A DNA stretch of 64,000 nt from the NCBI GenBank assembly GCA_003220685.1, contig QHTE01000047.1, forward strand, positions 40,264 to 104,263. Reading direction: 5' to 3'. The notes under the pieces are model-generated. The model was not told the DNA's origin and did no database searches. It saw nothing but the letters and a program-made list of their open reading frames with translations. This stretch comes from Candidatus Rokuibacteriota bacterium (GTDB lineage Bacteria > Methylomirabilota > Methylomirabilia > Rokubacteriales > CSP1-6). Position numbers and translations under genes: made by a program. Shown here in pieces: positions 1-64,000 of the stretch (the stretch's first letter is position 1; each line of letters begins with the position of its first letter).

Positions 1-841
1 GTGAGAGACCTGCAGAATCGATGGCCATAGTCATCGCCCGGGCCGCAGGTTCACCAGTTGCATCAACATTTCGCATATGCGCGCTTTCGGTGATGCTCGC
101 AAACCCAAGTACCCGAGCGTAGACGGACGCTCCGCGGGCGCGAGCGACCTCCTCATCCTCGATGAGGACCATCGCTGCGCCCTCAGCAAGGACGAGGCCG
201 CACCGCAGCCTATCGAATGGCCGACTTGCTTCTTCTGGACGCCCGGGCCAAGTCGCCAGTGCCCCAAGGGCTCGAAAGGCCTCCATCGAGGCACCCGCTA
301 GCGGTGTCTCCGTCGCTCCAGCGAGTCCGGCGGGAGCCTGGGCCCGAGCGACCTTATCGGCCGCCCATGCGATCGCATCCAGTCCTGCGACACATGCTGT
401 AGCGGGGCTCGCTGTTTGACCATGGGCTCCTATGGCGATAGCGACATGACTGGTAGCCGCGTGCACCGGATATTCGAGAGCTGCCCAAGGGCGCATGGCG
501 TCGTCGCGGAGAAACGCGAGGAAGTTTGAGTGCTCAACGTCAACCACTGGAATACCGGCTGAGCCAAGGCGGCTATCAGCGCGAGCCATCTGTGCTGCTG
601 CCACCGCGAACTGACTAAACCGTGCGGTTGTCTTGACTTCACGCGCCGGCATCCACTGTAGCGGATTGAAGTCATGCACCTCCCCCACAATCCGACAGTC
701 TGGCGGGAGTTTCGAACAGTCAAACAGGGTCGGGCGCCCGATGCCCGAACGGCCGGCCACCGCGGCTTCCCAGAACTTATCGACGCCGATACCGATGGGG
801 GAAACGATGCCGAGTCCGGTGATGACGGGCTGGTGCTTCAT
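1..841 (-). CDS. beta-ketoacyl-ACP synthase (FabF-like), 3' part cut by window edge
   Basis: Condensing enzyme of the FabF/KAS II type, which extends acyl-ACP with malonyl-ACP in the cytoplasm. I translated this frame by hand; it is open for 280 codons from ATG at 841 to the left edge. It begins with the classic GLGIVSPIGIG followed by WEAAVAGRSGI, has a candidate nucleophile Cys150 (ATACVAG), and SRPFDRLRCGLVLAEGAAM near residues 206-224 matches the family's RPFD...G.V.GEGA block. The catalytic histidines would lie beyond the edge. Oddity: the stretch that normally reads RVGVxxGTGxGG between residues about 90 and 110 is missing, so an internal deletion of about 20 residues or a divergent synthase is possible. 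GC content looks lower than in its neighbours, compatible with transfer. Confidence 0.82.
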   Translation of the reverse strand, partial: MKHQPVITGLGIVSPIGIGVDKFWEAAVAGRSGIGRPTLFDCSKLPPDCRIVGEVHDFNPLQWMPAREVKTTARFSQFAVAAAQMARADSRLGSAGIPVVDVEHSNFLAFLRDDAMRPWAALEYPVHAATSHVAIAIGAHGQTASPATACVAGLDAIAWAADKVARAQAPAGLAGATETPLAGASMEAFRALGALATWPGRPEEASRPFDRLRCGLVLAEGAAMVLIEDEEVARARGASVYARVLGFASITESAHMRNVDATGEPAARAMTMAIDSAGLS

Positions 842-946
842 CGATTGCTACCCCCGGTGAGGCTGGGTCGCGTTTCCAGCGAAATTACCAGCATTGACGT
901 TAGCAGGTGACCTGTCAAACGGCCAAGTTCCCTCGCGCGAGGCTGC

Positions 947-952
947 TAGAAT
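947..952 (+). promoter_or_regulatory. -10-like box TAGAAT before the DUF3108-like gene
   Basis: TAGAAT lies 17 bases before ATG 970 and 2 bases before GTG 955. If it is the -10 element, transcription would begin near 959, which excludes the GTG and favours the ATG start. The gap 842-954 between the divergent ketosynthase and this gene shows nothing else I can recognise. Confidence 0.4.
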
Positions 953-969
953 AGGTGAACCGACGAAAC

Positions 970-1767
970 ATGTCCAGGCAGGTTATCGCACGTCGCGATT
1001 TCTTCAGCCTTCCGCTGGCTTTGCTTCTGTCGCCCCTGACACGGGCCCATGCCGCCCCCGTGGCCCATTCGGCCCCTTATCGCGTGGAGGTCAGCCTTCT
1101 CTACGGGGCGCTGACCTACCGCATCGAGGAGATTCTCGCGGAGTCTGTCGATAGGGCGGGCGGCCGGTACGAGGTGGCGATGACGGGCGAAGGGGACGGG
1201 ATCGCGAACCGGATCGAGTCGACCGGCACCCTCCGCGAGGGGCGCTGGGCTCCGTTACGGTCGAAATCCTTCTTCTCCGTGAAGGGGCGGGAGTCTCGCG
1301 CCGACATCACGTACGATTACGCCGCGCGACAGGTCGACTATCACTTCAAGGGCGAAACGTTCTTCCTGCGGCGTCTGCGCGTCGTCGACGACGTGGTCCC
1401 GATGCGGGACGGGTCGCTCGTCGACGATGCGATCAGCGCGACGCTCAACTACGCAGACCAGCGGTGGCAGCCGCAGGCCGATGGCAGCCTGGTGACCCAC
1501 ATCGTCCGGCGCAAGATCGCGAGCAATGAAGGCCCCGACGACGTCCAGGCGCGCTACCGCGCCGAGCTGGCGCCATTGACCCTCAGGGTGGCGGTCGACG
1601 CCGAGACGCGCAAGCCGATCGCGCGATTCGATCTCACCCGGTTCTCGTCGTGGGCGAAGCAGAATCAACCCGCCCTGATCACGTTCGGCGGCGATCGGCG
1701 GCCGGAGCGCTTGAGCCTGCCGATGATCCTGGGGACCTCCGTTCAGATCAGTCTGAAGACCGGATAG
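970..1767 (+). CDS. secreted DUF3108-like protein
   Basis: Predicted periplasmic or outer-surface protein of 265 residues. The N-terminus (MSRQVIARRDFF, then SLPLALLLSPLTRAHA) is a signal peptide with an AHA-A cleavage site. The mature part is beta-rich with repeated GxYxVxxxGxxxG-like strands and a PMRDGSLVDDAISATLNY segment resembling the D.lS...y block of DUF3108. No enzyme motif is visible. An in-frame GTG at 955 is an alternative start, but the -10-like TAGAAT at 947-952 would place the transcript start after it. The next gene begins directly after the stop, so the two are probably cotranscribed. The family assignment rests on pattern similarity only; the function is unknown. Confidence 0.6.
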   Translation: MSRQVIARRDFFSLPLALLLSPLTRAHAAPVAHSAPYRVEVSLLYGALTYRIEEILAESVDRAGGRYEVAMTGEGDGIANRIESTGTLREGRWAPLRSKSFFSVKGRESRADITYDYAARQVDYHFKGETFFLRRLRVVDDVVPMRDGSLVDDAISATLNYADQRWQPQADGSLVTHIVRRKIASNEGPDDVQARYRAELAPLTLRVAVDAETRKPIARFDLTRFSSWAKQNQPALITFGGDRRPERLSLPMILGTSVQISLKTG

Positions 1768-2712
1768 ATGTACGACCTCGTCACCCTCGGCGAGGTGTTG
1801 CTCCGGCTCGCGATTCCGTCCCCCACGCGCTTCGAGACGGCGCGGCAGCTCGACCTGCAGCTCGGCGGCGCCGAGGCCAACGTGGCGGCCGCGTGCGCGC
1901 GGCTCGGTCTGAGCACCGCGTGGATCTCCGCCCTGCCGGCGAATCCGTGGGGCGAGCGCATCCGGCGCGAGCTCACCGGCCACGGCGTCGATTGCGGGCA
2001 CGTGCGCATGACGGAGGGCGCGCGCATCGGCGTCTATTTCCTCGAGTACGGGGTGCCGCCACGCCCGGTACGCGTCCTCTACGACCGGCGGGATTCTGCG
2101 TTCGCCCGGCTGACGGCGTCCCAGGTGGACTGGGACCCGGTACGTCACGCGCGGATGGTGCACCTCACCGGGATCACGCCAGCCCTCGGCGAGGCGCCGC
2201 GATCGCTCCTCGAGCGCGCGCTGGCCGAAGCGGCGACGGTGTCCTTCGACGTCAACTATCGCGCCACCCTCTGGTCGCCCCCCGAGGCCCGCGCATTTCT
2301 CGAGCCGGTCCTCACGGGCGTGCGATATCTCTTCATCGGTCAGGGAGAGGCACAGACGCTCTTCGGCTTCGCGGGCTCGCCCGAGCAGACGCTCGACGGC
2401 CTCGCGCGCCTGGCGCCCAAGGCCACGATCAGCCTGCAGCGCGGCGAGGAGGGCTCGACGGTGCTCGACGGCGGCCGGCTGATCCGGCCGAGTCGGCGCC
2501 CGGTCGTCCAGGTGGTCGATCCGATCGGAGCGGGCGACGCGTATGCCGCGGGGTTCCTCTGGGCGACGCTGCGCGGGCGCGGCCTTCAGGAGGCCGTCGA
2601 CGCGGGCACTGCGGTCGCGGCGCTCAAGTGCTCGACGTGGGGCGACATCGCGCTGGTGAGTCCGCAAGACGTCGCCGACGTGCTGGCCGGCGGACCCGAC
2701 GTGCGTCGCTGA
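1768..2712 (+). CDS. PfkB-family sugar kinase, KdgK-like
   Basis: ATP-dependent carbohydrate kinase of the ribokinase/PfkB fold, 314 residues. The N-terminal MYDLVTLGEVLLRL and QLGGAEANVAAACARLG match the family's GE...R and GG...N.A..lArLG signature, and VDPIGAGDAYAAGFL near residues 251-265 is the second PfkB signature with the catalytic Asp and anion-hole glycines. The pattern is closest to 2-keto-3-deoxygluconate kinases (KDG to KDPG, Entner-Doudoroff-type sugar acid use), but specificity cannot be read from sequence and no aldolase is nearby. ATG immediately follows the upstream stop codon. Confidence 0.85.
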   Translation: MYDLVTLGEVLLRLAIPSPTRFETARQLDLQLGGAEANVAAACARLGLSTAWISALPANPWGERIRRELTGHGVDCGHVRMTEGARIGVYFLEYGVPPRPVRVLYDRRDSAFARLTASQVDWDPVRHARMVHLTGITPALGEAPRSLLERALAEAATVSFDVNYRATLWSPPEARAFLEPVLTGVRYLFIGQGEAQTLFGFAGSPEQTLDGLARLAPKATISLQRGEEGSTVLDGGRLIRPSRRPVVQVVDPIGAGDAYAAGFLWATLRGRGLQEAVDAGTAVAALKCSTWGDIALVSPQDVADVLAGGPDVRR

Positions 2713-2739
2713 GATCGAGCCTGGTGGCGACAGCCCTGC

Positions 2740-2745
2740 TATAGT
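2740..2745 (+). promoter_or_regulatory. -10-like box TATAGT, nearly leaderless start of the helicase gene
   Basis: TATAGT ends 9 bases before ATG 2755, so the transcript would begin about 3 bases before the start codon. No Shine-Dalgarno sequence fits in this space and no convincing -35 box is seen. It is one of several such boxes in the window. Confidence 0.5.
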
Positions 2746-2754
2746 CGAGCCGGT

Positions 2755-5721
2755 ATGGCGGGCGAGCGGATCCTCGACGGCCTGAACGACGCCCAGCGCC
2801 AGGCCGTCACGCACGACGCCGGGCCCCTGCTGATCGTCGCCGGCGCCGGCGCCGGCAAGACGACCGTCATCACCCGCCGCATCGCCTGGCTCATCGCCCA
2901 GAAGAAGGCCCGCCCCGAAGAGATCCTCGCGCTCACGTTCACCGACAAGGCCGCGGCCGAGATGGAAGAGCGCGTCGACACGCTCGTGCAGTACGGCTAC
3001 GCCGACGTCGAGATCTCGACCTTCCACGCCTTCGGCGATCGGATCCTGCGCGAGCACGCGCTCGAGATGGGGCTCCAGCCCGACTTCCGCGTGCTCAACC
3101 GCGCCGAGCAGGTCATCTTTTTCCGCGATCGCCTGTTCGAGTTCCCGCTGGTCCACTACCGGCCACTCGGCGACCCGACGCGCCACATCCGGGCGCTCAT
3201 CACGCTCGTCAGCCGCTGCAAAGACGAGGACATCTCGCCCGAAGAGTATCTGGCGCACGTCGAGCGGCTCGCCGGCGAGACGGCCGCGGCCCCAGACTAC
3301 GAGGAAGCGCGCGAGCGCGTGGCCCAGCAGCGCGAGCTGGCCGCCACCTACGCCAAGTACCAGGAGCTGATGGCGCGCGACGGCTGCGTAGATTTCGGCG
3401 ACCAGATCGTGCTGGTGCTGAAGCTCCTGCGCGCGCGCGCCAACGTGCGAGCCGGGCTCCAGCGCCGGTTCAAGTACATCATGGTCGACGAGTTCCAGGA
3501 CACCAACCACGCCCAGTTCGAGCTGGTGAAGCTGCTGGGCGCCCGCTACGGCAACGTCGCCTGCGTGTGCGACGACGACCAGGCCATTTATAGGTGGCGT
3601 GGGGCGGCCATCTCCAACGTGCTCGCGTTCCTCGACCGCTATCCGGAGGCGCGACAGGTGGTGCTCACCGAGAACTATCGGTCGCACCAGAAGATCCTCG
3701 ACGCGGCCTACCGCCTGATCGTCAACAACAACCCCGATCGTCTCGAGGTGCGCAGCGGCATCAGCAAGCACCTCGTGGCGGTCCGCGAGCCGGAGGGGCC
3801 GGCGCCCGCGCACCGGCACTACGAGACCGGCACGCAGGAGGCGGACGCGGTCGCGCACGCGATCCGCGAGAACGTCGACGCCCGGCGGTGGCGCTACGAC
3901 GACGTGGCGATCCTCGTGCGCTCCAACGACGACGGCGATCAGTTCCTGCGCTCGCTGAACCTCCAGTCCATTCCGTGGACGTTCTCGGGCAACTCGGGGC
4001 TCTACGGCCGGCCGGAGATCCGGCTGCTGATCGCGTTCCTGCGCGCGCTGGTCCACACCGACGAGTCGGTGAGCCTCCACTACCTGGCGTCCTCGGAGCT
4101 TTACCACGTGCCCGTCGTCGACCTCACGCGCTGCTCCACCTACGCCGATCGCCGGCACGTGCACCTCTTCGACGTGTTCCGCAAGACCGAGACCATCCGC
4201 GAGCTTCGCGACGAGATCGGCGAGGAGGGCCACGCGGCCATCGGGCACCTCGTCCAGGACCTCGAGCGCTACATGGAGCTCGGGCGCGAGATGCCGACGG
4301 GCGAGCTCCTGTACCTGTTCCTCAAAGACTCCGGCTGGCTCGGCCGGATGTACCGCGAGGAGACGGCGCGCGACGTCGCCGAGAGCAAGAACATCGCGAA
4401 GTTCTTCGACCGGGTGAAGTCGGCCTCGCGCGCGCTGCGCTACGACAACGTGCGTGAGTTCGTGAAGCACCTCGACGAGCTGATCGACGCCGGCGAAGAC
4501 CCGGCGGTCGCCGAGGCCGACATCGAGACGCCGGCGGTGCGCGTGCTCACCATCCACAAGGCCAAGGGGCTCGAGTTCCCGGTCGTGTTCCTGGTGAACC
4601 TGGTCCAGGAGAAGTTTCCCCTGCGGCGCCGGCGCGACCCGCTCGAGCTGCCGGTCGCCCTGATGAAGGACGCGGTGCCGACGGGCGACTACCATCTGCA
4701 GGAGGAGCGCCGGCTCTTCTACGTCGGGATGACCCGCGCCTGCCGCGAGCTGTTTCTCACGAACGCCAGCGACTACGGCGGCAGCCGCCAGCGCAAGACG
4801 AGCCTCTTCGTGCTGGAAAGCCTCGATCTGCCGCGCGACGCGAGCCGGCCGTTCCGGGTGCGCCCCGTCGAGGAGATCGAGCACCACGCCCCGCCGGCGG
4901 CGATCGAGGACGCCTCGCTGCAGCCCCTGGCGCCGGACGTCGAGCTGAACCTGAGCCACAAGCAGATCGACGACTATCAGACCTGCCCGCTCAAGTACTT
5001 CAACGTCCACGTGCGGCGCATCCCGATCCGGCGCCACCACGCGGTCGCCTACGGCGCCGTCATGCACAAGGTCGTCGAGTACTACCTGCGCCGCCGCGTC
5101 GTCGGCAACTACACGCCGCTCGACGATCTGCTGGCCGTCTACGACCGCGCGTGGGCGGGCGAGGACGTCATCCACGACCGTCCGGGCAGCCACGAGCCGG
5201 CCGAGGGCTTCCTCACGCGCGAGCACGAGGAAGCGCGCAAGGCGGCCGGCCGCGAGGCGCTCCGGCGCTTCTGGCACCACGAGGAATTGGAAGGCATCAA
5301 GCCCACCTGGATCGAGAAAGAATTTGGCTTCGCGCTCGGCCCCGACCACGTGCGCGGGCGCTACGATCGGGTGGACGAGGATCTTCTGGGCGCGGTCATC
5401 GTCGACTACAAGACGACCGAGATCAACCGCCAGAAGGACGCCGACCGCCGCGTGGCCGAGAGCCTCCAGCTGAAGATGTACGCGCTGGCGTGGCAGGAGA
5501 TGACCGGCACGTTGCCCCAGCGCCTCGAGCTGCGCTTCATCGACTCGAACGTCGTCGGCCGGCACACGCCGACCGGGCGCGACATCGACAGGGCGATCGA
5601 CGCCGTCAAGGCGGCGGCGGCCGGCATCCGCGCCCGGCGCTTCGACGCCACACCGTCGTGGGGCGCCTGCCGCAACTGCGCCTACAACCAGATCTGTCCG
5701 TTCACGGCGACGAGGGATTAG
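2755..5721 (+). CDS. UvrD/PcrA-type helicase fused to RecB-family nuclease (AddAB-like)
   Basis: Superfamily 1A 3'-5' DNA helicase with a C-terminal PD-(D/E)XK nuclease, 988 residues, probably for recombination and repair. Helicase motifs in order: Q-motif LNDAQRQAV, Walker A GAGAGKT (30-36), Walker B VDEFQDT, LTENYRSHQ (motif IV), VLTIHKAKGLEFPVVFL (motif V), ERRLFYVGMTRA (motif VI). From about residue 735 a RecB-like nuclease follows: LSHKQIDDYQTCPLKYF, then VDYKTTE with the catalytic D-YK, and CRNCAYNQICPF at the end. One Cys plus this triplet is the arrangement of the AddB/Cas4 iron-sulfur cluster. One chain therefore carries the helicase of AddA and an AddB-type Fe-S nuclease. No separate AddB gene is nearby. 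Confidence 0.92.
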   Translation: MAGERILDGLNDAQRQAVTHDAGPLLIVAGAGAGKTTVITRRIAWLIAQKKARPEEILALTFTDKAAAEMEERVDTLVQYGYADVEISTFHAFGDRILREHALEMGLQPDFRVLNRAEQVIFFRDRLFEFPLVHYRPLGDPTRHIRALITLVSRCKDEDISPEEYLAHVERLAGETAAAPDYEEARERVAQQRELAATYAKYQELMARDGCVDFGDQIVLVLKLLRARANVRAGLQRRFKYIMVDEFQDTNHAQFELVKLLGARYGNVACVCDDDQAIYRWRGAAISNVLAFLDRYPEARQVVLTENYRSHQKILDAAYRLIVNNNPDRLEVRSGISKHLVAVREPEGPAPAHRHYETGTQEADAVAHAIRENVDARRWRYDDVAILVRSNDDGDQFLRSLNLQSIPWTFSGNSGLYGRPEIRLLIAFLRALVHTDESVSLHYLASSELYHVPVVDLTRCSTYADRRHVHLFDVFRKTETIRELRDEIGEEGHAAIGHLVQDLERYMELGREMPTGELLYLFLKDSGWLGRMYREETARDVAESKNIAKFFDRVKSASRALRYDNVREFVKHLDELIDAGEDPAVAEADIETPAVRVLTIHKAKGLEFPVVFLVNLVQEKFPLRRRRDPLELPVALMKDAVPTGDYHLQEERRLFYVGMTRACRELFLTNASDYGGSRQRKTSLFVLESLDLPRDASRPFRVRPVEEIEHHAPPAAIEDASLQPLAPDVELNLSHKQIDDYQTCPLKYFNVHVRRIPIRRHHAVAYGAVMHKVVEYYLRRRVVGNYTPLDDLLAVYDRAWAGEDVIHDRPGSHEPAEGFLTREHEEARKAAGREALRRFWHHEELEGIKPTWIEKEFGFALGPDHVRGRYDRVDEDLLGAVIVDYKTTEINRQKDADRRVAESLQLKMYALAWQEMTGTLPQRLELRFIDSNVVGRHTPTGRDIDRAIDAVKAAAAGIRARRFDATPSWGACRNCAYNQICPFTATRD

Positions 5722-5723
5722 GC

Positions 5724-6524
5724 GTGAACCGCCACGCCGGGCCGTCGCGCGGCGGAGACTCGCCGTCCGTTCCGGAGCCCACATATGCCGAGCGCGCCCG
5801 GACGCTCGCCTACCTCGTGCGCTCTGGAGCACTCGCTACGCTCTCGCGCAAGCACTCGGGCCATCCGTTCGCGTCCGTGATGCCGTACGCCCTCGACGAG
5901 CAGGGCCAGCCTCTCGTCCTCATCAGCTCGATGGCGATCCATACGCAGAATCTCCAGGCGGATCCGCGCGCGAGCCTGCTCGTCACGCAGCCCGTCACGA
6001 ACGCGCAGGGTCAGGAATCGGGCGACCCGCTCGCCGCGGCCCGGCTCACGCTGCTTGGCGGGGCGCGCCAGCTGTCGAGCCCCGACCGCGAGAAGGCGCG
6101 CGAGATCTATCTGGCCCGACACCCGCGCGCCTCGTACTGGGTCGACTTCGACGACTTCAGCTTCTGGCGGCTCGACGTGAAGGACGTCTACTTCGTCGGG
6201 GGCTTCGCCGCGATGGACTGGGTGACGGCCGACGACTACCGCGCGGCGCGCCCGGATCCTCTGGCCGACGCGGGCCCGGGCATCCTGGAGCATATGAACC
6301 GGGACCACGCCGACGCGCTCGTCGTCTACGCGCGCCACTTCGCGCGAGAGAAGGCCGACGAGGCGACGATAATCGCGGTCGACCGGCTGGGGTTCAGGCT
6401 CCGGCTGCGCAGCGGCGACCGGCTACACGCCGTTCGTATCGCGTTCCCGCGCGAGGTCCGATCGGCCGCGGAGAGCCGCAAGGTCCTGATCGAGATGCTG
6501 GCCCAGGCCCGCGCCGCAAGCTGA
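5724..6524 (+). CDS. HugZ-like pyridoxamine-phosphate-oxidase-fold protein with DUF2470
   Basis: 266 residues. Residues about 20-165 form the split-beta-barrel flavin/haem-binding fold (GALATLSRKHSGHPFASVMPYAL, RASLLVT, ARLTLLGGAR, VDFDDFSFWRLDVKDVYFVGGFA), and the C-terminus (ILEHMNRDHADALVVYAR...FRLRL) is a DUF2470 domain. This combination is typical of HugZ/HutZ haem-utilisation proteins and their plant relatives. In the characterised members the protein binds or degrades haem, so a role in haem handling is inferred from the family. The start is GTG 3 bases after the helicase stop codon; an earlier start would lie inside the helicase gene. Confidence 0.82.
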   Translation: MNRHAGPSRGGDSPSVPEPTYAERARTLAYLVRSGALATLSRKHSGHPFASVMPYALDEQGQPLVLISSMAIHTQNLQADPRASLLVTQPVTNAQGQESGDPLAAARLTLLGGARQLSSPDREKAREIYLARHPRASYWVDFDDFSFWRLDVKDVYFVGGFAAMDWVTADDYRAARPDPLADAGPGILEHMNRDHADALVVYARHFAREKADEATIIAVDRLGFRLRLRSGDRLHAVRIAFPREVRSAAESRKVLIEMLAQARAAS

Positions 6525-6545
6525 TCTCGGCAGACTTTCTCGGTC

Positions 6546-6574
6546 TTGACAGGGGCCGCCCGGCCGAATATACG
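6546..6574 (+). promoter_or_regulatory. sigma70-type promoter for the TcuA-like gene
   Basis: TTGACA at 6546-6551 and TATACG at 6569-6574 are separated by exactly 17 bases. This is the best housekeeping promoter seen in the window. The transcript would begin near 6581, giving a leader of about 40 bases before GTG 6622. Confidence 0.65.
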
Positions 6575-6621
6575 GTGAGCGGCGCCGGTGCATCCGGCCG
6601 GCCAATTCAGGGGGTAATTAC

Positions 6622-8109
6622 GTGGCCTACGACGTCATCGTCATCGGCGGCGGCAATGCGGCGATGTGCGCGGCGCTCTCGGCGCGCGAGCACGGCGCGA
6701 GAGTCCTCGTGCTCGAGAAGGCGCCCGAAGCCTGGCGCGGCGGCAACGGCTTCTTCACGGCCGGCGGCTTCCGGTTCGGCTTCAAGAGCTTCGAGGAGCT
6801 GGCCGAGCTGGTTCCCGACCTCTCCGACCAGGAGAAGGCCTCGATGGAGGTCGACCCGTACACGGCAGAGCAGTTCTACGACGATCTGATGCGGGTCACC
6901 GAGGAATGCGCCGACCCGGACATGGCGATGCTGCTCGTCAGCGAGTCGCTGCCGACGGTGCGCTGGATGCGCGACCGCGGCGTGCGCTGGATCCCGATGT
7001 TCGGTCGCCAGGCCTACAAGGTCGGCGGGAAGTTCCGCTTCTGGGGCGGCCTGGTGCTCGAGGCGGTCGGCGGCGGCGCCGGGTTGATCGACATGGAATA
7101 CCAGTCGGCGGCCAAGAACGGCATCGACGTGCGCTTCGAGTCGAAGGCGACGAAGCTCGTCACGGACGATCGCGGCGCCGTCACCGGCGTGGTCGTGAGG
7201 ACGCCGGCCGGCAGCGAGACGATCGACGCCGGCGCCATCGTGCTCGCCTCGGGCGGCTTCGAGGCGAACCCCGAGATGCGCACGCGCTATCTCGGGCCCA
7301 ACTGGGAGCTGGCGCGCGTGCGCGGCACCCCGTACAACACCGGCGATGGCATCAAGATGGCGCTGGAGATCGGCGCGCTCCCGTGGGGCCACTGGAGCGG
7401 CTGTCACTCCGTCCAGTGGGACCTGAACGCGCCGTGGCACGGCGACCGCAAGGTCGGCGACAACTTCCAGAAGCACTCGTACCCGCTCGGACTCATCGTG
7501 AACCTCCAAGGCGAGCGCTTCGTCGACGAGGGCGCCGACTTCCGCAACTACACTTACGTGAAGTACGGCCGCGCCGTCATCGGCCAGCCGCGCCGCACCG
7601 CGTTCCAGATCTTCGACCAGAAGGTGCTGCACAACCTGCGCGAGGAGTATCGGATCCGCGAGGTCACCAAGGCCGAGGACATGACACTCGAAGGCCTGGC
7701 GCGCAAGCTCGAGATCGACGCGGACGGATTCGTCGCGACTGTCCGCGCCTACAACGCCTCGCTTCGACCCGGCGACTACAACCCGGCCGTCAAGGACGGC
7801 AAGGCGACGCACGGGATCACGCCGCCCAAGTCGAACTGGGCGCTGCCGCTCGACTCACCGCCGTACGTGGGCTACGCGGTGACGACGGGCATCACGTTCA
7901 CGTTCGGCGGGCTCAAGATCACGAGCGAGGGCCAGGTCATCGACTGCGAGCAGCGGCCGATCCCCGGACTCTTCGCGGCCGGCGAGCTCGTGGGCGGGCT
8001 CTTCTATCACAACTATCCGGGTGGGGCCGGGCTGATGGCGGGCGCCGTCTTCGGGCGGGTCGCCGGGCGCTCGGCGGCCGCGGCGAGCCGGAAGGGTGCC
8101 GCGCGGTAG
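6622..8109 (+). CDS. FAD-dependent tricarballylate dehydrogenase-like flavoprotein
   Basis: Member of the fumarate reductase/succinate dehydrogenase flavoprotein family, 495 residues. The N-terminus has the dinucleotide-binding fold (DVIVIGGGNAAMCAALSARE, then VLVLEK), GGNGFFTAGGFRFG matches TcuA, and the C-terminus has ITFTFGGLKI and PIPGLFAAGELVGG...NYPGGAGLMAGAVFGR, the FAD-closing segment. TcuA oxidises tricarballylate to cis-aconitate using a partner, TcuB, for electron transfer; no tcuB or tcuC is visible here, so the substrate and acceptor are open. The start is GTG with its own sigma70-type promoter upstream. It stands alone, convergent with the next gene. Confidence 0.8.
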   Translation: MAYDVIVIGGGNAAMCAALSAREHGARVLVLEKAPEAWRGGNGFFTAGGFRFGFKSFEELAELVPDLSDQEKASMEVDPYTAEQFYDDLMRVTEECADPDMAMLLVSESLPTVRWMRDRGVRWIPMFGRQAYKVGGKFRFWGGLVLEAVGGGAGLIDMEYQSAAKNGIDVRFESKATKLVTDDRGAVTGVVVRTPAGSETIDAGAIVLASGGFEANPEMRTRYLGPNWELARVRGTPYNTGDGIKMALEIGALPWGHWSGCHSVQWDLNAPWHGDRKVGDNFQKHSYPLGLIVNLQGERFVDEGADFRNYTYVKYGRAVIGQPRRTAFQIFDQKVLHNLREEYRIREVTKAEDMTLEGLARKLEIDADGFVATVRAYNASLRPGDYNPAVKDGKATHGITPPKSNWALPLDSPPYVGYAVTTGITFTFGGLKITSEGQVIDCEQRPIPGLFAAGELVGGLFYHNYPGGAGLMAGAVFGRVAGRSAAAASRKGAAR

Positions 8110-8133
8110 CCGACCGCCGCGCGGCAGCGCGTG

Positions 8134-9027
8134 TCAGCCGTCCTTGGCGTAGGAGACGAAGAACGAGCCGAACTCGATCGGCTCGAAGCACGCCGGCAGC
8201 TCGCCGTGCTTCCACGCCCCCGGCACCTTCACCAGCCGGAAGTCCTTGCGGGGCCCGAACGTCTGCCTGAGCTCCTTCTCGGTGAAGACGCGGCAGTGGT
8301 CGGCGTAGCCGTGGATCGGCGTGTAGTCCGGGATCGGGCCGATTGCGCGCAGCTCGTGCATCGGGACGACGAACGCGAACCGCCCGCCCGGGCGTAGCAC
8401 CGTCTCGATCGACCGCACGGTCTCGGCGACGTCGCGCACGTGCTCGAGGACCGCGAAGGAATACACGAGGTCGAACGAGCCCGCGGGAAAGTAGAGGTGC
8501 ACCTCTTCGGCGAAGCCCTGCCGGAAGCCGACGTTGCCGAAGCGATTGAGCTGGCGGGCGATCTTCGCGTTGGTCGGCGAGACCTCGACGCCCTCGACGC
8601 GGAGGTCGCGATGGCGCGCGCCCAGCGCCATCGCCACGCCGCCCTCGCCGCTGCCGGCGTCGAGCACGCGCCGGGGACGCACGCGGTCGACCTCGCGCTC
8701 GAGCTCCTGGAACTCGGGATCGCGCGCGCGTCGCTCGATCAGCTTCTTCGTCTTGCGGCCGATGAGCATGCGGACCCGCTTCTCGAGGAGCTTCAGGCCC
8801 ATCCGCCAGCGCAGCCGTCGATACTGCGCCTCCTGCGCCGCCACGTACGATTCGCTCGATTCCAGGTGCGTGAGCCAGGAGCGGATGCGGGCGGCCAGCT
8901 CCGCGTACCGCGGCTCGGGATGCGCCGCCTGGGCGGCCTCGATGATCTCGAGCGCGCCGTAGATGTTCTCGCGATAGAGCTCGAAGCGGGCGGACTGGAT
9001 GACGGCGTCGACGTCGTGCGGATTCAC
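8134..9027 (-). CDS. class I SAM-dependent methyltransferase
   Basis: 297 residues, GTG start. Residues 1-110 are mostly helical and charged (ESSESYVAAQEAQYRRLRWRM...), possibly a coiled or tetratricopeptide-like region. The Rossmann methyltransferase core follows: VLDAGSGEGGVAMALG (motif I, SAM binding), VEGVEVS (motif II), FDLVYSFAVLEHV (motif IV), VLRPGGRFAFVVPM (motif V). The substrate is unknown. It lies 11 bases downstream of the DinG-like gene. A -10-like TAGGAT overlapping that gene's stop codon (9036-9041) may give it a separate, almost leaderless transcript. Confidence 0.8.
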   Translation of the reverse strand: MNPHDVDAVIQSARFELYRENIYGALEIIEAAQAAHPEPRYAELAARIRSWLTHLESSESYVAAQEAQYRRLRWRMGLKLLEKRVRMLIGRKTKKLIERRARDPEFQELEREVDRVRPRRVLDAGSGEGGVAMALGARHRDLRVEGVEVSPTNAKIARQLNRFGNVGFRQGFAEEVHLYFPAGSFDLVYSFAVLEHVRDVAETVRSIETVLRPGGRFAFVVPMHELRAIGPIPDYTPIHGYADHCRVFTEKELRQTFGPRKDFRLVKVPGAWKHGELPACFEPIEFGSFFVSYAKDG

Positions 9028-9035
9028 CTGTGGCT

Positions 9036-9041
9036 ATCCTA
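9036..9041 (-). promoter_or_regulatory. -10-like box TAGGAT overlapping the dinG-like stop codon
   Basis: On the minus strand TAGGAT includes the TAG stop of the upstream helicase gene and ends 8 bases before the GTG start of the methyltransferase. This is the same spacing as at other genes in the window. Confidence 0.35.
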
Positions 9042-10700
9042 GCACTCGAACGACGCGTCCGGATGGCGCGCGCGCATCGCCGCGCGCACCGCGTCGAGGA
9101 ACCACGACGGCAGGAGCGCGCGGTAGTGCGCAAGGAAGCGCTCGAACTGGCCGTCGAGGATATAGGTCACGCCGTGATCGCCCGCGTGGCGGCACGATCG
9201 GCCGTACGCCTGCACCAGCGCCTTCGCCGTCTCGAGCGCGTACCAGCGCGGATCGCGCGCCTGACGGGCGGCGGTCCAGGGGTCACCGAGATCGGGGTAG
9301 GGCAGCTTGGTGACGACCTGGAACCGCAGAAAGTCGTCCGGGAGATCGACGCCCTCGCGCAGGGACGGCGAGACCAGCACGGTCGGCATGGGCGTGGCGC
9401 GGTGCAGCTCCAGCGCGCGAGCCTTTGCCTCGGTCGACTCGACCCAGATGAGCCGGCGCGACAACACCGGCTCCCGCGCCGCCAGGTGGGCGACGAGCCG
9501 CCGCCCCGCCGCGTAGGACGGCGCGTGGATCAGGCCCTTCTCGCGTGGATGCGCGGCCAGGATCGCGCCGACCTCCGCGAACAGCGCCGGCTCGAGTCGG
9601 GCGAGGCTCGTCTTCGAGAGCGCGCCGATCGGACGGTACTCGATGCGCCGCTGGTCGAGCGGGAAGGGTGACTCGCTCGCAAAGGATCGGAGCCTGGCCT
9701 CGTCGAGCCCGAAGCACTCGGCGAGCGCCGTGGGATGGCCGAGGTACGCGGAGGAGAGCACCACGAGGTCGGCGGCCTCGCTGAGGAGCTCGCCCGCCAT
9801 CGAGGCCACGGTGAGCGGCACCAGCTCCAGCCTGGCGACCGGCTCGGCCGGATAGCGGACGACCCACTCCCGGTCCTCGGCGTCGACGAAGAAGCGGACC
9901 CTCGCGAGCGCGCTCTCGAGGCTCTCGCGCTCGGCCATCAGCTCCTGCTCGGCGCGCGAGGGCGGCGTGCTCAGGAACGTCTCGGGTAGAACACCGGCCG
10001 GGCGCATGATCTCGAGCGCGCGCGTCACCGTCTCGAGCTGGCCCTCCATCCGCTCGAGGTGATCGCGCATGAGGGCCCGGTAGTCCTCCGCCGTGTCGAG
10101 CCGGGGCAGCGGCCCGCCGAACCACGCCTTGGCCTGCTCGGGCGGGAACGCGACGGTGAACACGCCGACCAGCTGCGCCTCGAGGTTGTGGGCCTCGTCG
10201 ACGATCAGCAGGCGCCGCCGGCGCAGCTGCTCGGCGCGCCAGTGCCGGAGCGTGGCGAAGTACGACGTGTTGGTGCAGAAGATCGGGCCGGCCAACGCCG
10301 CCGTCTTCGCTCGCGCGTACGGACACTGGCACACCGGGCCCCGCGGCCGGCGGCACATGCCGCGCGACGTCGGCACGCGCGCGTCCGGGTAGCGCTCGCA
10401 GAGGTAGTTGTCCCGTCCCTTGACGAGCTGCAGGTCGGTGCCGAACTCGCGCTCGTACTGATCTTGCAAGAGCTTCTGCGAGGTCAGCAGGTAGGCGTCG
10501 CCGCTCCAGCGCGCCAGCGCCATCGCCACGTGGCTCTTGCCGACGCCGGGCGGCGCCTCGACGAGGAAGACGCGCGGCGCGGTGGGGTCGTCGAGGGCTT
10601 CGCCGATGCCGTCGGCCAGCTCGCCCAGCAGCCGCGACTGCTCCGGCCGAGGTGTGAAGCCGGTGGGGAAGTGCGCGAGCAGGTCAATGTGATCTGTCAC
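9039..10700 (-). CDS. DinG/XPD-family ATP-dependent DNA helicase
   Basis: Superfamily 2 iron-sulfur helicase of 553 residues, shorter than E. coli DinG (about 716). Motifs: TPRPEQSRLL (Q-like), EAPPGVGKSHVAMALARW (Walker A), four cysteines within CERYPDARVPTSRGMCRRPRGPVCQC (the 4Fe-4S cluster site), LLIVDEAHNLE (DEAH), and near the C-terminus LREGVDLPDDFLRFQVVTKLPY and ALVQAYGRSCRH (motif VI). DinG-type enzymes unwind 5'-3' and resolve forks, R-loops or unusual DNA structures. The start is GTG, divergent from the NUDIX gene with a 44-base spacer. Confidence 0.88.
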   Translation of the reverse strand: MTDHIDLLAHFPTGFTPRPEQSRLLGELADGIGEALDDPTAPRVFLVEAPPGVGKSHVAMALARWSGDAYLLTSQKLLQDQYEREFGTDLQLVKGRDNYLCERYPDARVPTSRGMCRRPRGPVCQCPYARAKTAALAGPIFCTNTSYFATLRHWRAEQLRRRRLLIVDEAHNLEAQLVGVFTVAFPPEQAKAWFGGPLPRLDTAEDYRALMRDHLERMEGQLETVTRALEIMRPAGVLPETFLSTPPSRAEQELMAERESLESALARVRFFVDAEDREWVVRYPAEPVARLELVPLTVASMAGELLSEAADLVVLSSAYLGHPTALAECFGLDEARLRSFASESPFPLDQRRIEYRPIGALSKTSLARLEPALFAEVGAILAAHPREKGLIHAPSYAAGRRLVAHLAAREPVLSRRLIWVESTEAKARALELHRATPMPTVLVSPSLREGVDLPDDFLRFQVVTKLPYPDLGDPWTAARQARDPRWYALETAKALVQAYGRSCRHAGDHGVTYILDGQFERFLAHYRALLPSWFLDAVRAAMRARHPDASFEC

Positions 10701-10735
10701 GCGTGGACGGATGGTATCACGCGGGCCGTCGCAGG

Positions 10736-10741
10736 TATTAT
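10736..10741 (+). promoter_or_regulatory. -10-like box TATTAT before the NUDIX gene
   Basis: TATTAT ends 3 bases before ATG 10745 and 6 bases before a second in-frame ATG at 10748. A leaderless message starting at the second ATG is likely. Confidence 0.45.
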
Positions 10742-10744
10742 CAC

Positions 10745-11161
10745 ATGATGCCGGGCGACGGCTCTCGCGTGCTGTTCGAAATTTCCGCCGGCGGCCTCGT
10801 GCTCGACGAGGCGGGCCGCGTGCTCCTGATCCGTGCCCGCGACCTGCGCGGCCAGCCCGTGTGGACCCTGCCGAAGGGGGCGTTGACGTCGGGCGAGACG
10901 AGCGAGGACGCGGCCTTGCGCGAAGTGCGCGAGGAGACCGGCTACCGCTGCGAGCTCGTGCGAGAGCTCGCGCCGGTCACCTACTGGTTCCGCCGGCGGG
11001 GCCGGCAGGTGAAGAAGACGGTGCGGTGGTACCTCATGCGGCCGCTCGAGAAGGTCGGCGAGCACGATCACGAGGTCGACGAGGTGCTGTGGGCCGACAA
11101 GGACGACGCCCTCTCGCGCCTGCGCTACGACTCCGACCGCCGCCTTCTTGGTGGAGTCTAG
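10745..11161 (+). CDS. NUDIX hydrolase
   Basis: Small NUDIX pyrophosphohydrolase of 138 residues. The Nudix box is complete at residues 45-67: G45, E51, R59-E60, E63-E64, G66 in GALTSGETSEDAALREVREE. The MutT/diadenosine-polyphosphate-hydrolase group has this size and a basic face (FRRRGRQVKKTVRWYLM). The substrate is not predictable. An earlier in-frame ATG at 10703 lies upstream of the -10-like box and is unlikely. The gene is divergent from the DinG-like gene. Confidence 0.85.
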   Translation: MMPGDGSRVLFEISAGGLVLDEAGRVLLIRARDLRGQPVWTLPKGALTSGETSEDAALREVREETGYRCELVRELAPVTYWFRRRGRQVKKTVRWYLMRPLEKVGEHDHEVDEVLWADKDDALSRLRYDSDRRLLGGV

Positions 11162-11243
11162 CCGAGCCGTCGAGCACTCGCTGGGGACTTGCAAGCAGCA
11201 TCCCTCTAGGGTAGCGTCACGGCCCAGTATCCGTCGTGTCCGT

Positions 11244-11271
11244 GGTAGTGAAGAACAGGTAGTGAAAAACA
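11244..11271 (+). repeat. 14-base tandem duplication upstream of the peptide ABC operon
   Basis: Two adjacent copies of GGTAGTGAARAACA differ at one base (11244-11257 and 11258-11271), 76 bases before the first permease gene. Head-to-tail copies in the promoter-proximal gap are compatible with regulator binding sites. No clear -10/-35 pair was found in 11162-11346. Confidence 0.5.
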
Positions 11272-11346
11272 CCGGTCCGGCTCCTAGCGCTTTTGGACCC
11301 GCTCAGCAGGGTCGGCGGCGATACCCGCCAGCGCAGGGAGGGATTG

Positions 11347-12267
11347 ATGCAACGGTATATCGCGCGAAGGTTCCTGCAGAGCCTGCTGGCCCTGTGGGTC
11401 ATGAGCCTGGTCGTCTTCAGTCTGGCGCGGGTCACCGGCAACCCGCTGGACGTCATGCTGCCCCTCGAGGCTGGGCCCGAGGAGTACGAGCGGATCTCCA
11501 GGCACTGGGGGCTGGATAAGCCCCTCGCCACCCAGTACGTCGTCTTCCTGACCAAGGCCCTCCAGGGGGATTTCGGGAACTCCTGGAAGTGGCATGGCTA
11601 TTCGGCCATGGGCCTGGTCGCACAGCGCCTGCCCGCCACCCTCCAGCTCGCCGGCTTCGCCTTGCTGATCAGCGTCGCGATCGCCCTGCCGATCGGGGTG
11701 CTCGCCGCGGTCATGAAGGGCACCGTCTGGGACTCCGCGGCGAAGATCGTCGCCCTGCTGGGGCAATCCTTGCCGGGCTTCTGGCTGGGGATCGTCCTGA
11801 TGTGGATTTTCGCCGTGCACCTCGGCTGGTTGCCGACCTCCGGGCGAGGCGGGATCCAGTACATGATCCTGCCAGCCATCACCCTGGGCTGGTTCCAGGT
11901 AGCCGCCGTCATGCGGCTTGTTCGCTCGTCGATGCTCGACGTGCTGGACAGTGAATTCGTGAAGCTGACCCGCATCAAGGGCCTGTCGGAATGGAAGGTC
12001 GTCTGGAAGCATTGCTTGCGCAACGCGGCGATCGCCCCCCTGACATTCTTCGCGATCATCGCCGGGGTCCTGATGACCGGCTCCGTCGTGACCGAAAGCG
12101 TCTTTTCATGGCCGGGCACGGGGCTCCTGGTGGTCGACGCGGTGAGGGCTCGGGACTTTCAGGTGGTCCAGGCCGTGGTGATCGTGTTCGCCGGGATCTT
12201 CATTTTCACGAATCTTTTGGTCGATATCCTCTACGCATACCTCGATCCCCGCATCCGGTATCGGTGA
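11347..12267 (+). CDS. peptide/nickel-type ABC transporter permease (DppB-like)
   Basis: Inner-membrane permease of the Dpp/Opp family, 306 residues with about six membrane helices. The N-terminal RYIARRFLQSLLALWVMSLVVF, the GLDKPLATQYV stretch and the EAA-type cytoplasmic loop (RIKGLSEWKVVWKHCLRNA) are typical of DppB. ATG 11347 is chosen because the purine-rich GGGAGG stands 7-8 bases upstream; the open frame extends further upstream without such a site. First gene of a five-gene operon (B, C, A, D, F). The transported substrate may be di/oligopeptides or another amide-containing compound. Confidence 0.9.
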   Translation: MQRYIARRFLQSLLALWVMSLVVFSLARVTGNPLDVMLPLEAGPEEYERISRHWGLDKPLATQYVVFLTKALQGDFGNSWKWHGYSAMGLVAQRLPATLQLAGFALLISVAIALPIGVLAAVMKGTVWDSAAKIVALLGQSLPGFWLGIVLMWIFAVHLGWLPTSGRGGIQYMILPAITLGWFQVAAVMRLVRSSMLDVLDSEFVKLTRIKGLSEWKVVWKHCLRNAAIAPLTFFAIIAGVLMTGSVVTESVFSWPGTGLLVVDAVRARDFQVVQAVVIVFAGIFIFTNLLVDILYAYLDPRIRYR

Positions 12268-12288
12268 GGGGAGAAAGGACGTCGGACC

Positions 12289-13185
12289 ATGGCGACTGTG
12301 ACAGCGAGAGCGCTTCCCTGGTACGCGCGCCCGCGCGTCGTGCAGGCGATGCGCCAGGTCAAACGCTATCCGGTGATACCGCTCGGTCTCCTCATGATCC
12401 TCCTGGTGATTCCGGCCGTTCTGGCGCCGCTGGTCGCGCCGTACGACCCGCTGCAGGGCTCGCTGGCCAAGCGTCTGAAGCCGCCGGTGTGGCAGCAGGG
12501 CGGCACCATCGACCATCTGCTGGGCACCGACAAGCTCGGGCGCGACATCTTGAGCCGGCTGATCCATGGCGCGAGGGTCTCGCTCGCGGTGTCTCTGGTG
12601 GCGATCTTCGTCGGTGGCATCGCCGGCACGGGGCTGGGGCTGATGTCCGGCTACTTCGGAGGCAAGACCGACACGCTGATCATGCGCCTGGTCGACCTCT
12701 CCCTGTCTTTACCGACGATCTTGCTGGCTCTGGTCCTGGTGGCCGCGGTTGGCCCCAGTTTCGGCACGGTCATCATCGTCCTGGTGGTCCTCCTGTGGGC
12801 GCGCTACGCAAGACTCGTCCGGGGGGAGACCCTCAGCATCAAGGAGCGGGATTTCATCGCGAGGGCGCGCGTGGCCGGGGCGTCCCACACGCGGATCATG
12901 GCCCGCTACATCTTCCCCAACGTCGTCAACTCCCTGGTTGTCCTGGCGACGCTCCAGGTGGGGTACGTCATTCTGCTCGAGTCCGCCCTGAGCTTCCTCG
13001 GCGCGGGTCTTCCCCGGCCCACCCCCGCGTGGGGACTCATGATCGCCGACGGGCGCGAGCTGATCGTGACCGCTTGGTGGGTCTCGATGTTCCCGGGGTT
13101 GGCGATCATGTTGACGGTGCTCGCTCTGAACCTCTTGGGCGATTGGCTCCGAGATCATCTCGACCCCAAGCTCAGACACGTCTGA
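12289..13185 (+). CDS. peptide/nickel-type ABC transporter permease (DppC-like)
   Basis: Second permease of the same importer, 298 residues. It has the OppC N-terminal helix (VIPLGLLMILLVIPAVLAPLVAPYDPL), then GTDKLGRDILSRLIHGARVSLAVSLVA, which is the diagnostic DppC/OppC block, and an EAA loop (ARVAGASHTRIMARYIFPNV). It begins 21 bases after DppB with a GAAAGGA-type ribosome site. It pairs with DppB to form the membrane channel. Confidence 0.92.
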   Translation: MATVTARALPWYARPRVVQAMRQVKRYPVIPLGLLMILLVIPAVLAPLVAPYDPLQGSLAKRLKPPVWQQGGTIDHLLGTDKLGRDILSRLIHGARVSLAVSLVAIFVGGIAGTGLGLMSGYFGGKTDTLIMRLVDLSLSLPTILLALVLVAAVGPSFGTVIIVLVVLLWARYARLVRGETLSIKERDFIARARVAGASHTRIMARYIFPNVVNSLVVLATLQVGYVILLESALSFLGAGLPRPTPAWGLMIADGRELIVTAWWVSMFPGLAIMLTVLALNLLGDWLRDHLDPKLRHV

Positions 13186-13215
13186 GACACGAAAAAACTA
13201 CGGAGGAGATCTCCG

Positions 13216-14856
13216 ATGAGACGCGATGCGTGGTCACGGTTCTCGTCGGCTCGGCTCGCTCCCCTCGCTCCGGCGCTACTGCTCATGACGCTGACGTTCA
13301 CGCTGGGGACCACGCCGACAACCGGATCGGCACAGGACGCGAAGATCCAGAAGCTGGTGTTCGCCTCCGCCGGGTTCGAGGACAGCAACCGATTCTGGAT
13401 GGTCGCCCGACCCGACCATCTCCAGTACGACCCGTTCCTCGAAACGCTGCTCGACGTGGATCCGAAGACCGGCGAGTACACGCCACGCCTGGCCGAGAAG
13501 TGGCAGGCGAGCTCCGATTTCAAGGAATGGACCTTCACGCTGCGGAAGGGTGTGCAATTCCACTACGGGTATGGCCCGTTCACCGCCAAAGACGTCGTCC
13601 ATTCTCACGCGTTCATGATGCGCCCGGAAACGACCGCGACGTTGGCGCCGTTCTGGCGCACCGTCGAAGAGGTCAAGGTCGTCAACGACTACCAGATCGT
13701 GTTCCGCATGAAGCGCCCCTCGACCACGATGCCGTATGCGGCTTCTCGCGCCGGCGATCTGCGAATCGTCAGCAAGGCCCAGTGGGACAAGGAGGGGCTG
13801 GAGGGCATGGACAAGCGACCGGCCGGCACCGGCTCGTATCGCTATCTCAGCCGGCAACCGGGCCTGTCGATCACGTTCGAGCGGGTGGACAACCACTGGC
13901 GCGGCGAGAGACCGGCGTTCAAGGAGCTCGAGTTCCGGTTGGCGCGCGAGGAGTCGACGCGGCTGGCAATGCTGCTGTCCGGTGAGGCCCACGTCGCCGA
14001 CTTGCCGCGCGAGCTCCAGAAGGACGCGCTCACGAAGGGCATGAAGATTTTCTCGTCGTCCTTTCCCGTCGACTGGATGACGGTGTACCTGGGAGGCCAG
14101 TACTACCTGTCCGGCGATCCAGCGTTCAAGCCCGACGTGCCCTGGACCAAGAAGAAGGTGCGGCAAGCCCTGAACGTGGCGGTCAACCGCAAAGAGCTGC
14201 TCAACACGGTGTTCGCCGGCAAGGGGACGATGACGTACGTGACCGGGTGGACCGCGCAGTCCGAAGGCTACAACCCCGAGTGGCAGAGCCGCTTCGATCA
14301 GCTGTACGGCTACGACCCCGCGAAGGCCAAGGCGCTCCTGAAGGAGGCCGGCTACGGTCCCGGCCAGCTCAAGTTCAAGATTCTCGCGTTCACCGAGCCC
14401 GGAGAGTCGGAAGGCCCCCAGGTCGCCGAGGCGCTCGGCATCTACTACAAGGACGTGGGTGTCGAGACGGAGATCGAGGTGCTCGACTGGGCCAAGGTGC
14501 GGGACATGTTCCGCAAGAAGACGATCCAGTGCTGCATCTGGCCCAACATCATCTCGTGGCGGCCGGCCGAGGAGTGGATCAGGACGAGCTACTACAGCAA
14601 GAGCGCGACACACCACTACGAGAACGAGTTCATCGACAAGACCTACAACGCGCTGACCCAGGCCGTGAAGCCGGAGGAGCGTCAGCGGCTGGCCCGGTCG
14701 ATCGCCGACCACCTCTTCGAGGAGTTCGCCGATATCCCGCTGTTCTGGTTCGCCAACGAGGTCGTCGCGAACCCCAGGGCGGTGAGCGAGTGGGTTTACC
14801 CGGGTCTGGCTGCCGGCAGATCGACGCATTTCGATCGCATCAGACCCCCGAAGTAG
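13216..14856 (+). CDS. ABC transporter substrate-binding protein, family 5 (DppA/OppA-like)
   Basis: Periplasmic solute receptor of 546 residues. It has an N-terminal signal peptide (positively charged start, hydrophobic LAPALLLMTLTFTLG, cleavage near GSAQ) and family-5 features including YTPRLAEKW...WTFTLRKGVQFHYG, AKDVVHS and VRQALNVAVNRKELLN. GGAGGA precedes the ATG. It delivers the ligand to the DppBC channel. Ligands of this family include peptides, nickel chelates, sugars and opines, so specificity is open. Confidence 0.9.
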   Translation: MRRDAWSRFSSARLAPLAPALLLMTLTFTLGTTPTTGSAQDAKIQKLVFASAGFEDSNRFWMVARPDHLQYDPFLETLLDVDPKTGEYTPRLAEKWQASSDFKEWTFTLRKGVQFHYGYGPFTAKDVVHSHAFMMRPETTATLAPFWRTVEEVKVVNDYQIVFRMKRPSTTMPYAASRAGDLRIVSKAQWDKEGLEGMDKRPAGTGSYRYLSRQPGLSITFERVDNHWRGERPAFKELEFRLAREESTRLAMLLSGEAHVADLPRELQKDALTKGMKIFSSSFPVDWMTVYLGGQYYLSGDPAFKPDVPWTKKKVRQALNVAVNRKELLNTVFAGKGTMTYVTGWTAQSEGYNPEWQSRFDQLYGYDPAKAKALLKEAGYGPGQLKFKILAFTEPGESEGPQVAEALGIYYKDVGVETEIEVLDWAKVRDMFRKKTIQCCIWPNIISWRPAEEWIRTSYYSKSATHHYENEFIDKTYNALTQAVKPEERQRLARSIADHLFEEFADIPLFWFANEVVANPRAVSEWVYPGLAAGRSTHFDRIRPPK

Positions 14857-14887
14857 GCCGAGCACGCGACGAGACGCGCGGGGACGT

Positions 14888-15907
14888 ATGCCCAGACAGA
14901 TCGGCGACGTCGTTTTGCGGGTCGAGGATCTCCACACCTATTGTTTCACCCGCTGGGGTGTGGTGAGGGCCGTCGACGGCGTGAGCTTTTCCCTCCGACA
15001 GGGTGAGGCGCTCGGCATCGTCGGGGAGTCGGGCTGCGGCAAGACGATGACCGCGCTCTCACTGCTGCGACTGGTGCCGCGGCCGGCGGCGCGGATCGTC
15101 AGGGGCAGGATCCTGCTCGAGGGCGACAATCTCCTCGAGAAGACCGAGCGCGAGATGCGGGCGATTCGGGGCCGACGCATCTCGATGATCCTCCAGGACC
15201 CGCAGACCTCGCTCAATCCGGTGTTCACCGTCGGCAACCAGTTGATCGAAGCCATCAAGATTCACCACAAGGACGGCCGTCGATCGCTGGTGCGGCGAGC
15301 GATCGACGGCTTGAAGCAGGTGCGGGTGGCGGCGCCCGAGCGCCGCGTCCAGGACTACCCACACCAGATGAGCGGCGGCATGAAGCAGCGAGTCGTGGGC
15401 GCCATCGCCATCTCGTGCGAGCCGCGGGTCATCATCGCCGACGAGCCCACGACCTCCCTGGACGTCACCATCCAAGCTCAGTACCTGCGCTTGCTCCGCG
15501 AGATCCAGGAGGCGACCAATCTTGCCGTCATCTTCATCACGCACGACTTCGGGATCGTCGCCAAAATGTGCGACCGCGTGATGGTGATGTACGCCGGCCG
15601 GGTCGTCGAAAGCGGCGACGTGCGGGACATCTTCAACCGCCCCTCGCATCCGTACACGCAAGCCCTGTTGAGCTCCGTGCCCACGATGGACGAGCGCGTC
15701 GAGCGGCTCTATTCGATCGCCGGTCAGCCCCCGGCCCTCTGGGATCTGCCCGCCGGTTGCCGCTTCGCCGCGCGGTGTCCTCATGCGGATGAGCGATGCC
15801 GACGCGACTATCCGCCCTCGTTCACGGCAGGCGAAGGCCATACCGCCGATTGCTGGAGACTGGAAGACGCATGCGAGCCGAGCCAATTCTCCGGGCCGAG
15901 GGCCTGA
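14888..15907 (+). CDS. ABC transporter ATPase (DppD-like)
   Basis: Cytoplasmic nucleotide-binding subunit, 339 residues. Walker [10 protein letters not shown] (around 46-54), Q-loop [11 protein letters not shown], signature MSGGMKQRV, Walker [13 protein letters not shown] and switch His in FITHDFG are all present. The C-terminal extension contains the oligopeptide-ATPase Cys cluster ([14 protein letters not shown]), which in relatives holds an Fe-S cluster. Its 3' end overlaps the next ATPase gene by 37 bases. Confidence 0.93.
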
Positions 15908-16842
15908 AGAAGCACTTTCCCGTCACCGAGGGCCTGCTCTGGTCGACGGTGGTCGGCTGGGTCAAGGCCGTGGATGGCATCAGCTTCTCGATTCCCCAGG
16001 GTCAGACGCTGGCGCTCGTCGGTGAATCCGGCTGCGGCAAGACGACGACGGCGAAGCTCATCTTGCGTCTGGAGGAGCCCACCTCAGGCCAGGTGTTCGT
16101 CGATGGCAAGAACGTCCACGCGCTGAGCGGCGACGTCTTGAAGGAGTACCGCACGATCGTGCAGGCGGTCTTTCAGGACCCCTGGTCGTCGCTGAGTCCC
16201 CGCATGCGCGTGCGAGAGATCGTGGCGGAGCCCCTGGTCGTGAATCGGCGCGTGGCGGCGGCGGAGGTCGAGAGCCGTGTGGCGGAAATTCTCGGGCGCG
16301 TGGGCCTGCGCCCGGAGCAGGCGAACCTCTACCCGCACGAATTCAGCGGCGGGCAGCGCCAGCGCATCGCCGTGGCCAGCGCCCTGGTGTCGGATCCCAA
16401 GCTCATCGTCCTCGACGAGCCGGTCTCGGCCCTAGACGTCTCCATTCGCGCGCAGATCATGAACCTGCTGGTGGATCTCCAGAAGCAGTACGGCGTGAGC
16501 TACCTGCTGATCGCGCACCACCTGGCGACGACGCGGTTCATGGCCCACGAGGTGGCGGTCATGTACCTGGGCAAGATCATGGAACGGGCCAAGACCGAGG
16601 AGCTGTTCAAGAATCCATCGCACCCCTACACGAAGGCTCTCTTCTCGGCCGCCCTCCCGGCTCACCCGGACATCGTGCGCGAAGAGATGATCCTCTCCGG
16701 TGAAGTGCCGTCGCCGATCGATCCGCCGTCGGGCTGCCGCTTCCATCCGCGCTGCCCCTTTGTCATGCCCCGGTGCGCGGAAGTGGAGCCCCAGGAGAAA
16801 GCGATCGCCGCCGATCACGTGGTGGCGTGTCATCTCTACTGA
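15871..16842 (+). CDS. ABC transporter ATPase (DppF-like)
   Basis: Second nucleotide-binding subunit, 323 residues. Walker [11 protein letters not shown], signature FSGGQRQRIAVASAL, Walker B LIVLDEPVSALD and LLIAHHLATTRF are present, with the C-terminal CRFHPRCPFVMPRC cluster. ATG 15871 gives the usual N-terminus ([15 protein letters not shown]); the open frame extends 75 bases further upstream inside DppD, but that start would add an atypical tail. Last gene of the operon. Confidence 0.92.
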   Translation: MRAEPILRAEGLKKHFPVTEGLLWSTVVGWVKAVDGISFSIPQGQTLALVGESGCGKTTTAKLILRLEEPTSGQVFVDGKNVHALSGDVLKEYRTIVQAVFQDPWSSLSPRMRVREIVAEPLVVNRRVAAAEVESRVAEILGRVGLRPEQANLYPHEFSGGQRQRIAVASALVSDPKLIVLDEPVSALDVSIRAQIMNLLVDLQKQYGVSYLLIAHHLATTRFMAHEVAVMYLGKIMERAKTEELFKNPSHPYTKALFSAALPAHPDIVREEMILSGEVPSPIDPPSGCRFHPRCPFVMPRCAEVEPQEKAIAADHVVACHLY

Positions 16843-16850
16843 GTCGAGAG

Positions 16851-16870
16851 GGCGGAGCCGAGGCGCGCTA
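16851..16870 (+). repeat. partial copy of the intergenic hairpin repeat
   Basis: Only the right arm (GCCGAGGCGCGCTA) of the element seen at 29854, 36921, 36983 and 43990 is kept here. It lies in the 25-base gap between two convergent genes and overlaps the amidohydrolase stop codon. Confidence 0.4.
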
Positions 16871-17680
16871 GGGCGCGGGGAAGAGGTGCTCGCCGTTCTT
16901 CCAGGCGATCGCCTCGGCGACGTCGCGCGGGAGCTGGGCGAGCCACGCCTGGACGTCGCGGTGGTAGTCGCGCACGATCTCCCAGCGTGAGGTCACCCAC
17001 GTGTCCGTGCCGACCATGAAGCGGTCGGGATACTTCACGAAGACCGCGCGCCACGCCGGGTCGAGCGCTCCGCCGGAGGCGACGTCGGTCCGCAGCGCCA
17101 GCTCGACGTAGAGCTTCGGAAACCGCTCGAGCAGGCGGCCCACGGTGGAGGCCGGCGACGACATGCCGGCGTGCGCCCAGAGGAAGCGCGGCTTCGGGTA
17201 GAGTGTCAGGAGCTTCTCGATCCCGACGTCGTCGACGTGCGCCTGGAGGACGAGGCCGCGATCGGCGGCGAGCTCGGCGACGCGCTTGACGGTGGGCGCG
17301 CCCGTGTCGGCGGCGCTCAGGTGGAACTCGCCGATACCGCGGTAGATCCCCCGCTTCAGCCGGTCCTCGACGTAGGCCTGCACCCCCGGATCGCTGTGCC
17401 ATCTTGCCATGTCGTCGCGCGTCCGGTACGGCCGGAGGAACGGCACGACGGTCTTCGGAGCCTTCTCGTAGAGCTTCAGCGTGCCGTCGTCGGGCGTGCT
17501 CGACACGATCGCCCGCCGCACGCCCGCCGCGGCGAGGATCGAGAGCGCGCGCTCGGGCGAGTAGACGTCCCAATCCGGACGGCTGTAGTGGATGTGCGCG
17601 TCGAAGATCGGAAACTGGGCGGCCCCGGGGGCCGCGGTGCCCAGGACGAGCAGGAGCGTCGGCAGGAGAAGCCTGCGCAT
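16868..17680 (-). CDS. secreted amidohydrolase-family (TIM-barrel) protein
   Basis: 270 residues with a signal peptide (MRRLLLPTLLLVLGTAAPGAA, cleavage near GAAQ). The mature protein starts FPIFDAHIHYSRPDW, carrying the HxH metal motif of the amidohydrolase-2/ACMSD superfamily, with later LQAHVDD, FLWAHAGMSSP and MVGTDTW supplying the other barrel His and Asp. Such proteins hydrolyse or decarboxylate small carboxylates; the substrate is unknown. A periplasmic location is unusual for the fold but common in environmental bacteria. The start at 17680 is placed by the signal peptide and by a -10-like TAGGAT 7 bases upstream. Confidence 0.8.
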   Translation of the reverse strand: MRRLLLPTLLLVLGTAAPGAAQFPIFDAHIHYSRPDWDVYSPERALSILAAAGVRRAIVSSTPDDGTLKLYEKAPKTVVPFLRPYRTRDDMARWHSDPGVQAYVEDRLKRGIYRGIGEFHLSAADTGAPTVKRVAELAADRGLVLQAHVDDVGIEKLLTLYPKPRFLWAHAGMSSPASTVGRLLERFPKLYVELALRTDVASGGALDPAWRAVFVKYPDRFMVGTDTWVTSRWEIVRDYHRDVQAWLAQLPRDVAEAIAWKNGEHLFPAP

Positions 17681-17687
17681 CGCCGGG

Positions 17688-17693
17688 ATCCTA
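17688..17693 (-). promoter_or_regulatory. -10-like box TAGGAT before the amidohydrolase gene
   Basis: On the minus strand TAGGAT ends 7 bases before ATG 17680, predicting a leaderless message. It lies in the 53-base gap behind the MGMT gene, so the amidohydrolase may be transcribed independently. Confidence 0.45.
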
Positions 17694-17733
17694 ACACACG
17701 CGCCCGGTCGCTCCCGCCGGCGCGAGCAGTCAC

Positions 17734-18441
17734 TCACGCCTCGGCCGGCGGGCGGCACACGCGGCAAGGACGATATCCGACGCTCGCCGCGTCGGCGACC
17801 GACGCGAAGACGATACGATTGGCCTCGCCCACACGCTGCTCGTGGGCGCAGCCGCGCCGACAGACGATCCGCGTGCTGGTGCAGCCGATCAGCGCGGGCG
17901 TGGTGCGCTCGAGCCGCAGGAGCTGGGTCTTCATCGCACCGCCGAAGGCGTAGTGGCCCCAGGTGCCGTCGCCGCGGACGATGCGGTGGCAGGGGACGAT
18001 CACCGGCACGGGATTGGCGCCGAGCGCGTTGCCGACCGCGCGCGCGGCGCGCGGATGGCCCACCCGTCGCGCGAGGGCCGAATACGAGTCGACCTCGCCG
18101 AACTGGATGCGCCTGGCCTCGGCGAGCACGCGGGCCTGGAAGTCGCCGATGCCGCCGAGGTCCACCGCCACCGTGAAGAACGTCCGGCGGCCGGCCAGGT
18201 ATTCGCGCAGCTCCTGCCGGGCGCGCTCGGCGTGAGCGCGCGCCCGGGCGGAGGCGCCGTGGTCGCCGCGCCCGGGATAGAGCCGCGCCACACCGCGCTC
18301 GGTCGCCTCGATCCCGAACCGGTCGGCCAGCTTCTCCAGCCCGGCCGGCCTCGTCTTGAGGCCTCCAAGGAGGCGCTCGGACAGCTTCGGCGGAGCGTCG
18401 GGCTTGAAGAACTCTTCGAGCATCGTGTCGATCCGATCCAT
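17734..18441 (-). CDS. O6-methylguanine-DNA methyltransferase with C-terminal Ada zinc domain
   Basis: 235 residues, suicide DNA-alkyl repair protein. The MGMT domain (about 90-180) contains FQARVLAEARRIQFGEVDSYSALA, GNALGANPVPVIVPCHR (acceptor Cys151) and YAFGGAMKTQLLRLE. After it comes an Ada-type metal-binding domain: Cys194, Cys198, Cys226 and Cys229 reproduce the spacing of E. coli Ada Cys38/42/69/72, including GYRPCRVCRP. In Ada that domain is N-terminal and takes methyl groups from phosphotriesters; here the order is reversed and no AraC domain is present. The first 70 residues are unassigned. It starts 4 bases after the sigma-factor stop codon, so the two genes form one operon. Confidence 0.88.
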   Translation of the reverse strand: MDRIDTMLEEFFKPDAPPKLSERLLGGLKTRPAGLEKLADRFGIEATERGVARLYPGRGDHGASARARAHAERARQELREYLAGRRTFFTVAVDLGGIGDFQARVLAEARRIQFGEVDSYSALARRVGHPRAARAVGNALGANPVPVIVPCHRIVRGDGTWGHYAFGGAMKTQLLRLERTTPALIGCTSTRIVCRRGCAHEQRVGEANRIVFASVADAASVGYRPCRVCRPPAEA

Positions 18442-18445
18442 GTCG

Positions 18446-18904
18446 CTACTCCTCCAGCGCTCGCTTCAGGATCGCCTTACCTCGCGCGAGCTGACTCTTG
18501 ACCGTGTTGACCGAGATCCCTCTGATGGTCGCGAGCTCGCGGTACCCGAGCCCGTTCACGTAGTGCAGCGCGAGCAGGACGCGCGCCTCGCGCGGCACCG
18601 TGTCCAGCGCGCGCGCCAGGTCGAGCCGCTCGACGGCCGCGCCGCTGCGGCCGCGCGGCGGCTCCTCGGGGGGCGTGCGGCGGCGACGGCGCAGCTCGTC
18701 GATGCAGACGTTCGTGAGCACGCGGTAGAGCCACGTGGACACGGCCCACCGGCTCTCGTACGACCCGCGCGCTTCGAACGCTTTCAGCAGCGCGCGCTGG
18801 ACGGCGTCCTCCGCATCGGCGCGATTGCCGAGCAGGCGGTAGGCGACGGCGTACAGCCGGGCTGCATAATCTTCGGCGGTGCGGGCGAACGCGCGCTCGT
18901 CCAT
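18446..18904 (-). CDS. ECF-type RNA polymerase sigma factor
   Basis: 152 residues with sigma region 2 (DYAARLYAVAYRLLGNRADAEDAVQRALLKAFEA, then WLYRVLTNVCIDELRRRRR) and region 4 (VPREARVLLALHYVNGLGYRELATIRGISVNTVKSQLARGK, a helix-turn-helix). No region 3 or zinc-finger anti-sigma gene follows; instead the MGMT-Ada(Zn) gene is directly downstream. Its promoter has a -10-like TATAAC 8 bases before the ATG. It probably directs a small regulon, perhaps including its own operon. Confidence 0.9.
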   Translation of the reverse strand: MDERAFARTAEDYAARLYAVAYRLLGNRADAEDAVQRALLKAFEARGSYESRWAVSTWLYRVLTNVCIDELRRRRRTPPEEPPRGRSGAAVERLDLARALDTVPREARVLLALHYVNGLGYRELATIRGISVNTVKSQLARGKAILKRALEE

Positions 18905-18912
18905 CTCGAACA

Positions 18913-18918
18913 GTTATA
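18913..18918 (-). promoter_or_regulatory. -10-like box TATAAC before the sigma gene
   Basis: Minus-strand TATAAC ends 8 bases before ATG 18904, so the message would be leaderless or nearly so. Confidence 0.45.
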
Positions 18919-18957
18919 CGCGCCAGACGCGGAGAAGGGTGGAAGGGACTGGGGCGA

Positions 18958-21276
18958 TCAGGACGACGGGCGGGCGCCGCGCAGCGCCGCCCAGACGCTC
19001 GCCGGCGTCAGCGGCACGCGCGTGATCTCGACGCCGCGGTCGGCCAGCGCGTCCTCGACCGCGTTGGCGATCGCCGGGACGGGCGAGATGATGCCGCTCT
19101 CGCCGACGCCCTTCACGCCGAGCTCGTTGCGGGTCGACGGAAAGTCGAGCGCGATGACCTCGAGCGGCGGCACCTGATCGGCCTTCGGCACGCCGTACTC
19201 CATCAGCGAGCCCGTCACGAGCTGCCCCGCGTCGTCGTAGACGAGCTCCTCGGCCAGCGCGGCGCCGATCCCCTGAACGATCCCCCCGTGGAGCTGGCCC
19301 TCCACGACCATCGGGTTGAGGGGACGGCCGCAGTCGTGCACGGCCGCGTAGCGCAGCAGGCGCAGCGCGCCGGTCTCGACGTCGACCTCGAGCGCGCAGG
19401 CATGGGCGCCGAACGCCCACGTGACCGTCTCCGGCCGGACAAACGCGCACGCGTGGAGCCCGGGCGCGCCTTCCCGAAGAAGAGTCGGGCTCCGCAGGGA
19501 CGCGCGAGCCAGCCGCCCGATGTCGACGCCGCGCCCGGTCATCCCGGCCACGTGCGCCCGCCCGCCGGCGAGCACCACGTCCGCCGGCGCGCACTCGAGC
19601 ATCTCGCCGGCCACCAGCCGCGCCTTTCGCGCGACCTCGCGCGCGGTGCGCGCCACCGCGGGCCCGGCCACCGCCGCCACGCGACTCGCGATCGTGCCGT
19701 TGCCGTAGCCGACCACCGCGGTGTCGCCGCCCACGACCACGACGCGCTCCGTGTCGACGCCGAGCTCGGCCGCGCACACCTGCGCCAGTGTGGTCTCGTG
19801 GGCCTGGCCCTGCGAGGAGACGCCGATCTGCAGATAGACGATCCCGCTCGGATCGATCTTGACGTCGGCGCCCTCGAACGGCCCGATCCCGGTGCCCTCG
19901 AGGTACGCGGACAGCCCAACCCCGATCGGTCGCGGCGACCCGCGGCGGGCTTTCTGCGTGGCGCGCCACTCGTCGTAGCCGAAGCTTGCCAGCAAGCGAT
20001 CGAACGCGGCCGGATAGTCGGCCGGATCGTAGACGATCGGCACCCCGTCCCGGTAGCGAAGCCCCGTCGTGTAGGGCATCTCGTTCGGGCCAATGAAGTT
20101 ACGGCGCCGCAGCGCCGCCGGATCGAGGCCGGCGCGCCGCGCCGCGCGGTCGAGCAACCGGTCGAGCACGTAGGCGATCTCGGGCCGGCCGGCGCCGCGA
20201 TAGGCGGCGCTGAAGGTCTTGTGGGTCACGACGTTGAGGGCCGAGGCCTTGAGGTGCGCGATCCGGTACGGCCCCGGCAGGTGATTGATCGAGTTCAGCG
20301 AGATCACGTCGCCGATGACCGGATAGGCGCCGGCGTCGCGCGTGAACTCGGTCTGCACCGCCGCGATCGTGCCGTCGCGCGCGACACCGAGCCGCGCGCG
20401 ATGGCGCTGATCGCGATCGGGCGCCGTCGCTAGGAAGTGCTCGCGACGCGTCTCGATCCACTTCACAGGCCGCCCGAGCCGGCGCGCCACCGCCGCCAGC
20501 AGAACGTCCTCGGGATAGACGTGCCCCTTGGCGCCGAAGCCGCCGCCGACGTCCGGCGCGATCACCCGCACCTGCTCGTCCGCGAGCCCCAGGGCCGCCG
20601 CGATCGCCGCGCGCACGGCGAACGGTACCTGCGTCGACGTCCAGATCGTCAACCGGCCGTCCGGCGCCTCGGGCTGGACCAGGACGCCGCGTGGCTCGAT
20701 CGGCATCGCGGCGACGCGGGGCACGTCGAATCGCGCCTCGACCATCACGTGCGCTTCGGCGAAGCCGCGGGCGACGTCACCGACGGCGCCGTCGGACGGC
20801 CCGGCGGCGTTGTCGGGCCACTCGTCGAAGACCCGCGGCGCGCCCGCCGCGAGCGCCGCCTCGACGGTGGCCACCGCGGGTAACGGGCCGTAGCGGACCT
20901 CGACGGCCTGGGCGGCGTCGGTGGCGCGGTAGACGTCGTCGGCGACCGCCACCGCCACGCCCTCGCCGGCGTAGCGAGCCTTCGCGCTCGCGATCGCCGG
21001 CTGGGCGTACGGCCTGAACCGGGGCGATGGCACGAGCGGGGGCACCGCGGCGGCGCACTCCGGCAGCTCGGCGATCGTGAGGACTGCGACCACTCCCGGC
21101 AGCGCCAGCGCGCGGCGCGCGTCGACTCCGAGGACGCGGGCGTGGGCGTGAGGACTTCGCACGATCGCCGCGTGCAAGAGGTCGGCGAGCCGCAGGTCGT
21201 CTACGTAGCGACCCCGTCCGAGGAGGAAGCGACGATCTTCGCGGCGTTTGACGGAAAGGCCGATGGGCGCGGTCAT
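18958..21276 (-). CDS. xanthine dehydrogenase-family molybdopterin-binding large subunit
   Basis: 772 residues of the CoxL/XdhB type, which holds the molybdenum cofactor and hydroxylates a carbon or oxidises an aldehyde. Seen: VKRREDRRFLLGRGRYVDDL at the N-terminus, HAAIVRSPHAHARVLG, IAPDVGGGFGAKGHVYPED, AYRGAGRPEIAYVLDRL, GVSSQGQAHETTLAQV, and near the C-terminus LGVKGVGESGIISPVPAIANAVEDA, where the Glu is the catalytic base. The CoxL-specific VAYRCSFR loop is absent, so it is not a typical CO dehydrogenase. Neither the FAD subunit nor the 2Fe-2S subunit is adjacent. The start at 21276 avoids overlap with the divergent gene. Confidence 0.88.
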   Translation of the reverse strand: MTAPIGLSVKRREDRRFLLGRGRYVDDLRLADLLHAAIVRSPHAHARVLGVDARRALALPGVVAVLTIAELPECAAAVPPLVPSPRFRPYAQPAIASAKARYAGEGVAVAVADDVYRATDAAQAVEVRYGPLPAVATVEAALAAGAPRVFDEWPDNAAGPSDGAVGDVARGFAEAHVMVEARFDVPRVAAMPIEPRGVLVQPEAPDGRLTIWTSTQVPFAVRAAIAAALGLADEQVRVIAPDVGGGFGAKGHVYPEDVLLAAVARRLGRPVKWIETRREHFLATAPDRDQRHRARLGVARDGTIAAVQTEFTRDAGAYPVIGDVISLNSINHLPGPYRIAHLKASALNVVTHKTFSAAYRGAGRPEIAYVLDRLLDRAARRAGLDPAALRRRNFIGPNEMPYTTGLRYRDGVPIVYDPADYPAAFDRLLASFGYDEWRATQKARRGSPRPIGVGLSAYLEGTGIGPFEGADVKIDPSGIVYLQIGVSSQGQAHETTLAQVCAAELGVDTERVVVVGGDTAVVGYGNGTIASRVAAVAGPAVARTAREVARKARLVAGEMLECAPADVVLAGGRAHVAGMTGRGVDIGRLARASLRSPTLLREGAPGLHACAFVRPETVTWAFGAHACALEVDVETGALRLLRYAAVHDCGRPLNPMVVEGQLHGGIVQGIGAALAEELVYDDAGQLVTGSLMEYGVPKADQVPPLEVIALDFPSTRNELGVKGVGESGIISPVPAIANAVEDALADRGVEITRVPLTPASVWAALRGARPSS

Positions 21277-21300
21277 GAGATTGTCGCCAAGGGTTGTGGC

Positions 21301-21306
21301 AGTATA
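21301..21306. promoter_or_regulatory. shared -10-like AGTATA between divergent genes
   Basis: Read on the minus strand it is TATACT, 24 bases before the molybdenum-hydroxylase start; on the plus strand the overlapping TATAGG (21303-21308) precedes the NHL-repeat gene. One small site may therefore drive both directions. Confidence 0.35.
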
Positions 21307-21331
21307 GGCGCGGACCCGGGAGGTCACACGC

Positions 21332-22255
21332 ATGAACTATCGTCCGGTCGAGGGTTGGGGACGGCTGCCCGAGGGGTGGTCGTTCGCGGAGGCGACGAGC
21401 GTCGCCGTCGACGCCAAGGACAACGTCCACGTGTTCAATCGCGGCGAGCATCCGGTCATCGTGTTCGACCGCGACGGGAAATTCTTGAGATCGTGGGGGG
21501 AAGGCGTGTTCCGGCGCGCCCACGGAATCACGATCGGGCCGGACGGCACGCTGTGGCTCACGGACGATCTGCACCACACCGTCAGGCAGTTCACGCCCGA
21601 GGGCAAGCTGCTGCTGACCCTGGGCGATCCAGACAAGCCGTCGACGCTCCACGGCGGCAAGCCGTTCAACCGGCCCACGCACGTTGCGCTGTGCCCGAGG
21701 AACGGCGACATCTATGTGTCGGACGGCTACGGAAACTCGAGAGTTCACAAATACGATCCCCAAGGGCGACTACTCTTTTCATGGGGTGAGCCGGGAACCG
21801 ACCCGGGCTGCTTCAACATCCCGCACAATATCGCCACCGACGCCGAAGGCCTCGTGTATGTCGCGGACCGCGAGAATCATCGGGTCCAGATCTTCGACGA
21901 CAAGGGCAAGTACCTCGCCCAGCTCGCGAACCTCTACCGCCCGTGCGGGCTCTTCGCCGACCGGCGCCACGGCGGTCTTCTCTACGTCGGCGAGCTGCCG
22001 GCGGCGCTGCCAATCAGCGCCGAGGTGCCCAACATCGGCGCGCGGGTGAGCATCGTCACGCTCAAGGGCGAGCGGGTGGGCCGCATCGGCGGCCGCTTCG
22101 CCGGCGAGAAGCCCGGCGAGTTCATCGCCCCGCACGGCTGTGTCGTCGACTCGCGCGGCGACCTCTACGTGGCCGAGGTGTCGTGGACGGCCCTCGGCAA
22201 AGACCTGAAGCCACCGCGGGAGATCCGCTCGCTTCAAAAATTCGCGAAGATATGA
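21332..22255 (+). CDS. NHL-repeat beta-propeller protein
   Basis: 307 residues made of about six NHL blades (ATSVAVDAKDNVHVFNRGEHPVIVFDRDGKFLRSWG, AHGITIGPDGTLWLTDD, PTHVALCPRNGDIYVSDGYGNSRVHKYDPQG, HNIATDAEGLVYVADRENHRVQIFD). The pattern resembles peptidyl-alpha-hydroxyglycine amidating lyase-like and SMP-30-like propellers, but no catalytic set can be assigned. No signal peptide. GGGAGG precedes the ATG. The stop codon overlaps the ATG of the next gene (ATGA). Confidence 0.8.
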   Translation: MNYRPVEGWGRLPEGWSFAEATSVAVDAKDNVHVFNRGEHPVIVFDRDGKFLRSWGEGVFRRAHGITIGPDGTLWLTDDLHHTVRQFTPEGKLLLTLGDPDKPSTLHGGKPFNRPTHVALCPRNGDIYVSDGYGNSRVHKYDPQGRLLFSWGEPGTDPGCFNIPHNIATDAEGLVYVADRENHRVQIFDDKGKYLAQLANLYRPCGLFADRRHGGLLYVGELPAALPISAEVPNIGARVSIVTLKGERVGRIGGRFAGEKPGEFIAPHGCVVDSRGDLYVAEVSWTALGKDLKPPREIRSLQKFAKI

Positions 22256-22818
22256 CCACGATGGCCGAACGGCTCCTCGTGGCGCTGGCGAGCTCCGCCG
22301 CGCGCCGGTACGGCGGGGAACTGGTCTCCGAGCTCGAGCACGCGCTCCAGTGCGCGGAGCTCGCGCGCGCCGCGGCCGCGGACGAGGAGCTGCAGCTCGC
22401 GTGCCTGCTGCACGACGTCGGGCGGTACGCGATCGATCAGTCGCTCGTGGCCGATACGCTCGAGGCGACCCCGGTCGGACCGAGCGCGCGGGGCCACCAC
22501 GATCTCGGCGCCGATCTGCTCGCGCCGTGGGTGCCCGAGCGGGTCGCGTGGTGCGTGCGCCTGCACGCCGACGCCAAGCGCTATCTCTGCGCAACCGAGC
22601 CGGAGTACCTCGACCGTCTGTCGGCGGCCTCGCGCCACACGCTTCGGCTCCAGGGCGGCGTCATGTCGCCGGACGACGCCGCACGGTTCGCCGAGCACCG
22701 GTGGGCGCGCGACGCCGTCGCGCTGCGCCGGTGGGACGATGAGGCCAAGGTGGTAGGCAAGCGCACGCGGACGCTGGACGACTGGGCGCCGGTGGTCCGG
22801 CGCGGGGTCTCGCGGTGA
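22252..22818 (+). CDS. HD-domain protein resembling PhnZ (phosphonate-operon HD oxygenase)
   Basis: 188 residues. It matches the PhnZ-type pattern: YGGELVSELEHALQCAELA, LLHDVGRYA, GHHDLGADLL, RLHADAKRYLCATEPEYLDRLSAASRHTLRLQGG and LRRWDDEAKV. PhnZ uses a mixed-valence di-iron centre to cleave 2-amino-1-hydroxyethylphosphonate. The metal ligands appear present, but the HDxGH histidine of PhnZ is Arg here (HDVGR), so the substrate probably differs. It could equally be annotated as a phosphohydrolase. It overlaps both neighbours by 4 bases, in an operon with the propeller gene and a pterin dehydratase. Confidence 0.75.
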   Translation: MTTMAERLLVALASSAARRYGGELVSELEHALQCAELARAAAADEELQLACLLHDVGRYAIDQSLVADTLEATPVGPSARGHHDLGADLLAPWVPERVAWCVRLHADAKRYLCATEPEYLDRLSAASRHTLRLQGGVMSPDDAARFAEHRWARDAVALRRWDDEAKVVGKRTRTLDDWAPVVRRGVSR

Positions 22819-23090
22819 GCCCGCTCGCCGACGCGCAGGTCACCGCCGAGCTCGCGCAGACGCCCGGCTGGAAGCGGGCGGGCAAGGCGATCGAGCGGAC
22901 CTATCGCTTTCCGGATTTCAAGGCGGCGATGGTCTTCGTCAACTGGGTGGCCGCGCTCGCCGAGCGGGCGAACCACCATCCCGACATGACGATCCGCTAC
23001 AACGAGGTCACGGTCTCGGTCTGGACTCACTCCGACGGCGGGCTCACGCCGAAGGATTTCGCCCTCGCGCGCGGGATCGACGCGCTGTAG
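22815..23090 (+). CDS. pterin-4a-carbinolamine dehydratase
   Basis: 91 residues, full length for the PCD/DCoH family. The signature is visible: FPDFKAAMVFVNWVAALAERANHHPDMTIRYNEVTVSVWTHSDGGLTPKDFALAR, with the conserved HHP..... and THS.GGLT.KD histidines and aspartate. It recycles oxidised tetrahydropterin for aromatic amino acid hydroxylases; no such hydroxylase is in the window. The start is GTG, overlapping the preceding stop (GTGA). Confidence 0.92.
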   Translation: MSPLADAQVTAELAQTPGWKRAGKAIERTYRFPDFKAAMVFVNWVAALAERANHHPDMTIRYNEVTVSVWTHSDGGLTPKDFALARGIDAL

Positions 23091-23094
23091 GTGA

Positions 23095-23331
23095 TGGTCC
23101 GCGCGACCGATCGTCTCTCCGTCCACCGGCGAGCTCACCGTCCGCTTCGTGAAGCCGGTCCCCCTGGAAACCCCGATCCTCGGACGCGGACGCCTGACGG
23201 CGCGTCACAACCGTTACGTCGACGTCGAGGGCTGGCTCGAGGAGCTAGGGACGTCCGAGGCGCTGGCGGGCGCGCGGGCGCTTCTTCTTCCAGGTCGGAA
23301 GCGCCCGCGACGCGCCGCTCGTGCCTGGAGC
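23095..23331 (+). pseudogene. remnant of a hotdog-fold (PaaI-like) thioesterase
   Basis: The frame beginning at 23095 translates to SPSTGELTVRFVKPVPLE, then ILGRGRLTARHNRYVDVEG and WLEELGTSEALAGARALLL. This matches the C-terminal half of PaaI-type thioesterases (vrf.kPVP...i..G.v....r...veg.l....g...A.a.a.f). The N-terminal half with the hotdog helix is missing: a stop lies at 23092 and the pterin dehydratase stop is 4 bases before that. No start codon with a ribosome site is seen. It looks like an old deletion that joined the 3' part of the gene to the dehydratase operon. Confidence 0.6.
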
Positions 23332-23979
23332 CTAGACGCGGGCGAGGAGGGCCATCACCGGCGCGCGCTTGGGCGCGGCCTGATAGCGGCACTTGAGGTC
23401 ACTGCGCTCGAGGATCTCCACGTAGGTGCCCATCACCATGCGGTAGTAGGCCGGATGACGCCCGGCGGGGCCGCCGTTGTACTCGGTCAGGGCGTCCTTG
23501 ATGGTCGGCTTGCGGCTCATGATGTCGCGCAGATAGGCCATCGCGAACTTCGTGCTCACGGTGGGGATGGCCAGGTCACCGAGGTCGCGCTGCCCTTTCA
23601 GGACCGGACGCTTGAAGGGGCCGATTTTCGATTCGAACAGGGCTGCGGTCGACGGCAAGGTCTGGTAAAGCCCGACCTCGCCAGCGGCGCCGACGGCGTC
23701 GTGTTTGAACTCCGACTCCACCTCCGCCTGTGCCAGGGCCAAGCAGTGATCGATCTGCGTGCGCTCGCTTTCGGCGAAGAGGACCTCCGGATAGTGCTGG
23801 AAAGCCTTGATTGGCGCGTTGGGATTCTTCTCGCCGATGTACGCCAGGACCGCCCGACTCAGCCGCTCCGAGTTGGCCTCGTTTGCCACAGCCAGGACCT
23901 GGCGCGTCAGCACGACTCCTCCAAGGGCGATCGCGCCTACCAGCGTCAAGCTCGTGAGCACTCTGTTAAGTCTGCACAT
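23332..23979 (-). CDS. secreted lytic transglycosylase-like (SLT-fold) protein
   Basis: 215 residues. It has an N-terminal signal or anchor helix (VLTSLTLVGAIALGGVVLT). The SLT/lysozyme-like core has ALAQAEVESEF with catalytic Glu88, VGAAGEVGLYQTLPSTAALF (the G.vGL.Q..P.Ta motif) and ALTEYNGGP near 164-170 (the a..aYN.G). Such enzymes cleave peptidoglycan glycan strands in the periplasm. AGGAGGGG lies 6 bases before ATG 23979. The upstream gap holds a 16-base tandem repeat. Confidence 0.82.
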   Translation of the reverse strand: MCRLNRVLTSLTLVGAIALGGVVLTRQVLAVANEANSERLSRAVLAYIGEKNPNAPIKAFQHYPEVLFAESERTQIDHCLALAQAEVESEFKHDAVGAAGEVGLYQTLPSTAALFESKIGPFKRPVLKGQRDLGDLAIPTVSTKFAMAYLRDIMSRKPTIKDALTEYNGGPAGRHPAYYRMVMGTYVEILERSDLKCRYQAAPKRAPVMALLARV

Positions 23980-24049
23980 GCAGCCCCTCCTTACTGTTTT
24001 GTCCGCGACCCAATTCGACCGTGACTGCTCGATCCGATCTGACTGCTTT

Positions 24050-24117
24050 GATCCAGCGCGACCGACTACGATCCAGCGCGACTACGATCCAGCGTGACTA
24101 CGATCCAGCCTGACTAC
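24050..24117 (+). repeat. tandem array of a 16-base unit
   Basis: Four units of GATCCAGCGCGACTAC: 24050-24069 (with a 4-base insertion), 24070-24085, 24086-24101 and 24102-24117, the last two with single changes. Two more degenerate units seem to precede it (24016-24048). It lies in the 293-base gap 23980-24272 upstream of the transglycosylase gene. The rest of the gap, including GGTGAAGGTGAGG at about 24121-24133, shows no gene. Confidence 0.8.
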
Positions 24118-24272
24118 TGCAAGGTGAAGGTGAGGTTTTTGAAGTATCGCATAGGCCGATGGACTACGCAACATGATGTTGGTTCGTTCCGGATATCCAC
24201 AACCGGCGGGGGGCGGACCATCGCCGCGGAACGGCTAATACAACGCAGGGTTAGGCGCTCGGCGGGTCCCGC

Positions 24273-24506
24273 TCAGCGCGGGCGCCGCGGCAGTCGCGGC
24301 GGGGGGACCGTCCGGTGAAACTCGGTGGGGTCGTTGTCCATTTTGTGACCGACGGCAGTGCCGCACTCGGCGCACACGTAGTCGTACTTGCTGCCGGAGG
24401 GGAGGACCAGCAGGAGCTTCTTGCGGGCCGGGGTCGCCCGGCGACAACGCGGGCAGAAAAGGCTGGTCGCCTCGAACTCCTCGAAACTGTCGCGCGCCCC
24501 GGCCAT
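24273..24506 (-). CDS. small zinc-ribbon protein
   Basis: 77 residues with two CxxC knuckles (Cys18/Cys21 in LFCPRCRR and Cys45/Cys48 in YVCAECGT), a likely single zinc site. The tail is basic and proline-rich. No family could be named. It is divergent from the adenylate cyclase with 43 bases between starts; a -10-like TAGAAT lies 7 bases before its ATG. Confidence 0.65.
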   Translation of the reverse strand: MAGARDSFEEFEATSLFCPRCRRATPARKKLLLVLPSGSKYDYVCAECGTAVGHKMDNDPTEFHRTVPPPRLPRRPR

Positions 24507-24513
24507 CGCCCGG

Positions 24514-24519
24514 ATTCTA
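24514..24519 (-). promoter_or_regulatory. -10-like box TAGAAT before the zinc-ribbon gene
   Basis: Minus-strand TAGAAT ends 7 bases before ATG 24506. It is interleaved with the cyclase promoter on the other strand. Confidence 0.45.
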
Positions 24520-24528
24520 CACCGGGCC

Positions 24529-24534
24529 TATAAT
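24529..24534 (+). promoter_or_regulatory. consensus -10 box TATAAT before the adenylate cyclase
   Basis: A perfect TATAAT ends 15 bases before ATG 24550, giving a leader of about 9 bases that includes GAGGA. No good -35 sequence was seen. Confidence 0.55.
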
Positions 24535-24549
24535 GCCGGCACGAGGACG

Positions 24550-26154
24550 ATGCTCCGCTCGCGGCTCGCGCTCAAGATCACCCTCCTGATCGTCGCCGTC
24601 CTGATCGTCGGTTTCGGAGTTTCGACGATCGTGACGATCCAGCGCGAGTCGTCAGCCCTGGTCGAGCAGAACAAGCAGGCGGTCCGGCGGCTCACCCAGG
24701 CGGTGGTGGCGAGCATCGAGGCCGCGATGCTGCAGGAGCGGCCCGACGTCACGCGGAGCCTCATCCAGGAGCTGCGCGAGCTGCGGGCCCAGCCGCGCGA
24801 GGACACCTCGCCGCTCGAATCGCTGATGATCTACCGCCGAAACGGCGTCGAGGCGTTCACCGACATGGCGACCGCCGCCGAGGTCGCCCGCACCGCGGGG
24901 CTCTCGGACGAAGTCATGAAGAACATCGCGAAGATGGAGCGCGCCCCCGGTACGACGATGTCGGGCCCGCTCTTCGCCCGCGCCCTGGAGACCCAGACGA
25001 GGCAGGAATCGCTCGAGATGGCCGGCGGCGTCTCGCTCTTCACCCTGCACTACCCGATCCTCAACAAGGAACGGTGCCAGGGCTGCCACGGCAGCGATCA
25101 CAAGGTGCGCGCGGTGGTGCGCGTCGCGACGTCGATGGAGCCCGTCTTCGGCGAGGTCCGGCGCCTCCGCAACCGCCAGATCCTGATCGCGGTGCTGACG
25201 ATCCTGGCCGCCGCGACCGTACTGACGGTCGCGATGCGCTCCGTCGTGGTCGGGCCGATCGGGGCGCTCTCGGCGGTCGCCCGGCGCATCGGGGACGGCG
25301 ACTTCGAGGCGCGGGCGCCCGCGGCCGCCCGCGACGAGATCGGCGAGCTGGGTGGAGCCTTCAACGACATGACCTCGCGGCTCGCCCAGGCGCACACCGA
25401 GCTGGCGACGAAGAACAAGGAGCTCCAGACCGCGCTCCAGAATCTCCAGGAATCGCGCCAGCGGGTGGCACTGCTCGAGCAGCTCAAGGGCGAGCTGTCG
25501 AAGTTCGTGCCCGACGCCGTCAAGAAGCTCCTCGAGCAGAATCCGAACGCGACCGAGCTCGAGAAGCGGACGGTCGAGGTCTCGGTGGTATTCCTCGACA
25601 TCGCCGGTTACACGAAGCTCTCCGAGCAGCTCGACGCCAGACGGCTCAACCAGCTCGTCCAGACGTACTTCTCGAGCTTCCTGGAGATCATCCAGAAACA
25701 CCACGGCGACGTGAACGAGACGGCCGGCGACGGCTTGATGGTCATCTTCCAGTCGGAGCGGAGCTCGACCGACCACGCGCTGAACGCGACGCGGGCCGCC
25801 TTCGCGATCCACCAGCGGACCGGAACGCTGAACGAAGAATACGGCGGCATCTTTCCGTCGGTCCAGCTGCACATGGGGATCAACACCGGCGAGGCGCTGG
25901 TCGGCGCCACCAAGCTCGGCACCGGCGCGGGCCAGCGCTGGACGTTCACCGCCACCGGTCCCACGACCAACGTGGCCGCGCGCTTCGCCGGCTCGGCCCA
26001 GGGCGGCGAGATCGTGGTCGGCCCCGCGACGGCCGAGCGGATCCGCGGCCACTTCGTCCTCGAAAGTCTCGGCGAGAAGACGTTCAAGAACGTCTCCCAG
26101 CCGATTCACGTCTACCGCGTGATCCCGCCCGGCATCTACGAGAAGATCGTCTAG
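24550..26154 (+). CDS. membrane class III adenylate/guanylate cyclase with periplasmic c-type haem sensor
   Basis: 534 residues. Order: membrane helix about 8-30; periplasmic domain 31-210 with a CQGCH haem c motif at 176-180 inside LHYPILNKERCQGCHGSDHKV, the pattern of DUF3365/Tll0287-like redox sensors; second helix 211-229; HAMP 230-283; coiled coil 280-315; class III cyclase domain 341-534. The two metal aspartates (Asp350 in VVFLDIAGYT, Asp394 in AGDGLM) and the TTNVAARF Asn/Arg pair are present, but the usual substrate-choosing Lys is not obvious. It probably makes a cyclic nucleotide in response to redox state or a gas ligand. The start is ATG 24550; upstream codons in the same frame precede the TATAAT box. 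Confidence 0.9.
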   Translation: MLRSRLALKITLLIVAVLIVGFGVSTIVTIQRESSALVEQNKQAVRRLTQAVVASIEAAMLQERPDVTRSLIQELRELRAQPREDTSPLESLMIYRRNGVEAFTDMATAAEVARTAGLSDEVMKNIAKMERAPGTTMSGPLFARALETQTRQESLEMAGGVSLFTLHYPILNKERCQGCHGSDHKVRAVVRVATSMEPVFGEVRRLRNRQILIAVLTILAAATVLTVAMRSVVVGPIGALSAVARRIGDGDFEARAPAAARDEIGELGGAFNDMTSRLAQAHTELATKNKELQTALQNLQESRQRVALLEQLKGELSKFVPDAVKKLLEQNPNATELEKRTVEVSVVFLDIAGYTKLSEQLDARRLNQLVQTYFSSFLEIIQKHHGDVNETAGDGLMVIFQSERSSTDHALNATRAAFAIHQRTGTLNEEYGGIFPSVQLHMGINTGEALVGATKLGTGAGQRWTFTATGPTTNVAARFAGSAQGGEIVVGPATAERIRGHFVLESLGEKTFKNVSQPIHVYRVIPPGIYEKIV

Positions 26155-26155
26155 A

Positions 26156-27106
26156 TTGAGCCGGCGTACCCGCATCGGGATCTGCGCGTGGGCCGATCCC
26201 GCCCTCATCGAGGCCGGGACCTTCTATCCGCGGAAGTCCATGTCGGCCGAGGCGCGGCTGCGCCACTACGCGTCCGTGTTCGACGTGGTGGAGGTGAACA
26301 GCTCCTACTACGCGATCCCCGATATCCGAAACACGCAGCGGTGGGTCGACCGCACGCCGGCGGACTTCGTCTTCCACGTGAAGGCGTACTCGCTCCTGAC
26401 CGGCCACCATCCCCGCGCGGAGACCGTGCCCGCGGACCTCACCGCGCTCCTGCCGAAGAGCCCGCGGCACACCCGTCGGGGCGAGATCGACGCGACGAGC
26501 TTTCCGCCCGAGGCCGTCGACCGCGCCTTCCACCTGTTCCGGGCCGCCGTCGGGCCGATCGCCGAGGCCGGCAAGCTCGGCTACGTGCTCTTCCAGTTCG
26601 CGCCGTGGGTTCATTTCGACACCGCCCGCCTCGACTACCTCGCGTCGCTGCCGGCGCGCTTGCCGGGGTGGACGATCGCGATCGAGTTCCGCCATCGCTC
26701 GTGGCTGCCCGAGCACATCGACGAGACGCTGCGCGCGCTGAGCGAGGCGCGTCTCGCCCACGTGATCGTCGACGCGCCGCCGGGCGGCCACGCCATCCCG
26801 CGCGTCACGACGGCGACGACGCCCACGGCCGTCTTTCGCCTGCACGGCCGCAACGCGGAGGGGTGGCTCCGGCAGCTCCGCGGGGAGGAGCCGACGGTCC
26901 GAGAGAAGTACGACTACCTCTACAGCGAGGGGGAGCTGCGGGCGCTATTGCCGGAAATCGAGGCCGTGAGCGCGGAGACCGAGGAGGTCTTCATCTCGTT
27001 CAACAACAATAACCGGGACTATCCGGTGAAGAACGCGCTGATGATGAAACGGCTCCTCGGCCATCCGACCGCGAACGAGTCTACGCCGCTCGACCTGTTC
27101 CCCTGA
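26156..27106 (+). CDS. DUF72 (YecE-like) TIM-barrel protein
   Basis: 316 residues with the DUF72 hallmarks: IGICAWADP...FYPRKSMSAEARLRHYASVFDVVEVNSSYYAIP at the N-terminus, FVFHVKAYSLLTGH, and AVFRLHGRN...YDYLYSEGELR...VFISFNNNNRDYPVKNALMMKRLL at the end. The function is not established for the family, although a nuclease or metal-barrel role has been suggested. The start is TTG, one base after the cyclase stop codon; translational coupling is likely because no other start fits the conserved N-terminus. Confidence 0.88.
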   Translation: MSRRTRIGICAWADPALIEAGTFYPRKSMSAEARLRHYASVFDVVEVNSSYYAIPDIRNTQRWVDRTPADFVFHVKAYSLLTGHHPRAETVPADLTALLPKSPRHTRRGEIDATSFPPEAVDRAFHLFRAAVGPIAEAGKLGYVLFQFAPWVHFDTARLDYLASLPARLPGWTIAIEFRHRSWLPEHIDETLRALSEARLAHVIVDAPPGGHAIPRVTTATTPTAVFRLHGRNAEGWLRQLRGEEPTVREKYDYLYSEGELRALLPEIEAVSAETEEVFISFNNNNRDYPVKNALMMKRLLGHPTANESTPLDLFP

Positions 27107-27123
27107 GAAGCCGCTCGGTCTGG

Positions 27124-27129
27124 TAGAAT
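27124..27129 (+). promoter_or_regulatory. -10-like box TAGAAT before the alpha/beta hydrolase
   Basis: TAGAAT ends 9 bases before ATG 27139, so the leader would be about 3 bases. No Shine-Dalgarno sequence is present in the CCCCC-rich gap. Confidence 0.5.
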
Positions 27130-27138
27130 CGTACCCCC

Positions 27139-27990
27139 ATGCCGGAACTGCAGCTTCGCGGAGGAGAAGTCGACGGGCTCCGCCTGCACTATGTCGTCGA
27201 GGGTCGCGGGCCCGCCGTCATCTTCGTCCACGGGCTGGGAGGATTCGCCGAGTCGTGGCGCCACAACGTGCGCCCGCTCGCGAATCGCGCGACCGTGTAT
27301 TCCGTCGACCTGCCGGGATTCGGAGAATCGGCGAAGCCTCGCACGCATTATCGCCTCGGCTATTTCGCGAGCGCGCTCCGCGGCTTCATGGACGCGCTCG
27401 GGCTCGCGCAGGCCTCGCTGGTCGGGCATTCGCTCGGCGGCGCCGTGTCGATCACGCTCGCGCTGACGCATCCCTCGCGGGTCGAGCGTCTGGCGCTCGT
27501 CGGCGCGATCGTACCCGGGTGCAGCTATCGTCCGTCGTGGATCTATCGGCTCGTCGCCCTGCGCGGGCTCGGAGAGCTGCTCTCGCTGGGCGGGAGCGCC
27601 CGGCTCTACAAGGCCGCGCTCGCGCGCTGCTTCCACGCGCCCGACCGTCGCGAGATCGACTTCTTCATCGACTACGGCTATGCGTCCCGCACGGACGGCG
27701 TGGCGCGCGCGGCCTATCTGGCAACCTTGCGCCACGTGCGGATCGACGTCGAGACCCACGCCGAGGACTATCGGCGCGCGCTCACCACGCTCCAGCTGCC
27801 GGTGCTGCTGATCCACGGCCGCCAGGACCGAGTGGTGCCGGCCGAGCATTGCGCGGAAGTCGCGGGCGTCCTCCGGCACGCGGCGGTTCGCTGGGTCGAT
27901 GAGTGCGGGCACTTCCCGCAGATCGAACACGTCGAGGCGGTGAACGGCTGGCTCGTCGATTTCCTGGTGGGCCGCACGGCACCGCGCTAG
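27139..27990 (+). CDS. alpha/beta hydrolase
   Basis: 283 residues of the alpha/beta-hydrolase fold. VIFVHGLGGFAESWRHNV gives the oxyanion HG motif, LVGHSLGGAVSITLAL the nucleophile elbow (Ser), LLIHGRQDRVVP the Asp and VDECGHFPQIE the His. It resembles the MhpC/BioH-like esterases. The substrate is unknown. It leads a run of plus-strand genes (hydrolase, rhodanese, enoyl-CoA hydratase, HAD phosphatase) with short spacings or overlaps, so an operon is likely. Confidence 0.85.
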   Translation: MPELQLRGGEVDGLRLHYVVEGRGPAVIFVHGLGGFAESWRHNVRPLANRATVYSVDLPGFGESAKPRTHYRLGYFASALRGFMDALGLAQASLVGHSLGGAVSITLALTHPSRVERLALVGAIVPGCSYRPSWIYRLVALRGLGELLSLGGSARLYKAALARCFHAPDRREIDFFIDYGYASRTDGVARAAYLATLRHVRIDVETHAEDYRRALTTLQLPVLLIHGRQDRVVPAEHCAEVAGVLRHAAVRWVDECGHFPQIEHVEAVNGWLVDFLVGRTAPR

Positions 27991-28001
27991 CGGAGCACCA
28001 C

Positions 28002-28319
28002 ATGGACGAGATCACGCCGCAGGAGCTAAAAGCGCGTCTGGCCGGGACCGACCGGCCCCTGTTGCTCGACGTCCGGCAGGACTGGGAGACGCGTCTGTGC
28101 CGGCTCGAGAACGCTGTCCACATCCCGATCGAGGAGATCGAGCTGCGGGTGGACGAGCTGAACGCTGCCGACGAGATCGTCGTCTACTGTCATCAGGGCG
28201 TGCGCAGCGCGGCCGTCGCGGACTATCTCCGGCAGCGCGGCTTCAAGAACGTGAAGAACCTCCGCGGCGGGCTGGACTATTGGGCCCGGACCGTCGATCC
28301 CTCGATGCGCCGCTACTAG
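28002..28319 (+). CDS. rhodanese-like sulfurtransferase
   Basis: 105 residues, a single rhodanese domain: LLLDVRQDWET, HIPIEEIELRVDELNAADEIVVYCHQGVRSAAVADYLRQRGF and LRGGLDYWA. The active-site loop CHQGVRS carries the persulfide Cys. Domains of this size donate sulfur or act in thiol chemistry (GlpE/PspE-like). The upstream gene ends 11 bases before. Confidence 0.9.
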   Translation: MDEITPQELKARLAGTDRPLLLDVRQDWETRLCRLENAVHIPIEEIELRVDELNAADEIVVYCHQGVRSAAVADYLRQRGFKNVKNLRGGLDYWARTVDPSMRRY

Positions 28320-29086
28320 TGGGGGCGCCACTCACGCTCCAGCGGGCGGGCGCCGCGGTCTGGTGCACGCTCGACCGTCCGCCCCTGAACCTCTTCGAGC
28401 CGACCCTCATCCGGGCCGTGCGCGACTCGTTCGCCGAGCTGGCGGCGGACCGCGCGACGCGAGTGGCCGTGATCGTCGGCAGCGGCCGCGCGTTCACCGC
28501 CGGCATGGACGTGCGGGTCCTGCGCGATCTCGACACCGGCCGGGCCCGCGATCTCATCACCACGCTCCACGACGCGATCGCGGCCGTGCACCGGGCACCG
28601 TTCCCGGTGATCGCCGCGGTGCACGGGCCGTGCCTCGGCGCCGGCTTCGAGCTCGCCCTGGCGTGCGACCTCCGGGTGGCGGCGGCGAGCGCTTCCTTCG
28701 GCCTGCCCGAGGTGCGTGTCGGCGTGCCCTCCGTCATCCAGGCGGCGCTGCTTCCCCCGATGATCGGCCCCGGACGCGCCGCGGAGATGCTGCTGACGGG
28801 AACCCCGGTCACCGCCGCGCAGGCGCTCGACTGGGGGCTCGTGAACCGGGTCGTGCCCGACGAGCGCCTGCGCGCCGCCGCCGAGGAGGTCGTCGCGGCG
28901 ATTCTCGCGAGCGGTCCCGAGGCCATCCGCCTGCAGAAGGAGCTCATCGTCCGCTGGCGCGAGACCGACCTCACGACAGCGGTGCGCTACGGGATCAACG
29001 CGTTCGCCACCGCGTATGCGACCGTCGAGCCGCGCGAGGGCATGAACGCCTACCTGGAGAAGCGTCCGCCCAATTTCGAGCGGTGA
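28319..29086 (+). CDS. enoyl-CoA hydratase/isomerase family protein
   Basis: 255 residues of the crotonase fold. AFTAGMDV and GPCLGAGFELALACDLRVA form the oxyanion hole. Glu residues in GFELAL and GLPEV occupy the positions of the two catalytic glutamates of rat enoyl-CoA hydratase, so true hydratase activity is plausible. The GTG start overlaps the last base of the rhodanese stop codon. The hydroxyacyl-CoA dehydrogenase that would follow in beta-oxidation lies 2.3 kb downstream but is separated by other genes. Confidence 0.85.
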   Translation: MGAPLTLQRAGAAVWCTLDRPPLNLFEPTLIRAVRDSFAELAADRATRVAVIVGSGRAFTAGMDVRVLRDLDTGRARDLITTLHDAIAAVHRAPFPVIAAVHGPCLGAGFELALACDLRVAAASASFGLPEVRVGVPSVIQAALLPPMIGPGRAAEMLLTGTPVTAAQALDWGLVNRVVPDERLRAAAEEVVAAILASGPEAIRLQKELIVRWRETDLTTAVRYGINAFATAYATVEPREGMNAYLEKRPPNFER

Positions 29087-29090
29087 CGCG

Positions 29091-29831
29091 GTGAAGGTCG
29101 AGACGATCACGGTCGACCTCTGGGGCACGCTCTTCTTCGACGGGCCGGCGAGCGACAATCGCTACAAGAAGCGCCGCATGGCCGACTTCCAGACGTTGCT
29201 GGGTGCCGCGGGGCTGTCGGCGTCGGCGTCGAAGCTCGACCGCGCCTACGACGAGTCCGGCACCTACCTCGGGCGGATCTGGTTCACGCATCGTGACGTT
29301 CCGGCCGCCGAGCACGTGCGCGCGATCCTGGCCGCGGTCGAACCCGGTCTGCCGCGACGCGTCCCGCCGGCGCTCCTCGCGGCGCTGGTCGACGCATACG
29401 CTCGGCCCATCCTCCTCCTGCCGCCGGCCGTCGACGACGGCGCGCTCGCCACGCTCGAGACGCTCAAGGGAGCCGGCTACAAGCTCGCGCTCGTGTCCAA
29501 CATCATGCGGACGCCCGGCGCGACGCTCCGCGAGCTGCTCGGCCGGCTTCGGCTCCTCGATTACTTCGAGCAGACGACGTTTTCCGACGAGGTGGGGATT
29601 CGAAAGCCCGCTCCTGAGATCTTCGCCCTGACCCTCCGCGCGATCGGCGGCGATGCGGCGACGGCCGTGCACGTGGGCGACGATCCGGTGCTGGATGTGC
29701 AGGGTGCGCAGGCCGCGGGGATGCGCGTGGTCCAGGTGACGTCGTCGTCGCGGCGCAACTCGGTGAGCCCCGACCTCGTCATCTCGAGGCTCGCCGATCT
29801 GCCGGCGGCCATCGAGCAGCTCGAAGCGTGA
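29091..29831 (+). CDS. HAD-superfamily hydrolase
   Basis: 246 residues. HAD motifs: TVDLWGTLFFD (nucleophile Asp, motif I), KLALVSNIM (motif II), GIRKPAPEIF (Lys, motif III), VGDDPVLDVQGAQAAGM (motif IV). The sequence between motif I and II is an alpha-helical cap. A phosphatase or haloacid dehalogenase activity is possible; specificity is not predictable. The start is GTG, 4 bases after the enoyl-CoA hydratase stop. Confidence 0.85.
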   Translation: MKVETITVDLWGTLFFDGPASDNRYKKRRMADFQTLLGAAGLSASASKLDRAYDESGTYLGRIWFTHRDVPAAEHVRAILAAVEPGLPRRVPPALLAALVDAYARPILLLPPAVDDGALATLETLKGAGYKLALVSNIMRTPGATLRELLGRLRLLDYFEQTTFSDEVGIRKPAPEIFALTLRAIGGDAATAVHVGDDPVLDVQGAQAAGMRVVQVTSSSRRNSVSPDLVISRLADLPAAIEQLEA

Positions 29832-29853
29832 CAGGGGAACGCTTCGTGCTACA

Positions 29854-29913
29854 AGCCGTCGCGGGGCAGGGCCCGCGGGCCGAGGCGCGATGATCGGGTC
29901 GAGGCGCGATGAT
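29854..29913 (+). repeat. intergenic hairpin repeat, degenerate copy with duplicated tail
   Basis: GCCGTCGCGGGGCAGGGCCC, then CGCGGGCCGAGGCGCG, matches the core and right arm of the element at 36983-37030. The tail GAGGCGCGATGAT is repeated (29882-29894 and 29901-29913). It fills most of the gap 29832-29927. Confidence 0.65.
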
Positions 29914-29927
29914 GAAGAGGCGGGGTG

Positions 29928-30311
29928 CTACCCGGCGTAGTTGATGCTGGAGCGCACCGCGGTCGCCTGCGCGCCCCGCTGTGAGGCCCGGCCGGGCGTC
30001 AGCAGGCCGATCTCCTCGAAGTAGCGGCGAATCGGATCCGTGATGCGATCGGCGTAGGCTTCGAGCACGCGATACGAAATCCCGCGGTGGTAGGTCGCGT
30101 CCCTGAAATCGCCGCTGCGCCAGCCGAGAACTTTCGCGCTCCGGCTGTGGCGGTCGCGCAGGATGAGCCCGAACGTCCCGAGCCCGGAGACCCAGTGATC
30201 TGGATTGTGCAGGCTCAGCTCGGAACACAGGCCTGTGACCTGCCAGTCTGGAGCGAACTCCGCCAGGGCCAGCTCGACCAGGCGCTGCACTTGTTCCGGG
30301 AGCAGCATCAC
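29928..30311 (-). CDS. hypothetical protein
   Basis: 127 residues, not recognised. The sequence is soluble and of mixed character, with a tryptophan/histidine-rich middle (SLHNPDHWVSGLGTFGLILRDRH, WRSGDFRDATYHRGISYRVLEAY). No signal peptide or membrane segment. GGAGGGG lies 6 bases before the first of two adjacent start codons (30311 and 30308). It is flanked by a repeat on its 3' side and by a 220-base gap upstream. Confidence 0.6.
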   Translation of the reverse strand: MMLLPEQVQRLVELALAEFAPDWQVTGLCSELSLHNPDHWVSGLGTFGLILRDRHSRSAKVLGWRSGDFRDATYHRGISYRVLEAYADRITDPIRRYFEEIGLLTPGRASQRGAQATAVRSSINYAG

Positions 30312-30531
30312 TACCCCTCCTCCGGGGCCGCTGGCGCCGAGGGACGCAAGTAGGGTGCCACTGGGGTCGGCGCCGTATGGCCGTCTGAAAATCCGAGCTT
30401 TTGGGCGATCGCGAGCGACCGGCCGCAGCCGTCAGTGCCCTGACGTTCACCCAATAAATGGTGTCACGCTGCCACGCCGCCGGACACATTGGCGTCTGGC
30501 GCACCGCGGCATTGAGGTAGGATAGCCGGCG
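30312..30531. other. intergenic region with apt promoter box
   Basis: No gene is seen between the divergent hypothetical gene and apt. TAGGAT at 30518-30523 ends 8 bases before the apt start, the same arrangement as at other genes here. The rest, including an A-rich CAATAAATGG stretch near 30451-30460, shows no structure I can name. Confidence 0.4.
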
Positions 30532-31056
30532 ATGAACATCGCCGACCTCAAGGGGAAAATCCGCGACATCAAGGACTTCCCGACTGAGGGGATCCTCTTC
30601 AAGGACATCACGACGCTCCTGAAGGAAGGTCCGGCCTTCCGCTGTGTCGTCGACGCCCTCGCCGAGCGCTATCAAAAGGAGCGAGTCGACGTGGTCGTCG
30701 GCGTCGAATCGCGCGGCTTCATCCTCGGCGGAGCCCTTGCGCATCAGCTCGAGGCGGGGTTCGTGCCGGTGCGCAAGCCCGGCAAGCTTCCGGGCAAGAC
30801 GATCAAGGTCGAGTACGAGCTCGAGTACGGCCGCGACGCGCTCGCGGTCCACGAAGACGCGATCAAGCCGGGGCAGCGGGTGCTCGCCGTCGACGACCTC
30901 CTCGCCACCGGGGGTACGATGGGGGCGACCTTGCGGCTGATCCGCTTGCTCGGCGGGCAGGTCGTCGGGGTGGCATTCATGATCGAGCTCGCGTTTCTCC
31001 ACGGTCGGGACAAGCTGAAAGAGCCGACGCTCCACGCACTGATCGTCTATGAATAG
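30532..31056 (+). CDS. apt: adenine phosphoribosyltransferase
   Basis: 174 residues, normal length. It salvages adenine with PRPP to AMP in the cytoplasm. Visible: KIRDIKDFPTEGILFKDITTLL at the N-terminus (the Apt flexible-loop FPkpGI.FkDItpll), VVVGVESRGFILGGALA, FVPVRKPGKLPGKT, LEYG.DALAVHEDAI and the PRPP site VLAVDDLLATGGTMGA. The stop overlaps the start of the following small gene by 8 bases. Confidence 0.96.
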   Translation: MNIADLKGKIRDIKDFPTEGILFKDITTLLKEGPAFRCVVDALAERYQKERVDVVVGVESRGFILGGALAHQLEAGFVPVRKPGKLPGKTIKVEYELEYGRDALAVHEDAIKPGQRVLAVDDLLATGGTMGATLRLIRLLGGQVVGVAFMIELAFLHGRDKLKEPTLHALIVYE

Positions 31057-31363
31057 GCTCGCCGCGTTCGCGGGCGCGCTGATCCTCGTCGGCGCGTGGT
31101 GCGGGCCGGCCGTCGCGGACGAGGCGAAGGCGCCGATCAGCGCGTCGATGCTGCTCAGCGTCGTGGCGCCCCTCTCGGAATCCCGCGATGCCGCATTCGA
31201 TCGAGCCATGAGAGAGCCAAGACCGCCGGCGCGCCGGCCGGACGGCGAGGTTCAGCCCGACGCAACCGTACGGTACGGGTCGGTGACGGTCACCGTGCGA
31301 AATCCGTGTCCGCCCGGGCTCCACTACGAGCCTCCGCCGTTGCCCGGCCGCGTCCGGAAGTAA
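31049..31363 (+). CDS. small secreted hypothetical protein
   Basis: 104 residues. A signal peptide is clear (MNRLAAFAGALILVGAWCGPAVA, cleavage near AVADE). The mature part is short, proline- and arginine-rich (EPRPPARRPDGE, PPGLHYEPPPLPGR), probably largely disordered. No family is recognised. It overlaps the end of apt by 8 bases and precedes the hydroxyacyl-CoA dehydrogenase by 18 bases. Confidence 0.6.
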   Translation: MNRLAAFAGALILVGAWCGPAVADEAKAPISASMLLSVVAPLSESRDAAFDRAMREPRPPARRPDGEVQPDATVRYGSVTVTVRNPCPPGLHYEPPPLPGRVRK

Positions 31364-31381
31364 GCCGCTCCTCCCCGGACC

Positions 31382-32239
31382 ATGACCATCACGAACGTCG
31401 GCGTCATCGGCTGCGGCCTCATGGGCTCGGGTATCGTGCAGGTGGCAGCTCAGGCGGGGCTTGAGGTCCTGTTCGTCGAGGCCAACGACGAACTCGTCAA
31501 GCGCGGGCTCGGGCGGCTCAGAGAGACGCTCGAAGGGCTCGCGAGCCGCGGCAAGCTCGACGCGAAGTCCAAGGACGCCGCGCTGGCGCGCATCGCGGGC
31601 ACGAGCCGGCTCGACGATCTGAGCTCGTGCGAGCTGGTCGTCGAGGCGATGACGGAGAATCAAACGCTCAAGAACGAGACGTTCGCCAAGCTCCACAAGA
31701 TCTGCGCGCCGCGCGCGATCCTCGCGTCGAACACCTCGTCGTGCAACGTCACGGCGATGGCGGCCGCTACCGGGCGGCCGGCGCAGGTGCTCGGGCTCCA
31801 CTTTTTCAATCCTGTGCCGCTGATGAAGCTCGTGGAGGTCGTCCGGACCATCTTGACCGACGACGCCTCCGTGAAGACCGCCACCGAGTGGGTCCAGGCC
31901 CTCGGCAAGACCCCGGTGCAGACGAAGGACTCGACGGCGTTCATCGTCAACCGGCTGCTCGTGCCGTACCTGCTCGACGCGATCCGCGTCTACGAGAGCG
32001 GGCTATCGACGCTGGAGGACATCGACACGGCGATGAAGCTCGGGTGCGGCTACCCGATGGGCCCGTTCACGCTCCTCGACCTCGTCGGCCTCGACACGAC
32101 GATGTACGTCGCCGAGGTCATGTTCGAGGAGTTCCGGGAAGCGCGCTACGCGCCGCCACCGCTGCTCAAGCGCATGGTCCTGGCCGGGCAGCTGGGTCGG
32201 AAGACCGGGCAGGGTTTCTACACGTACCCCGCGAAATAG
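31382..32239 (+). CDS. 3-hydroxybutyryl-CoA dehydrogenase-like protein
   Basis: 285 residues, NAD-dependent oxidation of 3-hydroxyacyl-CoA. NAD fold: VGVIGCGLMGSGIVQVAAQAGLEVLFVE. Catalytic His in LGLHFFNPVPLMKLVEVV and the Ser/Asn set (SNTSSCNV) are present, with the C-terminal dimer domain (FIVNRLLVPYLLDAIRVYESG...GCGYPMGPFTLLDLVGLDT, ending KTGQGFYTYP). The length matches HbdA/PaaH monofunctional enzymes. The last 74 bases overlap the convergent permease gene. Confidence 0.92.
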   Translation: MTITNVGVIGCGLMGSGIVQVAAQAGLEVLFVEANDELVKRGLGRLRETLEGLASRGKLDAKSKDAALARIAGTSRLDDLSSCELVVEAMTENQTLKNETFAKLHKICAPRAILASNTSSCNVTAMAAATGRPAQVLGLHFFNPVPLMKLVEVVRTILTDDASVKTATEWVQALGKTPVQTKDSTAFIVNRLLVPYLLDAIRVYESGLSTLEDIDTAMKLGCGYPMGPFTLLDLVGLDTTMYVAEVMFEEFREARYAPPPLLKRMVLAGQLGRKTGQGFYTYPAK

Positions 32240-33512
32240 CCGGCCACCGCCGCGCCAGCACGAGCGCGCCGCCCGCGCCGACGATCGCCAGCGGCACCCC
32301 GAGCCACCAGCGCTGCCGCGCGCGCGCGCGCGTCTGCAAGGTTTTCAGGATCAGCCGGTCGCCGGCGAGGATCTCGGCCCGCCCCGCGAGATACTGACGC
32401 ATCCGCTCCTGCATCTCCTCCGTCACCGGACGCGTGCCCCACTGCGCCTCGCGCTGCATGGCGCGGACCCGCTCGAGCTCGGCGACGGCGCGCCGCACGT
32501 CGTCCACGGCGTCGCGACGCATGTCGCGTTCGTCGGCGCTCAGGAACAGCGTCTGGGTCGCGGGCAGCGAGGCTTCCAGCCAGTCGAGCCACCAGTGGTC
32601 CATCCGCGGAGCGAGCGCGAGCGAGAGCCCGGCGAGCCCGACCAGCGCGCAGAGCGCGATCGCACCGCCCCGCAGCGCCCCGACGCCGCGTGCTCGCGTC
32701 GCCCGGGCGCCGGCACGGGCCGCGAGCGCCGAGCCCACGCAAGCGACGAGGACGCCGAACGCCACGACCACGGTCGCGCCGGTCGGCAGGTCCCACGTCC
32801 ACGACGCCGTCAGGCCGCCCACGCTCACGAGGACCCCGAACGCCCATCCGGCGAGCAACCGGGCGCGCGCCGAGCGCACGAGCGCCGCGGCGGCCGTGGC
32901 CGGCACGACGAGATAGGCGAAGACGAGGAGCACCCCCGCGAGCCTGACCGAGCTCGTCACGACGACGCCGAACGACGCGTAGAACACGAGGTCCCACGCG
33001 CGGACCGCCCGGCGCGCGCCGGCGCCGTCGGGGTCGAGCGAGATGTCGAGCAGCGGTCGGCGCACGAGCCAGTGCAGCACGCCGATCGGCGCGTAGAGGA
33101 GCGCCAGGGTGCCGACCTCAGCTGGCGTGACGGTGAGGATGCTCCCGACCAGGATCTGTCGGATGTGCTCGCCGCCCTGAGGCGCCCGGTCGACGACGAG
33201 CACGGCCGCCGCGGCGGAGACGGCGTACACGATACCGATGACCGCCTCCTGCGGCACGGGCGTCCGTCGCGTACGGCTCACGGCGAAGAGGCCGGCGCCG
33301 CCGAGCGTGAAGACGAGCGCATACCAGTAGGCGGCCTCGCTCTGGATCGGATGTCCGGCCAGGAACGCGATCGTGACGCCGAGCGCGGCCACCTGCGCGA
33401 GCGCCAGATCGACGAAGATCACGCCGCGGGCCAGCACGTGCAAGCCGAGATAGACGTGGATGGCGGTCAACAAGAGACAGGCGACGAATGGCGCCCACAG
33501 AAACTCCACCAT
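32166..33512 (-). CDS. ABC-3 type metal (Zn/Mn) transporter permease with C-terminal extension
   Basis: 448 residues, much longer than ZnuB/MntB (about 270). Residues 1-290 form the polytopic permease (FVACLLLTAIHVYLGLHVLARGVIFVDLALAQVAALG is the diagnostic N-terminus, and LAGVLLVFAYLVVPATAAAAL follows). After one more helix (GGAIALCALVGLAGLSLAL) comes a soluble charged segment (about 305-400, ending QQ-free QTRARARQRW) and a final membrane helix (LGVPLAIVGAGGALVLA). ATG 33512 has GAGG 8 bases upstream and is preferred to GTG 33515. The gene for the partner ATPase is missing from this locus. The C-terminus is encoded in sequence shared with the convergent dehydrogenase gene. Confidence 0.82.
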   Translation of the reverse strand: MVEFLWAPFVACLLLTAIHVYLGLHVLARGVIFVDLALAQVAALGVTIAFLAGHPIQSEAAYWYALVFTLGGAGLFAVSRTRRTPVPQEAVIGIVYAVSAAAAVLVVDRAPQGGEHIRQILVGSILTVTPAEVGTLALLYAPIGVLHWLVRRPLLDISLDPDGAGARRAVRAWDLVFYASFGVVVTSSVRLAGVLLVFAYLVVPATAAAALVRSARARLLAGWAFGVLVSVGGLTASWTWDLPTGATVVVAFGVLVACVGSALAARAGARATRARGVGALRGGAIALCALVGLAGLSLALAPRMDHWWLDWLEASLPATQTLFLSADERDMRRDAVDDVRRAVAELERVRAMQREAQWGTRPVTEEMQERMRQYLAGRAEILAGDRLILKTLQTRARARQRWWLGVPLAIVGAGGALVLARRWPAISRGTCRNPARSSDPAARPGPCA

Positions 33513-33522
33513 CACGCGCGCC

Positions 33523-34431
33523 TCAGCGGGTCCCGGCCAGCGCCTCGCCGAGCCGCTGCACGTTGACGTCGAACAGCGTCAGGTAGTCGCGCGCTTCGGC
33601 GTTGCCGCCGACGGAGGGGACGAGGGTGACGACGCGCGCGCCGTTCGGCGCCGCCACACGATCCGCGACCGCGCGGCTCGCGGACGGCTCGATGATCAGG
33701 ACTCGCACGGCCGCGTCTTTCATGCCCGCTGTCAGCGCCGCGAGCGACGCGGGCGTGGGCGGGACACCGGGCACCGGCTCGACCGTGGCCGCGATCACGA
33801 GGCCGAAGCGGCGCGCGAAGTAGGGCCAGCTGTCGTGGAAGGCGACGACGCGCGCGCCGTGATGGGGCGCCATGGCGTCGGTCCAGCGCCGGAGACCCGC
33901 GTCGAGCTGCTCCAGGAAGCGAGCCCGGTTCCGGCCGAAGGCCTCGCGCGCGTCGGGGGAGAGCCGCGCGAGACCGTCCAGGATGGTCTGGGTCATCGGG
34001 CGCGCGTTGGCCGGATCGAGCCAGTAGTGAGGGTTCCCGAACCCGTGGACGTGCGGGCCCCGCTCGCTCTTCACTCGCGGCGTCTCGGTCTGGAGGAGAT
34101 CGATGCCCCGGGAGACGTCGAGGTCCGCCGCACCGCCGGGCGCGAAGCGGGGATCGTTCACGGTTGCGCGGACCCTCGCGAGCCACGGCTCGTGATCGAG
34201 GCCGACCCGCACCAGCAGCGCGGCCGACTTGAGCCGCGCGAGCTGACCGGGCTTGACGTCGACGGCGTGGGGCTCGTGGAGCGCGGGCGCCAGGCTCTCG
34301 ACGCGCACGCGCTCGCCGCCCACCGCCTCGACGAGCGCCTTGAGGTCCGTCGAGGTCGCGACCACGTCCAGCACGCCGCCGCCCCACGCCGGGGCCGCGG
34401 CGAGCAGGACGAGGGCGAGCGCCCGGAGCAC
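33523..34431 (-). CDS. metal ABC transporter substrate-binding protein (ZnuA-like)
   Basis: 302 residues with a signal peptide (MLRALALVLLAAAPAWGG). Cluster A-I metal-receptor features: LAPALHEPHAVDVKPGQLARLKSA (first His), FGNPHYWLDPANA (second His), VVAFHDSWPYFARRFGL (third His), and a late VKVLIIEPSASR-type acidic residue. A PHVHG segment is a short His cluster. It binds Zn, Mn or a similar ion in the periplasm and passes it to the downstream permease. The GTG start touches the formamidase stop codon, so the three genes form one operon. Confidence 0.86.
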   Translation of the reverse strand: MLRALALVLLAAAPAWGGGVLDVVATSTDLKALVEAVGGERVRVESLAPALHEPHAVDVKPGQLARLKSAALLVRVGLDHEPWLARVRATVNDPRFAPGGAADLDVSRGIDLLQTETPRVKSERGPHVHGFGNPHYWLDPANARPMTQTILDGLARLSPDAREAFGRNRARFLEQLDAGLRRWTDAMAPHHGARVVAFHDSWPYFARRFGLVIAATVEPVPGVPPTPASLAALTAGMKDAAVRVLIIEPSASRAVADRVAAPNGARVVTLVPSVGGNAEARDYLTLFDVNVQRLGEALAGTR

Positions 34432-35556
34432 CTACGATTTCTTGCCGAAGATCGACTTCGGGATCATGCAGTGGACGCCCTTGCGCACATCCACGACCTG
34501 CGACACGCGGCAGTCGGCGGCCATCGAGCTCAGGGAGTAGGCCTCGTAGCGACTCAGCGGCACCAGCTTCTGCTGCTCGAGGAAGTCGACGGCCTCCCGC
34601 ACCGCGTTGACCATCGCCTTGTTCAGATCCTCGTCGAAGCCGGTCGTGATCCAGTGGGTCGGGGTCTCGATCCGTGGCCACTCGAGCTTCATGTCCTTGC
34701 GCACGATGAGTTGCAGAGCGATCTCGCGATATGCGCACTCGAGCGCCGTCAGATTCACCTCACCGTTGCCCTGCCGGCAGTGCGAGTCGCCCGTCCACAC
34801 GAGCCCGCCCTTGAGGAAGATCGGAATGAAGATCCGGGCGCCCTCCTGCAGCTCGTTGATGTCCATGTTCGAGCCGTTCTTCCACGGCCGGAGCGTGGAG
34901 ACCGGCGCCATCGGATCCGTCGAGCCGCCCTTGCGCGGCGAGGGGTCGTTCGGATCGATTCCGACCGCGAGCGTGCCGGGGAAGGGCTTGAGGTCGAGCG
35001 TGATCCCTGGCTTGAACTCCGCCTGCCGCTTCTTGAGATCCAGGGTGAAGAACTTCACGAACCCGTCAGGCATCTCCGGCGCGAGCGCGCCGATCGTCGG
35101 GAAGTCCTTACCGGGAAGGTTGAAGTTGATCCCGAACGGCTTGGGCACGATCTTGACGATCCGGATCTCCATCACGTCGCCGGGCTCGGCGCCGTTGACG
35201 TAGATGGGGCCGGTCATCGAGTGCGGGCCTCCGCCCGGATTGGCGCGCCGCAGCGCGACGATCTCCTCGATCGTGATCCCCGGACGCACCTTGTCGTGGG
35301 AGTGCATCATCGTCTCGACCGAGACCGTGTCGCCCGAGTCGACGGTGAGCTTCGGCGGCTCCTTCGGATCGAGCCAGCCCCACTGCACGGTCTCGAGCGT
35401 CGCCGCGAGTGAGTGCCGCTTGCCGATGGCCGGTGCGGCCGCGCTCTTCTTCGCGTCGCCGGCCTGCTGCGCCAAGGCGTAGAAAGCGGCCGTGAGCATC
35501 AGCACGAGAGCGGCCGATGCCGTGAGGACATGCTTTCTCGAACCCATCGCTCCCAT
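34432..35556 (-). CDS. exported acetamidase/formamidase-family protein
   Basis: 374 residues. A signal peptide (MGAMGSRKHVLTASAALVLMLTAAFYALA) precedes the family domain: LETVQWGWLDPKEPPKLTVDSGDTVSVETMMHSHDKV, GPIYVNGAEPGDVMEIRIVKI, LKPFPGTLAVGI, NGSNMDINELQEGARIFIPIFLKGGLVWTGDSHCRQGNGEVNLTALE, which are the FmdA/AmdA signature regions. Family members hydrolyse formamide or acetamide to ammonia and the acid, usually in the cytoplasm; export is unusual. AAAGGAGA stands 7 bases before ATG 35556. It is followed directly by the metal transporter genes. Confidence 0.88.
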   Translation of the reverse strand: MGAMGSRKHVLTASAALVLMLTAAFYALAQQAGDAKKSAAAPAIGKRHSLAATLETVQWGWLDPKEPPKLTVDSGDTVSVETMMHSHDKVRPGITIEEIVALRRANPGGGPHSMTGPIYVNGAEPGDVMEIRIVKIVPKPFGINFNLPGKDFPTIGALAPEMPDGFVKFFTLDLKKRQAEFKPGITLDLKPFPGTLAVGIDPNDPSPRKGGSTDPMAPVSTLRPWKNGSNMDINELQEGARIFIPIFLKGGLVWTGDSHCRQGNGEVNLTALECAYREIALQLIVRKDMKLEWPRIETPTHWITTGFDEDLNKAMVNAVREAVDFLEQQKLVPLSRYEAYSLSSMAADCRVSQVVDVRKGVHCMIPKSIFGKKS

Positions 35557-35646
35557 CGCGCGTCTCCTTTCGAACCGAGGCTCGGGGGCGCGCAATGATC
35601 CGGCGGAAGTGCCGGAGTCGTCAAGGGGAGCGGAGTCGGGAGCCGA

Positions 35647-35925
35647 CTAGATGACGAGGAGGACGACGCCCCAGGCGGCGACGAGCGTGGCCATGAGCAG
35701 GCGGCTCAGCAGGCGGAGGCGGGACCGTTTTCTCGCGAGGGGAGCGCCCTGCGCGTCGGAGCGATCGCGCAGGCGCTCACCCTCGGCACGGCTCGAGCCG
35801 ACGCCGTGCTGGTTCGAACCGATCGCGACGACGAGATCGCTGTGCGGGAACGTGACCTTCAGGAGGTCCAGCCGATCGACGACGGACGCACCCTGGTCCG
35901 GGTGCTGCCGATCCGAGAGCCACAT
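35647..35925 (-). CDS. small tail-anchored hypothetical protein
   Basis: 92 residues, unrecognised. The N-terminal 70 residues are hydrophilic with Arg-rich parts (SSRAEGERLRDRSD, ARKRSRLRLLSR), and the C-terminus is one hydrophobic helix (LLMATLVAAWGVVLLVI) reaching the end, so a tail-anchored membrane protein is likely. It starts 3 bases after the glycosyltransferase stop codon, and so probably depends on that gene for expression. Confidence 0.5.
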   Translation of the reverse strand: MWLSDRQHPDQGASVVDRLDLLKVTFPHSDLVVAIGSNQHGVGSSRAEGERLRDRSDAQGAPLARKRSRLRLLSRLLMATLVAAWGVVLLVI

Positions 35926-35928
35926 GGC

Positions 35929-36756
35929 TCAGCGTCCCAGGGCGGGAACGGGCCGACGATCGGCGGTCCGGCGAGGCGCCGTCGGAGCCGGCTGAAGCCG
36001 CGTGTATCGCCCGCGGAGGCTGTCGAACGCCCGCGAGTGCCGCACACCGCGCCGGTGGAGGCTGAAGCGAGCGAGCAGCGAGAGGATGCGCAGACCGTAG
36101 ACGGTCGAGGCCGTGAAGCTCGCCGACGAGGCTTCGGGGAAGTATCGCGTCGGCACCGCGATCTCGGCGATCCGGTAGCCGGCGGCGACGATCTGAGCGA
36201 CGATCTGCTGATCGAAGATGAAGCTGTCCGAGTTCAGCGCGAGATTGACGGTCTCCAGCACATCCCGGCGGAAGGCGCGGTAGCCCGTGTGGAACTCGGA
36301 GAGCGACAGATCGAACGTCCGGTTCTCGAGGTTCGTGAGGAAGCGGTTCGAGAAGTACTTCCACCAAGGCATCCCCTGGGCCAGCGCCGAACCGCTCTTC
36401 AATCGCGAGCCGAACACGACGTCGGCCTCCCCACGGACGATCGGATCGATGATCTGCGGGACCAGCCGCGGATCGTACTGATAGTCGGGATGGACCATCA
36501 CCACGATGTCCGCCCCCGCTCGCAGCGCCTCCGCGTAGCACGTCTTCTGGTTCGCGCCGTAGCCGTAGTTCCGGTTGTGCACGAAGATCTCGAGGCCGAG
36601 CTGCCGCGCGACCTCGAGCGTTCCATCGGTGGACCCATCGTCCACCAGGATCACGAGGCTCACCGTGTCCTTCGGCAGCTCCTCGTATGTGAGACGGAGC
36701 GTGCGCCCCGCGTTGTAGGCCGGCATCACGACCACGACTTTCTCTGACGTCCGCAT
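35929..36756 (-). CDS. glycosyltransferase family 2
   Basis: 275 residues of the DPM1/ArnC-like GT2 fold. KVVVVMPAYNAGRTLRLTYEELP at the N-terminus, VILVDDGSTDGTLEVARQLG (nucleotide-binding Asp), YGYGANQKTCYAEALRAGADIVVMVHPDYQYDP (DXD-equivalent), and DVVFGSRLKSGSALAQGMPWWKYFSNRFLTNLENRTFDLSLSEFHTGYRAFRRDVL follow the dolichyl/polyprenyl-phosphate hexose synthase pattern. There is no obvious membrane helix, so a soluble or peripheral enzyme. Start choice is uncertain: ATG 36756 gives the usual N-terminus, ATG 36768 and 36813 are alternatives. Confidence 0.85.
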   Translation of the reverse strand: MRTSEKVVVVMPAYNAGRTLRLTYEELPKDTVSLVILVDDGSTDGTLEVARQLGLEIFVHNRNYGYGANQKTCYAEALRAGADIVVMVHPDYQYDPRLVPQIIDPIVRGEADVVFGSRLKSGSALAQGMPWWKYFSNRFLTNLENRTFDLSLSEFHTGYRAFRRDVLETVNLALNSDSFIFDQQIVAQIVAAGYRIAEIAVPTRYFPEASSASFTASTVYGLRILSLLARFSLHRRGVRHSRAFDSLRGRYTRLQPAPTAPRRTADRRPVPALGR

Positions 36757-36870
36757 GGGGCCACCCATGTGCAGCCGCGATGCCAGTCCGCGTGTCGTCA
36801 GAATCTCGCGCACTTGCGGCGCAGCGCCGCGATATCCGGATCCTTTCGCGACAAAAAATCGTAGCCGGGC

Positions 36871-36887
36871 CTGACGAGAATTGTCAG
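36871..36887. promoter_or_regulatory. small inverted repeat in a divergent intergenic region
   Basis: CTGAC (36871-36875) and GTCAG (36883-36887) face each other over a 7-base AT-rich spacer, between the divergent glycosyltransferase and acyl-CoA dehydrogenase genes. It could be an operator or simple hairpin. Confidence 0.3.
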
Positions 36888-36920
36888 AGGCGTCCCATTG
36901 AGCGCAGGCGTAGCCTGAGG

Positions 36921-36967
36921 TGGTGCGCGCCGCAGGCCGTCGCGGGGCTGGGCCCCGGCGGCCGAGG
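36921..36967 (+). repeat. intergenic hairpin repeat, copy A
   Basis: The unit reads TGGTGCGCGCCGCAGGCCGT CGCGGGGCTGGGCCCCGGCG GCCGAGG. Its arms are nested inverted repeats: GGCCG/CGGCC and GGGGC/GCCCC around a TGG loop. It is followed by GGCGCC, which only partly rebuilds the outer arm. Confidence 0.8.
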
Positions 36968-36982
36968 GGCGCCCTATAGAGT

Positions 36983-37030
36983 TGGTGCGCGCCGCAGGCC
37001 GTCGCGGGGCTGGGGCCCCGGCGGCCGAGG
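36983..37030 (+). repeat. intergenic hairpin repeat, copy B
   Basis: This is the best-preserved copy, 48 bases, identical to copy A apart from one extra G in the loop. Outer arms CGCGCC (36988-36993) and GGCGCG (37029-37034), middle arms GGCCG/CGGCC, inner arms GGGGC/GCCCC. The hairpin ends 11 bases before the start codon of the acyl-CoA dehydrogenase, where a ribosome site would be expected. Confidence 0.8.
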
Positions 37031-37045
37031 CGCGTCTAGAACTAA

Positions 37046-38191
37046 ATGGGCGGCGACTTCTATCTGACGGCGGAGCAGCGCGAGATGCGCGACCTGGTGC
37101 GTGCGATGGCGCGCGAGCGGATCGCGCCGCTGGCCGCCCACGTCGACGAGGCCGAGGCCTACCCGGACGAGTCCCTGAAGCTCCTGGGCGACCAGGGGCT
37201 CATGGGACTCTACATCCCCGAGGCTTATGGCGGGACGGACATGGGGACCCTCGCCTTCTGCCTTGCCGTCGAGGAGATCGCGTGGGCCTGCGCCTCCTCA
37301 GCGACCATCTATCTCGTCCAGTACGCGGGCGGCTGGCCGATCGTCGCCGCGGGCACCGAGGAGCAGAAGCGACGCTATCTACCCCGGCTCGCTTCCGGTG
37401 AGATCACGGCGGCCTTCTCGCTCTCGGAGCCCGGAGCCGGTTCCGATGCGGCGGCGATCTCGACGCGCGCCGTCCGCAAGGGCGACCGCTACGTCCTCAA
37501 CGGCGTCAAGCTCTGGGTGTCGAACGGGAGCAAGGCATCGGTCATCACGCTCTTCGCGACCGTCGACAAGGGGCGCGGCAAGGGCGGCGTCACCGCGTTC
37601 CTCATCGAGCCCACGTTCCCCGGATTCGCCGTCGGCAAGCTCGAACGCAAGCTCGGGATCCGCGGGTCGCCTACCGCCGCGCTCCACCTCTCCGATTGCG
37701 AAGTGCCCGTCGAGAACCGCCTGGGCGAGGAAGGCGAGGGCTACAAGATCGCGCTCAGCGTCCTCGACGGCTCGCGGCCGGCGGTCGGCGCCGAGGCGGT
37801 CGGGATCGGGCAGGCCGCGCTCGACGCCTCGGTGGCTTACGCTAAGGAGCGCCAGCAGTTCGGCCAGCCGATCGGCGCCTTCCAGGGCATCCAGTTCATG
37901 CTGGCCGACATGGCGATGGCGGTGCACGGTTCGCGGCTGCTCGTCCATCACGCGGCGGCGCTGGTCGATCGCGGCGCCCCTGCGGCCCTCGAATCGTCGA
38001 TGGCGAAGTGTTTCGCCGGCGACACCGCAATGAAGGTCGCGACCGATGCCGTGCAGATCTTCGGCGGCTACGGCTACACGCGCGAGTATCCCGTCGAGCG
38101 CTTCATGCGCGACGCAAAGATCACCCAGATCTACGAGGGCACCAACCAGATCCAGCGCGTGGTGATCGCCCGCGAGCTGACCCGCCGATGA
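37046..38191 (+). CDS. acyl-CoA dehydrogenase
   Basis: 381 residues, FAD-dependent desaturation of an acyl-CoA. It shows MGLYIPEAYGGTDMGTLAFCLAVEEI, AFSLSEPGAGSDAAAISTRAV (FAD-binding FtltEp.aGsD), [35 protein letters not shown] and, near the C-terminus, [35 protein letters not shown] with the catalytic Glu. It is about 70% identical by eye to the enzyme at 61900. No ribosome site is visible; a GC hairpin repeat and a half-palindrome GTCTAGA (37034-37040) lie just upstream. Confidence 0.93.
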   Translation: MGGDFYLTAEQREMRDLVRAMARERIAPLAAHVDEAEAYPDESLKLLGDQGLMGLYIPEAYGGTDMGTLAFCLAVEEIAWACASSATIYLVQYAGGWPIVAAGTEEQKRRYLPRLASGEITAAFSLSEPGAGSDAAAISTRAVRKGDRYVLNGVKLWVSNGSKASVITLFATVDKGRGKGGVTAFLIEPTFPGFAVGKLERKLGIRGSPTAALHLSDCEVPVENRLGEEGEGYKIALSVLDGSRPAVGAEAVGIGQAALDASVAYAKERQQFGQPIGAFQGIQFMLADMAMAVHGSRLLVHHAAALVDRGAPAALESSMAKCFAGDTAMKVATDAVQIFGGYGYTREYPVERFMRDAKITQIYEGTNQIQRVVIARELTRR

Positions 38192-38280
38192 GCGACCGCT
38201 CGAGCGACGCGCGCCGTTTTCCCACCGATTAGCCGTACTGGACCAACAGATCATTGACGCCGCCTGCCTGTGGTGGTACG

Positions 38281-38290
38281 TGTCTAGACA
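38281..38290. promoter_or_regulatory. perfect palindrome TGTCTAGACA, probable GntR/HutC-type operator
   Basis: The 10-base perfect palindrome lies 25 bases before the regulator's start codon. It shares the GTCTAGAC core known for HutC-subfamily GntR repressors such as DasR. A possible -35 TTGACG (38254-38259) with a weak -10 (38277-38282) overlaps it, so binding would block transcription of gntR-hyuA-hyuB and the genes beyond. Confidence 0.55.
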
Positions 38291-38315
38291 TCCTGACAGC
38301 AGGAGGGCCGCTCCT

Positions 38316-39041
38316 TTGAATTATCGTCCCGGCATTCCCCGCTATCTGCAGATCGCCGACTCCATCCGTCACGAGCTCCGCGACGAAGGCGAGCGGATCG
38401 CGTCCGAGCACGCACTCTGCGCGCGCTTCAAGGTGAGCCGCCCCACCATCCGGCAGGCCCTCGAAGTCCTCGTCCAGGAAGGGCGGCTGTACCGCCACGC
38501 CGGCCGGGGGACGTTCGCGACACCCGCCGCCGGCGGCGACCGCAAGCTCCGGGTGATCGGCTCGGTCGGGGACATGATGGCGCTGGGCGACGAGACCTGG
38601 TTCAAGTTCGTCTCGCGCGAGGTCGTGCTCCTGCCGGCGAACATCGCCCAGGCGCTCCGCCTGCCGCCGCGCTCCTCGGCCTACTGCATCGTCGGTGTGC
38701 GGCATGCCGAGACCGGGCCGTTCCAGCACGTCACCGCCTACATGCCGCTGACGATCGGCAACGCGCTCTCCGACGAAGACCTCTCCAAGACCTCGCTGAT
38801 CGGCGCCATCGAGCGGCTGCTGGGCGTGCCGATCAAGCTCATGGAGCAGGTGGTGGACGCCGCGCTCGCGCCGCGCCAGATCGCCGAGCTCTTGCAGGTC
38901 CGCGCTCGGTCCCCGCTGCTCTTCTTCGAGCGCACGTACTTCGCCCTGAGCGGCGAGCCCGTCGAGCACACGATCACGTGGCAGACCGGCCGCCGCTATC
39001 CGTACCGCATCGTACTCTCGCGCGGGGAGCGCCGGAACTGA
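38316..39041 (+). CDS. GntR-family transcriptional regulator with UTRA domain
   Basis: 241 residues. N-terminal winged helix: GIPRYLQIADSIRHELRDEGERIASEHALCARFKVSRPTIRQALEVLVQEGRLYRHAGRGTFA. From about residue 75 a UTRA ligand-binding domain follows (VSREVVLLPANIAQALRLPP..., ERTYFALSGEPVEHTITWQTGRRYPYRIVLSR). HutC-type members respond to a small acidic metabolite. TTG 38316 is chosen because AGGAGG lies 9 bases upstream and the protein then begins at the conserved helix; GTG 38280 is the alternative but sits inside the operator. First gene of the long plus-strand cluster. Confidence 0.9.
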   Translation: MNYRPGIPRYLQIADSIRHELRDEGERIASEHALCARFKVSRPTIRQALEVLVQEGRLYRHAGRGTFATPAAGGDRKLRVIGSVGDMMALGDETWFKFVSREVVLLPANIAQALRLPPRSSAYCIVGVRHAETGPFQHVTAYMPLTIGNALSDEDLSKTSLIGAIERLLGVPIKLMEQVVDAALAPRQIAELLQVRARSPLLFFERTYFALSGEPVEHTITWQTGRRYPYRIVLSRGERRN

Positions 39042-41110
39042 CCGCCTATCGCGTCGGGTTCGACGTCGGCGGGACGTTCACGGACTTCGTCCTTCAATCG
39101 CCCTCCGGCGAGATCTCCACCGGCAAGCGGCTCACGACCTATCCCGATCCCTCGGAGGCGTGCCTGGCCGGCCTCGAGGCGCTGCTGGCGCAGGCCGGCG
39201 TCCCTTGGCCCGACGTCGCGCAGGCGGTCCACGGCACGACGCTCGGCTCCAACGTCGTCATCGAGCGCAAGGCGCGCGGGGTCGGGCTCCTGACGACCCG
39301 CGGCTTTCGCGACGTGCTCATCATCGGGCGCGAGAAGCGCTACCAGGTCTACGACCTCCAGATCGAGAAGCCTCCCGCGCTGATCCCGCGCCGGCTCATC
39401 GGCGAGGTCACCGAGCGGATCCTTGCCGACGGCACCGTGCGGACGCCGCTCGACGAGGACGACGCGCGCCGGGCGATTCGGGAGCTGGTCGCGGGCGGCG
39501 TGACCACGCTCGCGGTGTGTCTGCTCCACGCGTACCTGAACCCCTCTCACGAGCGGCGCGTCGGCGCTCTGGTCGCCGAGGTGGCGCCGCACGTGACCGT
39601 CACGCTCTCGCACGAGGTCTCGCCGACATTCCGGGAATACGAGCGGACGTTGACGACCGTCGTGAACGCCTACGTGATGTCGACCGTGCGCGAGTACCTC
39701 CGCGGCCTCGCGACGGCGATGAGCCGGCGCGGCTACCGCGGTCGGCTCTTCGTGATGCAGTCCTCCGGCGGCATCGCGACCGCCGAGGCGATGCAGCGCT
39801 ATCCGGTCCGGATGATCGAGTCCGGCCCGGCCGCCGGCGCGCTGATGGCGGCTGCCTACGGCGAGCTCACCGGCCATCGCGACCTCATCGCGTTCGACAT
39901 GGGTGGTACCACTGCCAAGCTCGCGCTCATCGAGAAGGGCCAACCCGCGACGACGACGGCCTTCGAGCTCCACCGCGTGAACAACGCGCCCGGGAGCGGG
40001 CTGCCGATGAACATCCAGGCGATCGACCTCGTCGAGATCGGCGCCGGAGGCGGCTCGATCGCGCGGGCCAGGCTCGGCGTGATCGCGGTCGGGCCGGAGA
40101 GCGCGTCGTCGACCCCCGGGCCGGTCTGCTACGGGCGCGGGGGCGCGGAGCCGACCGTGACCGATGCCGACGTCGTGCTCGGCTACATCAATCCCGACTA
40201 TTTCGCGGGGGGCTCGATCACGCTGCAGCCCGGCGCCGCGGCGCGCGCCATCGAGGAGCGTGTAGCGCGCCCCCTCGGGCTGTCGCTCGAGGACGCGGCG
40301 TGGGGCATCCACACGATCGTCAACACGAACATGGAGCTGGCGACGCGGGTGGTGTCGATCGAGCGCGGACGCGATCCGCGCGATCTGACGCTTGTCGCCT
40401 TCGGCGGCTCCGGCCCCGTCCACGGCTGCCGGCTCGCGCAGGCGCTGGGAATCCCGCGGATCGTCCTGCCGGCCTCGGCGGGGGTGACGGCGGCCATCGG
40501 CCTGCTCGCCGCCGAGGTGAAGTTCGACGTCGCGCGCACGCACGTGTGCCGTCTCGACCTCGTGCGCGGCGCCTCGCTCGAGACGATGTACGACGAGATG
40601 AGCGCCCAGGCGATTGCGGTCGTCCAGGAATCCGCGGTGACCGGCGAAGTGAAGGTCACGCGCTCGGCCGACGCCCGCTACGTCGGCCAGGGCTACGAAG
40701 TCACGGTGCCGGTGCCCGCCGGGCGGCTCGACCCGGCCGCGCTCGACCGCGTGCGCGCGAGCTTCCACGAGATCTACGCCGCCCGCTACGGGTACGCGAA
40801 CCCGGGCGAGCCGGTCGAGGTGGTCACGTGGAAGCTCTCGGCCGCGGGCGGCTCCCCGCACATCGCGCTCGCCAAAGCCGCCGCCGGCGCGGCGGACGCG
40901 CGCCGCAAGGCGACGCGTCGCGCGTACTTCCCCGAGGCGCGCGGCTACACCGACACGCCCGTCTACGATCGCTACGCGCTCGCGGCCGGCACGTCGCTGA
41001 CCGGGCCGGCGATCGTCGAGGAGCGCGAGTCGACGACCGTCCTGCCTCCGGGCGTGACGGCCACGGTCGACGAGTACGCGAACCTGATCGCGGAGACGAG
41101 GCCGTCGTGA
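39038..41110 (+). CDS. hydantoinase/oxoprolinase A-type ATPase subunit
   Basis: 690 residues of the HyuA/OplA family, an actin-fold ATPase that opens hydantoin, 5-oxoproline or N-methylhydantoin rings with its B partner, or serves as the large acetone carboxylase subunit. TAYRVGFDVGGTFTDFVL is the phosphate-binding N-terminus; VHGTTLGSNVVIERKA, MQSSGGIATAEAM, DMGGTTAKLALI and FGGSGPVHGCRLAQALGI follow. No ATG or good GTG is available: CTG 39038, overlapping the regulator's TGA and preceded by GGGGAG at 8 bases, gives the family's usual N-terminus. GTG 38978 is the alternative but overlaps gntR by 64 bases and adds 20 atypical residues. Confidence 0.88.
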   Translation: MTAYRVGFDVGGTFTDFVLQSPSGEISTGKRLTTYPDPSEACLAGLEALLAQAGVPWPDVAQAVHGTTLGSNVVIERKARGVGLLTTRGFRDVLIIGREKRYQVYDLQIEKPPALIPRRLIGEVTERILADGTVRTPLDEDDARRAIRELVAGGVTTLAVCLLHAYLNPSHERRVGALVAEVAPHVTVTLSHEVSPTFREYERTLTTVVNAYVMSTVREYLRGLATAMSRRGYRGRLFVMQSSGGIATAEAMQRYPVRMIESGPAAGALMAAAYGELTGHRDLIAFDMGGTTAKLALIEKGQPATTTAFELHRVNNAPGSGLPMNIQAIDLVEIGAGGGSIARARLGVIAVGPESASSTPGPVCYGRGGAEPTVTDADVVLGYINPDYFAGGSITLQPGAAARAIEERVARPLGLSLEDAAWGIHTIVNTNMELATRVVSIERGRDPRDLTLVAFGGSGPVHGCRLAQALGIPRIVLPASAGVTAAIGLLAAEVKFDVARTHVCRLDLVRGASLETMYDEMSAQAIAVVQESAVTGEVKVTRSADARYVGQGYEVTVPVPAGRLDPAALDRVRASFHEIYAARYGYANPGEPVEVVTWKLSAAGGSPHIALAKAAAGAADARRKATRRAYFPEARGYTDTPVYDRYALAAGTSLTGPAIVEERESTTVLPPGVTATVDEYANLIAETRPS

Positions 41111-42831
41111 GCCGGATCGATCCGATCACCCTCGGCGTCGTGTGGGGTGCGCTCCAGTCGATCGCCGTCGAGATCGGCACGACGGTGCACCGCACCGCGT
41201 ACTCGGAACAGGCACGCGAGGGTCAGGATTTCTCGGTCGCGGTCTTCGATCCGGCCGGGCGGATGGTGGCGCAAGGCCCCTATTCGCCCGGGCACATGGG
41301 CGCGATGTCCTTCGCCGTGCGGAACGCACTCGCGGCGCACCCGGTCGAGACCTTGCGGCCCGGCGACGCCATCCTCCTGAACGACCCGCTGCTCGGCTCC
41401 GGCCATCTTCCCGATTTCTTCATCACGCAGCCGGCGTTCCACGACGGCGCCCTCGTCGGCTTTGCCGTGAACATCCTGCACCACACCGACGTCGGAGGTC
41501 AGCGGCCCGGCAGCCAGGGGGTCGAGGGCATCTTCGACTATTTCCAGGAAGGCCTGCGCATCCCACCGACGAAAGTCTGGAAGGAGTACCAGGAGCAGGA
41601 GGGCATCGTCGGCATCATCGCGGCGAACACGCGCACGCCCGACAAGGTGCTGGGCGACCTCCGGGCGCAGCGGAGCGCGCTCCGCGTGGGCGAGCTCCGT
41701 TTACAAGAGCTGGCGGCGCGGTACGGCCGCGAGACGCTCCTGGCCGGCATGGACGAGATCGTCGCGCGTACCGAAGCGAACATGCGCGCCGCCATCGCGA
41801 CGATTCCGGACGGCGTCTATCGCTTCGAGGATTTCATGGATGACTACGGCCCCGGCACCGAGCCGCTGCGCGTCGCGGTCACGGTGACCGTGGACGGCAG
41901 CTCGATGGTCATCGACTACGAGGGCTCGAGCGCGCAGACCGCGTCGGGCATGAACTCCTACATCAACTACACGCGCTCATATTCGTACGCCGCGGTGAAG
42001 TGTCTCACGGACCCCTTGGGCCCGATGAACGAGGGCGCCTTGGGCCCGATCACCGTGAAGGCGCCCGAGGGCTCGTTCCTCAACCCCCGGCCGCCGGCCG
42101 GCGGGGGACCGCGCGCGATCATCTGCTACCGCACGTTCGAGTCGGTGCTGGGCGCGCTCGCGCCGGCGCTGCCGGACCGGGTCGCGGCGGCCGCCTCGCA
42201 CATGGCGAATCCGACCTTCGGCGGCTGGGACCGCGCCCGCAAGCGGCGATTCGTCGCCTACGAGCTCGTGCTGTCCGGCACCGGCGCGCGCGCGACCCGC
42301 GACGGCTGCGAGGCGATGTCGTGGGCGTTCAACGCCGCCAACATCCCGGTGGAGGCGCAGGAGGCCAACCAGCCGATCATCGTCGAGCGTTTCGAGCTGA
42401 TCGGCGATTCCGCCGGCGCCGGAAAATTCCGGGGCGGGTGCGGCGTCCGTCGCGACCTACGCCTGCTCGGCGACGAGGGCAAGCTGACGAATCTGTCGGA
42501 GCGCCAGAAGTTCGCGCCCTACGGCCTGCGCGGCGGCCGGTCCGGAAAGCTCGGCCGCACCGTCATCAATCCCGGGCCGGGGGAACAGGTCGTCCACGGC
42601 AAGCAGTCGCGCGAGTTCGCGTACGGCGACGTCGTCTCGTTCCAGCAGTCGGGCGCCGGCGGCTATGGCGATCCGTTCGAGCGCGACCCCCGGCGCGTGC
42701 TGGACGACGTCCTCGACGACTACGTGTCGGTCGAAGCGGCGCACCGCGACTACGGCGTCGTCATCGTCGGCACCGGCGTCGATCTCACGATCGATGAGGA
42801 CGCGACCTGCCTCGAACGGAGCCGGGCATGA
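41107..42831 (+). CDS. hydantoinase B/oxoprolinase-family subunit
   Basis: 574 residues of the HyuB family and partner of the upstream subunit. Hallmarks: DPITLGVVWGALQSIAVEIGTTVHRTAYSEQAREGQDFSVAVFDPAGRMVAQGPYSPGHMGAM, NDPLLGSGHLPDFFI, and C-terminal AGAGKFRGGCGVRRDL and SGAGGYGDPFERDP. The substrate may be a cyclic imide, lactam or a ketone; the neighbouring genes for CoA thioester metabolism do not settle which. GTG start with a 4-base overlap. Confidence 0.9.
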   Translation: MSRIDPITLGVVWGALQSIAVEIGTTVHRTAYSEQAREGQDFSVAVFDPAGRMVAQGPYSPGHMGAMSFAVRNALAAHPVETLRPGDAILLNDPLLGSGHLPDFFITQPAFHDGALVGFAVNILHHTDVGGQRPGSQGVEGIFDYFQEGLRIPPTKVWKEYQEQEGIVGIIAANTRTPDKVLGDLRAQRSALRVGELRLQELAARYGRETLLAGMDEIVARTEANMRAAIATIPDGVYRFEDFMDDYGPGTEPLRVAVTVTVDGSSMVIDYEGSSAQTASGMNSYINYTRSYSYAAVKCLTDPLGPMNEGALGPITVKAPEGSFLNPRPPAGGGPRAIICYRTFESVLGALAPALPDRVAAAASHMANPTFGGWDRARKRRFVAYELVLSGTGARATRDGCEAMSWAFNAANIPVEAQEANQPIIVERFELIGDSAGAGKFRGGCGVRRDLRLLGDEGKLTNLSERQKFAPYGLRGGRSGKLGRTVINPGPGEQVVHGKQSREFAYGDVVSFQQSGAGGYGDPFERDPRRVLDDVLDDYVSVEAAHRDYGVVIVGTGVDLTIDEDATCLERSRA

Positions 42832-43988
42832 TCGCCTTGACGCCGGAGCAAGAGGAATTTCGGAGAGCTGTGGCGCGGTTCGTCGACGCCGAAGTGGTCC
42901 CGGAGGCCGAGGCGATCGACGAGCGCGCCGAATTTCCGAAGCGGCTCTTCAAGCGCATCGGCGAGCTCGGCTACCTCGGCCTCCGCTATCCCGAAGCGTA
43001 CGGCGGCGTCGACGCCGACATGGTGACGTACTGTCTCTTCGCCGAGGAGCTGGCGCGAGGCTCCCTGTCGGTGGCGGCGGCGGCGGCGATGCAGTCGTTG
43101 ATGGGGACCTACTTCGTCTACAAGTACGGATCCGAGGCGCTCCGCCGGCGCTACCTGGTGCCGGCCCTCCGCGGCGACCTGATCGCGACGTTTGCGCTGA
43201 CCGAGCCGAACGCCGGCTCAGACGTCGCGAACATCACGACGCGGGCGCGGCGGCACGGCGACCATTACGTGCTGCGCGGCACGAAGACCTGGGTGACCAG
43301 CGCCCCGGTCGCCGATCTGTTGACGGTCGCCGCCAAGACGTCGGACGAGCGAGGCATGAAGTCCATCGCGCTGTTCCTGCTCGACCGCTCGGCGATGGGC
43401 GGGATAACCCTCGGCAAGTCGATCGAGAAGATGTCGGTGCGCGCGTCGGTGACCGGCGAGATCCTCCTCGAGGACGTGGAGGTGCCGGCCGAGCACCTGC
43501 TGGGCGGCGAGACGGGCGGTGTCGAGAAGATCGGGGGCATCCTCGCGGAGATCCGGGTGATGACCGCGGCGATCTCGGTGGGGCTGGCGCGGGCGGCGTA
43601 CCAGGCCGCGCTCGGGTACGCGCGCGAGCGCAGCGCGTTCGGCAAGCCGATCGCCGAGCACCAGGCGATCGCCTTCAAGCTCGCCGACATGCTGACCTCG
43701 CTCCACGCCGCGATCCTCGTTACCTATCAGGCGGCGGCGCGGCTCGACGCCGGGCGGAGCATCGCGCGCGAGGCTGCGATGGCGAAGCTCTTCGCCTCGG
43801 AGACGGCGGTCAAGATCACCGACGAGGCGGCGCGGATCTTCGCCTCGTACGGGCTCGCGATGGAGTACCCGGTCCAGCGGTACTTCCGCGACGCGCGCTT
43901 CCTGCTGCCGGGAGGCGGCACCTCCGAGATCTTGCGCGTGATCATCGGCCGCGATCTCGACTGGGACCGGGGCCCGGCTTTCGCCTGA
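42828..43988 (+). CDS. acyl-CoA dehydrogenase homologue lacking the usual catalytic Glu
   Basis: 386 residues with the full ACAD fold: LTPEQEEFRRAVARFVDAEVVPEAEAID, GLRYPEAYGGVDADMVTYCLFAEEL, TFALTEPNAGSDVANITTRA (FAD loop), GTKTWVTSAPVADLLTVAAK, ARERSAFGKPIAEHQAIAFKLADM. In the C-terminal active-site turn the usual YEGT is PGGGT (361-365), so Gly363 stands where the catalytic Glu normally is, and the alternative position used by isovaleryl-CoA dehydrogenase is Ile. It may use another base or catalyse a different flavin reaction. ATG start overlaps hyuB (ATGA). A hairpin repeat starts directly after its stop codon. Confidence 0.86.
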   Translation: MIALTPEQEEFRRAVARFVDAEVVPEAEAIDERAEFPKRLFKRIGELGYLGLRYPEAYGGVDADMVTYCLFAEELARGSLSVAAAAAMQSLMGTYFVYKYGSEALRRRYLVPALRGDLIATFALTEPNAGSDVANITTRARRHGDHYVLRGTKTWVTSAPVADLLTVAAKTSDERGMKSIALFLLDRSAMGGITLGKSIEKMSVRASVTGEILLEDVEVPAEHLLGGETGGVEKIGGILAEIRVMTAAISVGLARAAYQAALGYARERSAFGKPIAEHQAIAFKLADMLTSLHAAILVTYQAAARLDAGRSIAREAAMAKLFASETAVKITDEAARIFASYGLAMEYPVQRYFRDARFLLPGGGTSEILRVIIGRDLDWDRGPAFA

Positions 43989-43989
43989 A

Positions 43990-44031
43990 GTGCGCGCCGC
44001 AGACTGGGGCCCCGCCCGCCGAGGCGCGCTT
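43990..44031 (+). repeat. intergenic hairpin repeat, internally deleted copy
   Basis: GTGCGCGCCGCAGACTGGGG, then CCCCGCCCGCCGAGGCGCGC. It keeps the outer arms CGCGCC/GGCGCG and the GGGGCCCC core but has lost the middle arm. It immediately follows the stop codon of the upstream gene and ends 17 bases before the next start. Confidence 0.7.
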
Positions 44032-44048
44032 ATGAATCGGGAGGAGCG

Positions 44049-44504
44049 ATGCAATCACGCGGACGCTATTTCGAGGATTTCAAGGTGGGCGAGGTGCTCG
44101 TGACGGGCCGCCGGACGGTGGAGGGCGGCGACGTCTCGCGCTTCGCCGGGCTCACCGGCGACTTCAACCCGCTCCACACCGACGCCGTGTTCGCCGAGCA
44201 GACTCCGTTCGGCGCCCGCGTGGCCCACGGTATCCTGACTCTTGCGGTGTCGAACGGCCAGCAGAACCTCTCGGGCTGGTTCGAGGGCACGGCGCTGGCG
44301 CTGCTCGGGCTCGACCGGCTCCGGTTCACCTTGCCGGTCAAGTTCGGCGACACGATTCACACCGAGATGACCGTGAAGCAGGCGCGCGAGTCGTCCAAGG
44401 CCGATCGCGGCGTGGTGACCTTCGACGTGGTGGTCAAGAACCAGCGCGACGAGGTGGTCTGCACCTACGAGGAGAACGTGATGATGCGGCGGCGCGGGTC
44501 ATGA
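44049..44504 (+). CDS. MaoC-like hotdog hydratase
   Basis: 151 residues, an (R)-specific enoyl-CoA hydratase-type hotdog. YFEDFKVGEVLVTGRRTVEGGDVSRFAGLTGDFNPLHTDAVFAEQTPFGARVAHGILTLAVSNG contains the catalytic Asp and His of the GDxNPLH motif. It adds water to trans-2-enoyl-CoA. Good GGAGGAG 1-7 bases upstream of the ATG region. It overlaps the next gene by 4 bases (ATGA). A hydratase, thiolase and DUF35 set follows. Confidence 0.93.
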   Translation: MQSRGRYFEDFKVGEVLVTGRRTVEGGDVSRFAGLTGDFNPLHTDAVFAEQTPFGARVAHGILTLAVSNGQQNLSGWFEGTALALLGLDRLRFTLPVKFGDTIHTEMTVKQARESSKADRGVVTFDVVVKNQRDEVVCTYEENVMMRRRGS

Positions 44505-45670
44505 GAAAGGTTGCGCTGGTCGGGGCCGGGGTCTCGAAGTTCGGCGTGCGCAAGGCGAGCTATCGCGATCTGATCTGGGAGGCCGGCAAGGCGTGTTTCG
44601 ACGCGGTCCCGGCGGTGAAGCCCAAAGACGTCGAGGGCCTCGTGGTCGGCTCGGTGATGCCGGAGCGGACGGCGTTCCAGTCGCACATCTCGTCGATGGC
44701 GGCCGAAGCGCTCGGGATCAGGCCCAGTGCCTTGAGCGCCCGCACCGAGCACATGTGCGCGTCGGGCACGGTCGGGATCCGCTACGCCTACGCGTTCATC
44801 GCCGCCGGGCTCGCCGATCTCGTCATGGTGCTCGGCGTCGAGAAGCTCAACCAGCCGAGCGGCGACGAGGCGATCCTCAACATGGGGACCGGCGTCGATC
44901 GCGAGTGGGAAGCCTCGTTCGGGCTGACGGCGCCGCCGTGCTTCGCGCTGGCCGCGCAGCGCCACATCGCGGAGTACGGAACCACCGAGGAGCAGCTGGC
45001 GATGGTCGGCGTGAAGAACCACACGCACGCCTCGAAGAACCCCAACGCCCACTTCCAGCGCGGCGCAACGCTCGAGCAGGTCCTCGGCTCGCGCATGATC
45101 TCGTCGCCGCTCCGGCTCTTCATGTGCTCGCCGATCACCGACGGCGCCGCGGCGGTGCTCGTCGCGTCGGAGGAGCGGGCGCGGGCCCTCACCGACACGC
45201 CGGTCTGGATCCGCGGCACCGGCCAGGCTCTCGACGGCTTCCAGCTGACGTCGCTCCACGAGAACTACGCGCACTGGCCGGCGCTCTCGCGGGCGGCGCA
45301 GGCCGCCTACGGCATGGCCGGGGTGCGGCCGCAGGACGTGGACGTCGCCGAGGTCCACGACTGCTTCGCCATCGCAGAGCTGATCGCATACGAGGAGCTC
45401 GGCTTCTGCGAGAAGGGCGAGGCGGGCGCCTTCGTCGCCGCGGGGCGAAGCGACTACGGCGGCGACGTCGTCGTGAATTCGCGCGGCGGCCTGATGGGGT
45501 GCGGGCATCCGCTCGGTGCGACGGGGGTCGCGCAGGCCGCCGAGGTGTTCGCCCAGCTCCGCGGCGAGGCCGGCGCGCGCCAGGTGGACGATGCCGCCAT
45601 CGGTCTCACGCACAACAACAGCGGGATGGGCGAGCACGTGGTCATGATCTACGGCCGCGAGAGTCGATGA
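44501..45670 (+). CDS. thiolase-family (lipid-transfer/SCP-x type) enzyme
   Basis: 389 residues of the non-condensing or degradative thiolase subgroup that works with DUF35 partners. Nucleophile Cys86 in EHMCASGTVGIRYAY, EVHDCFAIAEL, and His336 in SRGGLMGCGHPLGATG are present. The family cleaves 3-ketoacyl-CoA or, in steroid side-chain degradation (Ltp2 with ChsH), performs retro-aldol cleavage. The Cys is kept here, favouring thiolytic chemistry. Part of the overlapping gene run with MaoC upstream and hydroxyacyl-CoA dehydrogenase and DUF35 downstream. Confidence 0.9.
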   Translation: MRKVALVGAGVSKFGVRKASYRDLIWEAGKACFDAVPAVKPKDVEGLVVGSVMPERTAFQSHISSMAAEALGIRPSALSARTEHMCASGTVGIRYAYAFIAAGLADLVMVLGVEKLNQPSGDEAILNMGTGVDREWEASFGLTAPPCFALAAQRHIAEYGTTEEQLAMVGVKNHTHASKNPNAHFQRGATLEQVLGSRMISSPLRLFMCSPITDGAAAVLVASEERARALTDTPVWIRGTGQALDGFQLTSLHENYAHWPALSRAAQAAYGMAGVRPQDVDVAEVHDCFAIAELIAYEELGFCEKGEAGAFVAAGRSDYGGDVVVNSRGGLMGCGHPLGATGVAQAAEVFAQLRGEAGARQVDDAAIGLTHNNSGMGEHVVMIYGRESR

Positions 45671-46620
45671 AGCACGCCGCCGTCCTGGGAGCCGGACGGA
45701 TCGGGCGCCAGATCGCGCTCGCCTTCGCCCTGGGCGGCAGTCGCGTGTCGCTGGTCGACGTGAAGGAGCGTCCGGCAGGCGGCGCCGCGGCGGTGCTCGC
45801 CGACGCGCGGCGCGAAATTCGACGGGACCTCGCGTTGATGGCCGAGGAGGGCGTGATCCAGCCCGGCGAGATCGCGCCGGCGCTCGATCGGATCGAGGAC
45901 CGGATCGGGCTCGGCGGGTTCGGCGAGTGCGGCTACGTGCAGGAGGCGCTGCCGGAGCTCCTCGAGCTCAAGCGCGAGATCCTCCACCGCGTGTCCACCG
46001 GCGTCTCGCCGGAGGCGATCATCGCGTCGACCAGCTCGACGATCTCGCCCAAGCACCTGGCGGACGCGGTCCGCGGCGACGAGCGCTTCCTGGTCGTCCA
46101 CTGGCTCAACCCGGCCCACATCATCCCGCTCGTCGAGGTCGTGCCTGGACGGACGACCGCAAGCGCGATCGTCGAGCGGACCATCGCCTTCCTCGAGAAG
46201 CTCGGCAAGGTGCCGGTGCGGTGCGCCGACTCGCCCGGGTTCATCGGCCCGCGGATGCAGGCCCTGTTGATGAACGAGGCCGTGCGTCTGGTCGAGGAAG
46301 GCGTGGCGACGCCGGAAGACGTCGATCGGGCCTTCAAGGCCGGTATGGGATTCCGTTACGCGACCGTGGGCATCTTCGAGTTCATCGACTGGGGCGGCGT
46401 CGACATCCTGCACCGCGCGAGCGGGTTTCTGGCCAGGGCGCTCGGCGACGAGCGCTTCCGTCCGGCCCGGCTGGTCGAGGAGAAGATCGCGCGTAACGAG
46501 CTCGGCGCCAAGACCGGGCGCGGCTTCTTCGATTACGCCGGCGAGCGCCGCGAGGCGTTCGAGACGGCCAAGGTGCGCGCCCTGCTCCGGCAGCTCCGGC
46601 GCCAGCGGGAGTCGGCGTGA
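45667..46620 (+). CDS. 3-hydroxyacyl-CoA dehydrogenase
   Basis: 317 residues. NAD fold at the N-terminus ([28 protein letters not shown]), [13 protein letters not shown], catalytic region [20 protein letters not shown] (HWLNP in place of the more common HFFNP), then [56 protein letters not shown]. The FRYATVG...DWGG pattern is that of the short 3-hydroxyacyl-CoA and carnitine/gulonate-dehydrogenase-like branch. The ATG start overlaps the thiolase stop codon. Confidence 0.88.
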
Positions 46621-47045
46621 GCTACTTCAGGGCGACCGACCCGTTTCCGCTGGAGTCGGCGGAGCACACGAAGCTCCACGAGTTCTACGCGCGGCTCGCT
46701 GCCGGCCGGCTGGCGACGACGCGCTGCGCGGCCTGCAAGCGGCTCGCGTGGCCGCCGCGCGCCTTCTGCGGCGAGTGCGCGTCGGACCGCTTCGACTGGG
46801 TCGACCTGTCGGGCGAGGGGACGATCCACGCGTTCACGATTCAGGAGGTCGGGCTGCCCAGCGGCTTCGCCGGGCCGCGCGTCTTCGCGATCGTGAAGAT
46901 CGACGGCCTGCGTGTGTTCTCGATCCTGGTCGACGCCGAGCCGGCCAAGGTGGCGATCGGCCAGGCCGTGCGGCTGTCGCCTCTCAGGGTCGCCGACGAT
47001 CCCAGCGGGAACGCGCGGTGGCTGCCGGCGTTCCGTCCGGCATGA
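46617..47045 (+). CDS. DUF35 (zinc-ribbon OB-fold) thiolase partner
   Basis: 142 residues. Rubredoxin-like zinc ribbon: Cys37/Cys40 ([16 protein letters not shown]) and Cys51/Cys54 (CGECAS), followed by the OB fold ([47 protein letters not shown]). Such proteins bind CoA-thioesters and form complexes with thiolases or ketosynthases. The GTG start overlaps the dehydrogenase stop. It most likely pairs with the thiolase at 44501. Confidence 0.92.
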
Positions 47046-47425
47046 AGGTCCTGATCGCGAAGCCGGGGCTCGACGGCCACGACCGCGGCGCCAAGGTGGT
47101 GGCGCACGCGCTGCGCGACGCCGGGTTCGAGGTGGTCTACTCCGGGCTCAAGCGCACGCCTGACGAGATCGTGCGCGAGGCGATCCAGGAGGACGTCGAC
47201 GTCGTGGGCCTCTCGGTGCTCTCGGGCGCCCACATGCTCCTGGCGCGCCGCGTGGTCGAGGCGCTGCGAGCCCAGGACGCGGCCGACATCGCGGTGGTCG
47301 TCGGCGGTATCATTCCTCCGCGTGACGTCGAGGCGCTGAAGCAGCTGGGTGTCCGTCACGTGTTCCCGATGGGGACGCCGCTCCCCGAGATCGTGAAGGC
47401 GCTCAAGAAGGAGCCGCTGCGTTGA
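47042..47425 (+). CDS. cobalamin-binding (small) subunit of an acyl-CoA mutase
   Basis: 127 residues, the free-standing B12 domain. [33 protein letters not shown] carries the DxHxxG motif (Asp11, His13, Gly16) whose His replaces dimethylbenzimidazole as the cobalt ligand; [13 protein letters not shown] and [15 protein letters not shown] are the rest of the Rossmann core. It partners with the large subunit at 48287, separated by one hydrolase gene. ATG start overlaps DUF35 (ATGA). Confidence 0.95.
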
Positions 47426-48270
47426 TTCCGCCCTGGGTCGACCGCCGAGAGTATCCGTTCGAGCCGCACCGGCTCGACGTCGAGGGTGGTCGTCTGAGCT
47501 ACGTCGACGAGGGCGGGGGCGCGCCAATTGTCATGGTGCACGGCACCCCCACCTGGTCGTTCCTGTATCGTCACCTGATCCGCGCGCTGAGCCCGCGCTA
47601 CCGGTGCGTCGCGCCGGACCACCTCGGCTCCGGATTGAGCGACCGTCCTGCGGACTGGTCGTACCGGCCCGAGGACCAGGCGCGCAATCTCGCGCATTTC
47701 ATCGAGGCGCTCAATCTCAGGGCCATCACGCTCGCCGTCCACGACTACGGCGGACCGATCGGCCTGGCTTACGCGCTCGACCACCCGGAGAATGTGCGCG
47801 GCCTGGTGCTCTTCAACACGTGGATGTGGTCGTTCGCCGGCGACCGGCACGTCGAATGGTTCGTCCGTCTCCTCGACGGGCGGCTCGGTCGCTACCTCTA
47901 CGAGCGCCGTGGATTCTCGGTGCGCGTGATGCTGCGTCACGCAGTCGCCGATCGCCGGCGCTACACGCGTGAGGTCGAGCGTCACTATCTGCAGGCGCTC
48001 GACGGCCACGCCACCTGGATCTCCGCGCGGGAGCTCAGAGGCTCGAGCGCCTGGTTCGACGGCCTCTGGGCGCGGCGCGAGCGGATCGCCCGGATCCCGG
48101 CGATCCTGATCTGGGGGATGAAGGACCCGGCGTTCGCGCGCTACCTGCCCCGCTGGCGCCAGGTCTTCGAGCAGGCCGAGGTCGTCCAGCTCGCCGACTG
48201 CGGCCACGCGCCGCCCGAGGAACGGGCGCCCGAGAGCCTGCCGTTCCTCACTCGCTTTCTCGAGCGGTAA
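47422..48270 (+). CDS. haloalkane-dehalogenase-like alpha/beta hydrolase
   Basis: 282 residues. [35 protein letters not shown], nucleophile Asp108 in [31 protein letters not shown] and His262 in DCGHAPPEE match haloalkane dehalogenases. The halide-binding Trp that normally follows the Asp (HDWG) is Tyr109 here, so dehalogenation is uncertain; an Asp nucleophile is also used by epoxide hydrolases. TTG start overlapping the preceding gene. Its place between the two mutase subunits suggests it acts on the same substrate. Confidence 0.85.
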
Positions 48271-48286
48271 GCCGCAGGAGGACACG

Positions 48287-49882
48287 ATGAAAGAGATCAA
48301 GGCGCACGCCGGCTTCCCGATCGCGCCGGTTTACGGGCCCGAGGACGTCGCTCGTGTCGACTTCGAGCGCGACATCGGACGGCCGGGCGAGTACCCGTAC
48401 ACGCGCGGCATCCACCCGCACATGTACCGCGAGCGGCTCTGGACGATGCGCCAGTACGTGGGCTTCGGGACGCCGGCGGAGACGAACGCGCGCTTCAAGT
48501 ACCTGATGACCCACGGCCAGGACGCTCTCAATGTCGCCTTCGACCTGCCGACGCAGCTCGGGCTCGACTCCGACGATCCCAAGGCCGAGGGCGAGGTGGG
48601 CCGGGTCGGCATGGCCGTCGACACGCTCGCCGACATGGAAGAGGCGTTCGCCGGCATCCCGCTCGATCGCGTGAGCGTTTCGCTCACGATCAACGGCATG
48701 GCCGCGCCGATCACCGCGATGTACTACGCCGTCGCCGAGAAGCAGGGGGCGGCGGCCGCGCGCGTGGTCACCACGCCGCAGAACGACATCCTGAAGGAAT
48801 TCATCGCGCGGGGCACGTGGATCTATCCGGTCGACCCGTCGCTCCGGCTCGTCGCGGACCTCATCGAGTTCTCGGCTCGCCACTACCCGCGCTCGAATCC
48901 CGTGTCGGTGTGCGGCTACCACATCCGCGAGGCCGGGTGCACGACGGCGCAGGAGATGGCGTACGGCCTGGCGATCGCCGCGGCGTACGTCGAGCTGATG
49001 CTCGCCCGCGGCATGGCGGTGGACGAGTTCGCGCCGCGGATCTCCTTCAACTTCACCGCATGGGGCAAGATCTTCGAGGAGGTCGCGAAGTTCCGCGCCG
49101 GCCGGCGCCTCTACGCGCGGATGCTCCGCGAGCGCTTCGGCGCGACGAACCCGAAATCGTGGATGTTCCGCACCCTGATCGGGGGTGGGGGCTCGGCGTT
49201 CGCGGTGCAGGAGCCCGAGAACAACATCGTGCGCGGCGCGTACATCGCGCTCGCGGCATCGCTCGCGGGCGCCCAGACCATGGCCCTGCCGACCTACGAC
49301 GAGGCGTACACGATCCCGTCGCCCAAGGCGCAGCTGATCGCGCTCAGGACCATGCAGATCTGCGCCGAGGAGTCGGGCGCCGCCGACACGGTCGATCCGC
49401 TCGCCGGCTCGTACTACGTCGAGGCGCTCACCGGCGCGATGGAGCAGCGTATCCAGGAGGAGCTGGCGAGCGTCGAGCGCATGGGCGGCATCGTCGAGGC
49501 CGTTCGCAGCGGCGCGATCCAGGCCGAGGTGGCCCGCCAGGCGTACCTCTACGAGCAGAAGATCGTCTCGGGCGAGATCCCGCGGGTCGCGGTCAACTGT
49601 CACGTCGGCGACGTCCCCGCCGAGGCCGATCGCGACGTGGAGCTCTACGCGTTCGATCCCAGCGCGCACGCGGCCCAGCTGGCTAAGCTCGAGCGCACGC
49701 GCGCCCAGCGCGACGACGGCGCAGCCCGGGCGGCGCTGCGCCGGGTGGCCGAGGCGGCCCGCGGGCGAGAGAATCTCATGTACCCGATCATGGAAGCGGT
49801 GAAGGCGTACGCGACGCTCGGCGAGATCGCCCAGGCGATGCGCGACGTCTTCGGCGAGCACAAGGAAGCCGTGAAGTTCTGA
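48287..49882 (+). CDS. B12-dependent acyl-CoA mutase large subunit, divergent active-site loops
   Basis: 531 residues of the methylmalonyl-CoA mutase family N-terminal barrel; the B12 domain is a separate gene. YPYTRGIHPHMYRERLWTMRQYVGFG starts the barrel. Gapless alignment from memory with the Propionibacterium enzyme places Tyr57, Ala84, Gln165, Arg175 and His212 at Y89, A116, Q197, R207 and H244, so the carboxylate-binding Arg and general acid His are kept. However THSQT (H328, Q330) is TLIGG (296-300) and the SLHTN loop is TMALPT (331-336), both invariant-looking in methylmalonyl-, isobutyryl- and hydroxyisobutyryl-CoA mutases. The substrate is therefore probably different. No MeaB/ArgK chaperone gene is in the window. 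Confidence 0.92.
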   Translation: MKEIKAHAGFPIAPVYGPEDVARVDFERDIGRPGEYPYTRGIHPHMYRERLWTMRQYVGFGTPAETNARFKYLMTHGQDALNVAFDLPTQLGLDSDDPKAEGEVGRVGMAVDTLADMEEAFAGIPLDRVSVSLTINGMAAPITAMYYAVAEKQGAAAARVVTTPQNDILKEFIARGTWIYPVDPSLRLVADLIEFSARHYPRSNPVSVCGYHIREAGCTTAQEMAYGLAIAAAYVELMLARGMAVDEFAPRISFNFTAWGKIFEEVAKFRAGRRLYARMLRERFGATNPKSWMFRTLIGGGGSAFAVQEPENNIVRGAYIALAASLAGAQTMALPTYDEAYTIPSPKAQLIALRTMQICAEESGAADTVDPLAGSYYVEALTGAMEQRIQEELASVERMGGIVEAVRSGAIQAEVARQAYLYEQKIVSGEIPRVAVNCHVGDVPAEADRDVELYAFDPSAHAAQLAKLERTRAQRDDGAARAALRRVAEAARGRENLMYPIMEAVKAYATLGEIAQAMRDVFGEHKEAVKF

Positions 49883-49884
49883 CG

Positions 49885-52179
49885 ATGGCCGAGCCGTTCG
49901 ACGTCGTCGGCAAGTCGACCCCGAAGCGGGACGGCCCGGACAAGGTCACGGGCCGCACGCGCTACCTCCACGACCTGGAGCTGCCGCGGCTCCTGCACGG
50001 CAAGATCCTGCGAACGCGGCTGCCGCACGCACGAATCGTCCGCATCGATACGAGCCGGGCTCGCGCGCTGCCGGGCGTGGTTGCGGTGCTGACCGGCGAG
50101 GACGTCGAGCAGCGACCGTTCGGCTTCGCCAAGGACCAGGTCGCGCTCAAGCGCGGCAAGGTGCGCTGCATCCGGGACGAGGTCGCGGCGGTGGCGGCCG
50201 AGACGGCCGAGATCGCCGAGGCGGCGCTCGAGCTCATCGACGTCGACTACGCCCCGCTGCCGGCGGTCTTCGATCCGCTGGCGGCGCTCGAGCCGGGCGC
50301 GCCGCTCGTGCACGAGGACCTGACGACGAACGCGCATCAGCTCCGATTCCGGTTCGCCCACGGCGACGTCGACCGGGCGTTCGACGCCGCGGCGGCGGCG
50401 GTCGAGGACACCTACCGGCTGAGCTTCGTCACGCCGGCCTGTCTCGGCACGATGGTCGCGATCGCCGACTGGGAGCTGGCGGGCACTCTCACGATGTGGT
50501 CGACGACCCAGGTGCCGTTCCTCTACCAGCGCGATCTCGGCGAGGCGCTCGGAATCGGCGGTGAGCGCGTGCGCGTGCTGCAGCCCCCGGTCGGGGGCAA
50601 TTTCGGCCGCGGCCTCGACCTCTACCCGATCGACGTGATCGCCGCGATGCTCGCCCGCGCGGCGCGGCGCCCGGTGAAGATCGCGTTCGACCGCCTCGAG
50701 GAGTTCGTCGCGTGCCCCACCCGCGAGCCGTGCGCGATCCGCCTGCGTACGGCGGCCGACCGGGACGGACGGCTCCTGGCGCGCGACGCGCACGTGACGA
50801 TCGACAGCGGCGCCTATACCTCCTGGGGCTCGACGACGCCCTACGTGATGCTCTCGACGGTCGCCGGGCTCTACCGGGTGCCCAACGTCCGGTTCGACAC
50901 GACCATCGTCTACACGAACAACCCCTACTCGGGCTCGATGCGCGGCTACGGCAACCCCGAGTCCACGTTCGCGGTCGAGGCGCAGATGGACGATCTGGCC
51001 GACCGGCTCGGCATCGACCGGCTCGAGCTCAGACGGCTGAACGCGTCGAAGCCCGGCGACGTCAGCCCGCAGGGGTTCGTGCTCACGTCGTTCGCCATGC
51101 GCGAGTGCCTCGACGCCGCGGCGGAGGAGATCGCGAAGGACCCGCCGCCGCCGGTGCCCGGCTGCAAGCGCGGCGTCGGCTACGCCGGCATGTTCCACGT
51201 CGGCGGCGGCGCGCGCATCTACCGCTCGGACGGCTGCGGCGCGATCGTGAAGCTCGACGACTTCGGCAAGGTCACGCTCATCACCGGCGCGAGCGAGATC
51301 GGCCAGGGCTCGGAGACAGTGCTGGCCATGATCGTCGCCGAGACCCTCGGCGTGCCGCTGGAGCGGGTCGACGTCGTCAACTCGGACACGAGCGTCAGAC
51401 CCTGGGACGTCGGGACCCACGCGAGCCGGACGACATTCGTGGCCGGCAACGCCGCGCGCCTGGCGGCCGAGAAGGTGAAGACGCAGCTCTGCGAGATGGC
51501 CGCCGCGCAGTTCGGCGAGCCGGCCGGGGCACTCGGCGTGAAGGGCGGATGGGTGTTCGTCACGCGGGATCCGTCGCGGCGCCTGCAGTACGAGGCCGTC
51601 GCGCGGGCCGGGCACTTCCGGGGCGGCGGGCGCGTGCTGGTGGCCGAAGCGTTCTATGATCCGCCGACCACGATGCTCGACCGCAACTTCCAGGGTAACG
51701 TGTCGGCTGCCTACACCTCGGCGTTTCAGGCGGCGCTGGTCGACGTCGATCCCGACACCGGCAAGGTGGCCGTGCGGAAAATCGTGTCGGCGCACGACGT
51801 CGGGCGGGCGATCAATCCGGCCGCCGCCGAGGGCCAGGTGCACGGCGGCATCCACATGGGGCTCGGCTACGCGCTCTCCGAGAAGCTCGTGGTCGAGCAG
51901 GGGCAGGTGCTGAGCCAGACGTTTATGGACTATGCGGTGCTGAAGGCCGACGACATGCCGGAGATCGTCGTGCGGCTGATCGAGTCCGTCGACGCCGAGG
52001 GGCCTTTCGGGGCCAAGGGCCTGGGCGAGTCCGGCGTGATTCCCGTCGCCGCTGCCGTCCGCAACGCGATCAAGGACGCGATCGGGGCGGGGTTCGCCGA
52101 GCTGCCGATCACCCCTGAGCGCGTGCTCGTGTCCATTCAGCGGGCGGCCACACGCCATCCGCAGCAGGAGTCGATATGA
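49885..52179 (+). CDS. xanthine dehydrogenase-family Mo-cofactor subunit, 4-hydroxybenzoyl-CoA reductase-like
   Basis: 764 residues. Pattern resembles HcrA: KSTPKRDGPDKVTGRTRYLHDLELPRLLHGKILRTRLPHARIVRID, PPVGGNFGRGLDLYPIDVIAAM, SMRGYGNPESTFAVEAQMDDLA, GASEIGQGSETVLAMIVAETLGV, and AEGPFGAKGLGESGVIPVAAAV with the catalytic Glu. HcrA removes the para-hydroxyl of 4-hydroxybenzoyl-CoA; relatives hydroxylate other rings or CoA thioesters. The 2Fe-2S and FAD subunits are absent from this neighbourhood. It starts 2 bases after the mutase stop and overlaps the CoA-transferase gene (ATGA), so it is embedded in the same operon. Confidence 0.88.
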   Translation: MAEPFDVVGKSTPKRDGPDKVTGRTRYLHDLELPRLLHGKILRTRLPHARIVRIDTSRARALPGVVAVLTGEDVEQRPFGFAKDQVALKRGKVRCIRDEVAAVAAETAEIAEAALELIDVDYAPLPAVFDPLAALEPGAPLVHEDLTTNAHQLRFRFAHGDVDRAFDAAAAAVEDTYRLSFVTPACLGTMVAIADWELAGTLTMWSTTQVPFLYQRDLGEALGIGGERVRVLQPPVGGNFGRGLDLYPIDVIAAMLARAARRPVKIAFDRLEEFVACPTREPCAIRLRTAADRDGRLLARDAHVTIDSGAYTSWGSTTPYVMLSTVAGLYRVPNVRFDTTIVYTNNPYSGSMRGYGNPESTFAVEAQMDDLADRLGIDRLELRRLNASKPGDVSPQGFVLTSFAMRECLDAAAEEIAKDPPPPVPGCKRGVGYAGMFHVGGGARIYRSDGCGAIVKLDDFGKVTLITGASEIGQGSETVLAMIVAETLGVPLERVDVVNSDTSVRPWDVGTHASRTTFVAGNAARLAAEKVKTQLCEMAAAQFGEPAGALGVKGGWVFVTRDPSRRLQYEAVARAGHFRGGGRVLVAEAFYDPPTTMLDRNFQGNVSAAYTSAFQAALVDVDPDTGKVAVRKIVSAHDVGRAINPAAAEGQVHGGIHMGLGYALSEKLVVEQGQVLSQTFMDYAVLKADDMPEIVVRLIESVDAEGPFGAKGLGESGVIPVAAAVRNAIKDAIGAGFAELPITPERVLVSIQRAATRHPQQESI

Positions 52180-53369
52180 AGCTCTTCGAAGGCGTTCGCG
52201 TGCTGGACCTCTCACGGATGCTGGCCGGGCCGTACGGCTCGATGCTGCTCGCCGACATGGGCGCCGAGGTGATCAAGGTCGAGGATCCGGACGGCGGCGA
52301 TCCGATGCGGATGATGGGGCCGCCGTTTCTGCCCGACGGCGAGTCGGCGTACTTCCTCGCGATCAACCGCAACAAGAAGTCGCTGGCGCTCGACCTGGCG
52401 CGCGACCGGGGGCGCGAGGTCTTCTACGACCTCGTCCGGCAATCGGACGTCGTCTGGGAGAACTTCCGGCCGGCCATCATGGAGCGGCTCGGGCTGGCGT
52501 ACTCGAAGCTCTGGTCGCTCAACCAGCGGATCATCGTCTGCTCCGTCTCGGCCTATGGCCAGGACGGACCGTACCGCGACTGGCCGGCCTTCGACCTGGC
52601 GCTCCAAGCGATGGGCGGCGCGATGTCCGTCACCGGCGAGCCCGGCGGCCGGCCCGCCCGAATGGGTCTGCCGATGGCCGATCTCGCGGGCGCGCTCTTC
52701 GGCGCGTTCTCCATCTCCGGCGCCCTGTTCCGACGGGAACGGACGGGCGAGGGCGCCCACATCGACCTCTCGCTGCTCGACTGTCAGGTCTCGCTCCTCA
52801 CGTACATCGCGCAGTACTTCTGGACGAACGGACGCGTGCCGACACCGCTCGGCTCCGGCCACGCCTCGGTCGTGCCCTACTCGGCCCTCCAGACGCGTGA
52901 CGGCCACCTGATCGTCGCGATCTTCGCCGAGAAATTCTGGCCGCTCTTCTGTCGCGCGGTCGATCACCCGGAGTGGGAGCGCGATCTGCGATTCGCGACC
53001 AATCGCGACCGGGTCGTCCATCGCGACATCCTGATGCCGCTCGTCGAAGCCGCGTTTCGTACCCGGACGACTCGTGAATGGCTCGACCGACTGCAGGGCG
53101 CCAACGTGCCGGCAACCCCGATCCACACCGTGGACCGTGTGCTGTCCGACCCTCAAGTGCTCCAGCGCGCGATGGTCGTGGAGATGAACCACCCGCGCCA
53201 CGGCAAGACGCAAACCCTCGGCACTCCGATCAAGATCGACGGCGCGATGGGCCTGGACGTGACGCCGCCGCCGCGGCTGGGCGAGCACACCAACGAGATC
53301 CTGGCCCGCGTGCTCAAGTACTCCAACGTGAAGATCGCCGAGCTCCACGCGACCGGGGCCATCGCGTGA
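52176..53369 (+). CDS. class III CoA-transferase (CaiB/BaiF family)
   Basis: 397 residues. MKLFEGVRVLDLSRMLAGPYGSMLLADMGAEVIKVEDPDGGDPMR is the typical start; the catalytic Asp169 in GLPMADLAGALFGA aligns exactly with formyl-CoA transferase Asp169. It moves CoA from a donor thioester to an acid with an aspartyl-CoA intermediate. Donor and acceptor are unknown; nearby substrates include the imported acid or products of the mutase pathway. ATG start overlapping the previous gene (ATGA). Confidence 0.93.
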   Translation: MKLFEGVRVLDLSRMLAGPYGSMLLADMGAEVIKVEDPDGGDPMRMMGPPFLPDGESAYFLAINRNKKSLALDLARDRGREVFYDLVRQSDVVWENFRPAIMERLGLAYSKLWSLNQRIIVCSVSAYGQDGPYRDWPAFDLALQAMGGAMSVTGEPGGRPARMGLPMADLAGALFGAFSISGALFRRERTGEGAHIDLSLLDCQVSLLTYIAQYFWTNGRVPTPLGSGHASVVPYSALQTRDGHLIVAIFAEKFWPLFCRAVDHPEWERDLRFATNRDRVVHRDILMPLVEAAFRTRTTREWLDRLQGANVPATPIHTVDRVLSDPQVLQRAMVVEMNHPRHGKTQTLGTPIKIDGAMGLDVTPPPRLGEHTNEILARVLKYSNVKIAELHATGAIA

Positions 53370-54475
53370 ACGTTGCGGTCCTCGGCGCGGGCCATGGAGG
53401 CTTCGCGACGGCGGCCGACCTGGCACTCGCCGGCCACTCGGTCCGCCTGTGGGGCCGGTCCGCGCCGGCGCTCGGGCCGCTGACGCGCGACCCCACGATC
53501 GCCCTCACGGCCGAGGGGCGGGCAGGGGCGGCGCGGCTGGCGCGGGCGACGACCGATCTCGGTGAGGCCCTCGCGGGCGCCGAGATCGTGATCGCGCCGA
53601 TCCCCGCGACCGGCCACGACGAGCTCGCCAAGAGCCTGGCGCCGCACGTGAACGATCGCCAGACTATCCTCCTCACACCCGGGACGCTCGGCAGCTATGC
53701 CATCGCGCGCGCGCTCGCCCGCGCCGGCGCGCGGCTTCCGTATGCGCTCGCCGAGACCGGCACCTTGCCGTACCTGGCGCGGAAGACGGGTCCGGCGGCG
53801 GTGTCGGCGCCCGTGCGCGCGGCGAACATTCCGCTCGGCGTCTTTCCGGCGTCGCGCACCAAGCAGACCGTCGCGCGGCTGGCCGACCTCTTTCCGGCCG
53901 TCCGGCCGTGCGTCGACGCGCTCGACGCGGCGCTGACGAACGCGGGGCCGGTGATCCATCCGCCGCTCGTGCTCCTGAACGCGGGCGCGGTCGACGGCGG
54001 CCGCTTCGACGTCCACGCCGCGGGCACGACACCGAGCGTCAGGCGTTTGATCGACGTGGTCGACGCCGAGCGCGTCGCGACGCGCCGGGGGTGGGGATAT
54101 CCGGCGCCGCACTACGAGCTGTCGACGTATTACGACGAGACGCGCGCCACCGAGGGCCTCTACGGCGCCGGAGCGAAAGCCAAGCTCGTCGCGAGCAGTC
54201 TGTGGAGCGAGATCCTGACCCTGGAGCATCGCTACGTCACCGAAGACGTCGAGTTCGGCCTGGCGCTCTTCGAGTCGGCCGGCCGCGCGGCCGGCGTCGA
54301 CACGCCGGGCGTGTCCGGACTTCTGCTCACGTTTCAATCGCTCCTCGGCCGCGAGCTGTCCGGACGGGGGCGGGCACTCGAGCACCTCGGGCTCGGCGAC
54401 TTCAGCCGGCGCGAGATCCGCGGATTCTTCGATCAAGGCTGGGAGTCGCCGATCTGGGCGAAGGTGATCCGTTGA
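53366..54475 (+). CDS. opine/octopine-type NAD(P)-dependent dehydrogenase
   Basis: 369 residues of the NAD/NADP octopine/nopaline dehydrogenase family. NAD fold NVAVLGAGHGGFATAADLALAGHSVRLWGR; catalytic-domain segment LDAALTNAGPVIHPPLVLLNAGAV with the conserved His; GWGYPAPHYELSTYYDETRATEGLYGAGAK. Opine dehydrogenases join an amino acid with an oxoacid or reverse this; some relatives make metallophores. Its position in a CoA-thioester cluster is unusual. The start is GTG, overlapping by 4 bases. Confidence 0.86.
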   Translation: MNVAVLGAGHGGFATAADLALAGHSVRLWGRSAPALGPLTRDPTIALTAEGRAGAARLARATTDLGEALAGAEIVIAPIPATGHDELAKSLAPHVNDRQTILLTPGTLGSYAIARALARAGARLPYALAETGTLPYLARKTGPAAVSAPVRAANIPLGVFPASRTKQTVARLADLFPAVRPCVDALDAALTNAGPVIHPPLVLLNAGAVDGGRFDVHAAGTTPSVRRLIDVVDAERVATRRGWGYPAPHYELSTYYDETRATEGLYGAGAKAKLVASSLWSEILTLEHRYVTEDVEFGLALFESAGRAAGVDTPGVSGLLLTFQSLLGRELSGRGRALEHLGLGDFSRREIRGFFDQGWESPIWAKVIR

Positions 54476-54945
54476 GCGCGCCGCCCGCGCTCGATGCCGA
54501 CGGGCGAGGCGGCCTCACGCTCGGCGGCGCGCGCTATCTCTTGATCCGGCCCGAGACCCTGATCGGGCTCCAGAAGGCGGTCGAGGCAGCGCTCGGCGAG
54601 CGCGCGGCGGCGTGCATCGCGGCCGGGGGCCGCGCCGGCGGCGCGAAGGCGACGGCGTCGCTCGACGGCACGGCGGAAGAGCGCGTCGGCCGGCTGCTCC
54701 GGATCGGCGGCGAGATCGGCTGGGGCGAGTTCGCGCTCGAGCGTCTGACCGCGACCGAGCTGGCGGTCCGCGTCCGCCGCTCGGCCGTGGCCGAGGCATA
54801 CGGGCCGTCGACAGCCCCCGTTTGTCACCTGATCCGCGGCGTTCTCGAATCGCTCGCCGCGGCGGTCTTCGGCCGGCCGTCGATCGTCGTCGAGACCGCG
54901 TGCCTCGCGATGGGGGCTCCCGCCTGTCGCTTCGTGGCTTCATGA
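54472..54945 (+). CDS. stand-alone V4R (4-vinyl reductase) domain protein
   Basis: 157 residues. The V4R domain is recognised by RIGGEIGWGEFALERL, SAVAEAYGPSTAPVCHLIRGVLESLAAAVFGRPSIVVETACLAMGAPACRF with Cys118, Cys144 and Cys152. In other proteins this fold binds small aromatic or heterocyclic ligands (XylR/DmpR-type activator sensor domains, BchJ). Here it has no DNA-binding or output domain. TTG start overlapping the opine dehydrogenase gene and ATGA overlap with livH. It may be a carrier or sensor for the transporter's substrate. Confidence 0.83.
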   Translation: MSAPPALDADGRGGLTLGGARYLLIRPETLIGLQKAVEAALGERAAACIAAGGRAGGAKATASLDGTAEERVGRLLRIGGEIGWGEFALERLTATELAVRVRRSAVAEAYGPSTAPVCHLIRGVLESLAAAVFGRPSIVVETACLAMGAPACRFVAS

Positions 54946-55820
54946 GCGGGGCCGCCCTCGTCCACGTCGTCATCAGCGGCCTCGCCACCGGGTCGATCTA
55001 CGCGCTGATGGCGCTGAGCCTCGTGATCGTCTACAACGCTACGCGCACGCTCAACTTCGCGCAGGGCGAGATGCTGATGGTCTCGACGTTCGTGGGCTGG
55101 ACCGCGCTGCAGGTGCTCCGGGCGCCCCTGGTCGTCGCGCTGCTCGTCGCCGTCGTCGCCGCTGCACTGCTCGGCTTCCTCCTCGAGCGGCTGGTCATCC
55201 GCCACGCGATCTCGGCGACCCACTTCGACGTGCTGATCATCACGCTCGGCCTGTCGCTGATGCTGCGCTCCGCCGCCGGCGTCGCCTGGACCCACGACGA
55301 GTTCCCGTTCCCCTCGTTCTTCGGGAACCGGCCGCTCGTGGTGGGCCCGGTCCGCGTGGCGCCGGTGTCGCTCGGTATCATCGGCGCCTCGCTCGCCCTC
55401 ATGCTGGCGCTCGGCGCGCTGTTTCGCTGGACGCGCCTGGGCCGGGCGATGCGCGCGGTTGCGCAGAACCAGCGGGCGGCGCGCCTCATGGGCATCAGCG
55501 TCGAGCGCGTCTACTCCTCGTCGTGGGTCATCGCCTCGGTCGTCGGCGCGGTCGCGGGTGTCCTGATCGCGCCGGTCATCTTCCTCTCGTCGAAGATGGG
55601 GCTGGTCGCCATCAACGGATTCACCGCCGCCGTCCTCGGCGGCTTCGGCTCGATGCCGGGGGCGGTCGTCGGCGGCATGCTGCTGGGCGTGCTCGAGAAC
55701 CTGGCGCCCCTCTACCTGCCCGCGTCGATCAAGCACTCCGTGCCTTTCCTGATCATGATCACGATCCTGATCGTGCGTCCGGGCGGCGTGCTCGGGCGGG
55801 TCGCGCGACGGAAGGTCTGA
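54942..55820 (+). CDS. livH: branched-chain amino acid-type ABC permease (LivH)
   Basis: 292 residues, about eight membrane helices. Hallmarks: GLATGSIYALMALSLVIVYNATRTLNFAQGEMLMVSTFVGW, GRAMRAVAQNQRAARLMGISVERVYSSSWVIASVVGAVAGVLIAP, FTAAVLGGFGSMPGAVVGGMLLGVLENLAP. One of two permease subunits of the Liv/Urt family, which imports amino acids, urea, or aromatic acids. ATG overlaps the V4R stop (ATGA) and its own TGA overlaps the next ATG by one base. Confidence 0.94.
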   Translation: MSGAALVHVVISGLATGSIYALMALSLVIVYNATRTLNFAQGEMLMVSTFVGWTALQVLRAPLVVALLVAVVAAALLGFLLERLVIRHAISATHFDVLIITLGLSLMLRSAAGVAWTHDEFPFPSFFGNRPLVVGPVRVAPVSLGIIGASLALMLALGALFRWTRLGRAMRAVAQNQRAARLMGISVERVYSSSWVIASVVGAVAGVLIAPVIFLSSKMGLVAINGFTAAVLGGFGSMPGAVVGGMLLGVLENLAPLYLPASIKHSVPFLIMITILIVRPGGVLGRVARRKV

Positions 55821-57907
55821 TGCGACACGCCGCCCTCGCGACCGGCGCCGCGCTCGTCATCGGCTGGCCGTGGGCCGCGCCGCGCTACTTCGTCTTCCTG
55901 GCGAGCCTGATCGCCATCAACGCGATCGTCGCGATCGGGCTCAACCTCCTCTCGGGCTACACGAACCAGCTCTCGTTCGGGCACGCGGGCTTCCTGGCGA
56001 TCGGCGCGTACGCGGCGGCGATCCTGACGATCCACGCTCCCGCGCTGCCGGTGGCCGTGACGCTCCTGATTGCGGGGCTCGTCACCGCCGCGGTGGGCCT
56101 CGCCCTTGGCGTGCCGTGCCTGCGACTGGAGGGGCTCTACCTGGCGATGGCGACCCTCGCGTTCGGCTTCGTGGTCGTCGAGGCGATCCTGAACCTCGAC
56201 TGGCTCACGCGCGGCAACGACGGGCTCCGCGTGCCGGCCGCCCGCCTCGGCCCCTGGGCCCTGGCGACGGATACCGCGCGCTACTACCTGGTCGTCGCGG
56301 TGGCCGCGCTCCTGATCGTCGCCGCCGCCAACATCAGCCGGACGCGGACGGGACGGGCACTCCTGGCCGTCCGCGAGAGCGAGATCGCGGCGCAGGCGAG
56401 CGGGATCCATCTGGCCGCCTACAAGACGCTCGCCTTCGTCGTCTCGGCCTTCTACACCGGCGTGGCCGGCGGGCTCTTCGCGCTGGTGATCGGCTTCCTC
56501 TCGCCCGATTCCTTCGACGTCTTCCTGTCGGTGGACTTCGTCGCGATGATCATCGTCGGCGGGCTCGGGTCGATCCTCGGCTCCGTGGTGGGGGCAGCGG
56601 TCATCACGACCCTCAACGACACGCTCGCCGGCTTTCAGAACTATCGACCGCTCATCTTCGGCGCGATCCTGATAACGTCGATGTTGTTCATGCCCGGCGG
56701 CATTGCCAGCGCTTTGCGCAAGATTTTCTCGACAAGGAGACGATCGATGATCAGCCGTGCAAGCCTTCTGCTGGTCCTGGCCCTCACGCTGAGCGCGGTG
56801 CCGGCCGTCGCGGAGCAGGGCCTCACCGACACCGAGATCGTGATCGGCGGCTCGAACTCGTTCTCGGGGCCGCTCGCCTTCACCGGAGAGCAGATCACGA
56901 AGTTCGGCGTGGATCTCTATTTCAAGGTGGTCAACGACGCCGGCGGGATCCACGGGCGCAAGGTCCGGACCGTCTACTACGACGACGGCTACCGTCCCCA
57001 GGACGCCGTCGCGAACACCAAGAAGCTCGTCGAGCAGGATCGTGTGTTCGCGATCATCATCCCGCAGGGCTCGCCGACGGTCCGCGCGACGCTCGCCTAC
57101 CTCGAGGAGAACAAGGTTCCGCTGCTCTTTCCGTATCAGAGCTCGCCGGAGACCCGCGAAAAGCGCTACGTGATGCAGGGGATGACCCTGAGCGATCGGT
57201 CGTCGAAGATGATGATCGACTACCTGGCTGGGCAGCGGAAGGTCAAGAAGTTCGCCGCGCTCTATCAGGACGACGAGTACGGCAAGTCGTTCCTCACCGC
57301 CTTCGAGAAGGATCTGGCGCGATACGGCCTCAAGCTGGTCGCGGCCGAATCGGTCAAGCGTGGCGTCACCGACGTGAGCGCGCAGGTCGCGAAGCTCCAG
57401 GCGGCGAAGCCCGAGGTGACCTTTCTCGTGCTGGTGCCGGGCCCGGGCGCGCAGGCCCTGAAGGAGCGCCAGAAGATCGGCTGGACCGACACCATCATGG
57501 TCTCGACCGGCCCGCTGACCGACGAGCGCTACCTGAGCCTCGCCGGTGACGCGGCCGAAGGCGTCGAGGGGCTGTCGCTCTGGCCCGACCCCGTCACCTC
57601 GGATCTGCCCGGCGTCAAGCGCTATCGCGAGCACATGCAGCGCTACCACCCGAACAACGAGATGAATCGCTATTCGCTCGCCGGCTACTTCGCGGCCATG
57701 CTCTTCACGGAAGGCGCCAAGCGCGCCGGACGGAACCTCACGCGCGAGTCGCTGATGGCGGCGCTCGAATCGATGAAGGGCTACGAGAGCGGCATCCTGC
57801 CCCCGATCACGATTGGGCCCGACCACGAGACCCAGAAGCAGGGGTTCTGGGTGCGCGTCGAGAAGGGCCGCTTCAAGCCGATGACGGACTGGCTCAAGTC
57901 CGAGTAG
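55820..57907 (+). CDS. LivM permease fused in frame to its LivK-type substrate-binding protein
   Basis: 695 residues. Residues 1-300 are a complete LivM permease (INAIVAIGLNLLSGYTNQLSFGHAGFLAIGAYAAAIL, RLEGLYLAMATLAFGFVVVEAIL, TGRALLAVRESEIAAQASGI, MIIVGGLGSILGSVVGAAVITTLN). No stop follows: the frame runs through KIFSTRRRS into a signal-peptide-like segment (310-331, ending AVPAVA) and a full periplasmic binding protein (332-695: LTDTEIVIGGSNSFSGPLAFTGEQ, VRTVYYDDGYRPQDAVANTKKLVEQD, QDDEYGKSFLTAFEKDL). The positive linker and hydrophobic segment fit a cytoplasm-to-periplasm crossing, so the receptor would sit correctly. An internal AAGGAGA and ATG (56747) could also give the receptor alone. 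Confidence 0.85.
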   Translation: MRHAALATGAALVIGWPWAAPRYFVFLASLIAINAIVAIGLNLLSGYTNQLSFGHAGFLAIGAYAAAILTIHAPALPVAVTLLIAGLVTAAVGLALGVPCLRLEGLYLAMATLAFGFVVVEAILNLDWLTRGNDGLRVPAARLGPWALATDTARYYLVVAVAALLIVAAANISRTRTGRALLAVRESEIAAQASGIHLAAYKTLAFVVSAFYTGVAGGLFALVIGFLSPDSFDVFLSVDFVAMIIVGGLGSILGSVVGAAVITTLNDTLAGFQNYRPLIFGAILITSMLFMPGGIASALRKIFSTRRRSMISRASLLLVLALTLSAVPAVAEQGLTDTEIVIGGSNSFSGPLAFTGEQITKFGVDLYFKVVNDAGGIHGRKVRTVYYDDGYRPQDAVANTKKLVEQDRVFAIIIPQGSPTVRATLAYLEENKVPLLFPYQSSPETREKRYVMQGMTLSDRSSKMMIDYLAGQRKVKKFAALYQDDEYGKSFLTAFEKDLARYGLKLVAAESVKRGVTDVSAQVAKLQAAKPEVTFLVLVPGPGAQALKERQKIGWTDTIMVSTGPLTDERYLSLAGDAAEGVEGLSLWPDPVTSDLPGVKRYREHMQRYHPNNEMNRYSLAGYFAAMLFTEGAKRAGRNLTRESLMAALESMKGYESGILPPITIGPDHETQKQGFWVRVEKGRFKPMTDWLKSE
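56747..57907 (+). CDS. internal start: Liv-type substrate-binding protein as a separate product
   Basis: From ATG 56747 the same frame gives a 386-residue secreted receptor: signal peptide MISRASLLLVLALTLSAVPAVA with AVA-EQ cleavage, then the type I periplasmic-binding fold. AAGGAGA lies 7 bases before this ATG, a better ribosome site than many in the window. Many annotators would split the frame here although there is no stop codon. It may be made in excess of the fused form. Confidence 0.6.
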   Translation: MISRASLLLVLALTLSAVPAVAEQGLTDTEIVIGGSNSFSGPLAFTGEQITKFGVDLYFKVVNDAGGIHGRKVRTVYYDDGYRPQDAVANTKKLVEQDRVFAIIIPQGSPTVRATLAYLEENKVPLLFPYQSSPETREKRYVMQGMTLSDRSSKMMIDYLAGQRKVKKFAALYQDDEYGKSFLTAFEKDLARYGLKLVAAESVKRGVTDVSAQVAKLQAAKPEVTFLVLVPGPGAQALKERQKIGWTDTIMVSTGPLTDERYLSLAGDAAEGVEGLSLWPDPVTSDLPGVKRYREHMQRYHPNNEMNRYSLAGYFAAMLFTEGAKRAGRNLTRESLMAALESMKGYESGILPPITIGPDHETQKQGFWVRVEKGRFKPMTDWLKSE

Positions 57908-57911
57908 GACG

Positions 57912-58672
57912 GTGCTCGGCGTCGAGGATCTCTCGATCAGCTTCGGCGGCCTCGCCGCGCTGAGCGGGCTCGGCTTCGAGGTGCGGGATCGCGAGATCTT
58001 CGCGCTGATCGGCCCCAACGGGGCGGGCAAGTCGACCGTGTTCAACGTGATCACGGGTCTCTACCGTCCCTCGCGCGGGCGGGTCACCCTCGAGGGCGGC
58101 GATCTGCTCGCGCTGGCGCCCCACCAGATCGCCCGGCGCGGCGTCGCGCGCACGTTCCAGAACACCGAGGTGTTCCGTCACCTCACCGCCCTCGACAACG
58201 TCCTGATCGGCCGCCACACCCACCTGCGCGCGGGCGTGATTCGCTCCGCCCTGTGGCTGCCCGGCGTGGGGCGCGAGGAGGCGCGGGCCCGCGAGTCGGC
58301 GCACGCGCTGCTGGCGCGGCTCGGGCTCGAGGACGTCGCCGGCGTCGAGGCCGGCGGCCTTCCCCTCGGCGCCCAGAAGCGGCTCGAGATCGCGCGGGCG
58401 CTCGCCTCCGAGCCGCGGCTGCTCCTGCTCGACGAGCCGGCGGGCGGGCTCAATCCTACCGAGACGCAGACCTTGATGGCAGTGATCCGACGGCTACGGG
58501 ACGAGAGCGGGCTGACGATCGTCGTGGTCGAGCACGACATGGAGCTCGTCATGGGCATCTCGGACCGCGTCGCCGTGCTCGATCACGGGCGCAAGATCGC
58601 CGAGGGCCGGCCCGGCGAGATCGCGACCGACGCCGCCGCCGTCGAGGCCTATCTGGGCAGCGAGGACGACGC

Positions 58673-58676
<4 letters not shown>
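57912..58676 (+). CDS. livG: branched-chain amino acid-type ABC ATPase (LivG)
   Basis: 254 residues, cytoplasmic ATPase. Walker A GPNGAGKST, LARRGVARTFQNTEVFRHLTALDNVLIGRH (Q-loop and LivG-specific sequence), signature-like LPLGAQKRLEIARAL, Walker B LLLLDEPAGGLN and VVEHDMELVMGISDRVAVLDHGRKIAEG are present. GTG start 4 bases after the fused permease/receptor gene. Confidence 0.94.
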
Positions 58677-59419
<743 letters not shown>

Positions 59420-59424
59420 ACTCG

Positions 59425-60714
59425 ATGACCGTGGGCGCGAGCGTCATGTGGCAGCCGGAGCTCGAATCGCTCGACCGCGAGCCGCTCGAGCGGCTCGTCG
59501 TCGAGCGGATGCGCGCGACGCTCGCCCGCGTCCTGGCCGAGCCGGCGTGGGCGCGCCGCCTCGGCGGCGTCCGGCCCCAGGACGTCGGCCGCCTCGAGGA
59601 CTGGCGCGCACTGCCGTTCCTGACCAAGGACGAGCTCCGCGATGCGTACCCCTACGGCCTGGCGTGCGCGCGCGCGGCCGGCTACCGGCGCGTCCAGATG
59701 TCGAGCGGGACCACGGGGAATCCGATCCTGAACCCGTATACCGCGGGCGACGTGGCGCAGTGGGGCGAGGTGATGGCCCGTTGCTACGTCGCGGCGGGTG
59801 TCGGCCGCGACGACGTCATCCAGATCACGCCGTCGTTCGGCCTGTTCACGGGCGGCTTCGGCTTCCACTACGGCGCCGAGCGGATCGGCGCGATGGTGAT
59901 CCCGACCGGCGCCGGGCGCACGGCGCTGCAGCTGCGTCTCATGCGCGATCTCAACGCGACGGTCGTCACCGCGATCGCGACCTATCCGTTGCGCTTGATC
60001 GAGGCGGCGCGCGAGGAGGGATTCGACCTCGCGTCGCTCTCGCTCCGGGTCGGCATCCTCGGCTCGGAGATGTGGTCGGACGAGCTGCGGGCGCGGATCG
60101 AGCGGGAGCTCTCCATCCGTACCTTCGACATCATCGGCATGACCGAGACCGGCGGCCCGGGGCTCGGCATCGACTGCGCGGCCCGCCGCGGCATCCACGT
60201 CTGGGAGGATCACTATCACGCGGAGGTGGTCGACCCGGCGACGGGCCGGGTCGTGCCGGACGGCGCCGAGGGCGAGCTGGTCGTCTCGACCTTGACCCGC
60301 GAGGGGCTGCCGCTGATCCGCTACCGGACGCACGACCTCACGCGCGTCGTGTCGCGCGCGCGCTGCGACTGCGGGCGGACGTCGCTGAGGCTCGATCGGC
60401 TTCGCGGCCGCGCCGACGACATGGTGATCTACAAGGGCATCAATTTCTATCCGCGCCAGATCGAGACGACCTTGCTGAAGCACGCCGGCGTGAGCCACGA
60501 GTACCAGGTCGTGCTCGAGTCGGACGGCGGCGGCGAGCGCATGACGATCCACGTCGAGACCGAGCCGGGATGCGATCCGACGGTCGCCGCGCGGATCCGG
60601 CGCGAGCTTCACGATTCGCTCGCGCTGAGCCCGGAGGTGCGGCTCTGCGCCCACGGCGCGATCGAGCGGCCGCCGGGCAAGGCGGTGCGCGTCGTCGATC
60701 GCCGGCCTCGATGA
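59425..60714 (+). CDS. phenylacetate-CoA ligase-like adenylate-forming enzyme
   Basis: 429 residues of the PaaK branch of acyl-CoA synthetases. RLGGVRPQDVGRLEDWRALPFLTKDELRDAYPYG at the N-terminus, VQMSSGTTGNPILNPYT (phosphate loop), HYGAERIGAMVIPTGAGRT, FDIIGMTETGGPGLGIDC, LTREGLPLIRYRTHDLTRVV and RADDMVIYKGINFYPRQIE follow PaaK. It makes an acyl-AMP, then the CoA thioester, of an aryl or small carboxylic acid. Directly follows the importer genes, so it probably activates the imported acid. Confidence 0.9.
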   Translation: MTVGASVMWQPELESLDREPLERLVVERMRATLARVLAEPAWARRLGGVRPQDVGRLEDWRALPFLTKDELRDAYPYGLACARAAGYRRVQMSSGTTGNPILNPYTAGDVAQWGEVMARCYVAAGVGRDDVIQITPSFGLFTGGFGFHYGAERIGAMVIPTGAGRTALQLRLMRDLNATVVTAIATYPLRLIEAAREEGFDLASLSLRVGILGSEMWSDELRARIERELSIRTFDIIGMTETGGPGLGIDCAARRGIHVWEDHYHAEVVDPATGRVVPDGAEGELVVSTLTREGLPLIRYRTHDLTRVVSRARCDCGRTSLRLDRLRGRADDMVIYKGINFYPRQIETTLLKHAGVSHEYQVVLESDGGGERMTIHVETEPGCDPTVAARIRRELHDSLALSPEVRLCAHGAIERPPGKAVRVVDRRPR

Positions 60715-61886
60715 GCCGCGGGCTCCTGGCGGGCGTCACCGTGCTCAGCCTCGAGCAGGCGACGACCCTGCCGTTCCTGACCTACCGGCTCGCGTGCGAC
60801 GGCGCCCGTGTCATCCGCGTCGAGAACGCCGAGCGACCCGATCCCAACCGATTCATCGGCCGAGGCGTGCTGGCCGAGCCCGCGATGCGCAGCTACTTCC
60901 TGCCGAACAACTGCGGCAAGGAGGCCATCACGCTCAATCTCGGCCATCCCGAGGGCCAGACGCTCCTGCGTGAGCTGATCGCGAAGCTTCGCGTGGACGT
61001 GTTCGCCTGCAACCAGCGCCCGCGGAGCTACGCCCGGCTCGGGATCGAGCCGGGGCCGCTCGCGGCGGTGAAGCCGGATCTGATCTGGCTCGGGATCACC
61101 GGATTCGGGCCCGAGCACGACGAGGCGGCGTACGATCCCATCCTCCAGGCCCGCAGCGGTTTCATGGAGCTGACGGGCGAGACGAACGGCTCGCCGCTGG
61201 TCTTCGGCCTGCCGATGGTCGATTTGGGCGCGGCGGAGCACGGCTACAGCGAGGTGATGAAGGCGCTCTATCGCCGGGCGACGACCGGCGAGGGTGCGCG
61301 CATCGACGTGTCGATGCTGCGAAGCGCCGTGTCGTGGATGGTCGCGCCGGTCGCGCTCTCGAGCCTCGGCGAGCGCGTGACCCGCAAGGGGAACCGCCAT
61401 CAGTTCTTCGCGCCAGTCGCCGTCCATCGAACGCGCGACGGCCACGTGTACCTGGCGATCGGCAACGACCAACAGTGGGCCGCGCTGACGGCGCTGGACC
61501 GCTTCCGCGGCCTCGCCCGGCCCGAGTACGCCGCCAACGCCGGCCGCATCGGCGACGTCGAGCGGCTGGACCGCGAGCTGGCCGCGTGCTTCGCCGACCT
61601 CACCAGTGCCGAGGCCCTCGCGGCGCTGAGGACCGCGGGGGTCCCGGTCTCTCGCGTGAGCACGATGGCCGACGTGATGGCCGATCGGCTCGTCGCCGAG
61701 CGGTTGGTGGAGATCAGGGATCCGCGCTCCGGGCTCCGGATCGCGCTGCCGGCCCCGCCGGTCGGCGAGCCGCCGGCGCTGAGCTTTCCACCCAGACTCG
61801 GCGAGCACAATGAGAAGATCTACGGCGAGGCGCTCGGACTTCCGCCCGAGCGGCTCGCCGAGCTCCGCCGGCGACAGATCGTCTGA
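60711..61886 (+). CDS. class III CoA-transferase (CaiB/BaiF family)
   Basis: 391 residues, second CoA-transferase of the cluster. [77 protein letters not shown], and catalytic Asp171 in [22 protein letters not shown]. Its start (EQATTLPF) differs from the family's more common EvAq..agP pattern and is typical of the mesaconyl/succinyl-type branch. ATG overlaps PaaK (ATGA). Confidence 0.92.
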
Positions 61887-61899
61887 AGGAGTCGCGACC

Positions 61900-63048
61900 A
61901 TGCACGACATGTTCTATCTCACCGAAGAGCAGCGGATGATCCGCGATCTGGCGCGGAAGGTCGCGCGCGACCGGATCGCGCCGCACGCGGCGGCATACGA
62001 CGAGTCCGAGAGCTATCCGACCGAGTCGATGCGCGCGCTCGTCGAGTCGGGCCTCTTCGGCATCTGGGTGCCCGAGGAGTACGGCGGAACCGACATGGGC
62101 TGCCTCGCGCTCTCGCTGGTGGCCGAGGAGCTCGGGTGGGCGTGCGCCGGGACGACGACGAATTTCGGCGCCCATCCGCTCGGCGGGCTGCCGATCCTGT
62201 TGGCGGGGACCGAGGCGCAGAAGAAGAAGTACCTGCCGCGGCTCGCATCCGGCGAGTTCATGGCGGCCTACTCGCTCTCGGAGCCCGGATCCGGCTCCGA
62301 CGCGGCGAGTCTCAGGACCACGGCGGTGCGCCGTGACGACCACTACATCCTGAACGGATCGAAGCAGTGGTGCTCGCACGGCGACCACGCGGACGTGATC
62401 ACCGTCTTCACGACGGTCGATCCGGGCAAGCGCGCCCGAGGCATCACGGCGTTCCTCATCGAGAAGGGCACGCCCGGCTTCTCGGTCGGCAAGAAAGAAA
62501 AGAAGATGGGCATCCGCTGCTCGCCCACCGTGGCGCTCCACTTCACCGACTGCGCCGTCCCGGTCGAGCAGCGGCTCGGCGAGGAGGGCGAGGGCTTCAA
62601 GATCGCGATGCGCACGCTCGACATGACGCGGCCGATGACGGGCGCGATGGCCGTCGGCATCGGCCAGGCGGCCCTCGACGCCGCGACGGCGTACGCGAAG
62701 GAGCGGCAGCAGTTCGGCCAGCCGATCGCCGCGTTCCAGGGCATCCAGTTCATGCTGGCCGACATGGCGATGCAGGTGCACGCGGCGCGGCTCATGGTCC
62801 ACCACGCCGCGCGCCAGGTCGACGCGGGCATCCGGGGCAACACGTACGAGGCGTCGATGGCCAAGTGCTGGTCGGGAGACGCCGCCATGAAGGTGGCCAC
62901 CGATGCGGTCCAGATCTTCGGGGGCTACGGGTACACGCGCGAGTTCCCGGTCGAGCGGTACATGCGCGACGCGAAGATCATGCAGATCTACGAGGGCACG
63001 AACCAGATCCAGCGGATGATCATCGCCAAGGAGCTTCTCGGCGCGTGA
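61900..63048 (+). CDS. acyl-CoA dehydrogenase
   Basis: 382 residues. [119 protein letters not shown], and [13 protein letters not shown] with the catalytic Glu. Close relative of the enzyme at 37046. GAAGGAG precedes ATG 61900. It lies 13 bases after the CoA-transferase, so it probably oxidises that enzyme's thioester product. Confidence 0.94.
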
Positions 63049-63076
63049 GGGCGCGCCGATGAACAGGAGATCTCGA

Positions 63077-64000
63077 ATGACGCATCGACTGACCCGTCGC
63101 ACCTTTCTCGAGACGACGGCCGGCGGCGCCGCGGTCCTCGGCTTCCCGCTGCCGCTCCGCGCGCAGCCGAAGACGTTCAAGATCGGCGCGATCCATCCGG
63201 TGACCGGCGCGCTCGCCGAGCCGGGCCAGGCGTGCCGGCTCGGGGCGAAGATGGCCGTCGACGCGATCAATGCGGCGGGAGGCGTCAAGGGGAAGGGCGG
63301 GATCAAGCTCGAGCTGCTCCTCGGCGACACGCAGACCAAGCCCGAGAACGGCCGCGTCGAGGCCGAGCGCGTCGTGACCCGGGGCGCCCAGATGCTGCTG
63401 GGCTCCTTCGACTCGGGGAGCACCAACGCGATGGTGTCGGTCGCCCAGCAGCGCCGTGTGCCGTTCCTGATCGACATCGCCGCCGCCGATCCGATCACCG
63501 CGAACGTCGCGCAATCGGTCAAGGCCGGGCAGCAGAAGGTGCAGTACGTCTACCGCAATTTCCCGACCGGCTCGAGCTTCGGCCGGAAGGCCGTCCAGTA
63601 CTTCATCGAGATCTTCAAGGAAGCCAACGTGTCGCCGAAGCGGGTGGTGCTGATGTACTGCAACGACCTCTTCGGCCAGAACCAGGCGCACGGCTTCCAG
63701 GCGGCGCACAAGACCGCCAACCCGTCGTGGGACATCGTCGAGGTCATCCCCTGGCCGGAGCCGCCGACCGACCTCTCGACGGAGGTCTCGAAGGCGAAGG
63801 CGGCGAAGCCCGACATCATCGCGCCGATCACGCGTCCGGCCTCCGCCCTCTTGCTGTTCCCGGAGATCCGCAAGCAGCGGATCGAGATGATGGGCATCGT
63901 CGGCCCGGGTAGCCCTGGGATCTACGAGTCGGGCCAGATCGTCCAGCTCAAGGAGGACCTCGAGTACGTGCTGACGAGCGTACCCTGGGCGAACTTCAAG
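63077..64000 (+). CDS. Tat-exported ABC substrate-binding protein (Liv-type), cut by window edge
   Basis: 308 residues visible, C-terminus beyond the window. The N-terminus MTHRLTRRTFLETTAGGAAVLGFPLPLRAQ is a twin-arginine signal (TRRTFLE). The receptor domain starts TFKIGAIHPVTGALAEPGQACRLGAKMAVDAINAAGGVKG, with LLGDTQTKPENGRVEAERVV and VVLMYCNDLFGQNQAHGF as in LivK-like amino-acid or amide receptors. AGGAG lies 7 bases before ATG 63077; another in-frame ATG is at 63059. It may serve the same Liv importer or a second one to the right. Confidence 0.9.
   Translation, partial: MTHRLTRRTFLETTAGGAAVLGFPLPLRAQPKTFKIGAIHPVTGALAEPGQACRLGAKMAVDAINAAGGVKGKGGIKLELLLGDTQTKPENGRVEAERVVTRGAQMLLGSFDSGSTNAMVSVAQQRRVPFLIDIAAADPITANVAQSVKAGQQKVQYVYRNFPTGSSFGRKAVQYFIEIFKEANVSPKRVVLMYCNDLFGQNQAHGFQAAHKTANPSWDIVEVIPWPEPPTDLSTEVSKAKAAKPDIIAPITRPASALLLFPEIRKQRIEMMGIVGPGSPGIYESGQIVQLKEDLEYVLTSVPWANFK

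Follow-up and report, generated by a model that had tools for sequence, protein, structure and literature searches.

A loop-replaced acyl-CoA mutase from an uncultured Rokubacteria lineage as a probable arylsuccinyl-CoA mutase of an indoleacetate-type operon

Which reaction can be expected of an acyl-CoA mutase that keeps the catalytic core of methylmalonyl-CoA mutase (MCM), while two of its active-site loops have been replaced? Such an enzyme, accompanied by its own small subunit, is encoded in the window (i.e. the whole stretch of 64,000 nucleotides that was analysed):

48287 to 49882, + strand: acyl-CoA mutase large subunit, IaaG-like (531 aa, ATG to stop)
47042 to 47425, + strand: B12-binding small subunit, IaaH-like (TIGR00640 165 bits; DxHxxG motif)

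The best NCBIfam match of the large subunit in a profile search is TIGR00641 (592 bits), a general model named for methylmalonyl-CoA mutase. With the residue register taken from a MAFFT alignment with MCM of P. shermanii (1REQ), Y89, A116, Q197, R207 and H244 of MCM correspond to Y57, A84, Q165, R175 and H212, which bears out the core proposed in a preliminary description of this gene. The two loop replacements described there are found in the same alignment: THSQT (327-331) has become T296 L297 I298 G299 G300 (H328 being L297 and Q330 being G299), within a stretch that reads TLIGGGG and has its glycine tetrad at residues 299-302, while SLHTN (362-366) has become T331 M332 A333 L334 P335, the start of a second loop that reads TMALPTYDEA (residues 331-340) and retains E370 of MCM as E339. 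In MCM, R207 and Y89 are presumably the carboxylate contacts and Q197 and H244 the thioester contacts, whereas Q330, N366 and E370 are taken to lie near the adenosine, the first two as contacts of the adenosyl ribose. The double-loop pattern (GGGG ... ALxx[YF]DEA) occupies positions 49181..49305 (+), and in 100 shuffled versions of the window it was matched 0 times. An AlphaFold2 model of the large subunit (pLDDT 82, pTM 0.86), a check suggested earlier, has the mutase fold, with 2-hydroxyisobutyryl-CoA mutase (4r3u) as top PDB match (TMq 0.94). The 47042-47425 product is a complete B12-binding subunit, with DGHDRG, SVL and VVGG motifs.

The initial search yielded 30 loci (the window and 29 orthologues, at 81-95% identity), and since IGGGG and ALPT are present in 29/29 of these orthologues, the replaced loops can be neither chance nor error. 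A mutase at least 74% identical to that of the window occurs in 42 of the 57 genomes of its family, its own included (by-eye count). Loop-motif mutases occur in two archaeal groups as well as in numerous bacterial phyla, with a mutase frame in 119/119 contigs among the two-loop-motif matches listed. In a tree from which the loop columns had been removed, the 48 of these mutases that were included fall into the clade of the window mutase (support 100/99), which unites it with 46 broad motif mutases; within this clade, the window branch (100/100) and the remaining sampled motif mutases (99/97) are sister groups, at ~50-60% identity. Residue counts cover at most 130 frames of the clade (genomes found in both of two collections enter twice): R207, Q197 and H244 are unchanged in 130/130 and Y89 in 128/128, while the equivalents of Q330 and N366 are replaced in 130/130, the G at 330 having been built into the search pattern for the 119 loci and the change at 366 lying outside it. 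At the latter position 28 frames have P (the version of the window clade) and 102 have C. Further residues outside the search pattern are also common to the clade (MCM numbering), namely Y75->H (126/126), S114->N (128/128), S241->C (130/130) and F287->N (130/130). The odd loops are a shared family mark, not a one-off invention. Among plasmids no likely member of the clade turned up, the 428 matching records all being below 60% identity (best 48.6%; best 60 of 428 listed).

The genes around the mutase are as follows:

38978 to 41110, + strand: hydantoinase/oxoprolinase A (HyuA), candidate IaaC/E lactam hydrolase (Pfam PF01968, PF05378, PF19278; real start possibly further downstream)
41107 to 42831, + strand: hydantoinase B (HyuB; Pfam PF02538 549 bits; start approximate, set by where the domain match begins)
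42828 to 43988, + strand: IaaF-like acyl-CoA dehydrogenase, candidate decarboxylating benzylmalonyl-CoA dehydrogenase (FLLPGGGTSEI for YEG)
44049 to 44504, + strand: MaoC-like enoyl-CoA hydratase (TIGR02278, C-terminal part of PaaZ, 97 bits, below cut-off)
44501 to 45670, + strand: thiolase, lipid-transfer/BbsB type (PRK06064 419.1 bits, cut-off 420; BbsB 206 bits, below cut-off)
45667 to 46620, + strand: 3-hydroxyacyl-CoA dehydrogenase (Pfam PF02737/PF00725)
46617 to 47045, + strand: DUF35/OB-fold protein, BbsA-like thiolase partner (BbsA 36.5 bits, below cut-off)
47422 to 48270, + strand: alpha/beta hydrolase between both mutase subunits (profile match)
49885 to 52179, + strand: Mo-hydroxylase large subunit, xanthine dehydrogenase/4-hydroxybenzoyl-CoA reductase family (TIGR03194 615 bits, below cut-off)
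52176 to 53369, + strand: family III CoA-transferase, candidate IaaL (phenylsuccinyl-CoA transferase; PF02515 431 bits)
53366 to 54475, + strand: octopine/opine-dehydrogenase-like NAD(P) enzyme (PF02317)
54481 to 54945, + strand: V4R-domain protein, candidate ligand-binding/regulatory (PF02830)
54942 to 59419, + strand: branched-chain-type ABC transporter genes (PF02653 on the 55823-56713 gene, the rest by eye/ORF position; by reading two permeases, a binding protein and two ATPases, with approximate borders)
59425 to 60714, + strand: phenylacetate-CoA-ligase-like AMP-binding enzyme, candidate IaaB (PF14535, PF00501)

This content matches that of the iaa (indoleacetate) pathway (PMC8360864), in which the pair (2-aminophenyl)succinyl-CoA / (2-aminobenzyl)malonyl-CoA has already been assigned to IaaGH (PMC8360864), IaaL is placed in CoA-transferase family III/Frc (PMC11659651) and IaaCE is described as a HyuAB-family enzyme that hydrolyses the lactam at the expense of ATP (PMC8453981, PMC5214803). 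It is therefore very likely that 48287-49882 and 47042-47425 encode an IaaGH-type AdoCbl-dependent mutase that interconverts (2-aminophenyl)succinyl-CoA and (2-aminobenzyl)malonyl-CoA as part of an operon for the breakdown of the plant hormone auxin (indoleacetate), a bacterial pathway that is known though not much studied; it would be a deep-branching member of a mutase kind that is already known. The iaa-type operon, and the single clade shared with mutases adjoining GGG-motif IaaF genes, also imply that the enzyme probably acts on a substrate already known. The preliminary description had argued for a new branched dicarboxyl-CoA substrate, and the kept Arg/Tyr pair and rebuilt pocket do point to a different branched dicarboxyl ester, which leaves its novelty as the part that probably does not hold.

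Along this route, indoleacetate would be taken up and activated with CoA, after which the Mo-hydroxylase, as candidate for indole-ring oxidation, would produce the lactam, to be opened by HyuAB at the expense of ATP. CoA transfer by the 52176 product would then precede the mutase, and the GGG-type acyl-CoA dehydrogenase (42828) would follow it with an oxidative decarboxylation; hydration by the MaoC protein, oxidation by the 3-hydroxyacyl-CoA dehydrogenase and thiolysis by the 44501 product together with that of 46617 would finally give 2-aminobenzoyl-CoA and acetyl-CoA. Within the mutase, if the presumed MCM roles carry over, R175 and Y57 would hold the free carboxylate and H212 and Q165 the thioester, while the loop of glycines (299-302) and that with ALP (333-335), each predicted at the end of one of two consecutive barrel strands, may open space for the aryl group and give the adenosyl site a different shape.

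Two other routes were considered and abandoned. A methylsuccinyl-/glutaryl-CoA or 2-methylglutaryl-/adipyl-CoA interconversion was first prompted by matches to glutaryl-CoA dehydrogenase and succinate-glutarate CoA-transferase (the NCBIfam matches of the 52176 product to the latter and to mesaconate CoA-transferase are both below cut-off), and was dropped because the 42828 dehydrogenase carries GGG and not the YEG of glutaryl-CoA dehydrogenase. A nicotinate-type N-heterocycle route was dropped because the iaa pathway accounts for HyuAB, the Mo-hydroxylase and the mutase together.

GGG in place of YEG is the feature by which the IaaF subclass, that of benzylmalonyl-CoA dehydrogenase, is set apart in print (PMC8360864). 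Near the 119 listed motif mutases 54 dehydrogenase frames were found, 52 of them GGG, with that of L141 likewise GGG; the sole exception (L136, YGG) is less close to IaaF than it is to the ordinary YEG dehydrogenase that the window encodes at 61810. In a dehydrogenase tree made by a quick method, with long branches joined, the GGG proteins do not form one labelled group (L141 is labelled among the others), and this tree backs an IaaF-like class for the 42828 product weakly. HyuA/B or a GGG dehydrogenase lies near the mutase in 80/119 listed motif loci (stretches up to 8 kb) and in 23/23 loci of the same order (stretches 3.7 to 20 kb), compared to 0/28 control mutase loci (0/26, and 0/2 plasmid loci, L202 and L215, the latter a near copy of L203). 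Neither was present in the fetched stretch of 39/119 loci, of which 4 belong to the window's own clade and do have HyuA/B or a GGG dehydrogenase in their longer stretches, while others are short stretches or carry CoA-transferase or Mo-hydroxylase genes.

The tie to the IaaGH of published iaa bearers runs via IaaF and operon content. Strain NaphS2 is listed as holding an IaaF orthologue (PMC8360864), and its mutase (L160) sits inside the clade of the window (100/99, loops removed) in the gene order ETF alpha, GGG dehydrogenase, GntR, B12 subunit, mutase; the match to the listed bearer is one of strains. The phylogeny called for in the preliminary description does place the window mutase with a listed IaaF bearer, in a clade characterised by its operon and neighbouring enzymes only. 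The clade also includes the mutase of a Ferroglobus sp. (L153), the genus of the listed F. placidus (PMC8360864), for which an ETF gene is reported (PMC8360864); such a gene is absent from L153 within its 7.6 kb. The printed A. aromaticum iaaF primers translate to MDFDLTD and IAKEVSS, and the dehydrogenase beside the motif mutase of L116 reads MNFDLTDEQ...IAKEVSS. An exact search for the printed primer stretch gave 0/399 among genomes drawn from the order of L116.

As in Aromatoleum, where IaaGH is named a benzylmalonyl-CoA (phenylsuccinyl-CoA) mutase, a two-subunit B12 mutase adjoins genes of IaaF (GGG), HyuAB, Mo-hydroxylase and CoA-transferase type. The operon in the window differs from that of Aromatoleum by lacking the Mo-hydroxylase partner subunits, only the large one being present, and by its extra opine-dehydrogenase-like and V4R genes. 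Among the 23 Rokubacteria-order loci, the large subunit of the Mo-hydroxylase occurs in 22 and its FAD and 2Fe-2S subunits in just 1, while the opine-dehydrogenase-like gene occurs in 20. The V4R gene has a 36% identical copy adjoining the Ferroglobus sp. locus, and the alpha/beta hydrolase, matched in just 5/23 related loci, is probably not core to the operon.

As the clade of the window and the remaining sampled motif mutases are sister branches, the exact substrate of the former could differ. The same migration of the carbonyl-CoA group between a substituted succinyl-CoA and a substituted malonyl-CoA, with an IaaF-type oxidative decarboxylation after it, might then act on another substituent, such as a lactam-derived aryl group or a medium-chain alkylsuccinate. 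This would agree with the weak acceptance of butyl-, methylbutyl- and hexylmalonyl-CoA by IaaF (PMC8360864), with the clade's own loop version (P instead of C at the N366 position, with ALPT where the other sampled motif mutases have ALC) and with the extra opine-dehydrogenase-like and V4R genes just described. Taken together, HyuAB, the Mo-hydroxylase and the thiolase/DUF35 pair nevertheless suit indoleacetate, and the other motif loci again carry HyuAB, Mo-hydroxylase and GGG dehydrogenase, which makes another substituent unlikely, though it is the best of the alternatives.

Among the characterised mutases, MCM (1req, 2xij) was rejected, its Tyr/Arg/His/Gln core being common to the window mutase, which has both loops replaced, carries Y75H, S114N, S241C and F287N (1REQ numbering), is 39% identical and falls in a separate clade. 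The nearest solved structure, HcmA (4r3u), has the same fold and a separate large subunit, at 44-45% identity; 2-hydroxyisobutyryl-CoA mutase, however, has I, D and Q at Y57, A84 and R175 and keeps HCQT/SLHTN, so that residues, motifs and tree are against it. In isobutyryl-CoA mutase Arg207 is replaced by Gln and Tyr89 is changed, as in the ICM-like paralogue of the same genome (F at 89, Q at 207, with THTQT and SLHTN kept), and the window mutase is without this Phe/Gln pair (a judgement on residues only). The earlier exclusion of the methylmalonyl and 2-hydroxyisobutyryl enzymes thus stands, and the loops are indeed kept in both of these and in the ICM-like paralogue; what had been overlooked is that ethylmalonyl-CoA mutase (meaA/Ecm) is without both as well.

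This last enzyme shares with the window mutase Pro at the N366 position, Val at 139, Y89 and R207, so that an ethylmalonyl-CoA (or methylmalonyl-CoA) mutase with altered loops has to be weighed. It is an active mutase with its B12 domain within the same chain. In 3/3 plasmid records aligned, meaA reads YGVQVNSLGL and AVQLPAWNEA, i.e. it keeps Q330, has no GGGG and carries a three-residue insertion before the second loop; the three proteins are just 34-36% identical to the window mutase and form a separate clade (100/100). There is no crotonyl-CoA carboxylase/reductase among the annotated operon genes, and a further, separate mutase of the same genome (L052) is MCM-like and has its loops intact, all of which renders such a function very improbable. 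Least credible is a mutase-fold protein devoid of adenosyl-radical chemistry, as the loss of the presumed adenosyl-ribose contacts Q330 and N366 might suggest, given that E370, Y89, R207, H244 and the B12 subunit are conserved, that genes for B12 subunits adjoin 95/119 and for the MeaB chaperone 8/119 listed motif mutases, and that ethylmalonyl-CoA mutase is active without N366 too.

A wider reading, which as a whole is tentative and rather less probable than its opposite, would be that the clade steers its adenosyl radical in a rebuilt site, unlike MCM and HCM, in which the glycine tetrad and an Ala-Leu-Cys/Pro turn replace Gln330/Asn366 while Glu370 and the Tyr/Arg/His core are retained; that this site also admits the aryl side chain; and that in the Rokubacteria branch, where the loop reads ALPT and the operon carries extra genes of its own, the substrate may be a different though related aromatic compound.

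In print, the iaa-type operon is known from denitrifiers, sulfate reducers and a few archaea (PMC8360864), and it can now be placed in an uncultured Rokubacteria lineage. Since the genome encodes the benzoyl-CoA epoxidase BoxB and has no match to PF06050, the family to which the subunits of class I benzoyl-CoA reductase belong, the products of the pathway may there enter a route that uses oxygen. Auxin removal by root bacteria via other loci alters root growth (PMC9613470). For the family, a puzzling mutase becomes a testable assignment, and the signature of GGGG, ALxx[YF]DEA and H/N/C/N at MCM positions 75/114/241/287 might separate arylsuccinyl-CoA from methylmalonyl-CoA mutases.

The ORF at 48287-49882 encodes an acyl-CoA mutase large subunit of 531 residues (TIGR00641, 592 bits in the profile search), and a separate gene encodes the B12-binding subunit (TIGR00640, 165 bits; motif DGHDRG present). 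On the plus strand the genes run HyuA, HyuB (candidate lactam hydrolase), acyl-CoA dehydrogenase, MaoC hydratase, thiolase, 3-hydroxyacyl-CoA dehydrogenase, DUF35 protein, B12 subunit, alpha/beta hydrolase, mutase, Mo-hydroxylase large subunit, family III CoA-transferase, opine-dehydrogenase-like protein, V4R protein, ABC transporter and phenylacetate-CoA-ligase-like enzyme. Among them are:

42828-43988, plus strand: acyl-CoA dehydrogenase with GGG replacing YEG
47042-47425, plus strand: B12-binding subunit
47422-48270, plus strand: alpha/beta hydrolase
48287-49882, plus strand: mutase large subunit
49885-52179, plus strand: Mo-hydroxylase large subunit
53366-54475, plus strand: opine-dehydrogenase-like protein
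54481-54945, plus strand: stand-alone V4R protein

In 23 loci from the same taxonomic order, some of them cut by contig ends, the CoA-transferase is present in all 23, the Mo-hydroxylase, B12 subunit and DUF35 protein in 22 each, HyuB and thiolase in 21 each, the opine dehydrogenase in 20, the acyl-CoA dehydrogenase in 19, HyuA and 3-hydroxyacyl-CoA dehydrogenase in 17 each, V4R in 15 and MaoC in 10. The alpha/beta hydrolase, which here lies between both mutase subunits, is matched in only 5/23 related loci. A counterpart of the opine-dehydrogenase-like gene (46% identity) adjoins mutase, Mo-hydroxylase and CoA-transferase in a Burkholderiaceae locus (L122), while the V4R protein, perhaps a sensor of aromatic ligands, has its counterpart in a Ferroglobus sp. 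(L153:469-963).

The preliminary description had paired Tyr57, Ala84, Gln165, Arg175 and His212 with Y89, A116, Q197, R207 and H244 of Propionibacterium methylmalonyl-CoA mutase (MCM), and alignment to 1REQ confirmed every pair. In the same alignment MCM H328, Q330 and N366 correspond to L297, G299 and P335, and the Glu of E370 is kept as E339. The AlphaFold2 model (mean pLDDT 82, pTM 0.86) has the mutase fold, with 2-hydroxyisobutyryl-CoA mutase (HCM) as the best solved structure match (TMq 0.94), and all 11 distinct PDB sequences that the protein matched belong to MCM, HCM or fused isobutyryl-CoA mutase. Both replaced loops come after strands (295-299 and 331-335), where model confidence is lower (block means of 61 for 301-310 and 60 for 331-340, with 339-343 below 50), so that their modelled shape is tentative.

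Of the 99 genomes searched, 97 gave a mutase match (own genome and general mutases counted). Within the window's family, 42 of 57 genomes (the own one among them) list a mutase at least 74% identical to that of the window and the other 15 do not, a count made by eye on genomes of which several are incomplete. IGGGG and ALPT occur in all 29 orthologues returned as loci, and the mutase of Candidatus Rokuibacteriota AR28 (L152) is 95% identical to that of the window. The double-loop DNA pattern (GGGG, 30 residues, ALxx[YF]DEA) matched once in the window, never in 100 shuffles, and in at least 119 stretches of GTDB genome contigs; all 119 matches listed hold a mutase frame (split in L140 and L145), under titles including Bacteroidetes, Ignavibacteriales, Chlorobiota, Planctomycetota, Acidobacteria, Anaerolineae, Polyangiaceae, Desulfobacteraceae, Syntrophaceae, alpha- and betaproteobacteria, Methanomassiliicoccales and a Ferroglobus sp. 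The loops come in three versions: MIAGGGGGGL/TMALCS, GLFGGGGSGL/TTALCS (carried in this sample chiefly by sulfate reducers and syntrophs) and that of the window. Outside the search pattern, and with near-duplicates counted (some genomes are in both collections), the clade also shares His at MCM 75 (126/126), Asn at 114 (128/128), Cys at 241 and Asn at 287 (130/130 each), and keeps R207, Q197 and H244 (130/130) and Y89 (128/128).

A tree was built from 86 mutases, including 48 of the 119 motif loci, after both loops and three signature columns had been removed. In it the 56 GGGG mutases group as a single clade (ultrafast bootstrap 100, SH-aLRT 99), with the window branch (10 rows, 100/100) sister to the remaining 46 (99/97) and with MCM, HCM and ethylmalonyl-CoA mutases (meaA) outside. 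As judged from the sequences, the replaced loops are a family trait of a mutase clade. MCM Q330 and N366 contact the adenosyl ribose along with E370; the equivalents of the first two are lost throughout the clade, while E370 stays. Pro at 366 is found in ethylmalonyl-CoA mutase as well, but Q330 is kept there. The glycine tetrad at the barrel mouth would make room for a phenyl ring.

Other mutases from relatives and from a Paraburkholderia plasmid (L203) keep Arg207 with different loops: TQTGG/ALSC (L037-L040, L053), AGGGGSD/TVTP (L041), VVCGG/FTC (L042, L043, L203) and GTAAH/SLHTA (L046, L049). Neither HyuA/B nor a GGG dehydrogenase was found in the fetched stretches around them, and they may represent a wider radiation of mutases. 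Three genomes of the same family (G016, G022, G036) have 14 mutase matches each, against three in the window's genome, whose others are an isobutyryl-CoA-mutase-like one with Phe at 89 and Gln at 207 (L051, C120:113097-114638), ~23 kb further downstream on the window's contig, and an MCM-like one with intact loops (L052, C67:6927-8450).

Encoded in the iaa (indoleacetate) operon of Aromatoleum aromaticum are the CoA-transferase IaaL, IaaGH as the B12 mutase, and IaaF, a benzylmalonyl-CoA dehydrogenase of the decarboxylating kind (PMC8360864); further papers place the ATP-dependent lactam hydrolase IaaCE in the HyuAB family (PMC8453981, PMC5214803), group IaaL with family III CoA-transferases (PMC11659651) and give 2-aminobenzoyl-CoA as the end product (PMC9613470). 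GGG instead of YEG marks the IaaF subclass (PMC8360864). The window dehydrogenase has it (FLLPGGGTSEI), and two other window acyl-CoA dehydrogenases carry YEG. Within the fetched stretches, HyuA/B or a GGG dehydrogenase accompanies the mutase in 80/119 motif loci listed (HyuA/B alone in 58) and in 23/23 same-order loci; neither was found in 16 non-motif mutase loci of relatives or 10 plasmid loci (control stretches of 3.5 to 18.6 kb), and two further plasmid loci (6.3 and 19.6 kb) lacked them as well. GGG occurs in 53/54 dehydrogenase frames near the 119 motif mutases listed, the exception (L136, YGG) being nearer to an ordinary dehydrogenase.

Strain NaphS2 is named among those with an IaaF orthologue (PMC8360864), and its locus (L160) reads ETF alpha, GGG dehydrogenase (matched to that report by strain, not by printed accession), GntR regulator, B12 subunit, mutase. 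The Ferroglobus locus L153 reads HyuB, V4R, GGG dehydrogenase, B12 subunit, mutase; its 7.6 kb stretch holds no ETF gene, one being reported for F. placidus (PMC8360864). The ends of A. aromaticum IaaF, translated from printed primers, are MDFDLTD and IAKEVSS, and the L116 dehydrogenase shows MNFDLTDEQ and IAKEVSS.

Some observations weigh against the iaa reading. Both markers are absent from the fetched stretch in 39/119 motif loci listed, four of them of the window's own clade. The Mo-hydroxylase large subunit, moreover, stands alone, with FAD and 2Fe-2S partners in only 1/23 same-order loci (L034-L036, L054-L073) and hence lacking in 22, although such partners lie beside the mutase in 35 (FAD) and 33 (2Fe-2S) of the 119 motif loci listed. 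Across the own genome, Fer2_2 is matched 13 times and FAD_binding_5 10 times, always outside the 64-kb window. Linked to IaaGH by way of IaaF and operon content, the window mutase very probably acts on an arylsuccinyl-CoA, as IaaGH does, an assignment that stays inferred.

Among the papers searched, none named both "Rokubacteria" (in this spelling) and "auxin degradation". RidA-type genes (Endoribonuclease L-PSP family) occur in 7/119 motif loci listed (e.g. L076:455-859), which would be in keeping with an intermediate of imine or enamine type. In the profile search of the own genome (88% complete) PF06050, to which subunits of class I benzoyl-CoA reductase belong, was unmatched, while BoxB, on the window's contig, scored 842 bits, above the cut-off, and it is therefore possible that the organism uses the aromatic CoA product in an oxygen-dependent manner.
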